Shown: in pieces, positions 1 through 34,731 of the stretch | How positions within the stretch are numbered: the first letter of the stretch is position 1 | How the letters are laid out: each line of letters begins with the position of its first letter | IMG/VR virus record: IMGVR_UViG_3300023174_003745 | Location: 1 to 34,731 of that record | Strand: one strand, 5' to 3' | DNA length: 34,731 nucleotides | From: a virus | Program-made: the position numbers and the translations under genes | The notes under the pieces: generated by a model | What the model saw: the letters and a program-made list of their open reading frames with translations, nothing else | Databases searched by the model: none | What the model was told of the DNA's origin: nothing

Positions 1-1
1 A

Positions 2-79
2 ATTGAACAGGAAACTTTTGACGATGCTACACACAGCATATCAGCTACTAAAATCCGCCGTGAAATGGGCTTGGAATAG
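2..79 (+). CDS. C-terminal end of a nucleotidyltransferase (cut by window edge)
   Basis: Only the last 25 residues are inside the window, so the start is unseen. The reading frame ends with ISATKIRREMGLE and a TAG stop. ISxTxIR is the C-terminal signature of the HxGH/ISSTKIR nucleotidyltransferase superfamily (NadM, cytidylyltransferases), where it binds the nucleotide phosphates. A second protein of this superfamily is encoded at 13586-14431, where the equivalent motif reads SASQIR. The substrate cannot be told from this fragment; an NMN or sugar-phosphate adenylyl/cytidylyl transferase is possible. Confidence 0.55.
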   Translation: MEQETFDDATHSISATKIRREMGLE

Positions 80-134
80 TCTCAACAACTACGAACACGA
101 AGTGGATTTCTTGAACCGCACGCTCAAAGAATAG
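24..134 (+). CDS. Small hypothetical protein (36 aa)
   Basis: A 36-residue frame starts at ATG 24, preceded by AGGAAA at a suitable distance, and overlaps the end of the nucleotidyltransferase in another frame. The peptide has an amphipathic, Trp-containing first half (AVKWAWNSL) and an acidic end (EHEVDFLNRTLKE). This loosely resembles small DUF3563-like proteins that end in a DLxxR-type helix. I do not recognise a function. The good ribosome binding site and protein-like composition argue for a real gene, but it is short enough to be chance. Confidence 0.4.
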   Translation: MLHTAYQLLKSAVKWAWNSLNNYEHEVDFLNRTLKE

Positions 135-137
135 TGC

Positions 138-143
138 TAAATA
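138..143 (+). promoter_or_regulatory. TAAATA late-promoter-like box before the endolysin
   Basis: GCTAAATAT lies 21 bases before the endolysin ATG. It matches the conserved right part of the T4 late promoter (TATAAATA). With T4 spacing, transcription would start near base 149, giving a leader of about 16 bases that still contains the AAGGA ribosome binding site at 153-157. The promoter assignment is inferred from sequence and from six other start-proximal copies in the window. Confidence 0.5.
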
Positions 144-164
144 TGGGTATTCAAGGAATCACCC

Positions 165-791
165 ATGGAAATCACTAGAGAACAACTGGCACAAATAATC
201 CCAAAAAATCCCTACATCGACCAATGGTGTAGTGCTTTAAACAAGCTGTTGCCTGACTACGGCATTGACACTCCACAGCGTGTGGCCAGTTTCTTGGCAC
301 AGTGCGCCCACGAATCGGGCGGATTTACATTTTTAAAAGAAAACTTGAATTATCGTGCCGCAAGCCTACGCAAGATATTCCCAAAATATTTTCCCACAGA
401 TGACATGGCCAATCAATATGCCAGCTTGCCCAACAAGGCCGAAGCCATAGCCAACAGGATCTATGCCAACAGGATGGGCAATGGTGACGAAGCTTCTGGT
501 GATGGTTATCGCTATTGCGGTCGTGGACTGATCCAGCTCACAGGCAAGAGCAACTACACCAACTTTGCGGAAAGCATAGAAACACCAGTAGAAGAAATTC
601 CAGCTTACCTGGAAACTTTTGAAGGTGCTGTGCAAAGTGCCTGCTGGTTCTGGGAAACAAATAATCTCAATCGTTTTGCTGACACCAACGATATTCTCAC
701 AATGACAAAAAAAATAAACGGGGGCACAATTGGACTCGAGGATAGAATGAAACACTATGCTCATGCCTTAGAAGTATTTGGCGGTCATTGA
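165..791 (+). CDS. Endolysin, glycoside hydrolase family 19 (chitinase-like lysozyme)
   Basis: This 208-residue protein is a peptidoglycan-cutting endolysin. The GH19 core is clear: AQCAHESGGF at 45-54 with catalytic-type Glu50, a second acidic residue near 59 in ENLNY, YCGRGLIQLTG around 117-127, and INGGTIG near 174-180 for substrate binding. The length is normal for a single-domain phage GH19 endolysin without a wall-binding domain. There is no signal peptide, so it should depend on a holin, plausibly the one at 7873-8322. AAGGA stands 8 bases before the ATG, and a late-type TAAATA box lies upstream. Its stop overlaps the start of the inner spanin gene, as expected for a lysis cassette. 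Confidence 0.9.
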   Translation: MEITREQLAQIIPKNPYIDQWCSALNKLLPDYGIDTPQRVASFLAQCAHESGGFTFLKENLNYRAASLRKIFPKYFPTDDMANQYASLPNKAEAIANRIYANRMGNGDEASGDGYRYCGRGLIQLTGKSNYTNFAESIETPVEEIPAYLETFEGAVQSACWFWETNNLNRFADTNDILTMTKKINGGTIGLEDRMKHYAHALEVFGGH

Positions 792-1309
792 TGTGGCAAC
801 TGGCATTCCTTTGGAACCTGATACCTGACTGGTTGATCACGGTGCTGGTCAACGGTCTCATCATAGTGGGCCTAGTAGGTATATCAGCCGCATGGATCGC
901 CCGCTGGGTACCATACTTTAATCTATATCGTGGACCCATACAACTCATAGGCATTGTGTGTTTGGTGTTGGGTGTGTATTTCAAAGGCGGCGCAGATGTA
1001 GAGCGTGCCTGGCGTGAACGTGTGGCAGAACTTGAAGCCAAGATAATCTTGGCACAGAAACAAAGTGCTGAAGCAAACAAGAAGTTAGATAATCAACTTC
1101 AGCAAAACAAAAAATTAACACAGGATGTAAAAAATGCAAACCAAGCCGCTGTGCGGGCTAATGCAAGCAAGATTGATGCTGAGTGTCGTGTGCCTGATGT
1201 TGCTATCGAGCTGCTCAACAGTGCCAGTCAAAATAAAGTTTCCAGAAGTTCCTCAGGAGCTCCGGGAACCTTGCCCAAGCCTGGCACAAGTCAACCCGCA
1301 AGACCATAA
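791..1309 (+). CDS. Inner-membrane spanin (Rz-like)
   Basis: About 172 residues from ATG 791, which overlaps the endolysin TGA in a TGATG junction; a TTG one codon earlier is also in frame. The N-terminal part has two hydrophobic segments (about residues 13-35 and 50-64). A charged, Glu/Lys/Gln-rich stretch (about 70-125) likely forms a periplasmic coiled coil. The outer spanin gene begins inside it in the +1 frame, the classic Rz/Rz1 arrangement. The pair would fuse inner and outer membranes in the last step of lysis. Two membrane segments instead of the usual single one are unusual. The tail is Ser/Pro-rich where it overlaps the second gene, as expected from dual coding. Assigned by architecture and position. 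Confidence 0.75.
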   Translation: MWQLAFLWNLIPDWLITVLVNGLIIVGLVGISAAWIARWVPYFNLYRGPIQLIGIVCLVLGVYFKGGADVERAWRERVAELEAKIILAQKQSAEANKKLDNQLQQNKKLTQDVKNANQAAVRANASKIDAECRVPDVAIELLNSASQNKVSRSSSGAPGTLPKPGTSQPARP

Positions 1310-1436
1310 TCTCAGCACGCTGCTGGAAGTGGTTGTAGCCAACTATGCGCTCTACTACGAGTGCAAGAATCGTGCTGACGGATGGACTCAGTGGTACGAC
1401 AATCAGCAAAAGATTTACAACAGCATCGGCAAATAA
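1134..1436 (+). CDS. Outer-membrane spanin lipoprotein (Rz1-like)
   Basis: This 100-residue protein overlaps the inner spanin gene by 176 bases in the +1 frame and runs past its end. It has a short basic start, a hydrophobic run and a lipobox (LMLLSSC) followed by [16 protein letters not shown], typical of a lipidated outer-membrane spanin. Starts at ATG 1134 (AGGA upstream) or ATG 1161 would both give a workable signal peptide. The mature part is longer than lambda Rz1 and has a Trp/Tyr-rich C-terminal helix ([17 protein letters not shown]). It points to a host with an outer membrane. Confidence 0.8.
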
Positions 1437-1456
1437 TCACACAGAAAGGAAACAAA

Positions 1457-2734
1457 ATGCCAAACAAAACAGCACGAGCCACACACATCAGAAAAGAATG
1501 GGAAAGCAATCCACGCTGGGACCATATCAAGAGAAACTACGCAGCAGAACAGGTAGTGGATCTACAAGGATCAAATCCTGTAGAATACAGCCTGGCTGAA
1601 CGTGGTGCCAACAAACTATGGATGAGCCTATTAGAGGAAGATTATGTGGCCACCTTGGGCGCACTCACAGGCATGCAGGCCCTACAACAGGTCAAGGCCG
1701 GACTCAAAGGTATCTACTTATCGGGCTGGCAAGTGGCTGCAGATGCCAACACAAGCGGACAGATGTACCCAGACCAAAGCCTTTATGCAGTTAACTCAGT
1801 GCCTGAAATGGTTCGCAAGATCAATGCCACGTTTACCCGTGCCGATCAGATCCAGTGGATGGAAGGTTCAGGCGAAGTAGACTTTTTCCAACCCATAGTG
1901 GCTGATGCTGAGTCGGGCTTTGGTGGTGTGTTAAATGCCTATGAACTCATGAAGGCCATGATCGAAGCCGGCGCCGCAGGCGTACATTTTGAAGATCAGT
2001 TGGCTTCGGCCAAGAAGTGCGGACACATGGGCGGCAAGGTCTTGATCCCCACAAGAGAAGCAGTAAACAAACTCAATGCCGCAAGATTGGCCGCCGATGT
2101 CCTGGGTGTGCCCACAGTGTTGCTGGCACGCACTGACGCAGAAGCTGCTAACTTGGTAACAAGCGATGTGGATGAAAATGATCGTCCATTCCTCACAGGC
2201 GAGCGCACTGTGGAAGGTTTTTATGTGACCCGCAACGGGTTTGAACAAGCCGTCAGCCGTGGACTTGCTTATGCGGCCTACGCTGACTTGATCTGGTGCG
2301 AAACAGGCACACCGGATTTGGATTTTGCCAAGCGTTTCGCAGATGCGATCCATGACAAATATCCCAACAAGATGTTGGCATACAACTGCTCACCATCATT
2401 TAACTGGAAGAAAAACTTAGATGATACAACAATCAGTATTTTCCAACGTGAACTTGGAGCCATGGGTTACAAGTTCCAGTTCATTACACTCGCTGGGTTT
2501 CATAGTCTTAACCACGGCATGTTTGATCTGGCTCATGGCTATGCTAGGAATGGCATGTCGGCGTTTGTGGAACTACAACAAAAAGAGTTCACCGACGGCG
2601 CCAAGGGCTTTGAAGCGGTCAAGCATCAGAGAGAAGTTGGAACGGGATATTTTGACCGGGTCACCACAACCATCGAAGCCACATCGTCAACACAGGCCTT
2701 GAAAGGCTCCACAGAGGAAGAACAGTTTCACTGA
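1457..2734 (+). CDS. aceA: Isocitrate lyase
   Basis: A 425-residue complete isocitrate lyase, which splits isocitrate into glyoxylate and succinate, the first step of the glyoxylate shunt. It carries the catalytic loop KKCGHMGGK (about 186-194, Cys188), SGWQVAAD (89-96), the metal-binding ADAESGFGG stretch (139-147), ARTDAEAA, and YNCSPSFNW (about 299-307). It ends in GSTEEEQF plus one His, close to bacterial family members of about 430 residues. The frame stays open 25 codons upstream, but ATG 1457 has AAAGGAAAC right before it and gives the family-typical start. It sits 20 bases after the outer spanin gene and overlaps the next small gene at TGATG. No malate synthase is present, so glyoxylate would have to be used by host enzymes. 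Catalytic residues look intact, so an active auxiliary metabolic enzyme is likely. Confidence 0.97.
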
Positions 2735-2988
2735 TGCGACGATTTGCTTGGTGGCCCACAAGGATGAGCAGTGGTAGGTTGACGTGGTTGACTCACTACT
2801 GGCATTATCAGTATCTGTATGATGCCACCACAGGACGTCCGCCACTATGGGGACGTCACTTTGAATACTTGGAAACAGATGCGGAACATACCTTTCGCTT
2901 GCTGAAAGAAAGTGTTGTGCATAATCGTAATACATGGAACGATGTAGAACTAACCCGACAGGATCAACATGCTAGAAACTTTATGTGA
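2734..2988 (+). CDS. Hypothetical protein (84 aa)
   Basis: Begins at an ATG that overlaps the aceA stop and ends 20 bases inside the aldolase gene, so it is translationally linked to both. The 84-residue product is rich in Trp, His, Tyr and Arg (WLTHYWHYQYLYDA, RPPLWGRHFEYLETD) and has no signal peptide or obvious membrane segment. I do not recognise the family. Its place between two enzymes suggests it belongs to the same transcription unit, but no function can be assigned. Confidence 0.6.
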   Translation: MRRFAWWPTRMSSGRLTWLTHYWHYQYLYDATTGRPPLWGRHFEYLETDAEHTFRLLKESVVHNRNTWNDVELTRQDQHARNFM

Positions 2989-3634
2989 CATTATGACAGA
3001 CGCTTACAAACGCAACTGGATCACCAGTCGCGATGGTAATGCCAGCATACGTCATCATGACCGTGATCACTTCTATATCACTCCAAGCGGTGTGCGCAAG
3101 CAGACCTTGCAACCCGATCAGTTCAAAAAGATCTTGATCAAACCTCCCAATAGTTGGAATGAAACTGGCACAGGTTTCCAAGCTGATCGTTGGGGTTGGA
3201 AAGAACTGCCCTACACAGACATCAGCAGTGCCTTGAAGCCCAGTGGCGAAATACCCTTGCACTTTGGCTTGCAAAAGCAAATGGGCCAGCACCGTGGTGA
3301 AGTCAGAGTGGTTCTACATGTGCATCCTACCTACTGTGTGGCAGCCATGCATGCAGGCATCGAGCTAAATGAGTTGGTGAAGGATTTTCCAGAACTCAGT
3401 CGTTACACCCGTGTGGCCGCCAATGTGCCTGATGTACCCCCTATCAGTCAAGAGCTGGCAGATCAATGTTTTGAACGGTTAGAACTCGACGATCAAGGTA
3501 ACATAGCCTACGATATAGTGGGCATCAAAGGTCACGGTGTTGTAGCCATTGATACTAGCCCATGGCGTGCCTATGAACACATAGAAAGGTTAGAACACAT
3601 CTGTAAGATTGTGTTGGCATCAGGACGGACATGA
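2969..3634 (+). CDS. Class II aldolase/adducin-family protein
   Basis: A 221-residue protein with the full zinc-enzyme signature of the family: GNASIR (23-28), ITPSG (37-41), GEIPLH with the catalytic-type Glu94 and His98, HVH (117-119) and KGHGVV with His189. Relatives cleave sugar phosphates (L-fuculose-1-phosphate aldolase, L-ribulose-5-phosphate epimerase) or dehydrate methylthioribulose-1-phosphate (MtnB). The sequence alone does not fix the substrate. An insertion around 57-82 (NSWNETGTGFQADRWGW) looks larger than in the E. coli enzymes. It overlaps its neighbours on both sides, so it is probably co-expressed with the small protein before it and the glycosyltransferase after it. A carbon-metabolism or sugar-precursor role is inferred. 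Confidence 0.85.
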   Translation: MLETLCDIMTDAYKRNWITSRDGNASIRHHDRDHFYITPSGVRKQTLQPDQFKKILIKPPNSWNETGTGFQADRWGWKELPYTDISSALKPSGEIPLHFGLQKQMGQHRGEVRVVLHVHPTYCVAAMHAGIELNELVKDFPELSRYTRVAANVPDVPPISQELADQCFERLELDDQGNIAYDIVGIKGHGVVAIDTSPWRAYEHIERLEHICKIVLASGRT

Positions 3635-4209
3635 TTCAACCCAGGTGTTATGTGATTGCACACACGTCGTCTAGAGTCATAGGCGACTGTGTGCAAAGTC
3701 TTGAGCGCCAGGGCTGGTCATACGAAATATTTCCTGCTGTGGATGGACGTACAGTAACATCGCAAGATTGGCAACGTGCAGGAGTGACCATGAGCACAGA
3801 AGGCAAGATGACACGTCGCCCTGGCGCTCAAGGTTGCTGGCTGAGCCATTTTGCCTTGTGGCAGCAGGCCGTGGATTCTGATCAGCCCATGGTGATCATG
3901 GAACACGATGCCTTGGTCACTGGCCCTTGGCCTCGAGACCTAGATATAGATAAACAACTGGTCAAACTTTTTAGCACAGCTGAATGCAAGTTCAATCCTG
4001 CTTTTGGGCGTTGGAGCAAAGGTGCCCATGCTTATACCTTGACTCCAGCACAGGCACAAACTCTCATCGCAGATGCACAACAGCGTGGTGCTCAAGCCGT
4101 GGACAAGCATCTGGGCGATCAGGTGATTCCGTGGACATTTTATCACAGTGATTTGGTGATGCTTAACCCACGGCGTGGGACATCTACCACAAGTCCGCTG
4201 AGAAAGTAA
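3631..4209 (+). CDS. Glycosyltransferase family 25 (LPS-type)
   Basis: A 192-residue protein of the GT25 type, which transfers galactose or other sugars to lipopolysaccharide or protein. Evidence is the N-terminal CYVIAHTSSR strand, FPAVDGR, the GCWLSHFALW motif (about 68-77) typical of the family, and an acidic nucleotide-sugar site in MVIMEHDA near residue 93. It is slightly shorter than cellular relatives. The ATG overlaps the aldolase stop (ATGA). Modification of host surface sugars to block superinfection, or glycosylation of virion proteins, are both reasonable; acceptor unknown. Confidence 0.75.
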   Translation: MIQPRCYVIAHTSSRVIGDCVQSLERQGWSYEIFPAVDGRTVTSQDWQRAGVTMSTEGKMTRRPGAQGCWLSHFALWQQAVDSDQPMVIMEHDALVTGPWPRDLDIDKQLVKLFSTAECKFNPAFGRWSKGAHAYTLTPAQAQTLIADAQQRGAQAVDKHLGDQVIPWTFYHSDLVMLNPRRGTSTTSPLRK

Positions 4210-4212
4210 ATA
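4207..4212 (+). promoter_or_regulatory. TAAATA box 5 bases before the lipoprotein start
   Basis: GTAAATAC overlaps the stop codon of the glycosyltransferase gene and ends 5 bases before ATG 4218. With T4 late promoter spacing the first transcribed base would be the A of the ATG. No Shine-Dalgarno sequence is present before this start. A leaderless late transcript is inferred. Confidence 0.5.
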
Positions 4213-4217
4213 CTGTC

Positions 4218-4622
4218 ATGAAACGAATTGTCCTTGCTTTTTCCTGTGTTTTACTGAGCAGTTGTGCCCTTTGGGATGCCTATATGATGGCACCCTATGA
4301 TGCCAACGAATACCTACAGATCACTGAAATCCGTGCCACTGCTGGACAATATAGAAAGCAGTGTGACAACTTCAATCAATCAGCTGTCAACGCACAGGCC
4401 ATGGTCAATCGCACAGATCTGTTTGAAAAATATGCGGAACTGATTCCCCGAAACGAAAATGGATTTAAAGCGGCTCGAGCACTCAATGAAATAGCACAAG
4501 GACTCAACACTGCCTACGCAAAAGGCATAGTCAGTGCCACATTCTGCAGATTAAAATACAACAACATTGAGCACAGTGCCGAGCTCATACAACGGGTAAC
4601 AGCGGGCAGACCGCGTAAATAA
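4218..4622 (+). CDS. Predicted lipoprotein
   Basis: A 134-residue protein with a lipoprotein signal peptide: MKR, a hydrophobic run, and the lipobox LLSSC with acylated Cys near residue 16. The mature part is mostly helical and has two further Cys (QCDNF and TFCRL). It has no resemblance I can name. It could act in superinfection exclusion or lysis at the outer membrane, as other phage lipoproteins do, but that is inference. It lacks a ribosome binding site and has a late-type box directly in front. Confidence 0.7.
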   Translation: MKRIVLAFSCVLLSSCALWDAYMMAPYDANEYLQITEIRATAGQYRKQCDNFNQSAVNAQAMVNRTDLFEKYAELIPRNENGFKAARALNEIAQGLNTAYAKGIVSATFCRLKYNNIEHSAELIQRVTAGRPRK

Positions 4623-4626
4623 CAGA

Positions 4627-4965
4627 ATGAGAGCCGAAGAATTTATCACCGAATGGGTCGTGGGCAACGAACAAGTTGGTTCCTACCGTGTGGCCATCGA
4701 CAGCCATTTGATTCAGCGCCAACGCAGAGAAGGACGCGAACCTGTGTCCACAGAACAAGTATTACAAGTCATTAAAAAATTACCACAGGCTCGTGGCAAA
4801 TTCAAACAGCTGGGCAACGGTCAACAGTTTTGGTTGCACGACAACAGCGCCGATGTCAGTGTGGGATTTTTGATCAACGACCTTCAACAAAAACGTTTTA
4901 CAGCCAAAAATGTGTGGCCTGGGCGTTCGGGCACTGTCCGCATACCAACCTTTGAGGTCAGATAA
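4627..4965 (+). CDS. Capsid-targeted protein with RelE/barnase-like (BECR) features
   Basis: A 112-residue protein starting MRAEEFITE, which matches the T4 capsid targeting sequence and offers an (I/L)xE prohead protease site after Glu9. The rest follows the layout of small phage BECR-fold nucleases: an early His/Arg cluster (DSHLIQRQRREGREP, about 26-40), a helix, beta strands around QQFWLHD, and a final strand FTAKNVWPGR. I infer an RNase-like toxin fold, not certain, delivered from the capsid. It overlaps the next gene, which starts with a similar tag, by a single base. It could also be a non-catalytic internal protein. Confidence 0.6.
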   Translation: MRAEEFITEWVVGNEQVGSYRVAIDSHLIQRQRREGREPVSTEQVLQVIKKLPQARGKFKQLGNGQQFWLHDNSADVSVGFLINDLQQKRFTAKNVWPGRSGTVRIPTFEVR

Positions 4966-6431
4966 TGCGTGCAAGCGAATTCATCTCCGGCCACGTCATG
5001 GCCAAGATAGAAAAGACTGGTCAGATTGTGCAGATCCTGCGCCACGAAGATGAGGTAGGCTTCAGCGATGATCCGGGCTGGTTTCTAGTCAACACAGAAC
5101 CTGGACGTAGGATTGGCACTGGCATCAAGTGGATTCCAGATAGCACAAGATTTGCCTGGGTAAAAAAGTTTGACAGCCTAAAAGAATCAAAGACAGCCAC
5201 AGCACAACAAGTGTTGTCTTATATCAACAAGACACATCATGTACCTTTCCGACCTGGTGAAAAAATGTATAAGGCTGTGGCGGCACATCCTCACTGGGAA
5301 TTACAACGTGTGCCCCTGTTGAATCTCAACATACCTGATCAAGAGTATGATGATGTGGATTATGACGAATATGAACCCGAGTTGGATCCCTACGGTCGTG
5401 CCATGTTAGTAGATCCAAAGCATGCAGGTCGAGTCAGTCAAGACATTGTGGACCGACAGCCCATTGTGATTGATGCGGATCGCTACATCATAGACGGCAA
5501 TCACAGGGCCTGGGCTGCCAAATACCTGCTGAATCGTGATTATATTGATGCCTGGGTCCCAGTGGCACAAAAACAAGCGGTGGCTGAAGCTCGCATGCCT
5601 AGAGCCATAGAAGATTTTCTTGACGGTCTGACCGCAGATGATGTGGGTGTAGAAGAGATTGGCCCATATCGCATACACTTTGAAGGCTTTACCGATGACT
5701 GCAAATCATCCAAAGACTATTGCAGAGATCCCGAAGCAGTATACCAACAAGTCTATAACGATTTTATTCAACGTGAAGGTGGCCGGAGACCCATCATACA
5801 AGACATGGTAGGCGACGAAGATTACCCTATCTTGTACTCAATATTTAGAAAACACAAAACAAAAGTTGCAGTGAAAGAAGTCAACTATCCTGACGAACTA
5901 TCAGTCAGTGACCAGATACAACAATACTTTTTCAAGCGTGGTTATGAACTGGCTGGCGAAGGTCGCGATCAGATGGCTTTTGAAAGTCCACGTGGAACCA
6001 TCGTAAAAGTGCTGGGCATAGGCGAAGACGAGCGTGAGGAAGTTGTTAAACGATATGTGCGATTCTTTGAACAGAATCAACGCAATCCATTCTATCCCCG
6101 AATATACAACTCGGGCAACTTCACAGTGGACGGTGAAACTTATTTTGTGTATGAAATGGAACGTGTAAACTATGTGGCCAACGAAGAAGCCACCTTGGAC
6201 TACATAGAAAAGCTCATGAGTGCTGTGGACCGTGAACAGGGCGAACAGTTTCTTCAAAAAAATCCTGTGCCAGCAGAAATGAGCGAAGCGGAAATATTTG
6301 GATTGATCCAGGCCACCGAAGACATGATACAGGTGCTGGGTGGACAAGCTCCCTTGGATTTGACAGCCGTGGAAAATCTTGGCCGCAGAAACAACGGCCA
6401 CTTGGTCATAGTGGATCCCTACAGCCTATGA
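4965..6431 (+). CDS. Capsid-tagged protein with ParB-like and protein kinase-like domains
   Basis: A 488-residue multidomain protein. It begins MRASEFISG, a variant of the capsid-targeting tag in which the cleavage-type Glu is Gly. Around residues 165-185, PIVIDADRYIIDGNHRAWAA matches the ParB/sulfiredoxin-like superfamily (IDGxHR motif). From about 320 to the end lies a protein-kinase/APH-like fold: a glycine-containing N-lobe strand (YELAGEGRDQMAFESP), a nucleotide-pocket Lys (GTIVKVL), a hinge-like YFVYEME, and NLGRRNNGHLVIVDP at the end resembling the catalytic N and metal-binding D loop. Family knowledge suggests nucleotide-dependent phosphotransfer; the target is unknown. Its start overlaps the previous gene and its stop overlaps the next, so the three tagged genes form one translational unit. 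Confidence 0.7.
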   Translation: MRASEFISGHVMAKIEKTGQIVQILRHEDEVGFSDDPGWFLVNTEPGRRIGTGIKWIPDSTRFAWVKKFDSLKESKTATAQQVLSYINKTHHVPFRPGEKMYKAVAAHPHWELQRVPLLNLNIPDQEYDDVDYDEYEPELDPYGRAMLVDPKHAGRVSQDIVDRQPIVIDADRYIIDGNHRAWAAKYLLNRDYIDAWVPVAQKQAVAEARMPRAIEDFLDGLTADDVGVEEIGPYRIHFEGFTDDCKSSKDYCRDPEAVYQQVYNDFIQREGGRRPIIQDMVGDEDYPILYSIFRKHKTKVAVKEVNYPDELSVSDQIQQYFFKRGYELAGEGRDQMAFESPRGTIVKVLGIGEDEREEVVKRYVRFFEQNQRNPFYPRIYNSGNFTVDGETYFVYEMERVNYVANEEATLDYIEKLMSAVDREQGEQFLQKNPVPAEMSEAEIFGLIQATEDMIQVLGGQAPLDLTAVENLGRRNNGHLVIVDPYSL

Positions 6432-7576
6432 GAGCTCGAGACTTCATTCAAGAATACAAGACCGTGTCATTTCAAGGCATAGACATGGTATTCAAGGATC
6501 TTGGCGATGACATGATACAGATACAAGCTGAATCCAATGGACGAGAATTGGGTTATGTGACCTTTGTGCAAGAAGGTGATACATTGTTACCGCAGGATCT
6601 GGAAGTGGATGAACGCTATCGTGGACAGGGCATCGCTGCTGCCATGTATGACTATGTGAAAAGTCTGGGATATAGAATCCGACGCAGTGGACAACAGACC
6701 GATGCCGGTGCGGCATTTTGGCAAAAGCACAGACCAGGACAAAATGTTTGGGAAACTGAAATCTCAGAAGCCCAAGACGCTAGAACTGAGATAGAAAACA
6801 TGGCAACCATCTTGCCGGGATCACCTGATGAATACTTTGTGAGATTCACAGATCAGGACAAGTTGGGATTCAGTGCCCGCCAGCATTTTGGTCGCACACC
6901 TGATATCGACGATCCTGGCTACGATCCCTTGGCCCTGCCCAGACCGTCGGGACGGCCTGCACTGTGGTTCTACCCTTTGCGAACTTATCTACGCGGTGGC
7001 GATCTATTTGCCAGCCAACACCCATACACCTGGTTGGTCAGACTGCGTCCGGATGCTTGGTTACAACAAGTGGGTCGCGAAGAAAAAACCGACGTGCCCC
7101 GGGGCAAAACCCGTGTGGGCATGATCAGACGCGATCAAGGTGTGCCCATGGCCATATTTTTCCGGCCAGGATTTGATGTTGTGGATCGCTGGTATGACTA
7201 TGGCAAAACCCACAAGCAAAAGCCCAAGAAAATTCAAGAGCTTGCAGATAATACATATCTGTATCACGCCACCTACAAGCCTTTGTTGAAAAGCATTCAA
7301 AAAAGTGGATTAGGAAACACAACACAAAGCCAATGGACTGACAGTCGACCAGGTGTTGTTTATCTGGCCCGTGATCCTGAAGTGGCCCGTAGCTATGCTG
7401 AAACCGCAGAGTCAGTGCCCGAAGCCTGGTTGGATCAAATTGTAGTATTACAAATATCACAAGCGGATTTGGATCCCAAACTCTTACATGTTGATCGCAA
7501 TGTTAAAGACAACGCAGGTGACACATTGGAATATCATGCCGTGATACCTGCAAACTTATTAGGGAGAATGAAATGA
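6428..7576 (+). CDS. Capsid-tagged GNAT acetyltransferase / ADP-ribosyltransferase-like fusion
   Basis: A 382-residue protein opening with MRARDFIQE (tag with cleavage-type Glu9). Residues about 20-95 are a GNAT acetyltransferase: LEVDERYRGQGIAAAMYDYV holds the acetyl-CoA loop (RGQGIA), and TDAGAAFWQ fits the C-terminal strand region. Near 275-380, TYLYHATYKPLLKSIQKSGL, PGVVYLARDPEVARSYAE and LEYHAVIP follow the pattern of ADP-ribosyltransferase or KptA-like folds (YHxT start, substrate strand, central alpha/beta). T4 packages the ADP-ribosyltransferase Alt in its head by the same kind of signal, so a comparable early host-modifying role is inferred. The middle (about 115-260) is unassigned. 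It overlaps neighbours by ATGA at both ends. Confidence 0.7.
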   Translation: MRARDFIQEYKTVSFQGIDMVFKDLGDDMIQIQAESNGRELGYVTFVQEGDTLLPQDLEVDERYRGQGIAAAMYDYVKSLGYRIRRSGQQTDAGAAFWQKHRPGQNVWETEISEAQDARTEIENMATILPGSPDEYFVRFTDQDKLGFSARQHFGRTPDIDDPGYDPLALPRPSGRPALWFYPLRTYLRGGDLFASQHPYTWLVRLRPDAWLQQVGREEKTDVPRGKTRVGMIRRDQGVPMAIFFRPGFDVVDRWYDYGKTHKQKPKKIQELADNTYLYHATYKPLLKSIQKSGLGNTTQSQWTDSRPGVVYLARDPEVARSYAETAESVPEAWLDQIVVLQISQADLDPKLLHVDRNVKDNAGDTLEYHAVIPANLLGRMK

Positions 7577-7833
7577 GTTGGTCGCAATGGGAAACAGAAG
7601 TCTTACATATCCTAAACAACCCTGATGATGAGAACACGAGAATGGTGGCCACTGCCACAAACGCATATGGTGAAGAACTGCGTGCCGGCAATATCCGACC
7701 TGGCGAATACGCAGAGCTGTTGTTGGATCTACAACGCCAGATCACCATCACCGAAAACATGTCACAATTTGAAACCAAGCAAAGGTTAAATACAGCTATA
7801 ACTGCCTTGGTCACCTTGGCCTCAGCAGTATAA
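7573..7833 (+). CDS. Small helical hypothetical protein (86 aa)
   Basis: Starts by an ATGA overlap with the GNAT/ART gene. The 86 residues are almost entirely helix-forming, with no Cys, signal peptide or membrane segment, and contain YGEELRAGNIRPGEYAELLLDLQRQI, reminiscent of short phage proteins of unknown role. The last codons form part of a possible promoter for the holin operon. It could be a small internal or regulatory protein; I do not recognise it. Confidence 0.6.
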   Translation: MSWSQWETEVLHILNNPDDENTRMVATATNAYGEELRAGNIRPGEYAELLLDLQRQITITENMSQFETKQRLNTAITALVTLASAV

Positions 7834-7834
7834 T
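7807..7834 (+). promoter_or_regulatory. Putative sigma70-type promoter for the holin operon
   Basis: TTGGTC (7807-7812), 16 bases, then TATAAT (7829-7834), overlapping the end of the preceding gene. A second TATAAT lies at 7845-7850. The holin ribosome binding site AAAGGAG follows shortly after. The -35 is imperfect, so the exact start is uncertain. Confidence 0.4.
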
Positions 7835-7872
7835 AATAGTAGCATATAATAAAAATTATAAAAGGAGCAGAC

Positions 7873-8322
7873 ATGCCCGCCGAAGAAGTCAAAAGCGAAA
7901 GTGCTAAGAAAAACGAAGACTGGATGAATTCCAAATGGCGTCCAGCCATGGGTTGGATGTACATGGCTGTGTGCATGGCCGACTTTGTGTTGTTCCCAGT
8001 GTTGTGGAGTCTGGTACAGGTTATAGGTGGAGGACGTGTGGAAACACAATGGAGTCCAATCACACTACAAGGTGCCGGACTGTTCCACATGGCCATGGGT
8101 GCCATACTTGGTATCGCCGCATATGGTCGCACACAAGAAAAACTAAATGACAAGGCCGGAGTCACAGCACCGGCACCTAGTTTTGGCGCACCTGCTGCAC
8201 CTGCACCGGCCTTTGGAGCACCAGCTCCAGCTCCAGTGTTTGGAGCACCAGCTGCTAAACCAGCAGTTGCACCTGCACCTGCTTTTGGTGCACCAGTGCA
8301 ACCACCGCACCCAGAGATATAA
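7873..8322 (+). CDS. Holin, three-transmembrane type, with FGAP-repeat tail
   Basis: A 149-residue membrane protein. KWRPAMGWMYMAVCMADF, a second hydrophobic stretch through about residue 52, SPITLQGAGLFHMAMGAILGIAAYGRTQEK and its spacing match the 3-TM holin family known from gene transfer agents and many phages (WRP...FH..MG..LG...Y.R). It would permeabilise the inner membrane to release the GH19 endolysin encoded about 7 kb upstream. AAAGGAG stands 7 bases before the ATG. Odd feature: after residue 98 it carries an Ala/Pro-rich tail with four FGAP repeats, absent from short family members. The separation from endolysin and spanins is also unusual and may allow separate timing. Confidence 0.82.
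   Translation: MPAEEVKSESAKKNEDWMNSKWRPAMGWMYMAVCMADFVLFPVLWSLVQVIGGGRVETQWSPITLQGAGLFHMAMGAILGIAAYGRTQEKLNDKAGVTAPAPSFGAPAAPAPAFGAPAPAPVFGAPAAKPAVAPAPAFGAPVQPPHPEI
8167..8298 (+). repeat. FGAP-Ala/Pro tandem repeat in the holin C-terminus
   Basis: About 44 codons encode imperfect repeats of a unit like APAPxFGAPA (copies at SFGAP, AFGAP, VFGAP and AFGAP). At DNA level the copies share gca-cct/cca-gct runs but differ at many third positions, so this is an aged or selected protein repeat and not a fresh duplication. The likely product is an extended, flexible cytoplasmic tail. Confidence 0.75.
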
Positions 8323-8329
8323 GGAACCC

Positions 8330-8401
8330 ATGTTAGAAACTATTTTTTGGCTGATTTTTTTAGGATGTGTATGCTACATAGTCTGGCCAAGTAAACCATA
8401 A
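8330..8401 (+). CDS. Tiny membrane protein (23 aa)
   Basis: ATG 8330 follows AAGGA at good spacing and starts 8 bases after the holin stop. The 23-residue peptide MLETIFWLIFLGCVCYIVWP plus SKP is nearly all hydrophobic, so it should be a single membrane helix. Its position right after the holin suggests a small lysis-associated peptide, such as an antiholin or pinholin, but the sequence alone does not show this. Confidence 0.55.
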   Translation: MLETIFWLIFLGCVCYIVWPSKP

Positions 8402-8412
8402 GGAGACTCATC

Positions 8413-8532
8413 ATGTTAGACATCATATTTTGGATCGCAGTAGGAGCATTTGTAGGATGGAATTTCCCACAACCTTTTTGGGCTCGTGCTATACAGGCCA
8501 AGATCACCGCACTAATCAAGGATAAAAAATGA
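8413..8532 (+). CDS. Small membrane protein (39 aa)
   Basis: ATG 8413 is preceded by AAGGAGAC. The product has one hydrophobic helix (IIFWIAVGAFVGW) and an amphipathic basic end (ARAIQAKITALIKDKK). The stop overlaps the next start in ATGA. The first residues (MLDIIFWIAVG) resemble the preceding 23-residue peptide (MLETIFWLIFLG), so the two may be related. A membrane role in lysis control is possible; function not recognised. Confidence 0.6.
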   Translation: MLDIIFWIAVGAFVGWNFPQPFWARAIQAKITALIKDKK

Positions 8533-8720
8533 ACGCAATAATTAGAATCTGTTGGGCCACAGTGATCGCTGTTGGTCTGATCACAGTTGCCAATGCTGCT
8601 GGCGAAACCAAACGTGTTTGCAAAACTGATGAAAAGACCAAGAAAGAAGTGTGCAAGGATATCAAAGTTCATAAAAAGCTCGAAGGCACACCTGTGCCTG
8701 ACAAATCAGCCAAGAAATAA
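8529..8720 (+). CDS. Small exported Lys-rich protein
   Basis: A 63-residue protein with a standard signal peptide (MNAIIRICWATVIAVGLITVANA, cleavage expected after ANA). The mature portion of about 40 residues is rich in Lys and has two Cys 13 residues apart (VCKTDEKTKKEVCKD), which could form a disulfide in the periplasm. It overlaps the preceding small membrane protein gene and closes the holin operon. No family recognised. Confidence 0.65.
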   Translation: MNAIIRICWATVIAVGLITVANAAGETKRVCKTDEKTKKEVCKDIKVHKKLEGTPVPDKSAKK

Positions 8721-8749
8721 TTGCATTTGAGATCTGCAGACAGTATAAT
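8721..8749 (+). promoter_or_regulatory. Strong sigma70-type promoter of the dnaJ-like gene
   Basis: TTGCAT (8721-8726), a 17-base spacer and a perfect TATAAT (8744-8749). The predicted start is near 8756, about 20 bases before the DnaJ ATG. It is nearly the same design as the promoter at 9569-9597. This looks like a promoter used by the host RNA polymerase, in contrast to the TAAATA boxes elsewhere. Confidence 0.75.
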
Positions 8750-8764
8750 TACAGTGCTGTCTGC
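8736..8764. promoter_or_regulatory. Perfect inverted repeat around the dnaJ -10 box (operator or terminator)
   Basis: GCAGACAG (8736-8743), 13 bases, CTGTCTGC (8757-8764). The -10 hexamer lies exactly in the loop, so a dimeric repressor bound here would block the promoter. Alternatively the 8-bp stem followed by CATTTCTTTCT could end transcription of the holin operon; the broken T run and long loop make that weaker. Both uses could coexist. Confidence 0.6.
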
Positions 8765-8775
8765 CATTTCTTTCT

Positions 8776-9555
8776 ATGCAAAATCCATATCAAACTCTAG
8801 GCGTTGAACGCAACGCACCAGCCGATGAAATAAAACGGGCCTATCGCAAGCTAGCCAGTCAGCATCATCCCGACAAGGGCGGAGACAAAACACGCTTCCA
8901 AGAAATCCAACAGGCCTATGACACCTTGAGTGATGCCAACCGGCGTGCGGCCTATGACAATCCACAACCGCAGGGATTTGGATTTCAGGCCAATGGTCCA
9001 TTTGATTTCCAAACCATATTTGATGTGTTTGGTGCCAGATTTCAACAACCACATCAACAACGTGTACAACAGGCCCGAATGACCTTGTGGATCACTCTAC
9101 AGGACGTGGCTCAGGGAGGTAGGAAAACCATCAGTGTTGGTTCCAGTCAAGGCACTGTCACAGTAGAAATAGAAATACCACTGGGCATAGAAGATGGCAA
9201 CACTGTGCAATATCCCAAAACTGGTCCCATGGGCATGGATCTCTTGATCTCTTTTAGAATACATCCAAATCCCCGATGGGAAAGAAACGGCCCAAATCTT
9301 ACCACCGAGCAGACCGTGAGCATATGGGATCTAGTGCTGGGTGCAGAAATACAGGTGCGTGATATATTGGGCACAACTTTGAGTCTGACCATACCACCTA
9401 GGACTCAACCCGGCACTACCTTTAGATTACGAGGACGTGGACTGCAACAGAGATCCGGAACTACCGGAGACCTGTTTGTGCAAGTGCAAGCCATTATACC
9501 CAATCACATACCCGAAAACTTGATCGATGCCATTGTTCAAACACGCAATCAATAA
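8776..9555 (+). CDS. DnaJ/CbpA-type Hsp40 co-chaperone (type B)
   Basis: A 259-residue J-protein. The J domain spans about 1-65 with the HPD motif at 31-33 that stimulates DnaK ATPase. A short Gly/Phe linker follows (GFGFQANGPFDF), then two beta-rich client-binding domains (about 98-250) with GIEDGNTVQYP and LRGRGL as in CbpA/DnaJ. The zinc-finger region of canonical DnaJ is missing, so it is a type B member slightly shorter than CbpA (about 306). It likely redirects the host DnaK toward phage proteins or assembly. The ATG has no Shine-Dalgarno sequence (TTTCTTTCT precedes it) but has its own strong promoter. It is paired with a ClpA gene just downstream. Confidence 0.92.
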   Translation: MQNPYQTLGVERNAPADEIKRAYRKLASQHHPDKGGDKTRFQEIQQAYDTLSDANRRAAYDNPQPQGFGFQANGPFDFQTIFDVFGARFQQPHQQRVQQARMTLWITLQDVAQGGRKTISVGSSQGTVTVEIEIPLGIEDGNTVQYPKTGPMGMDLLISFRIHPNPRWERNGPNLTTEQTVSIWDLVLGAEIQVRDILGTTLSLTIPPRTQPGTTFRLRGRGLQQRSGTTGDLFVQVQAIIPNHIPENLIDAIVQTRNQ

Positions 9556-9568
9556 GTATTCATATTGA

Positions 9569-9597
9569 TTGCAAAATTCGTCAATATATATTATAAT
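9569..9597 (+). promoter_or_regulatory. Sigma70-type promoter of the clpA-like gene
   Basis: TTGCAA (9569-9574), 17-base spacer, TATAAT (9592-9597), within an AT-rich stretch between dnaJ and clpA. The AAGGAA ribosome binding site (about 9621-9626) follows before ATG 9631. A 5' leader of about 27 bases is predicted. Confidence 0.7.
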
Positions 9598-9630
9598 AAA
9601 GCATTGGGATAGATATACTACAAGGAATCC

Positions 9631-11889
9631 ATGCAAAACAATCCAGAAATCGAGCAAATAGTAGACCATGCGGTAAAACTGGCACGTGACAGCCGGCACG
9701 AATATGTGTTGACTGAACATGTGTTGTTGAGCCTGGTGCGTCATGAGCCTTTCCGTCGAGTCTTGGAAAAATTTGGTGTGGAAGTTGGTCGCATGGATCA
9801 AGAACTGGATGCTTATCTACAGAGTATGTCTGCTTTGATCACAGACAAAGATGTGCAACCCAAAAAGACCAATGCCCTAGAGCGTGTGTTCAATCGCGCA
9901 CTGACACAGGTTCTGTTCACGGGTCGCAGAACTATCTCAACCTTGGACCTATACCTGGCCATGATGAGTGAGAACAACAGTCATGCACACTATTACCTGC
10001 TCAAGTATGGCGTTAAGAAAGCCGAATTTGTAGAATTCTATCAAACAAACTATCGTCAAAGCGACGTCAAGCTCACTGACCAGCAGGCCACAGAAATATT
10101 AAGTGAACACTGCACCAATCTCACTGAACTGGCACAGCAAGATCGACTGGAACCCATGATCGGTCGTAGTGGCGAGCTGGCGGAAATGATCACTGTGTTG
10201 GCCCGCAAGTTCAAGGCCAATGTGCTCATGGTTGGAGATCCCGGTGTGGGCAAGACAGCCATAGCAGAAGGCCTAGCACAAGAAATCACTGCAGGTCGGG
10301 TTCCGGAATTTTTAAAAGGTTCTGAACTCTGGAGCCTGGAGGTAGGCAGTTTGTTGGCCGGATCTAAATATCGCGGCGAGTTTGAAGAAAAATTCAAATC
10401 AGTGATCACGGCCTTGGAAACCAAGAAAAACTGTATCTTGTTCATTGACGAAGCTCACACCATCAAGGGTGCCGGCTCAAGCAGCCAAAGCACCTTGGAC
10501 ATGGCCAACATGTTAAAACCGGCCATAACCAAGGGCAATCTCAAAGTTGTAGCATCGACCACCTGGGAAGAATACTACGAAAGTTTTGAAAAAGATCGCG
10601 CACTCATGCGGCGCTTCCATAGAGTCAGCATCGACGAGCCTGGCCACGAAACCACCGAACAAATTTTGATTGGACTAAGTCCGAGATTAGAATCATTTCA
10701 CAATGTTTTAATTGACACCGATGCTATCACAGCCGCTGTGGAATTATCAGGACGTTACATTCATGATCGCAAAAATCCCGACAAGAGCATAGACTTGCTG
10801 GATGGAGCCTGTGCCCGTGAACGGGTCAAGGACGCTGGCACTGTAACAGTAAACAAACAGATGATCATGGCACAACTCAGCAAAATAACCGATGTGCCCT
10901 TGGATCGATTAGAAAATGAACGATCAGCCAAGATTGTTGAACTAGACAGCAACATCAAACAACGTTTGTATGGCCAAGATGAAGCCGTAGACCGTGTGTT
11001 AGAACGTGTGTATATCAACTTCTCAGGAATAGGCAATCAAAAAAGGCCCATTGCCAGTTTCCTGTTCCTGGGTCCCACTGGCACAGGAAAAACCGAATTG
11101 GCCAAGTTGTTGTGTGAATACTTGGATATGAAGTTGTTGAAATATGACATGAGCGAATATCAAGAGCGCCACACAGTGTCGGGATTGATTGGAGCACCTC
11201 CGGGCTATGTGGGCTTTGAAGATGGAAATCTAGGCGGCGGTAAGTTGATCAGTGATATCAGCAAACATCCCTTCAGCATCATATTGTTTGACGAAATTGA
11301 AAAAGCACATCCGGATGTGATCAACATCATGTTGCAGATGTTGGACGAAGCCAGAATCACGTCCAGCAATGGCAAGACTGTGGATCTCAAGAACTCGATC
11401 ATAATCATGACGTCAAATCTGGGTGCCCGAGACAACGAAAGCAACAACATTGGATTTTCAACCAGCCTAGAACGCTCAGGCGAAGAAGATCGTGCCATGA
11501 AGGAATTTTTCAAACCCGAACTGCGCAATCGTATAGATCAGGTCTGCAAGTTCAAGAAATTGGACACCTTGGCTGTGAAAAAAGTTGTGGTCAAATTCAT
11601 TGACGAACTCAAAGACAGTTTGTTGAACAAAAATATACGACTCAACTTGACCGAACCTGTGATTGATATGTTGGCCGACAAAGGCTATGACAGCAAAATG
11701 GGCGCCAGACCTTTGGGCCGCAAAATCGACGAGTTGATTCGTGTGCCTCTAAGCAAACGCATCTTGTTTGATCGCCTGGAAAACTGTGCCATCACGGCAG
11801 ACCTGGTCAACGAGCAAGTAGTGTTTACCATTGACACTCCTGCATCCACTCCAGTGGTAGATGCTGATGGATACATAGTGCTTGACTAG
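9631..11889 (+). CDS. clpA: ClpA-type AAA+ unfoldase
   Basis: A 752-residue Clp ATPase with the N-terminal Clp repeat domain (about 1-145) and two AAA+ modules. Module 1 has Walker A GDPGVGKT (202-209) and Walker B ILFIDEAH (near 270). Module 2 has GPTGTGKT (481-488) and ILFDEIEKAH (from 551). No long coiled-coil M domain separates them, so it is ClpA-like and not ClpB. The tripeptide IGF at 607-609 sits where E. coli ClpA has IGL (617-619), the loop that docks ClpP. An active ATP-driven unfoldase that may use host ClpP is therefore likely. No clpP gene lies in the window. It has its own promoter and a good ribosome binding site, and follows the DnaJ gene by 75 bases. Confidence 0.93.
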   Translation: MQNNPEIEQIVDHAVKLARDSRHEYVLTEHVLLSLVRHEPFRRVLEKFGVEVGRMDQELDAYLQSMSALITDKDVQPKKTNALERVFNRALTQVLFTGRRTISTLDLYLAMMSENNSHAHYYLLKYGVKKAEFVEFYQTNYRQSDVKLTDQQATEILSEHCTNLTELAQQDRLEPMIGRSGELAEMITVLARKFKANVLMVGDPGVGKTAIAEGLAQEITAGRVPEFLKGSELWSLEVGSLLAGSKYRGEFEEKFKSVITALETKKNCILFIDEAHTIKGAGSSSQSTLDMANMLKPAITKGNLKVVASTTWEEYYESFEKDRALMRRFHRVSIDEPGHETTEQILIGLSPRLESFHNVLIDTDAITAAVELSGRYIHDRKNPDKSIDLLDGACARERVKDAGTVTVNKQMIMAQLSKITDVPLDRLENERSAKIVELDSNIKQRLYGQDEAVDRVLERVYINFSGIGNQKRPIASFLFLGPTGTGKTELAKLLCEYLDMKLLKYDMSEYQERHTVSGLIGAPPGYVGFEDGNLGGGKLISDISKHPFSIILFDEIEKAHPDVINIMLQMLDEARITSSNGKTVDLKNSIIIMTSNLGARDNESNNIGFSTSLERSGEEDRAMKEFFKPELRNRIDQVCKFKKLDTLAVKKVVVKFIDELKDSLLNKNIRLNLTEPVIDMLADKGYDSKMGARPLGRKIDELIRVPLSKRILFDRLENCAITADLVNEQVVFTIDTPASTPVVDADGYIVLD

Positions 11890-11890
11890 T

Positions 11891-12595
11891 GTGACCGTAG
11901 AATTCAAACCTGTAGTAAAAGATCGCCTGTTCTACGATCGATTCACGTATTGCATAGGATTCCAATTGGACGAGGTAAGTTGCCTGCGAGAACTAAGTCA
12001 TGAAAACATCGACGAATTTATACGACGCCGTCAAATCTGGAGAGAAATCTCACAGCAACGATGGGGCAATGGGAAACAGGTTCCTAAAAACAGCATCCTG
12101 GTAGGACGGCGTTGGAAAGAAATCACTGCTAACACTATAAAAAATTTACACGATTTGGCCAACCTGTTGTTGATCAGCAACACCGATTATAAATTGGTAG
12201 TCAGTGTAGATCAAGGCTGGGTTTATACCAATGATTTGTACTTGATTGACCAAATTGATCAGATGACTGCTCTAAAGTATAAACATTACAGCAAAGCCAA
12301 AATTGATCGACCCAAAAATACCATCAGATTAAAAAATTCCAAATATCAATATCGTGGATATTTTAGAGTCACTAAACTGCAGATTGAACAAAAAAATCAA
12401 TTGACAAAATTTTTGGAAACTCAAAAAATTAGCGTAAGACTCAGTCCTGCACTGCAACTATGGCTGCGGCAGAATTTCAACCGAACACAGGATTATTTTT
12501 TTGTAGATTATGATAATCCGCAGTGGTTGACCATGCTGGGACTAGTTGCCCCGGGTCTAATAAGAAAAACTGTGCAGATAATCCCGGCTAAATAA
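11891..12595 (+). CDS. Hypothetical protein (about 235 aa)
   Basis: A basic protein of about 235 residues whose frame follows the clpA stop by one base. GTG 11891 is the most natural start; an in-frame TTG at 11882 overlapping clpA is the alternative, and there is no clear ribosome binding site. The base composition is more AT-rich than the neighbours near the 3' half, with many Lys/Asn/Ile codons. Motifs such as ENIDEFIRRRQIWREI and YQYRGYFRVTKL suggest a compact alpha/beta protein. The visible YRGYFR strand plus Lys/Arg content could fit nucleic-acid binding, but I do not recognise a family. Confidence 0.6.
   Translation: MTVEFKPVVKDRLFYDRFTYCIGFQLDEVSCLRELSHENIDEFIRRRQIWREISQQRWGNGKQVPKNSILVGRRWKEITANTIKNLHDLANLLLISNTDYKLVVSVDQGWVYTNDLYLIDQIDQMTALKYKHYSKAKIDRPKNTIRLKNSKYQYRGYFRVTKLQIEQKNQLTKFLETQKISVRLSPALQLWLRQNFNRTQDYFFVDYDNPQWLTMLGLVAPGLIRKTVQIIPAK
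12589..12594 (+). promoter_or_regulatory. TAAATA box 7 bases before the 54-aa gene
   Basis: GCTAAATAATAC overlaps the stop codon of the previous gene and lies 7 bases before ATG 12602, which has no Shine-Dalgarno sequence. T4-type spacing puts the transcript start within three bases of the ATG. Part of the set described at 4207 and 13573. Confidence 0.45.
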
Positions 12596-12601
12596 TACAC
12601 T

Positions 12602-12766
12602 ATGGCAAAAATCAACGAACAAACTTTGGTAATCACGGTCAGCCAGTTGGTCAAGGATGACGCACCCACTCAAGCCCTTCTCAGCGAGGAAGTTGTAGCA
12701 CAACTCGAAGCGGTAGTAGGCGAGTTAGCCGGCGCAGGAACCTTGGTTGAGATCAAACAAGCATGA
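12602..12766 (+). CDS. Small acidic hypothetical protein (54 aa)
   Basis: A 54-residue frame from ATG 12602 to TGA 12764-12766, overlapping the next start (ATGA). The product is acidic and helical (LLSEEVVAQLEAVVGELAGAGTLVEIKQA), without Cys or membrane segments. Its tight coupling to the next gene and the late-type box in front suggest a small virion or assembly protein, possibly a chaperone. No family recognised. Confidence 0.6.
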   Translation: MAKINEQTLVITVSQLVKDDAPTQALLSEEVVAQLEAVVGELAGAGTLVEIKQA

Positions 12767-13131
12767 CCGCGTACAGCACACAAACCATGGTCACAGACGT
12801 GACCTATGGCACGCCTTCAGGCAACTATGATGGCAGCAGCCAAGACTGGTATAGTGATGCTGTGCCAGCAGCCAACTACTATGGTGGACAAGGCAGTCTG
12901 CAAACTATAATCTATAGACTACAGGATTTTGTGGGAGTGATCACGATCCAAGCCACACTAAATGATCAAAAAGAATCAGCCCCATGGTTCGAAGTGGCCA
13001 CTTACGGTGACGGCAGTACCGTGGAAACTGGCACTATTCCTGTCAATGTGGTAGGCAATTTTACCTGGTTGCGAGCACATATTACAGGCTTCGATGCTGG
13101 TACCATACAGACAATCTCAGCAAGTTATTAA
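12763..13131 (+). CDS. Probable virion structural protein (122 aa)
   Basis: A 122-residue protein rich in Tyr, Thr, Gly and Ser, with alternating beta-strand patterns (VGVITIQATLN, PWFEVATYGDG, VVGNFTWLRAHITGF, TISASY). This is typical of small beta-sandwich proteins in marine T4-like phages, where they accompany neck, whisker or tail-fibre genes. It overlaps neighbours at both ends and lies in a unit starting with a late-type box. A structural role is inferred from composition and context. Confidence 0.6.
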   Translation: MTAYSTQTMVTDVTYGTPSGNYDGSSQDWYSDAVPAANYYGGQGSLQTIIYRLQDFVGVITIQATLNDQKESAPWFEVATYGDGSTVETGTIPVNVVGNFTWLRAHITGFDAGTIQTISASY

Positions 13132-13568
13132 TGACCAATACAGTTAAAATTGCATTCCATCTTGAACCCACTGATCCTGATGTGGCCTTGGGATTTGAAG
13201 CCTGGATAGATGACAACAAATTTTTTGACACCGATCATGTTAAGACTGCTCAGGACATCAGCGTAGATATTGCTGACACAGAGGCTGACCACAAACTACG
13301 ATTTGTACTGAAAAACAAAACATCAGCCCATACACAACACAATTCTGAAGGAGAATTGATCAAGGATGCTAGGCTTATCATTACTAAAGTGACCTTTGAT
13401 GAAATTGATTTGAATTACCTGGTAACCGAGCACAGCGTTTATGAGCACGATTTCAACGGCTCTAGATCACCGACACAAGAAAAATTTTACAGCATCATGG
13501 GTTGTAATGGCACTGTTACCTTGGATTTTTCAACGCCCACATACATGTGGTTGCTTGAAAACATGTAG
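13131..13568 (+). CDS. Beta-rich structural-type protein (145 aa)
   Basis: The ATG shares a base with the previous stop (TAATG). The 145-residue product has the strand order of calcium-binding or carbohydrate-binding beta sandwiches: VKIAFHLEP, FEAWIDDNKFFDT, a hydrophobic strand KLRFVLKNK, and LIITKVTFDEIDL near the middle, ending in a Trp-containing strand. A 95-residue protein at 24326-24613 has a similar order (YRVYVNDELFAE, YQLRWELV, LLVNNVHVDYG), so the two may be distant relatives. A tail or neck component that binds sugars is possible but unproven. Confidence 0.6.
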   Translation: MTNTVKIAFHLEPTDPDVALGFEAWIDDNKFFDTDHVKTAQDISVDIADTEADHKLRFVLKNKTSAHTQHNSEGELIKDARLIITKVTFDEIDLNYLVTEHSVYEHDFNGSRSPTQEKFYSIMGCNGTVTLDFSTPTYMWLLENM

Positions 13569-13572
13569 TCCA

Positions 13573-13578
13573 TAAATA
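13573..13578 (+). promoter_or_regulatory. ATAAATA late-promoter-like box before the nucleotidyltransferase
   Basis: ATAAATAT is the closest match in the window to T4 TATAAATA (7 of 8 bases). It ends 7 bases before ATG 13586, and no Shine-Dalgarno sequence is present. The predicted transcript starts within a few bases of the ATG. Confidence 0.55.
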
Positions 13579-13585
13579 TATTACA

Positions 13586-14431
13586 ATGAACTATCTTGTA
13601 ATATATCCCGGCAGATTCCACCCGTTCCATCTAGGACACAAGGCCAGCTACGATTGGCTGACCCAACAGTTTGGAGAAAATGCGGTCTACATAGTCAGCA
13701 GCGACAAGCAAAATGACGAAGACAGTCCCTTTAGGTATGAGGACAAGGTAAAAATGGTCACCAAGTTGGGTGTGCCAGCTGGACGCATCAAGAAGGTAAA
13801 AAATCCCTATCAGGCCACAGAAATCACCAAGGCCTTGTCAGATGAAGAAAAGGCCAACACAGTGCTGGTATTTGCTGTCAGCGCCAAAGATGCCCAACGT
13901 TTTGATTATCGGCCCAAAGCCGACGGTTCTCCTTCTTATCTACAACCTCTGCCTGATAATGAAAAAGGCATGAAACCAATGACCCAGCATGGATATGTTA
14001 TCATAACTCCCACAGTGAACTTCCGAGTACAAGGGGCAGATGCCAACAGCGCCAGCCAGATACGCAAACTTTATACAGCGGGCAATGACAATGATCGAGA
14101 TCAGATCATTGTAGATTTATACGGTGCCGCTGATCCAGAACTAAAGGCTATTTTTGACAAACAACTAGGAGTCAATGCTCCACAAGAAGGCATCATCTAC
14201 GGGCAAGAACGCATATATGCCGGTGACAATCCAGTCAATATCATGCGCGAAGAACGCTTGGCCTGCCTGCGTGAAAGCATAATTTTCCTGCAGGATCGCA
14301 TCCGTCAACTCAGAGATGGCCTGGACTACATTGATGAAAAATGGAGTCGCAAGTACAAACGCAGTATCAATTGTGCCAGGCCCCGAGGATTCAGCCAAAA
14401 GGCACACTGCGCAGGTCGCAAGAAAAAATAA
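13586..14431 (+). CDS. HxGH nucleotidyltransferase with a C-terminal two-Cys basic module
   Basis: A 281-residue protein. The N-terminal domain is a cytidylyl/adenylyl transferase: YPGRFHPFHLGH (7-18) holds the HxGH nucleotide-binding motif, and NSASQIRKLY is the ISxTxxR counterpart. It probably joins a nucleotide to a small phosphorylated substrate (NMN, a sugar or a choline-like phosphate). After a coiled helix, YIDE (Glu251) is followed by a basic 30-residue tail with two Cys (KWSRKYKRSINC, GFSQKAHC) ending GRKKK. IDE before Lys252 fits a T4-type prohead protease site, so the tail may be released in the capsid. The start lacks a ribosome binding site but has a late-type box. Confidence 0.8.
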   Translation: MNYLVIYPGRFHPFHLGHKASYDWLTQQFGENAVYIVSSDKQNDEDSPFRYEDKVKMVTKLGVPAGRIKKVKNPYQATEITKALSDEEKANTVLVFAVSAKDAQRFDYRPKADGSPSYLQPLPDNEKGMKPMTQHGYVIITPTVNFRVQGADANSASQIRKLYTAGNDNDRDQIIVDLYGAADPELKAIFDKQLGVNAPQEGIIYGQERIYAGDNPVNIMREERLACLRESIIFLQDRIRQLRDGLDYIDEKWSRKYKRSINCARPRGFSQKAHCAGRKKK

Positions 14432-14438
14432 CAGCCTG

Positions 14439-14472
14439 TATAATTCCTAGTAAATATCACACAATTTACTAG
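14439..14472 (+). promoter_or_regulatory. TATAAT plus TAAATA boxes with a perfect 9-bp palindrome before the glycosyltransferase
   Basis: TATAAT lies at 14439-14444. It is followed by CTAGTAAAT (14447-14455), 8 bases, ATTTACTAG (14464-14472). The left arm holds the late-type TAAATA (14451-14456), and the right arm touches the AGAGGA ribosome binding site. The element could be an operator for overlapping early and late promoters. If transcribed from the TATAAT box, it would form a hairpin next to the ribosome binding site. The late-type start would fall near 14462, giving a 19-base leader. Confidence 0.5.
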
Positions 14473-14480
14473 AGGAACTC

Positions 14481-15377
14481 ATGGCTGAAACCAAAGACGC
14501 AGTACCAACAACAACACCACCTGCCCAGGTTGCTACGGGTCAACAACAAATACAAGTAAACGTAGATTATCTACGCACCACAAGGGTTCATATCTGTATG
14601 CCTTGTTATGGCGGCATGCTCACAGAAAGTTGTTTCATGAGCTATATAAAATGGTCAAACACTTGTCGTCAACTGGGAATTGATTGGACCATGGAAACCA
14701 TGACCAATGAAAGCCTTATTTCACGAGCCAGAAACACACTCACAGCCAAGTTCCTACACAACAAAGAATCAACACACCTGATGTTTATTGATGCCGACAT
14801 TGGCTGGGAACCTTGGCACCTGCTGGTCATGTTAAATGCACAAAAAGATGTCATCGGCGGATTATATCCAATGAAGAGCTTGCCGGTTAAGTGGTGTGTC
14901 AATGGCTTTGATGGCGCAGAAGTCAGTGAAGATGGTACCTTGCAAGAAGTATCAAAAACTGGCACTGGCTTCATGCTGATCAAACGTGATGTGTTTGAAA
15001 AACTCAATGCCCACCCAGCCACCAAGCCATTCATCAACGACATTGGTTTGCCTGCCGAACTCAACCCCTACATGAAGACCTACTTTGACACAGCAGTACG
15101 TGAAAATCGTTACTACAGCGAAGACTGGACATTCTGTGAAAACTGGCGTGATCTAGGCGGCAAGGTCTGGGTAGACAAGCGTGTCCTGCTCAAGCACACA
15201 GGAACCTATGTGTTTGATTTCCAAACCCAGGACCAACTGTATCGAGACCTGCATGCCTTGGCTGTGCAAAATGGTGTGGCTGCTCCTGTGGACAACAAGC
15301 CTGTAGAACCTCTCAAACCAGTGGAAGCCAAGGTTTTAGCCACCAGCAAACCCAACAAAGGCAAAAAAGCCAAGTAA
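14481..15377 (+). CDS. GT-A fold glycosyltransferase
   Basis: A 298-residue protein. After a Pro/Thr/Gln-rich start comes a nucleotide-sugar transferase domain: VHICMPCYGGM, SLISRARNTLTAKFL, HLMFIDADIGW with the DxD metal site (near 97-99), VIGGLYPMK and later DWTFCENWRDLGGKVWVD. This arrangement is common in phage-encoded GT-A enzymes related to family 2. Donor and acceptor are unknown; phage DNA, virion proteins or host glycans are candidates. AGAGGA is well placed before the ATG. A Lys/Pro-rich tail ends in GKKAK. Confidence 0.8.
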   Translation: MAETKDAVPTTTPPAQVATGQQQIQVNVDYLRTTRVHICMPCYGGMLTESCFMSYIKWSNTCRQLGIDWTMETMTNESLISRARNTLTAKFLHNKESTHLMFIDADIGWEPWHLLVMLNAQKDVIGGLYPMKSLPVKWCVNGFDGAEVSEDGTLQEVSKTGTGFMLIKRDVFEKLNAHPATKPFINDIGLPAELNPYMKTYFDTAVRENRYYSEDWTFCENWRDLGGKVWVDKRVLLKHTGTYVFDFQTQDQLYRDLHALAVQNGVAAPVDNKPVEPLKPVEAKVLATSKPNKGKKAK

Positions 15378-15388
15378 CTAACGTCCGG

Positions 15389-15394
15389 TAAATA
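15389..15394 (+). promoter_or_regulatory. TAAATA box 8 bases before the giant gene
   Basis: GGTAAATACAG ends 8 bases before ATG 15403, and there is no Shine-Dalgarno sequence. A 12-bp palindrome, GTTCATATGAAC (15397-15408), covers the start codon. A very short-leader or leaderless late transcript is inferred. Confidence 0.5.
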
Positions 15395-15402
15395 CAGTTC
15401 AT

Positions 15403-18400
15403 ATGAACATTCTTGAACTGGACACCTATGATCTTGGCGACGCTGTCAAGTTCAACGACCGATTAAACCCACGTTTGTTTGGCCCGGACGAACGCCTACG
15501 ACCCGAGGTGCGTGAGCAACTCATGGCCATTGCCGAAGATTTTCAGCAGTTTTTGGGCGTCAAGGACCTGGAATTAAAAGACATCACTGTATCGGGCTCC
15601 AATGCCGCATACACCTACACTCCACACAGTGACATAGATCTACACCTGGTGGTAGACTTGCCCGAAGCCGATGCTTCGGAAGTCTACAGAGAATTGTTTG
15701 ATGCCAAAAAGTATGCCTATAATGATCAGCACAATATCACCATTGGTGGATATGATGTGGAACTGTATGTGCAAGATGCCAACAAGACTCATCACAGCCA
15801 AGGCATTTATTCAGTGCTCAACAATGACTGGGTCGCAGTTCCCAAGCGTCGTCGGCCCGATGTTGACGACATATCAGTAAAATCAAAGTTTGAAGATCTT
15901 GGTCACAGGATCGAAGATACCATTGCCACCGGTGACTATGAAAAGATTTCAGCCTTGGCCGACAAGATCAAGACTTATCGACAAGCCGGTCTAGATGCAC
16001 ACGGTGAGTTTGGTCCTGAAAACTTGGCATTCAAGATACTGCGCAAACAAGGTCTGATCGAAAAGTTATATGCGGCTCGCAACGAAGCCAAAGATCGCTT
16101 GTTGAGCCTAGATGAGCGCAAGAAAAAGAAAAAGAAAACCAAATACGGCTATGGTGGCTACTGGTATCCAGGCACTGCCTATGCTGGGCAAGATCATCCA
16201 GCTGGCACCGAAGGTGGCGATGGCGGTGGTGGCGGTGGTGACGGTGGTGAAAGCATTAAAGAATCTGCCGAAACTTCAGATGAAGATATCCTGCGAAACT
16301 TCGTAAACTTCTGTGTAAAAGAATTGAAAATCGAGCAGATGCCACGTGTGAAATTGCGCAGAGATCCACAGTGGCCCGCGGTACACAAGACCTTTGGTCG
16401 CTACAATGACGATGCCAAAACACTAGAAGTGGCCTGGGGTCAACGGCACATCATGGATGTGCTACGCACTGTGGCACACGAACTCACACACAAACATCAA
16501 CACGAGCGTGAAGGTCATCGCATGGGACCCGATGCTGGCGAAACTGGCAGTGCCTATGAAAACGAAGCCAATGCCCGAGCTGGCGTGCTCATGCGTGACT
16601 ATGGTCGTCTTCATCCAGAATATTTTGCCCACGGCCAAGCCAAACAACTGTCTGGCAACGAAATCGAAGAAGGCTGGCGAGAAAAAGCCGCTGGTGTGGT
16701 TGCCGCGGCATGCATAGCAGGCACATCGGGTTGCAGCAGTACTGGTCAAATCATAAAGACCACACAAGATGTGGGTCGCACCGCACAGACCATTAGCAAG
16801 ATGACACGTGCCGGTGTTCAAGATGAAATGAGTCAGGAACTCAGAAACTTCATACGTGCTCAAGGCGGCGATCCCAACGCACAGAATCTTTCAACCTTGT
16901 ATCGTTGGCAAAAAAGAATGGAGCAATCAAAACAGACTCCTCCACAACAAAACGAATCAGCTTCGGGATACATACCAACAAAAAAGCAGGCCAAGGATCC
17001 ACGCTTCAGCATGGCCCTCACTGTAGACATCAAACCCGGACAAGTGGGCAAAGAAGCCAACAAGTTAAAACTTAAAACCGATCGGCAAGGTCAGCCACAG
17101 ATTGCCAACCCCAATGGCCTGTTTGAAACCTTGATGTTGGAATACGAAAAGTTTGATGAAAAGAAGCTGTTTGCTTTGGCCGACGAAGACTACAGTCCCG
17201 ATGAACCACCAGGCCCAGAGTTCAAACCCACCATGCCTCGTGGCACAGTGCGTGTAGATGTGAGCGATGTGTATGACTGGTACAAACTAGGCCAACACAT
17301 TGCCAACATGAAGGGCTTAGGAAAACATGATTTTGGCAAGGGACCACCCAGCACTATCATCAGCTTTGGTGATGAAGATGAAGAACACAAGTTCATCGGT
17401 GATCTAGAAGCCACAGGCTTGGATGTCACTGACATTGATCCTCGAGATCCCCAACAACCGCCTGGCAAGAAGATCAAGACTGATCCCACTTACAACGTGG
17501 ATGAAGTCATACAGACTCCGGTGCCCAAAGGCAAGGACGCTGAACAATACTATAAGTTTATTGTAGGCAAAGCCAAAATGGGCAGACCCTTGACTCGGGC
17601 CGAGCAAGACTATGTAAAAATGTATCAAGTGTATCGTCAGCAGAAGTTGGCAGAATTCGCTCCTGGCGCCCAGCGTGACGACCGCGGTCCCGACGAAGAA
17701 GAAATACTGCGTCAATATGCGGCCCAGTGGTACAACGGTGATGAAGATCTCCGAGTTGAAAAATTACTGGCCACCATGGGCTGGGAAATTGGCCAAAATG
17801 AAGACGAAGCCGGCGGTGCGTTTGTGATACGCCGTGGTGACATCAACGGCGATAGTTTTATAAGCTGGACTGATGCAGAACTCTCTGCCTTGAATGAAAT
17901 CAGCGATGAACTACGCCGTAGTTATTTAGGTCGTGCTGGCCAGCAAGTTGATCGCAGACAGACTCGCATGGCCCAGGTCAGAGATAGACTCAACAAGGGC
18001 TACGAAATATACCACGCTGAAGATCCCACTTTCATAGTCCACAGATTTGAAGCCAACACACCTGGCGAAGCACGACGCTATTACGAAACGTTTATTGATA
18101 GCTACGAGAGTGATCGAGACTTTGATTTGCAACTGCGTAGAGCCACAGGTTTGATGGAAGCATTCAACGCACCCTATCCAATGACTTGGGAACACAGCAA
18201 AGATTCACACGATGCCCTGGTTAAACTGCCAGATGGTACCAACCTCAGCATTATGTTTAGTAAAGAATACATGTTTGGCAACGAAGAAGATTGGCATGTT
18301 GAATTTTGGCGAAACAACAGTCAAGAAGTCACAGGTGAAGGTGATGCCCAACGAGTATTTGCCACGGTACTGAATGCTATCCAACAGTTTATCAAAATGG

Positions 18401-21400
18401 AAGACCCAGAGCGTATTCGTTTCAGTGCCTCTAAAGATCAAGAAGCGGATAGTCGAACAAACTTATACGGTAGTCTGGTCCGGCGTTATGCCAATGCCTG
18501 GGGTTATGAAGTAGACTCTTCTGAATACGGTGGATCAACAGTATTTAATTTTTATAAACTCTACGAACAAGACTTGAATGAAGACGAAGAACTAGACGAA
18601 GTCAAAATGAGTCCCGGTGCATTGGAAAAGTTTGCTACGTCTGACGCCGCCAAAGGCATACGTGCTGGCTTTGAAGCCGAACTCATATTCCGCGATACCC
18701 AGGGCGAAGCCGATGAAATGGATCCCGAACCCGACTACGATGCCGACGAGCGTGCCTACAGCATACAGCAGGTCATTGAGTTCTTTGACAATGACGAATA
18801 CGGTTATGGACTCAGCGACAGAGAACGCCGCAGGCTGGAAGATGGCCTGGACGAAACCTACATGAACTGGCGTGATGAAAAGATCACGAGTGATTTCCGC
18901 AACGAAGCTGAAGACCTGATCCGTGAACGACTGCTTGAAGAAACTCCCATGAGCGAGCGCATACACATGTATCTCACTGACAGTGAACAAATGTCAGACA
19001 AAGAAGCAGATAAGATCATAGCCGCTGGTGTCGACGCACCCAAATTTACCACCAGCAAAGAGCAACAAGCCTATGCGGCACAAAATCCCTACTATCAAGC
19101 ATACCTAGACGCCCTTGACGCAGCCGAGCTAGAACTGGATGAGAGTGTGGAATACAGTGTGAGTCAACAAGATGGGTACTGGGACGAAGCCTTGGATGAT
19201 TACCGCGACGACTATTCCGGTGACGATGACAGTTTCTTCAGTGATGTTGGCCTGCGTTGGATGAGCGATATTGCCAACGAGTTCAACTTGGACTGGCCTG
19301 TGTGGAACATGGATGCCCGCGGTAACTCAGGCAGCCGAGACTGGGAAACCATTGGTGCCTTGTTGCAGGATGCTGTGGACATGCCAATAAAAGTCAGCAC
19401 CAACTATCATAGCACCACACGCAGAGAAGGTCAGTGGATCATAGAACCCGACAGTAGCCTGAGTCCCGACGATCCTGATGACGAAGCTGGCCTGGAAATA
19501 GTAAGCCCGCCCATGCCCCTGCTCACAGCCATAGAAAAATTACGAGCTGTGGTAGACTGGGCCAACGATCCCAAGACTGGCAACGCATATACCAATAGTT
19601 CAACGGGCCTGCACATGGGCGTGAGCCTACCCACCATGAAGTCTGAGGATGCTGGTGAAGATACTGGTATTGACTATGTTAAGTTGATCCTGTTCATGGG
19701 CGACAAGTATGTTCAACAGCAGTTTGGCCGCACAGCCAACACATATTGTGCGTCAGCCTTGGACAAGCTAAAACAAAATATCAAAGGCAAGCGGTCAGAT
19801 CCTGCCGGTGTGGTCAAACTCTTACAGCACGGACTAACCGAACTGGCCTACAAGGAACTGCAAAAAGGCGTAGGCACTAGCAAGTATACCTCGGCACACG
19901 TACAACCCGGCTACATCGAATTTCGTAGCCCCGGAGGTGACTGGTTGGCCAAGGCCGATGAAGAAATAGGTGTGTTGGAAAACACCATGTTGCGTTTTGC
20001 CCGGGCCATGGCCATAGCCGGCGATCCCAGTGCCGAACGACAGGAGTATGCCAAGAAGCTGTACAAGTTGGTCACCGAAGACAATCCTGAATATGCGGAC
20101 CAACTGCGCCTGTTTAGTGAATTTTCAGCAGGAACCATCAACAAAGAACAGCTCAAGAAACAGTGGGCCGAGACTGTGCTACAGAAAGAGTTACCTGGCA
20201 CTGGCAAAGAAGAATACGAAGTCTTTCGCAGAGACAACAAGGACAGCCCCGATGCTACAGTGGGCACATTGTATGCCCGGGACTATGATGATGCCTATGA
20301 TCAGTTCTTGCGACAGTATGGTAGAGATATCAACGAGCTAGATGTGCGTATCAAACAGCCTTGGTTTGATGTGTTTGATGACACAGGCAAGATAGTGCGA
20401 ACCATACGGGCAAAAGACGTTGATACGGCCACAGATCGGGCACAATATGAATTTGGAGAAAGGTGGACCGATGCCTGGAAGATATATCGCAGACCCGATA
20501 ACACACCTGAACCCAAGGCCAGCCCCAGGGCCCAGGTGGCCAAGCGAATTGTAAAACCACAGGCACCTGCAGTGGGCGATGATGAAGCGTCGGATTGGGA
20601 AGCAGTTTATAAACCCACAGGACGAGTGTTTGATACTCTGGCCCATGCAGATACTTCTCAGGCCTTGGCCTGGAGAGACAGTGTCATGCGCAATCATGGA
20701 TTCACCAATGTCAGTGATATTATGGTGCGCAGAGTAGGGCATCAGCAGGCCGCAGATGCCCGCAGAGATAGTGTAGACTTGCAACGTAATTTAGGTGTCC
20801 AAGATGTGGATATTGATGTTACACAAAACTTTGAACCACGCCGACAGAACTATGAGTTGGTGTCAGATGAGGATCCAGATCGTGTCGTACACCGTATGAA
20901 CAATGCCACAGCCGACGAAGTGCGTGCCTGGATAGCTCAACAAGAGCAAGGCGGTATGCCCGCAGGATTCTTAAGAACAAGAATAGTTGCAGAAGCTATA
21001 GATCCTGTGTCAGGAGCAGGTGCTGTGCCTCCTAGACTGGATCCCAAAAACACAAGCAAGAAAACAGTAGAACCAACTGAAAAAGTATTCAAAAACCCGG
21101 TAAAGGGCTTGCCCTTCAAGAGTACCATTGGACAAGCTATCAGCCAGAAGGATCTGGAGAACATGACCCAGCAGATACAAGTGGCTAGGAAGCTAGGCGA
21201 CAGTGTCATGGAAATGGAAGACACTCCACCCGAAGTACTCAAGGCCTTGGATCTAGCCGCACAGAAGAATGGTTATCGGAACTGGGCCGATGTTAAGGCC
21301 AACCCCCGCAGTAGCAGTGCTGTGATGACTGTGGCTAAATTGGCCAACACCATCATGAGGACTACGGGTCCGCATCATGAAAAATTGTTTTACAAAAGCA

Positions 21401-21585
21401 AGACAGACGAAAACTTTGCTGACAAGAAAGTCTCGGGCAAAAGCCGTCCTGGTCGCGTCAAACGTGCTGGTGCTAGTTGCGCAGGTTCAGTCACAGATCT
21501 ACGTGCTCGTGCTAAAAATTCTTCGGGCGAAAAGGCAAAAATGTATCATTGGTGTGCTAACATGAAAGCAGGAAAGAAAAAATGA
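15403..21585 (+). CDS. Giant multidomain protein: MNT nucleotidyltransferase, HExxH metalloprotease, amidoligase-like
   Basis: A 2060-residue protein, the largest in the window. Residues about 60-125 form a pol-beta-like nucleotidyltransferase (GS at 65-66, HSDIDLHL with DxD near 77-79, later VELYV). A glycine linker (about 270-282) leads to a zinc-protease-like domain with HELTH at 359-363. A short Ala-rich hydrophobic patch with Cys lies near 430-445. Residues about 1067-1560 match the putative amidoligase family: GFEAELIF, LEIVSPPMPL, GLHMGV (1402-1407) and YIEFRSPGGDW (about 1504). Repeats of an alpha/beta unit follow, and a basic Cys tail (RAGASCAG, YHWCANMKAGKKK). (I/L)xE tripeptides occur at 285-287, 421-423, 749-751, 917-919 and 1064-1066, mostly at domain borders. 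A capsid-packaged polyprotein cut by the prohead protease is inferred. It begins behind a late-type box. Confidence 0.75.
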   Translation: MNILELDTYDLGDAVKFNDRLNPRLFGPDERLRPEVREQLMAIAEDFQQFLGVKDLELKDITVSGSNAAYTYTPHSDIDLHLVVDLPEADASEVYRELFDAKKYAYNDQHNITIGGYDVELYVQDANKTHHSQGIYSVLNNDWVAVPKRRRPDVDDISVKSKFEDLGHRIEDTIATGDYEKISALADKIKTYRQAGLDAHGEFGPENLAFKILRKQGLIEKLYAARNEAKDRLLSLDERKKKKKKTKYGYGGYWYPGTAYAGQDHPAGTEGGDGGGGGGDGGESIKESAETSDEDILRNFVNFCVKELKIEQMPRVKLRRDPQWPAVHKTFGRYNDDAKTLEVAWGQRHIMDVLRTVAHELTHKHQHEREGHRMGPDAGETGSAYENEANARAGVLMRDYGRLHPEYFAHGQAKQLSGNEIEEGWREKAAGVVAAACIAGTSGCSSTGQIIKTTQDVGRTAQTISKMTRAGVQDEMSQELRNFIRAQGGDPNAQNLSTLYRWQKRMEQSKQTPPQQNESASGYIPTKKQAKDPRFSMALTVDIKPGQVGKEANKLKLKTDRQGQPQIANPNGLFETLMLEYEKFDEKKLFALADEDYSPDEPPGPEFKPTMPRGTVRVDVSDVYDWYKLGQHIANMKGLGKHDFGKGPPSTIISFGDEDEEHKFIGDLEATGLDVTDIDPRDPQQPPGKKIKTDPTYNVDEVIQTPVPKGKDAEQYYKFIVGKAKMGRPLTRAEQDYVKMYQVYRQQKLAEFAPGAQRDDRGPDEEEILRQYAAQWYNGDEDLRVEKLLATMGWEIGQNEDEAGGAFVIRRGDINGDSFISWTDAELSALNEISDELRRSYLGRAGQQVDRRQTRMAQVRDRLNKGYEIYHAEDPTFIVHRFEANTPGEARRYYETFIDSYESDRDFDLQLRRATGLMEAFNAPYPMTWEHSKDSHDALVKLPDGTNLSIMFSKEYMFGNEEDWHVEFWRNNSQEVTGEGDAQRVFATVLNAIQQFIKMEDPERIRFSASKDQEADSRTNLYGSLVRRYANAWGYEVDSSEYGGSTVFNFYKLYEQDLNEDEELDEVKMSPGALEKFATSDAAKGIRAGFEAELIFRDTQGEADEMDPEPDYDADERAYSIQQVIEFFDNDEYGYGLSDRERRRLEDGLDETYMNWRDEKITSDFRNEAEDLIRERLLEETPMSERIHMYLTDSEQMSDKEADKIIAAGVDAPKFTTSKEQQAYAAQNPYYQAYLDALDAAELELDESVEYSVSQQDGYWDEALDDYRDDYSGDDDSFFSDVGLRWMSDIANEFNLDWPVWNMDARGNSGSRDWETIGALLQDAVDMPIKVSTNYHSTTRREGQWIIEPDSSLSPDDPDDEAGLEIVSPPMPLLTAIEKLRAVVDWANDPKTGNAYTNSSTGLHMGVSLPTMKSEDAGEDTGIDYVKLILFMGDKYVQQQFGRTANTYCASALDKLKQNIKGKRSDPAGVVKLLQHGLTELAYKELQKGVGTSKYTSAHVQPGYIEFRSPGGDWLAKADEEIGVLENTMLRFARAMAIAGDPSAERQEYAKKLYKLVTEDNPEYADQLRLFSEFSAGTINKEQLKKQWAETVLQKELPGTGKEEYEVFRRDNKDSPDATVGTLYARDYDDAYDQFLRQYGRDINELDVRIKQPWFDVFDDTGKIVRTIRAKDVDTATDRAQYEFGERWTDAWKIYRRPDNTPEPKASPRAQVAKRIVKPQAPAVGDDEASDWEAVYKPTGRVFDTLAHADTSQALAWRDSVMRNHGFTNVSDIMVRRVGHQQAADARRDSVDLQRNLGVQDVDIDVTQNFEPRRQNYELVSDEDPDRVVHRMNNATADEVRAWIAQQEQGGMPAGFLRTRIVAEAIDPVSGAGAVPPRLDPKNTSKKTVEPTEKVFKNPVKGLPFKSTIGQAISQKDLENMTQQIQVARKLGDSVMEMEDTPPEVLKALDLAAQKNGYRNWADVKANPRSSSAVMTVAKLANTIMRTTGPHHEKLFYKSKTDENFADKKVSGKSRPGRVKRAGASCAGSVTDLRARAKNSSGEKAKMYHWCANMKAGKKK

Positions 21586-22196
21586 AAAAAATATTATTGG
21601 CATCAGTCGTAGTGATAGTGATCGCAGGGTTGATATTCCACTTCACAGACATAACAAAGCCTGGCTCCGACAAAGCCCAATCAAAGACCACTTCGGGTCT
21701 AACAGTGTGTGATGGTGAATATGCGTTGTGTGCGGCTTCAACCTGTAAACCCACAAACAAAATGATCACCGGCAACAATGGCGTAGCATATCCAGAAGTG
21801 GAATGCCGTTGCCCTATACTGACAGGTCGTGCCATTGCTGACACCAAGGCCGGCAACATGCAAGGCTCATGCATAGCTACCGATAGCAAACATGTATGGA
21901 GCCTGTTTGCTCCCAAGGTATACTATCCACAGGAAGCCAGCAACTTCAGCAACAAACCCAAGGACATGAAGGCCACAGTGCAAAAGTGTGATGCCAGTCT
22001 GAATCTTGGTGCCAAATCCAGCAACTGTTTTAGTTGGAACTGTGTAAAGGGTGCCGATGGTATTGCTGTGTGTTCGTGCCCCACTGGACAAGTTCCTCCG
22101 GCTACCACATTCTTGACCGAAGCTGGCCAAGGCAACCCTGAGGCATGCAGTCAGTATCCTGTGAGTTTACCCATACAGAATCCACCTGGAAACTAA
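21582..22196 (+). CDS. Cys-rich exported or membrane-anchored protein
   Basis: A 204-residue protein whose ATG overlaps the stop of the giant gene. An uncleaved or weakly cleaved signal anchor (MKKILLASVVVIVIAGLIFHF) is followed by an extracytoplasmic region with about 13 Cys in CxxxxxxxC-type groups (CDGEYALC, CRCPILTG, CFSWNC, CSCPTG). Multiple disulfides in the periplasm are likely. Pro-rich ends and Gly/Asn linkers give it an EGF-like or knottin-like look. I do not recognise a family. Translational coupling to a late structural-type gene could point to a virion or periplasm-acting role. Confidence 0.65.
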   Translation: MKKILLASVVVIVIAGLIFHFTDITKPGSDKAQSKTTSGLTVCDGEYALCAASTCKPTNKMITGNNGVAYPEVECRCPILTGRAIADTKAGNMQGSCIATDSKHVWSLFAPKVYYPQEASNFSNKPKDMKATVQKCDASLNLGAKSSNCFSWNCVKGADGIAVCSCPTGQVPPATTFLTEAGQGNPEACSQYPVSLPIQNPPGN

Positions 22197-23381
22197 ATGC
22201 GAGCGCAAGAACTGGGATCCGGCAAGCTGGTCATATTTGACATTGATGATACCTTGGTCAACACCGACACACGAGTCAATGTTGTACGAGACGGCCAAGT
22301 CATTAAGCAGTTGAACAGCCACGACTTCACTCACTACAAGCTGGGTCCTGGCGAAACATTTGATTTTGGTGCTTTCAAAGATGCCCGAGAGTTTTTTACC
22401 AAAGCCCGACCCATACCTGGCATGATTAAACAACTCAAGCATGACATAGCCACAGGCAATCGAGTGATCATGCTCACAGCACGCAGTGACTTCAATGACC
22501 GTGATGTGTTCTTGGACACCTTTAGACGTTTTGGCATAGACATGGATCAAGTTCACGTGTATCGTGCAGGTAATCTTGCCATCAAAGCGGCCACCGAAGA
22601 AAAGAAAAAAATCATTCTCAAGCACCTGTTGGGCAAAGAGCACTTTGACAAGCTGATCATGTACGATGACTCAGTTCCAAACCTTAACGCTTTTTTAAGC
22701 CTGAAACAAGATTATCCCTACAGCAAATTTTACGCCTGGCATGTGGACCCAAATGGTCAGGCCACGGAATACCATAGAACCGACGAAGGACAAGTCATGG
22801 AGATCGCACGAATCCCAGTGGGAGATTTTGGTGACAAAGACACTATCATACCCATGCGTGAGCCACGCAGTTCACAACCCTTGCCCGGTGGCAGTGGCTA
22901 TACCTATGCTGTCAAAAGCACAGCCAACCGCCGAGAAATAACCTTGTTTGATCAGGGCAAGATCATAGCCGAAATGGATCTCATTGACAGTGTATATCCC
23001 GCTAATACCTGGGAAGTGTCGGCCATTGTGGTAGATCCTGACTACCGTGGCCAGGCCCTGGGCTTGGCATTGTATGGCATAGCACTCAGTGAGTTGAAGC
23101 TGACACTGAGAGCAGGCCGCACACAAACTCGACACGGTCAGGCCATGTGGCTCAAACTAAATCAGATACCTGGAGTAGAAATACGCGGTGTTACCAAAGC
23201 ACGACGCAGTCAATACCGAGAGCGATCTGGCAATGAAATCCTAGGTCAAAACAAACAGTATGTGTGGTACACCTTTCCTGTAGAACCTGGGTCACGCAGC
23301 ATGCGTAGTGGTCAGCGAGGAGTAGCTTTATACAGCTATGATACACCCAGTACCATGATAGCACAGTGGAGAGGCCAATGA
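22197..23381 (+). CDS. HAD phosphatase / GNAT acetyltransferase fusion
   Basis: A 394-residue protein starting MRAQELG, a degenerate version of the capsid tag. The N-terminal domain (about 10-185) is a HAD-superfamily hydrolase: FDIDDTL with the nucleophile Asp15 and Asp17, MLTARS as motif II, a Lys region, and MYDDSVPN as motif IV. It resembles polynucleotide or nucleotide phosphatase types. The C-terminal half (about 230-390) has a GNAT core: VSAIVVDPDYRGQALGLALY with the acetyl-CoA loop. Joining the two activities is unusual; removal of a phosphate followed by acetylation of one molecule is possible but unproven. Its stop overlaps the next start. Confidence 0.75.
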   Translation: MRAQELGSGKLVIFDIDDTLVNTDTRVNVVRDGQVIKQLNSHDFTHYKLGPGETFDFGAFKDAREFFTKARPIPGMIKQLKHDIATGNRVIMLTARSDFNDRDVFLDTFRRFGIDMDQVHVYRAGNLAIKAATEEKKKIILKHLLGKEHFDKLIMYDDSVPNLNAFLSLKQDYPYSKFYAWHVDPNGQATEYHRTDEGQVMEIARIPVGDFGDKDTIIPMREPRSSQPLPGGSGYTYAVKSTANRREITLFDQGKIIAEMDLIDSVYPANTWEVSAIVVDPDYRGQALGLALYGIALSELKLTLRAGRTQTRHGQAMWLKLNQIPGVEIRGVTKARRSQYRERSGNEILGQNKQYVWYTFPVEPGSRSMRSGQRGVALYSYDTPSTMIAQWRGQ

Positions 23382-23566
23382 AAGCCCGAGAAATATATCC
23401 CAAATACAAGTTATGGACCGCACCTGTGCGTATCCAACAACCCAACTACGTGGGCTACATAGACGTCACGGTCACAGCCGACAACATGTCTGATGCACGC
23501 CGACTCATGCGTGCTCAGTACGGAGTGCCTGACTGGCATGTGGGCAGTGTCAAGGAAGTAAAATGA
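23378..23566 (+). CDS. Small protein with tag-like N-terminus (62 aa)
   Basis: From ATG 23378 (overlapping the upstream TGA) the product begins MKAREIYPKY, similar to the MRAxE tags of its neighbours but without the (I/L)xE. The body is a beta-beta-alpha unit: YIDVTVTADNMSDARRLMRAQYG, then WHVGSVKEVK. Similar units of alternating strand and AR..L.AQYG helix are seen as repeats in the giant protein region about 1600-1800. The role is unknown; small internal protein suspected. An in-frame ATG at 23366 is a less likely start. Confidence 0.6.
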   Translation: MKAREIYPKYKLWTAPVRIQQPNYVGYIDVTVTADNMSDARRLMRAQYGVPDWHVGSVKEVK

Positions 23567-24303
23567 GCGTCACAGTCACAGGCGGCAATGTAAGCACCGA
23601 TGGTGCCTACACTGTTCGCATCTTTGAATCATCAGGAACGCTCACAGTCTCAGGAGGCTCACTGGGCAATGTTCAATACTTGCTCATAGCCGGTGGTGGC
23701 CAAGCCGCTTTTCCTACCAGCACCTATGTAGCCGGCGGTGGTGCCGGCGGCGCATTGACTGGTAATATCACTCTAAATTCCGGCAACTATCCCGTGGTCA
23801 TTGGTGCCACTGGAAACAACAGCACGTTCTTGAACATGACAGCCATAGGCGGTGGACAGGGCGGATTCTACGGCAACGGTAGCTCGGGTGGATCAGGCGG
23901 CGGTGGCGGAACGCTGGGCACTTCACACTTGAATTTCCAAAACTTTGTGGGCGGACCCGGCACACCCGGACAGGGCTACAATGGTGGAGCACCATATGGC
24001 GGTGGATATCCACCATTTGGACCAGGTGGAGGTGGTGGCGCAGGGGGCAAGGGCGGCACTGGCACTCCAGATGGAGTGGGAGGTACAGGTGGTGCAGGCA
24101 TAGCCAGCAACATAACTGGTAATGTTGTGTATTATGCAGCCGGTGGTAGTGGCATAGGACCCCAAGGCATTGGCAACAATAGCCCAGGATATACCAGCTA
24201 TGGCGCCGGCGGTGGCTATGACATAGCCGATGGACCCACCTACTATGAACGTTTGCCCGCACAGCCCGGCGTGCTGATAATCAGATACCCAACTCCTGTG
24301 TAA
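23563..24303 (+). CDS. Glycine-rich tail adhesin-like protein
   Basis: A 246-residue protein. It starts with a beta strand repeat (GAYTVRIFESSGTLTVSGGSL) and continues with a long glycine-rich middle (about 45-220, with runs such as GGGAGGA, GPGGGGGAGGKGGTG) and the terminal strand GVLIIRYP. This matches the glycine-rich domain found at tips of phage tail fibres, where polyglycine helices pack around loops that bind the receptor. Host recognition is therefore the likely role. The gene sits by ATGA overlap after a small protein and before a late-box unit. Confidence 0.72.
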   Translation: MSVTVTGGNVSTDGAYTVRIFESSGTLTVSGGSLGNVQYLLIAGGGQAAFPTSTYVAGGGAGGALTGNITLNSGNYPVVIGATGNNSTFLNMTAIGGGQGGFYGNGSSGGSGGGGGTLGTSHLNFQNFVGGPGTPGQGYNGGAPYGGGYPPFGPGGGGGAGGKGGTGTPDGVGGTGGAGIASNITGNVVYYAAGGSGIGPQGIGNNSPGYTSYGAGGGYDIADGPTYYERLPAQPGVLIIRYPTPV

Positions 24304-24315
24304 AATCGTACCAGC

Positions 24316-24321
24316 TAAATA
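24316..24321 (+). promoter_or_regulatory. TAAATA box 4 bases before the 95-aa gene
   Basis: GCTAAATACC ends 4 bases before ATG 24326, the closest spacing of the set, and there is no Shine-Dalgarno sequence. T4-type spacing would start the RNA at or one base inside the ATG, so either spacing differs here or ATG 24326 is not the true start. Confidence 0.4.
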
Positions 24322-24325
24322 CCTT

Positions 24326-24613
24326 ATGACCCGGTATTTTGTGCGAGTGCTAGCCGATATAGACTGTGAATGGGAAGGATTAAATCCCATTTATCGTGTG
24401 TATGTTAACGACGAACTGTTTGCAGAACGCACCTGGCGATGGACTAAGGAATACCTGGAAGAAATGTTGCAGATCGAAGCCGAACCCGGTGACTACCAAC
24501 TGCGTTGGGAGCTGGTCCCACCGCATTTGGCCCAACTTTTAGTAAACAATGTGCATGTGGATTATGGCCCTGGACATATGGTAGACGCTTCAACACTTAG
24601 GATAACTGGATGA
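24326..24613 (+). CDS. Beta-rich structural-type protein (95 aa)
   Basis: A 95-residue acidic protein with alternating strands: YFVRVLADID, YRVYVNDELFAERTW, YQLRWELVPPH, LLVNNVHVDYGPGH and STLRITG. The pattern is similar to part of the 145-residue protein at 13131-13568, and both resemble small carbohydrate-binding beta sandwiches. It lies after the glycine-rich adhesin gene and before the capsid-tagged 67-residue gene, whose start overlaps its stop. Tail or head decoration is possible. Confidence 0.6.
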   Translation: MTRYFVRVLADIDCEWEGLNPIYRVYVNDELFAERTWRWTKEYLEEMLQIEAEPGDYQLRWELVPPHLAQLLVNNVHVDYGPGHMVDASTLRITG

Positions 24614-24813
24614 GAGCACAAGAATTTATCGCAGAAACAGCTTCAGCAGGAGCCACAGGCTCTGGTAGCATAGCCACTGTAGCACAGCCCTTGGGCGGTG
24701 TGATCACAAGAAATGCTGGATCTTTCTTTTCTGGTAAATACTCTAACAGTGCGGATCCGTATCCCAATACGCCCGCTTACATGAAAAAAGGAAAGAAGTC
24801 ACGTGCTCGCTGA
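24610..24813 (+). CDS. Small capsid-targeted internal protein (67 aa)
   Basis: MRAQEFIAE followed by Thr is the best match in the window to the T4 internal-protein signal (MKTYQEFIAE): same EFIAE core and cleavage-type Glu at position 9. The remainder (about 58 residues) is small and basic: SGSIATVAQPLGG, FFSGKYSNSADPYPNTPAYM and a C-terminal KKGKKSRAR. By analogy with T4 internal proteins it would be packaged, cut after Glu9 and ejected with DNA. The start overlaps the upstream stop, and its end overlaps the Dps gene. Confidence 0.75.
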   Translation: MRAQEFIAETASAGATGSGSIATVAQPLGGVITRNAGSFFSGKYSNSADPYPNTPAYMKKGKKSRAR

Positions 24814-25243
24814 TTTGTTAAAGGTTTATCTAGCTTCAACATTTGCTTATTATTTGAAAGCACACTATTTCCATTGGAACGTGGAAGGCCCAGATTTTGG
24901 CCAACTGCACAAGTTTTTCCAGAAAATCTATGAAGATGCTTTTGGAGCTGTAGATCCCATTGCCGAATACATAAGAACCACAGAAGAATATGCACCCGGA
25001 AGTTTTCAACGCTTCCAAGAACTCACGCAGATACAGGGACAGACCAAAGTTCCCCGTGCCCGATTAATGTTAGAAGAATTACTCGCAGATACACAGACCA
25101 TGAAAGACATGAGCAAGCAAGTGTTTGATGCTGCCACAGCCGAAGGTCGTGAAGATGTGGCCAACTTTGCTGCCGAGCGCCAAAGCGCACACGGCAAGTA
25201 CATGTGGCAGATCCGGAGTTATTTGAAAGAAGCAAGGGCATGA
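24803..25243 (+). CDS. dps: Dps-like ferritin (DNA protection protein)
   Basis: A 146-residue member of the Dps/ferritin family. The ferroxidase residues His24 (in FHWNV), His36, Asp51 and Glu55 are spaced 12, 15 and 4 apart, exactly as in E. coli Dps (51, 63, 78, 82). It should store iron, consume peroxide and form 12-mers. The long Lys-rich N-terminal tail that binds DNA in E. coli Dps is absent, so DNA binding may be weak. It starts at GTG 24803, with AGGAAAG upstream, inside the end of the capsid-tagged gene. It may protect phage or host DNA from oxidative damage during infection. Confidence 0.9.
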   Translation: MLADLLKVYLASTFAYYLKAHYFHWNVEGPDFGQLHKFFQKIYEDAFGAVDPIAEYIRTTEEYAPGSFQRFQELTQIQGQTKVPRARLMLEELLADTQTMKDMSKQVFDAATAEGREDVANFAAERQSAHGKYMWQIRSYLKEARA

Positions 25244-25246
25244 ACC

Positions 25247-25966
25247 GTGGCACAAGACCATAACGACATCTATACCATTGTGGAAAAATTGGCCATCCTA
25301 GAAGGCCGTATCACTCCCACTGGTGTAAAGAAAGGTCTCAATCCACAACAGCGTTCAGTGCCACAGATGCCGGCCCTGTTCCGACCCAAGACACAAAAAA
25401 TATTAGGTGGTAATCCCAATGCCAAGAATCCCATGTCAGGCTACATGGTAGGCAGTGATGAAAGTGCCGAACGTGAAGAGGCTGTGCTGGAAGCAGAAAT
25501 GGCCGAAGATGTCCTGGAAAAAGTCAAAAAATCATTTACAGATTTTATCAAACAAGCCGAAAAAGAAATCAAAGACAGCGACATTAAAGACAAAAAACAA
25601 GAAGACACAGATCTCAAAAACAAAGATGCCAAGGATCGGGGTCTAAAAGCCAAGGACCACCCAGTCACTACAGACCCTGACGATGATCAAGAAGACCTGC
25701 CCAGCGACCTTGCATATCAGCGTGGAGAAAGTCCCTATGATGCGCCTGAGCGTCAGGTGGAATCTATGCCAGTGAAAACCGTGACCAACGAGTGTGGAAT
25801 TTATGAAATGCATGGCAACGAACTTGACGGTTTTGAAGTGCGTCGTGCAGGTCGACGCCTGCCTACGAGATTCGCTACCCTAGATGAAGCCGAAATGGCC
25901 ATAGAAATGTTCGCACATCGTCGCAGAATGGCCGACGAGTCACAAGATTACCTGGATGAAGAATAA
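25247..25966 (+). CDS. Probable prohead or internal virion protein
   Basis: A 239-residue protein from GTG 25247 (AAGGG upstream). The N-terminus IYTIVEKLAILEGRITPTGVKKGLN, with PQQRSVPQMPALFRP, is a segment I associate with virion proteins of marine T4-like phages. ILE before Gly20 fits the prohead protease consensus. The middle (about 80-160) is a highly charged Lys/Glu/Asp helix like a scaffold or core protein. The last 70 residues form a compact domain (NECGIYEMHGNELDGFEVRRAGR). Its stop overlaps the next start. A role in the prohead core is inferred from composition. Confidence 0.6.
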   Translation: MAQDHNDIYTIVEKLAILEGRITPTGVKKGLNPQQRSVPQMPALFRPKTQKILGGNPNAKNPMSGYMVGSDESAEREEAVLEAEMAEDVLEKVKKSFTDFIKQAEKEIKDSDIKDKKQEDTDLKNKDAKDRGLKAKDHPVTTDPDDDQEDLPSDLAYQRGESPYDAPERQVESMPVKTVTNECGIYEMHGNELDGFEVRRAGRRLPTRFATLDEAEMAIEMFAHRRRMADESQDYLDEE

Positions 25967-28900
25967 TGTTAAGCCTAGATTTATTTGATTCACGATATGA
26001 GAAAAAATTGCACGAAGGTGCACTGGATGATACCGTAACTCGCACCCAAGCGCATTCAATGGAGCCTTTGAGTCGGCGTGCTGCTGATATTCGCACGCAG
26101 ATACGTAGCGGAAAGCTCAGTGGCGTCGAGCTTGACAAGTTAGAAAAAGAATATGAAGACCTGGTGCAGAAGCGTCTCGACATCATGCTGGATCGCCAAC
26201 CCAAAAACGAACAACAAGTCCCCAGCAAGCAAGACCCATTTGCCTATGTCAAACCCGAGCCAAAAGGCATTGGTGACATACAAGATCCCCGAGCCAAGAT
26301 GGCACAACTGGCACAACGGGCCAAAAAAGGTCCTTTGGCCAATGTGGGTGCAGGCATCAAAGGATTCTTGACCGGCAAAGAAGAACCCTTGGATGAACAA
26401 GAACTAGGACGTCGTGGCATTGGTGTGCGCAACATGAAGGCTCTTGAAGCAACCATACGTCAAGGACTTGCCAAAACTGTTTTCCAATTTCCAAAAGTGC
26501 GTGCAGTGGCTGCCGACGAAGAAGATTCTGACAAGTTGGCCGACTACTACAACGGTTTGGACAGTGCTGGCCGCAGCAACTTTGTTTATAATGTATTAGG
26601 CGATCCCATGAAATTTGTCACGCTGTGCAAGACTTTGAATATTCAGCTGATCCCTGTGGGAGCCATACAACCGGATCTTCCCGGTATACCCAGCCAAGGC
26701 GAAATTCCCTTGGAAGAAAAGAAAAATCAAAAAAAAAAGTTTAAGTCCACAGTAGCCCAACGCGAAATAGAAAAAGCCATGGCTGCAGAACCAGCAGCCG
26801 GAGATCCTATCGAGGCTTTTGTGTTAAAATCTTTAAAGACAGACAGCGAGCAAGATCAACAAATACAAGATCTTGAAAACAAATTACAGAATGTGGTCAC
26901 TAAGACTGTTGCAACTGAACCTACAGTAATGCCCAAAGTTCAACCAAGTGCCACAGTTGCTACTGCACCAACCACAGCCAAGCCTGCACCAACTCCAACA
27001 TCAACGGCAACACAAGCACCAGTGGAGTTGCCGACACCAACACCCACTGCCGAGCCCGCACCTACCGCAGCAGAACTGCCCAAAAAAGATCAAAAGATCC
27101 TGTCGCGGGTCAAGAGCATTGAAAAACGTCTCAAGGATCGTGTGGATGCTTATCAGGATGCTCGAGCACAACAAGATAAAGCCACCTTGCAACAACAAAT
27201 TGATGCCTTGCAAACCCAGGCCCGACAACAAGCCAGCAAACTTAGTTCCAGTGGCCGCTTGGTGTTGGGTCAAGACGATGTCTATGACATAGACGCCAAT
27301 TTGGTCCGTGAACCGGAACTTGAACCAATACCGTTGAAAAAAGCGGCCGAGTCCAAAATGCAAGAACACGGTGGCGGCATAGGTCCACGCCAACACTGGC
27401 AAGATCTCATGCAGGAAGGTCAACCACAAGAACTTATAAATCGTTATCTGGCCATTGATGCAGAAACAGATGTAGACGCAGTCAGAAAGGCCATACAGGC
27501 CATCAGCCGAGATCCTGAGTTGGGTGCAAACAGCAAGAGTCGCTTGCTGGGACAGATTGGCATGATAATCAAACGGCATCGTTTGCCAATAGGCCGTGCC
27601 TACTATCAGTTCATGCAACAGTACATGGAAGCTGTGGAAATGGATCGCACCAAGGTTGCAGGTTATCCCAATGATCCTGCCACGGTGAAACACAGACTAG
27701 ACACAGCCAAGGCCATACTTAGTAATCCGGCCAGTGATGCCGACAGCCGCAGAGAGGCTGCAGGAATTGTTGCAAAGTTGGACAAGAAGCTAGTAGCGGA
27801 AACTGTGACCAATGTAAAGGCAGGCATGGCTGAAATATATCGCCGCTTGGCTCCCAAAATCGAACGCCACAGGGACAGTTTCCTGGCTGGACAACTCTAT
27901 GATGAACTGGAAAACTATGCTGAACTACACGGTGCCGAAGGCGAGTTCAAACGCATGATGTCCACAGCTAGAAATCGTGCGCACATGGAATATGACACCG
28001 ACCCGGGTGGATTCCAAAACTGGTTCTGGTTCCTGCCCTTTGAAGACAACGATGTGACAGAAAGCATCAACGAGCTCAAAAAGAAAATGTCCAAATTAGA
28101 AGCACTGGCTCTGGCGGCAAATCGTGCTGGTGATGATGCAAAATGCAAAATGTATCAGCAAAAGATTCAATCACTCAAACAAAAACTGTCGCAAAGCATG
28201 GCGGAAGGCTGGAGCGATCAAGGCAACCCTACCCCTTATTCAGTCTACATCGACGGTCGTGAATGGCGTGCATACAAAAGTGATGATCATGCCAGAGCTG
28301 TGGCAGAAAAAGTGCGGGCCAATTTAAAACGTCAAGGCCGTGAACAGACCGTGACCATAGCACCCAGCCAAAGAAAACAAGTTGAAGAAACTCATGATTC
28401 AAAGTTAGAATTAGCTGCCAAGGAGTTTATCAAGGGCATTTATGACCCTACTGGTCCAGTATATCGAGCTGCTTACAGAAGTTTTCATAAAGGTCAAGAT
28501 GCCGAGGCTCAGCTTAGAAAACACATAGCACAAAAATACGGAGTCAGTGAGAAAGATTTGTCCGATGCTGAAACAACTCATCGTGCCAGCAAACTAGCAG
28601 GACCACGTAGAAAAAAAGATGTTGAAGAAGATTTTGGCATGCCTGGCACCACTATTCCACGCAAGAGCCTTATACAAGGCTATACAGTGTTTTGGAATCC
28701 CAAGACACAGGTAGTCAGTGTCACCCGCGGTGGTGACAGTGAAGAAGCCGCCATTGAACAGGCACGTGTGGGCACACCAAGCATAAAGAACTTCCGTCAA
28801 GCCGCTGACAGACTCATAGACCGAATTGAGTCTGATCTCAACGAAGGCCGAGAAATACAAACAAGAGAAGATTTTATCCGAGAACGTGACCGACTGTTGC

Positions 28901-29232
28901 GCATGATTGGCATTGAAACTGATCCAGCCAACAAACAGATTTTGAAGTCGGCTATCCGTCAACTGGAAAATCGTGCCGAAAATGAAGGCTGGATCACCAT
29001 ACAAAGTCGCATGGTGCGTGAAGACAGCGACGGTGGCGAAGCCGTGGAAATGGCCATCATGCGCAGAATGTTGGTGGCACATACTGATCTCATTGTTGAG
29101 TTTGGTCTTGACAAGGTAGTGCAGGCCATAGAAGAAGTGGCCTACAACGTTGGCGACACCGACGAAATTGGCTCCAGTGATGTGAGTGGTTGGGTCCGTC
29201 AAGTCAAACAGATCCTGGGTGCTGACGCATGA
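25966..29232 (+). CDS. Large modular virion/internal-type protein (1088 aa)
   Basis: No enzyme motif was recognised. It starts MLSLDLFDSRYEKKLHEG, where LHE before Gly18 fits a prohead cleavage site and the opening resembles that of T4 Alt. Residues about 30-120 are helical and charged. About 325-370 is an Ala/Pro/Thr-rich linker flanked by coiled coils (about 375-425). A long helical module follows (about 460-690, with RRLAPKIERHRDSF and GFQNWFWFLPF). SMAEGW begins a small alpha/beta unit (YSVYIDGREWRAYKSDDHAR). The C-terminal module (about 1030-1085) ends DEIGSSDVSGWVRQVKQIL. The modules resemble those in the 2060-residue protein. Packaging in the capsid is inferred. The stop overlaps the next ATG. 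Confidence 0.6.
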   Translation: MLSLDLFDSRYEKKLHEGALDDTVTRTQAHSMEPLSRRAADIRTQIRSGKLSGVELDKLEKEYEDLVQKRLDIMLDRQPKNEQQVPSKQDPFAYVKPEPKGIGDIQDPRAKMAQLAQRAKKGPLANVGAGIKGFLTGKEEPLDEQELGRRGIGVRNMKALEATIRQGLAKTVFQFPKVRAVAADEEDSDKLADYYNGLDSAGRSNFVYNVLGDPMKFVTLCKTLNIQLIPVGAIQPDLPGIPSQGEIPLEEKKNQKKKFKSTVAQREIEKAMAAEPAAGDPIEAFVLKSLKTDSEQDQQIQDLENKLQNVVTKTVATEPTVMPKVQPSATVATAPTTAKPAPTPTSTATQAPVELPTPTPTAEPAPTAAELPKKDQKILSRVKSIEKRLKDRVDAYQDARAQQDKATLQQQIDALQTQARQQASKLSSSGRLVLGQDDVYDIDANLVREPELEPIPLKKAAESKMQEHGGGIGPRQHWQDLMQEGQPQELINRYLAIDAETDVDAVRKAIQAISRDPELGANSKSRLLGQIGMIIKRHRLPIGRAYYQFMQQYMEAVEMDRTKVAGYPNDPATVKHRLDTAKAILSNPASDADSRREAAGIVAKLDKKLVAETVTNVKAGMAEIYRRLAPKIERHRDSFLAGQLYDELENYAELHGAEGEFKRMMSTARNRAHMEYDTDPGGFQNWFWFLPFEDNDVTESINELKKKMSKLEALALAANRAGDDAKCKMYQQKIQSLKQKLSQSMAEGWSDQGNPTPYSVYIDGREWRAYKSDDHARAVAEKVRANLKRQGREQTVTIAPSQRKQVEETHDSKLELAAKEFIKGIYDPTGPVYRAAYRSFHKGQDAEAQLRKHIAQKYGVSEKDLSDAETTHRASKLAGPRRKKDVEEDFGMPGTTIPRKSLIQGYTVFWNPKTQVVSVTRGGDSEEAAIEQARVGTPSIKNFRQAADRLIDRIESDLNEGREIQTREDFIRERDRLLRMIGIETDPANKQILKSAIRQLENRAENEGWITIQSRMVREDSDGGEAVEMAIMRRMLVAHTDLIVEFGLDKVVQAIEEVAYNVGDTDEIGSSDVSGWVRQVKQILGADA

Positions 29233-30590
29233 GATTCCAAGAAATCCAAGAAGCATGCTGGACAGGTTATCGGCAAGCTGGCATGAAGAAAAAGGGCGAC
29301 CGACAGGTGCCCAACTGTGTGCCTGTGGAAGAAGTCAAGATTGGTCCAGAGATCACCGGTCGGGACTTATTGTTCAAAGCAGCAGCCATGGCCATGCGTG
29401 ATGCCGGCCGTGAAGGCATAAGTTTGGACTACGAACAAGCAATCAAGCAAGCATCTAAGATCTATGGCATACCTTACACACCCAGTGAATTGCCAAAACT
29501 GTTGGCACAACGTGCAGAAATAGATCGTCAGTTGGCCCTGCTGAAGCAAGGCAAACAAGTGGTCAAGGCTCGCAGACAAGCGAAGCGGGCACCCACACCA
29601 GCTGGTGCTGAAGAATACTGGCGGACACATGCCTTGCCCACAGACCGTATCAAACCTGCAACCAAAACCCTAGAAGAAACTGAAGCAGAACTGGCCGAAG
29701 ACTTGAAAAAATGGTTCAAAGAAAAATGGGTTCGTTTTGGTCCCGATGGGAAGATCCGTGGAGCATGTGCCCGAGGATCGAGCAAAGAAGGCAAACCAAA
29801 ATGCCTGCCACAAAGCAAGGCACATGCCCTGGGTAAAAAAGGTCGTGCATCAGCAGCGGCCAAGAAACGCAGAGAAGATTCCAATCCTGAACGCCGAGGT
29901 CCTGCCCGGAATGTAGCCACAAAAGTCCGAGAAGCAGGTTCACCAGCACAGCAGGCCGCCATTGCCATTGCTATGAAGAAGGCTGGTAAGAAGCCTAAGC
30001 AAGGTGTGGCAGAAGTCTCTAAGATAAAAACATTCTATGCTCCAGATGGAAAAACAGTCACATACGATCCTAGTAAAGACCATACATCGGCACCAGTTGA
30101 TAAAAAAGTTGGCACTACCAAAAAAACAACTGTAAGTAGCAGAACAAAAACATTTTATGCTCCTGATGGAAAAACAGTCACATACAATCCCAACAAAGGT
30201 GTGGCGGAAGGCAACAATGATAATTGGTATGACGACGCAGATGAGTTTGGCATGCCTGGCAGTGAATTTTTTCCTGAAAAACAACCACGAGGCCATTACA
30301 AAGTATATTACATGACTGCCACGGATCACAAGCTCATGGGCAGATATGCTACACAGGATGAAGCAGAACAACGAGTGAAAGAGTTAAAAGCTGAATATCC
30401 TGACAACACGTTTATAGTATTTGCCAGCCAGCGAGGTATGAAGGAACAACAAGAATTAGATGAAAAACAAGATGCCTGCTACCGTAAAGTAAAAAGCCGT
30501 TACAAGGTCTGGCCGTCGGCTTACGCAAGTGGCGCCCTTGTCCAATGCAGAAAGAAAGGTGCCGCCAACTGGGGCAACAAGAAAAAATGA
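29229..30590 (+). CDS. Basic protein built of two-cysteine modules, capsid-tag-like start
   Basis: A 453-residue, strongly basic protein. It begins MRFQEIQEA (IQE before Ala9 fits the protease consensus) and runs straight into a first module, CWTGYRQAGMKKKG with VPNCVP. A second follows ELAE (155-157): KWVRFGPDGKIRGACARG, with KPKCLPQSKA and a Lys/Arg-rich stretch to about 235. Two YAPDGKTVTY repeats come next, then GVAEG and a beta unit. The last module follows ELDE (410-412): DACYRKVKSRYKVW with ALVQCRKKGAANWGNKKK. Each module has two Cys in a basic setting and could bind nucleic acid, metal or form a disulfide. Release of modules by the prohead protease and a role with packaged DNA are inferred. 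Confidence 0.65.
   Translation: MRFQEIQEACWTGYRQAGMKKKGDRQVPNCVPVEEVKIGPEITGRDLLFKAAAMAMRDAGREGISLDYEQAIKQASKIYGIPYTPSELPKLLAQRAEIDRQLALLKQGKQVVKARRQAKRAPTPAGAEEYWRTHALPTDRIKPATKTLEETEAELAEDLKKWFKEKWVRFGPDGKIRGACARGSSKEGKPKCLPQSKAHALGKKGRASAAAKKRREDSNPERRGPARNVATKVREAGSPAQQAAIAIAMKKAGKKPKQGVAEVSKIKTFYAPDGKTVTYDPSKDHTSAPVDKKVGTTKKTTVSSRTKTFYAPDGKTVTYNPNKGVAEGNNDNWYDDADEFGMPGSEFFPEKQPRGHYKVYYMTATDHKLMGRYATQDEAEQRVKELKAEYPDNTFIVFASQRGMKEQQELDEKQDACYRKVKSRYKVWPSAYASGALVQCRKKGAANWGNKKK
30026..30190 (+). repeat. Two direct repeats of 45 bases, period 120
   Basis: Copies at 30026-30070 and 30146-30190 differ at only three positions and encode KTFYAPDGKTVTY(D/N)P. High identity suggests a recent in-frame duplication inside the basic modular protein. 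The spacer encodes a Thr/Lys/Ser-rich linker. Confidence 0.85.
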
Positions 30591-31000
30591 GAAACTATAT
30601 CAATCTAATAGAAGCCATAGAGTCAGGTTGCCCGCCAGCCACGCAGAGCATTGACTTGAATCTCAAGAATCGCCAAAAAGCCATAGATGAATATCACTAT
30701 GGTCCACTCAACCCCAATGAGCCCAACGATGAATACTGGCAGGAAATCGCCGATCAATGGAACACCACACCCGAAGAAGCAAAGTCAGCAAGATGCGGTA
30801 ACTGTGCCGCATTTGACATCACAGAAAAAATGCAGGACTGTATAGCCAAGGGAATTGGCACAGAGCCGGGCTCGGATCCTATGAGCACAATAGATGCAGG
30901 AACTCTAGGCTATTGTAAGTTTTTAAAGTTCAAATGTGCTGCGAAGAGAACGTGTTCTAGCTGGGTCGAAGGAGGCCCTGTCACAGATGCGGATCAGTGA
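30587..31000 (+). CDS. Cys-cluster protein with possible Fe-S or zinc site
   Basis: From ATG 30587 (overlapping the upstream TGA) the product is 137 residues. MRNYINLIEA resembles the capsid tags, with LIE before Ala10. The C-terminal half has a Cys pattern: CGNCAAFD, a later MQDCI, then GYCKFLKFKCAAKRTCSSWV. This order and spacing recall high-potential iron-sulfur proteins (CxxC...C...GWCxxW-like), but a structural zinc site is equally possible. The stop lies 14 bases inside the deaminase gene. Confidence 0.65.
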   Translation: MRNYINLIEAIESGCPPATQSIDLNLKNRQKAIDEYHYGPLNPNEPNDEYWQEIADQWNTTPEEAKSARCGNCAAFDITEKMQDCIAKGIGTEPGSDPMSTIDAGTLGYCKFLKFKCAAKRTCSSWVEGGPVTDADQ

Positions 31001-31625
31001 TTTTCGTATAACCAATCATGATAAACTAGACGGCATATTGGTTCGTCTATGTGAAATGGTGATCCGTGGTCAACAAAAGGATCCTGATCGTTATGGCATG
31101 GTTGCAGCCGCTGTGCTGGATCCTGATCAAAGATTGGTCATGGCCTTGAATCATGCCCAAGGCGACAAAGATGTGCATGGCGAGCGTGCGGCCATACGCA
31201 AATATGTCAAGAAGTATGGCGCGATACCCGAGGGCAGCATAATCATCACTACTTGTAGTCCTTGCACTGAACCCATGCCTGAACGTGTGGGCGACAGTTG
31301 TAGGGACCTTATCAGTTCCACACCTGTTCACAAAGTCTATGCTGGTTATCGTGATCCCAGTCAACAAACAGGGCCAGGTGACAAGACTTATCATTTACAG
31401 ATTACCAAGAACAAGCGCATACAAGAACTTTGCAAGAAATTCGCAGACACCTGGCTCAAACGACAATTAGAAGAACTGAGTTTTTTAGGCAGTCCATGCA
31501 CCAAGGACTGCTCTGGACACAGAGCCGGCTACTACTGGAGCCAAGCACGCGGTGGTGCCAAGGTGCCCAACTCATGGAGTCCCAGTTTCAACAATGGTGC
31601 TGCACTACAGCGAGCAGGTCGATGA
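30987..31625 (+). CDS. Deaminase-family protein with C-terminal Cys/His module
   Basis: A 212-residue protein from ATG 30987 (MRISDFRI, tag-like). It carries zinc deaminase elements: VHGERAAIRKY with His64 and Glu66, then ITTCSPCTEPMPER with Cys93 after Ser-Pro, and a further Cys105. In cytidine/dCMP deaminases the second site is PCxxC; here the second ligand is either Cys90 (CSPC) or the distant Cys105, so this is a divergent subfamily. QLEE (161-163) precedes a 49-residue tail with SPCTKDCSGHRAGYYW and SFNNGAAL, another Cys/His module that may be separable. Substrate (free nucleotide, RNA or DNA base) unknown. It overlaps the upstream gene. Confidence 0.72.
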   Translation: MRISDFRITNHDKLDGILVRLCEMVIRGQQKDPDRYGMVAAAVLDPDQRLVMALNHAQGDKDVHGERAAIRKYVKKYGAIPEGSIIITTCSPCTEPMPERVGDSCRDLISSTPVHKVYAGYRDPSQQTGPGDKTYHLQITKNKRIQELCKKFADTWLKRQLEELSFLGSPCTKDCSGHRAGYYWSQARGGAKVPNSWSPSFNNGAALQRAGR

Positions 31626-31693
31626 ACCCTTATCCAGTATATCCCGAGGACCACAACAGTGATACTCCAAGACTTCCATACGCACCAGTCTAA
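31622..31693 (+). CDS. Possible tiny Pro/Tyr-rich peptide (23 aa)
   Basis: ATG 31622 overlaps the deaminase stop (ATGA), and the frame ends at TAA 31691-31693. The peptide MNPYPVYPEDHNSDTPRLPY plus APV is proline-rich and overlaps the start of the methyltransferase gene. It could be a real coupling peptide or chance. Confidence 0.3.
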   Translation: MNPYPVYPEDHNSDTPRLPYAPV

Positions 31694-32249
31694 ACTAGAC
31701 GAGTCGAGCGGCTACAGCCTGACCGGCAGTTTTACACGCGACCTTGTTGCCAGCAAAATTTGGTTGCTGACAGAGCTGGAACAAATACAACAAGATTTTT
31801 CTGCAATTTATATTCTTGGAAGTTGGTATGGTAACTTGGCTTTGTATATGAAACTGCAACCTAGGATCCGGGTCAACAGTATCATCAACGTAGAAAAGAA
31901 TCCTGAGATGTTGGATACCAGTCAACGCATATTGGATCACGTGGGTGCAGACAATGTTGAATACATGCTGACCGATGCCAACAAATTAGATTATAGACAA
32001 CTTGGCAATGCGGGCTGTGTTATCAATACCAGTCTCACTGACATGCCAGGCCGAGCCTGGTTTTTAAACATACCCGCGGGCACGCTTGTGGTCATGCAAG
32101 GTCGTGATCATGATCCTAATCGCAGTTTTTCCAGCACACAGGACATAGTGGATCGTTTCCCACTCAGCGAAGTCCTGTATCATGGCCGCATGCAACTGCG
32201 TGATCCTGAAACCGAATACACTCGTTACATGGTAATTGGACGCAAATAG
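31659..32249 (+). CDS. SAM-dependent methyltransferase-like protein
   Basis: A 196-residue protein from GTG 31659 with GAGGA upstream. It shows a class I methyltransferase-like Rossmann order: IYILGSWYGNLALYM (glycine loop), IINVEKNPEMLDTSQRIL (acidic end of strand 2 binding the ribose), VEYMLTDANKLDY (adenine contact) and VINTSLTDMP (motif IV region). The glycine loop is atypical (GSWYGN), so activity is uncertain. Target not evident; nucleic acid or a small molecule are both possible. It ends shortly before a structured intergenic region. Confidence 0.65.
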   Translation: MILQDFHTHQSKLDESSGYSLTGSFTRDLVASKIWLLTELEQIQQDFSAIYILGSWYGNLALYMKLQPRIRVNSIINVEKNPEMLDTSQRILDHVGADNVEYMLTDANKLDYRQLGNAGCVINTSLTDMPGRAWFLNIPAGTLVVMQGRDHDPNRSFSSTQDIVDRFPLSEVLYHGRMQLRDPETEYTRYMVIGRK

Positions 32250-32251
32250 GA

Positions 32252-32316
32252 TTTGGCCTTAGGACCAGATGCCCGGCTGCTGGGCTGGTAACGCGATTCG
32301 CTACCGCTGAGCCAAA
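32252..32316. other. Structured intergenic element
   Basis: TTTGGC (32252-32257) pairs with GCCAAA (32311-32316), enclosing nested stems. ACCA-GAT-GCCC (32264-32274) pairs with GGGC-TGGT (32282-32289) around a 7-base loop, and GGTA-AC-GCG pairs with CGC-TACC (32287-32305). The last two compete for bases. The minus strand contains GGCTCAGCGGTAGCG, like a tRNA D-arm, but no T-arm or anticodon loop. It may be a processed RNA, an RNA 3' end or a decayed tRNA. Confidence 0.45.
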
Positions 32317-32331
32317 AGTGAGCAAACATAT

Positions 32332-32359
32332 TTGACTTTTCCAATAGATCCTGTATAAT
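32332..32359 (+). promoter_or_regulatory. Sigma70-type promoter of the dsbA-like gene
   Basis: TTGACT (32332-32337), 16-base spacer, TATAAT (32354-32359), followed by AGGAGA before ATG 32384. The best -35 in the window. It suggests early or middle transcription of the replication-side genes by host-type polymerase. Confidence 0.75.
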
Positions 32360-32383
32360 TATGAGAATAACAGGAGAAACCCA

Positions 32384-32644
32384 ATGGCAACCAAAAACTT
32401 CAACACAGAACAAACCAAAAAACTAAACCAGGTGATCAATGAAGGCATGCAGGTCATGCACGAGATTGAAACACTCACAGGTGGCCTCAACGATACAGTC
32501 AAGGCCATCGCCGAAGAGTTGGAGATAAAACCCAATGTTCTCAAGAAAGCTATTCGCTTGGCACACAAGGCCGAGTTCGGCCGCGAGCAACAGGATCATG
32601 AGTTGTTGGAACAAATCTTGACTACGGTAGGCAAAACACTATAA
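32384..32644 (+). CDS. dsbA: DsbA-like late transcription/dsDNA-binding protein
   Basis: An 86-residue helical protein: MATKNFNTEQTKKLNQVINEG, GLNDTVKAIAEELEIKPNVLKKAIRLAHK, and an acidic tail. Size, the 'ELxIKPxxLKKAIRLAHK' helix and placement next to DNA polymerase fit the DsbA family of T4-like phages. In T4 this protein binds dsDNA near late promoters and supports late transcription. Here it may act on the TAAATA boxes. It has a strong promoter and AGGAGA. It is unrelated to the disulfide oxidoreductase of the same name. Confidence 0.72.
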   Translation: MATKNFNTEQTKKLNQVINEGMQVMHEIETLTGGLNDTVKAIAEELEIKPNVLKKAIRLAHKAEFGREQQDHELLEQILTTVGKTL

Positions 32645-32647
32645 GTA

Positions 32648-32707
32648 CTGTTACTATTAACAGCGAGTCGTTGCCGTAAGCAACATGAATCATGGCAAGC
32701 CAGCCAT
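32648..32707 (+). promoter_or_regulatory. Three hairpins before DNA polymerase, possible translational operator
   Basis: CTGTTA-CTAT-TAACAG (32648-32663), GTTGC-CGTAA-GCAAC (32670-32684) and ATGGC-AAGCCA-GCCAT (32692-32707) follow one another. The last ends 4 bases before the polymerase ribosome binding site GGAG (32712-32715). T4 and RB69 DNA polymerase repress their own translation by binding a small hairpin at the same place. The last hairpin is the natural candidate. No U-run follows any of them. Confidence 0.5.
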
Positions 32708-32721
32708 AACTGGAGAAAGCA

Positions 32722-34731
32722 TTGAGTTATATTGACGCACTATTTGATCGTGAACACGATCGCATACATGTAGTTGAACGCAGAGATGGCGAACGCCGCT
32801 ATCAGGAGTATCCGGCCAACTATGTGTTCTATTACGATGATCCACGCGGCAAGTTTGTCAGCATCTATGGCAATCCGGTCAGCCGTTTCAGTACCAGAAA
32901 CAACAAAGAGTTCCGCAAAGAGATCCGCATACAAAGCGGCAAGCAACTGTATGAGAGCGACATCAATCCCATATTCCGTTGCCTGGAAGAAAACTACAAG
33001 GGCCAAGATGGTCCCAAACTAAACGTAGCGTTCTTCGACATCGAAGTAGACTTTGACTCTGATCGTGGATTCAGTCCACCCGAAGATCCATTCAACCCCA
33101 TCACGGCAATAAGTGTATACCTGGGCTGGGTAGGACGTTTGATTACCTTGGTAGTGCCGCCCAAGCACATGACCTGGGAAACTGCACAAGAAATCTGTGC
33201 AGAGTTTTCGGATACCTTGTTGTTCGAGCGTGAAGAAGACATGCTAAACACATTCCTGGATGTCATCGAAGATGCCGATGCACTCAGTGGATGGAACAGC
33301 GAGGGCTATGATATCCCTTACACAGTGAATCGTGTGACCCGTGTGCTGTCAAAAGATGACACACGTAGATTCTGCCTGTGGAATCAGTATCCCAAGGGCC
33401 GTACCTTTGAACGCTTTGGCAATGAGAGCCAGACTTACGACTTGATTGGTCGTGTACACATGGACTATATGCAGTTATATCGCAAGTATACCTATGAAGA
33501 ACGTCACAGTTATAGTTTGGATGCCATTCTTGAATACGAAGGGCTTGAAGGCAAGACCAAGTTTGAAGGCACTTTGGATGCGTTATACAATCAAAACTTC
33601 AAACGCTTCATTGAGTACAACCGCCAAGATGTCAATGGCCTAGCTCAGCTGGACAAGAAGCTCAAATTCTTGGACTTGGCAAATACCCTAGCACATGAGA
33701 ACACTGTGTTGCTACAGACCACCATGGGTGCTGTGGCCGTGACTGAACAGGCCATCATCAACGAAGCACACGAGCGTGGGCTTGTTGTGCCTAATCGCAA
33801 AGAACGCTACAGTGACGAAGACACACAGGCCGCAGGTGCTTATGTGGCCTATCCACGCAAGGGCATACACGAGTATGTCGGAAGCATAGACATCAACAGT
33901 TTGTATCCAAGTGCCATTCGAGCACTCAACATGGGACCCGAAACCATTGTAGGGCAACTTAGACCCATCATGACTGAACGTTACATCACTGACAAAATGC
34001 GTGGTGGTGCCAGCTTTGCTGCGGCTTGGGAAGGTGTGTTTGGTAGTTTGGAATATACTGCTGTGATGGAACAACAACGTGGCACAGAGATCACCATAGA
34101 TTGGCAAGATGGTGAAGAAAGTGTACACAGTGCCTATGAGGTCTGGCACATGATCTTTGATTCAAACCAGCCCTGGATGATCACTGCCAATGGAACAATC
34201 TTTACCTATGAACGTGAAGCAGTGATTCCTGGCTTGTTAAAACGCTGGTATTCTGAACGCAAAGACATGCAGGCCAAGCTCAAAGAATGTACCACGCCCG
34301 AAGATGAAGAATACTGGGACAAGCGACAACTTGTTAAGAAGATCAACTTGAACAGCCTGTATGGTGCCATCTTGAATCCCGGTTGCAGATTCTTTGACAA
34401 ACGTATTGGACAAAGTACCACACTCACAGGTCGTGCTATTGCTCGACACATGGATGCCTATGTCAACGAATGTATCACTGGTGTATACGACCATGTAGGC
34501 GAAGCCATCATCTACGGTGACACAGACTCGTGTTACTTCTCGGCCTATCCTGTGCTGAAACCTGAAATTGAAGCCGGCAACATGACCTGGAGTCGAGAAA
34601 TGGCCGTGCAGTTATACAACAGCATTGCCGATCAAGTCAATGAAAGTTTTCCTGGATTCATGGAACAAGCATTTCATGTGCCCAGATCCATGGGTGAAGT
34701 TATACGAGGCGGTCGTGAGATTGTGGCTTCA
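32722..34731 (+). CDS. DNA polymerase, family B, T4 gp43-like (3' end outside window)
   Basis: 670 codons to the window edge. The start is TTG 32722 with GGAG upstream; an in-frame TAA at 32707 excludes an earlier ATG. Exonuclease motifs are present: FDIE (Asp106, Glu108), GWNSEGYD (Asp197) and YNRQD (Asp303). Polymerase motif A is DINSLYPS (Asp390), motif B is KKINLNSLYG (Asn544) and motif C is YGDTDS (Asp600, Asp602). All catalytic residues are intact, so it is a proofreading replicative polymerase. GPETI after motif A also matches T4 gp43. The missing part would hold the thumb and the C-terminal clamp-binding peptide. Confidence 0.97.
   Translation, partial: MSYIDALFDREHDRIHVVERRDGERRYQEYPANYVFYYDDPRGKFVSIYGNPVSRFSTRNNKEFRKEIRIQSGKQLYESDINPIFRCLEENYKGQDGPKLNVAFFDIEVDFDSDRGFSPPEDPFNPITAISVYLGWVGRLITLVVPPKHMTWETAQEICAEFSDTLLFEREEDMLNTFLDVIEDADALSGWNSEGYDIPYTVNRVTRVLSKDDTRRFCLWNQYPKGRTFERFGNESQTYDLIGRVHMDYMQLYRKYTYEERHSYSLDAILEYEGLEGKTKFEGTLDALYNQNFKRFIEYNRQDVNGLAQLDKKLKFLDLANTLAHENTVLLQTTMGAVAVTEQAIINEAHERGLVVPNRKERYSDEDTQAAGAYVAYPRKGIHEYVGSIDINSLYPSAIRALNMGPETIVGQLRPIMTERYITDKMRGGASFAAAWEGVFGSLEYTAVMEQQRGTEITIDWQDGEESVHSAYEVWHMIFDSNQPWMITANGTIFTYEREAVIPGLLKRWYSERKDMQAKLKECTTPEDEEYWDKRQLVKKINLNSLYGAILNPGCRFFDKRIGQSTTLTGRAIARHMDAYVNECITGVYDHVGEAIIYGDTDSCYFSAYPVLKPEIEAGNMTWSREMAVQLYNSIADQVNESFPGFMEQAFHVPRSMGEVIRGGREIVAS

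Follow-up and report, generated by a model that had tools for sequence, protein, structure and literature searches.

The window studied here, a stretch of viral DNA of 34,731 nucleotides, contains at 15403..21585 (+ strand) the gene of a modular, putative polyprotein, and the open reading frame encodes 2060 residues, as an earlier sequence-only reading had stated. Judging from sequence comparisons, this protein is probably packaged in the capsid and would be cut by a prohead protease into about 8–11 pieces. The cutting of a polyprotein by a viral protease into several functional products is a typical feature of RNA viruses; little is known of such proteins in tailed phages. Relatives of the 2060-aa protein are encoded by 596 viral-contig stretches and have mosaic architectures, with dozens of module arrangements, the 2060-aa chain itself having at least 12 modules. 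In other large phages the shared modules are reordered within chains or occur as single genes behind a targeting sequence.

The earlier reading had placed (I/L)xE tripeptides near domain borders. The five that it named were found at the residues given (IKE287/SAETS, IEE423/GWREK, LAE751/FAPGA, LME919/AFNAP, and LDE1066/VKMSP), and 5/5 mark borders of independently shuffled modules. Its remark that chance gives many xE sites in an acidic protein, with only the border placement notable, also holds: [IL]xE occurs 22 times compared with 17.8±3.9 in shuffled sequences (at least 22 in 17% of shuffles), so that the raw enrichment is not significant, and the borders are non-random. The T4 gp21-type [IL]xE motif lies on seven supported borders (238, 287, 423, 751, 832, 919, 1066); 12 of the 22 motifs are off borders, the majority of those checked being inside folded modules. 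Borders overlooked by the earlier reading include ILE5, LDE238, VDE701, LNE832, the degenerate QNE518, ADE595, and TDE2003, and LYE1055 and LNE1060 immediately upstream of LDE1066. Four borders lack [IL]xE, namely VDE701, with V at P3, and the three degenerate ones. Xaa-x-Glu is a short motif, which is a caveat on border matches.

All modules described below are on the + strand. Module 1 (15418..16116, to LDE238) is a Pol-beta-type nucleotidyltransferase (NTase; phrog_36119, 7e-42) with a fold resembling CdnE/AadA/MNT, and NTP_transf_2 was found in 27 of 43 relatives. Module 2 (16117..16263, to IKE287) is a Lys/Gly/Tyr-rich segment of 49 aa, also found in stand-alone genes MRAHEFVTE/KKRKRKKPRWAAYGPG (the slash denotes the predicted cut). 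Module 3 (16264..16671, to IEE423) contains HELTH...ENEANA and resembles Peptidase_M78 (PF06114) weakly, at 16.4 bits, below the curated cut-off of 22; since HExxH is present it is termed a zincin-like metallopeptidase, though not filed as M78. Jannalysin is among its fold matches, and its stand-alone genes start with MRAREFVVE or MRAREFLSE. Module 4 (16672..16956, to QNE518), a helical/hydrophobic segment starting with GWREK, is missing from many relatives, in which [ILV]xE is fused straight onto SASGYIP. Modules 5–6 (16957..17505, to VDE701) comprise the SASGYIP and PGPExKPTMP segments with an inner border near ADE595; stand-alone MRAREFIVE..PRGPETKPTMP genes exist, and TYNV[DNAG]E at the end of these modules is followed by varying modules among relatives.

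Module 7 (17506..17655, to LAE751), a 50-aa AEQYYKF segment, is reshuffled among relatives, and module 8 (17656..17898, to LNE832), the FAP module, is joined elsewhere as VNE/FAP, IME/FAP, LNE/FAP, and IKE/FAP. Module 9 (17899..18159, to LME919), the ISDE module, has stand-alone versions MRAKEFINE/ISDE and MRACEFIAE/ISDE, and the GLME/GIME at its end precedes four different modules across proteins. Module 10 (18160..18600) consists of the AFN module (GNAT-like fold, phrog_6387; stand-alone MRAHEFIAE/AFDQPY etc.) and a linker with LYE1055, LNE1060, and LDE1066. Its matches to GNAT and antizyme folds are weak, and a PDB fold search with residues 745–1610 gave nothing at E ≤ 0.001, the GNAT-like matches being suggestive only. 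Module 11 (18601..21411) includes an amidoligase (Amidoligase_2, PF12224; Pfam match 1317–1462, 6.9e-8) and the region up to residue 2003, and has stand-alone versions MKYLELKEQLLNE/INMSPS and MRYKELLSEQQLDE/LRMSPG. Amidoligase_2, at 33.1 bits over a curated cut-off of 22, is the sole domain of the protein above its Pfam cut-off, NTP_transf_2 and Peptidase_M78 being visible via relatives or folds. The 106-kDa remainder containing the amidoligase may stay in one piece, because its LxE are in folded regions only; INE1645 is unsupported as a border. Module 12 (21412..21582, after TDE2003) is a basic Cys/Lys C-terminal piece, NFADKK...MYHWCANMKAGKKK, with pI 10.7; its junctions (n = 43) have [ILVM]xE in 35 cases, and stand-alone genes of about 66 aa, MRAHEFVDE/NFADGK..., encode it alone.

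The earlier suggestion of a protease-processed polyprotein gains support from the targeted stand-alone modules, from the exchange of modules between relatives exactly at (h)xE, and from the loss of xE where no downstream module is present. At border 238, hxE was found in 35 of 39 NTase proteins (19% expected per window of sequence). Stand-alone NTases terminate exactly at the LSLxE of the fused proteins, without xE, for example in S-CRM01 (..KSLSL*), S-B68 (..DLSLR*), DSL-LC03 (..KELSL*), and AG-345-D19 (..SLSLK*), and likewise in loci L043, L018, and L050. At border 287, 32 of 35 proteins have hxE ahead of the protease module (24% expected). Homology breakpoints defined independently of the motif, as alignment starts in differently arranged relatives, coincide with these sites in 76 of 219 cases, where about 19–20 are expected (p = 0.003–0.006).

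Comparison of the borders with AlphaFold models, a check proposed in the earlier reading, located the sites in or next to low-confidence linkers, so they are not buried in folded domains. Sites 287, 751, 832, 1055, 1060, and 1066 are within segments of pLDDT < 50, as is the module 10 linker (model residues 310–322); sites 423 and 919 adjoin such segments, and site 238 forms the final residues of the NTase. Non-border LxE at 45, 88, 220, 1151, 1175–1180, 1247, 1348, and 1480 are in blocks of pLDDT 78–97, ILE5 and LFE575 being exceptions. Consequently IAE45, LPE88, LIE220, LDE1151, IRE1175, LLE1179, LEE1180, LDE1247, IIE1348, and LTE1480 were rejected as borders, being inside folded modules, and LFE575 was ruled out by conservation on both sides.

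Stand-alone module genes open with a T4-like capsid-targeting sequence, M(K/R)xxEF(I/L)xE. Its cleavage Glu aligns with internal junctions of the fusion proteins, and the mature N-termini of targeted genes match internal positions in them. Among cultured relatives, AFDKPSK following NLTE is the predicted mature N-terminus in Vibrio phage nt-1 (VPFG_00035; SSVNLTE/AFDK), and ATSASVQ following MKNFHQFITE is that of the cytidyltransferase of Synechococcus phage S-SRM01 (QPX48223.1). Such starts were found in 124 genes in 139 loci (20.9% of M[KR] starts vs. 0.6% of internal M[KR]); the loci were collected by similarity to the 2060-aa protein, and the junction families are therefore not a random phage sample. 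The 2060-aa protein has the short N-terminus MNILE, with ILE5 (15409..15417) as a predicted processing site of an Alt-like short propeptide, and lacks the full M(K/R)xxEFIxE. The short form, M-x-[ILV]-x-E5, is kept in 28 of 29 distinct fused homologues, and the full form is present on neighbor genes at 4627, 6428, and 24610. The proposed packaging of the protein is based on this N-terminus and on the neighbor genes, and the targeting sequences suggest its delivery to the host with the DNA.

No prohead protease is encoded in the 34.7-kb window fragment; of 15 related records, 7 have PF03420, one of them the 337-kb record that encodes an 1851-aa homologue. Relatives have the T4 gene order, and their capsid protein propeptides end with LRE42/NASSG, LAE42/SATAG, and LSE41/SATAG. 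In T4, gp21 cleaves after L/I-x-E (PMC9026906) and trims Alt at both ends (PMC9026906, PMC5694885), the Alt processing site being ITE-6 (PMC5694885). T4 IPIII offers a precedent for a block of cleavage by a Glu-to-Asp change at P1 (PMC9026906). T4 IPI–III and Alt similarly have a short N-terminal targeting sequence ending in (I/L)xE, a protease of the same Pfam family, and a cut after Glu (PMC9026906, PMC5694885), but each T4 internal protein gives one mature injected product, whereas many distinct domains would come from one chain here. T4 scaffold/core proteins also yield several pieces on cleavage, the purpose there being clearance. Head proteins of phiKZ, 201phi2-1, and SPN3US are comparable in that these are jumbo phages with ejection proteins cut after x-x-Glu by prohead proteases; they differ in the motif (S/A-x-E or A-x-E) and in the removal of long propeptides, with no effector-module series.

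Polyvalent proteins of phages and conjugative elements, likened to polyproteins by Iyer et al. (2017; PMC5512222), have 2–15 shuffled effector-like domains per chain and are probably injected. The 2060-aa protein likewise combines at least two shuffled effector-like domains in one phage chain. In polyvalent proteins, however, the chain itself contains the processing peptidase, and the passages of that paper covered here describe no prohead-protease sites at module borders; the word amidoligase is absent from the text of PMC5512222. No cleavage data were found in the relevant passages on the Vi01-like virion proteome (PMC10892097), literature listings on Agrobacterium phage Atu_ph07 and KVP40-type virion proteomes showed none that could be used, and no published polyprotein cut by a prohead protease was found in the literature search. 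On the best reading, what is new here is a variation on T4 internal-protein processing and on polyvalent proteins.

The proposed mechanism would start with carriage of the protein into the prohead core by the MNILE N-terminus and possibly other parts. During head maturation a T4-type prohead protease would cut after Glu at hydrophobic-x-Glu linkers, at about 238, 287, 423, 701, 751, 832, 919, and 1060/1066, with 5, 518, 595, and 2003 as weaker candidates. The pieces released, i.e., nucleotidyltransferase, zincin-like peptidase, GNAT-like domain, amidoligase, several small modules, and a basic C-terminal peptide, would then be ejected into the host along with the DNA, where we infer roles for the enzymes. 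Relatives exchange modules at these sites or have them as single genes led by a targeting sequence.

The junctions themselves bear on the alternative that targeted genes were fused in-frame, that xE is a relic, and that one multidomain polypeptide is injected whole. Single-module genes behind targeting sequences exist, and the large, injected N4 virion RNA polymerase stays unprocessed (quoted in PMC5512222). In a first set of 119 non-redundant junctions, however, P1 is Glu in 76% (background 7%), P3 is [ILVM] in 66% (background 19%), P4–P14 are near background, and [ILVM]xE occurs in 76/119 (background 1.6%, p 1e-104). A larger set of 195 non-redundant internal junctions from 30 families has [ILVM]xE in 112 (57%) and [IL]xE in 56, the remaining ~43% without [ILVM]xE being partly due to imprecise registers. 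Thus P3 and P1 alone are kept: P4–P9 of the targeting sequence show background frequencies, its P5/P4 persist in 3 of the 195, and P2 differs in composition. This pattern speaks against simple fusion scars, as does the LSLxE end of the NTase, which does not come from a targeting sequence and which stand-alone NTases lack. Injection as one uncut chain is regarded as unlikely.

A further alternative is autoprocessing, in which the zincin-like metallopeptidase within the chain would cut the borders; such a mechanism has been proposed for polyvalent proteins, P1 DdrB among them (PMC5512222). The HELTH and ENEANA motifs would agree with it, but the junctions carry the motif of T4 gp21 (PMC9026906), shared by the relatives' capsid protein, and they recur in chains that lack the metallopeptidase (for example L018:14125, L008:14791, and the gene at 29229 in the window). 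Autoprocessing is considered highly improbable. A structural, non-injected multidomain protein, with xE by chance in acidic linkers and with borders as ordinary recombination points, would fit the acidic nature of the protein and its ordinary [IL]xE count. This last explanation, already disfavored by the border placement, the P3/P1-only profile, and the targeting sequences on stand-alone modules, is the least probable.

Under the preferred reading, cleavage by the prohead protease, one gene could load many injected proteins into the head, as its modules are joined at capsid-maturation protease sites. Large T4-like phages may well have a cassette system, in which hundreds of modules are swapped at the cleavage Glu and several polyproteins per virion are cut into dozens of effectors. 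If true, capsid-maturation protease sites would provide a sequence-level code for recognizing in metagenomes which phage proteins are injected and where their borders lie, and would account for the loading of many host-takeover enzymes by jumbo phages from only a few genes.

The window alone has about five such polyprotein-like genes (all + strand). The second (29229..30590) has LAE157/DLKKWFK and VRE235/AGSPAQQ, aligned to MRSDEFISE/NLKQWFK and MKLSDIVKE/AATPAQQ. The third (4965..6431) has junctions LKE74, VAE208, and VKE305, aligned to MRAREFVQE/QQATAQQVLAYINKTHH, MRAHEFLKE/VQIPRDIEEFLDSLN, and MRSQEFISE/VNFPDELSVSDRIQN, and the fourth (6428..7576) has an MRARDFIQE start and an ISE114 junction. 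A cytidylyltransferase-like protein (13586..14431; CTP_transf_like) has an IDE251/KWSRKYKRSINCARPRGFSQKAHC tail aligned to MRSSEFVFE/KWSQKYKSSINCSHPRGFSQKAHC. A 67-aa gene (24610..24813), MRAQEFIAE/TASAGATGSGSIATVAQPLGG, combines the targeting sequence with a mature N-terminus like that of the relatives' capsid protein (LRE42/NASSGSTVSGNIATL, LSE41/SATAGATSAGN).

The open reading frame at 15403-21585 (+) is unbroken and encodes 2060 residues; the 34.7-kb virus record also encodes DnaJ, a ClpA-like ATPase and, at its end, what the sequence suggests is a B-family DNA polymerase. The sequence-only reading took the protein for a protease-processed polyprotein, and its five tripeptides (IKE287, IEE423, LAE751, LME919, LDE1066) are all present where it placed them. 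Motif number alone carries no meaning, since the protein has 22 [IL]xE sites, shuffled versions have 17.8±3.9, and 17% of shuffles reach 22. The placement at borders, which that reading thought notable, is borne out by alignment breakpoints of relatives. Located without the motif, these group at [IL]xE (76/219 starts vs about 19-20 expected, p 0.003-0.006). Starts peak at about 286, 516, 592, 746, 830, 915, 1058 and 1999, near IKE287, QNE518, ADE595, LAE751, LNE832, LME919, LNE1060 and TDE2003, respectively, and smaller clusters of starts and ends at about 698-700 point to VDE701. QNE518, ADE595, VDE701 and TDE2003 deviate from L/I-x-E.

Pfam and PHROGs profile searches identified a nucleotidyltransferase (NTase) module (phrog_36119, 7e-42), a weak zincin-like peptidase match (HELTH...ENEANA), phrog_6387 at residues 917-1042 (AFN module) and an Amidoligase_2 domain scoring above the Pfam cut-off. 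In fold searches the first module is akin to CdnE/AadA/MNT nucleotidyltransferases (single match at E<=0.001), and 917-1042 weakly resembles GNAT folds. Comparison with AlphaFold models (residues 1-740, mean pLDDT 73.8; 745-1610, 79.8) likewise agrees with the proposed borders: 287, 518, 595, 701, 751, 832, 1055, 1060 and 1066 lie in or at segments of pLDDT below 50, 423 and 919 adjoin such segments, and the last helix of the NTase finishes at 238. Sites away from borders, except ILE5 and LFE575, lie in blocks of pLDDT 78-97.

Relatives are encoded on 596 viral-contig stretches, and 79 retained plus 60 additionally fetched loci were compared. Their modules occur in numerous orders and combinations, and also as single genes. 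The latter begin M(K/R)xxE(F/L/I)(I/L/V/T)xE, resembling the capsid-targeting sequence of T4 IPIII, of which the first 10 residues are enough to direct packaging and which gp21, the prohead protease, cleaves at its end (PMC9026906). This type of start accounts for 20.9% of ORF starts at M[KR] vs 0.6% of internal M[KR].

The module's first residue is the one following the targeting-sequence Glu, and in fusion proteins hydrophobic-x-Glu (hxE) precedes the same module. With the predicted cut written as a slash, GLME919/AFNAPYPMTWE of the window corresponds to stand-alone MRAHEFIAE/AFDQPYKGKWE, MKVNDIILE/VFDQPYAFRWD and MRIKEIILE/SFDQPYPLTWS, LNE832/ISDELR to MRAKEFINE/ISDEQL, and SIKE287/SAETS to MRAREFVVE/STFQEH; the amidoligase border LDE1066/VKMSPG matches LLNE/INMSPS. 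These alignments are independent of the motif because query sequences started after the Glu. Among 119 non-redundant junctions, 76% have Glu at P1 (before the cut) and 66% have I/L/V/M at P3, while P4 to P14 are close to background. The junctions might be scars of in-frame joins behind targeting sequences, but all targeting-sequence residues would then be equally preserved; P5/P4 of the targeting sequence are also retained in only 3/195 junctions of an enlarged set, and such scars are an improbable source of the pattern. Retained cleavage sites are instead preferred here. In the isolated Straboviridae phage nt-1 (Vibrio), which offers laboratory-accessible test cases, VPFG_00035 (L080:2518-3438) has the AFN module after SSVNLTE/AFDKPSK, and the preceding gene (L080:1928-2518) starts MIEFLTE/ADRAKK.

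At the NTase end, hxE is found in 35/39 non-redundant NTases (19% expected), and three of the four exceptions terminate at that point. The stand-alone enzymes from Synechococcus phages S-CRM01, S-B68 and DSL-LC03, from marine virus AG-345-D19 and from three relatives' contigs (L018, L043, L050) lack the Glu, ending in (T/S)L, (T/S)LR or SLK; those of DSL-LC02 (..SLSLENYDYQNPIIKIG, then stop) and Maribacter phage Molly_1 end differently. The former group stops at the point equivalent to LDE238, and therefore a cut there would free essentially the stand-alone protein. The N-terminus is M-x-[ILV]-x-E in 28/29 distinct fused relatives, similar to T4 Alt, which is processed at ITE-6 and LTE-619 (PMC5694885).

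Peptidase_S77 occurs in 7/15 related large records, arranged as in T4 alongside the scaffold and the Gp23 capsid protein, and relatives' Gp23 propeptides end LRE42/NASSG, LAE42/SATAG and LSE41/SATAG. A 67-residue targeting-sequence protein of the window (24610-24813), MRAQEFIAE/TASAGATGSGSIATVAQ, has a mature N-terminus like that of relatives' major capsid protein. Targeting-sequence and capsid-propeptide registers are thus tied together, because this gene puts a capsid-like mature start behind a targeting sequence.

Most likely, the chain would enter the prohead core and be cut there by the prohead protease, and the pieces would leave with the DNA on ejection. Predicted pieces are 6-238 (26.5 kDa), 239-287 (5.0 kDa), 288-423 (15.7 kDa), 424-518 (10.4 kDa), 519-701 (20.4 kDa), 702-751 (5.9 kDa), 752-832 (9.1 kDa), 833-919 (10.4 kDa), 920-1066 (17.1 kDa), 1067-2003 (105.8 kDa) and 2004-2060 (6.1 kDa, pI 10.7). 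The CdnE/MNT-like fold hints that the NTase may interfere with nucleotide-signal or toxin systems in the host. In T4, gp21-type processing and targeting sequences are already known, and multidomain injected polyvalent proteins, for which an embedded peptidase has been proposed, have been described (PMC5512222). No description of a multi-effector polyprotein cut at prohead-protease sites, as predicted here from sequence, was found in the literature searched.

Similar junction patterns occur in other genes of the window, at 4965-6431, 6428-7576, 13586-14431 and 29229-30590. Different basic Cys-containing C-terminal tails are encoded at 14339-14428, 21412-21582, 30480-30587 and 31480-31560 (GFSQKAHCAGRKKK; MYHWCANMKAGKKK; VWPSAYASGALVQCRKKGAANWGNKKK; CTKDCSGHRAGYYW); at least three of these kinds recur close to the beginning of single genes that carry a targeting sequence, and the tails are possibly DNA-binding internal peptides. 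By eye, (G/C)TAAATA or similar lies upstream of starts 4218, 4627, 13586, 15403 (e.g., GTAAATACAGTTCATATG) and 24326, and may be a T4-type late-promoter-like motif. A ferritin/Dps-like gene (24803-25243, PF00210) begins with GTG and shares a few bases with the small gene before it. The phage also encodes isocitrate lyase, a glyoxylate-shunt enzyme (1382-2734; PF00463, 1.8e-104), beside genes for a class II aldolase-type protein (2969-3634, PF00596) and a family 25 glycosyltransferase (3631-4209).
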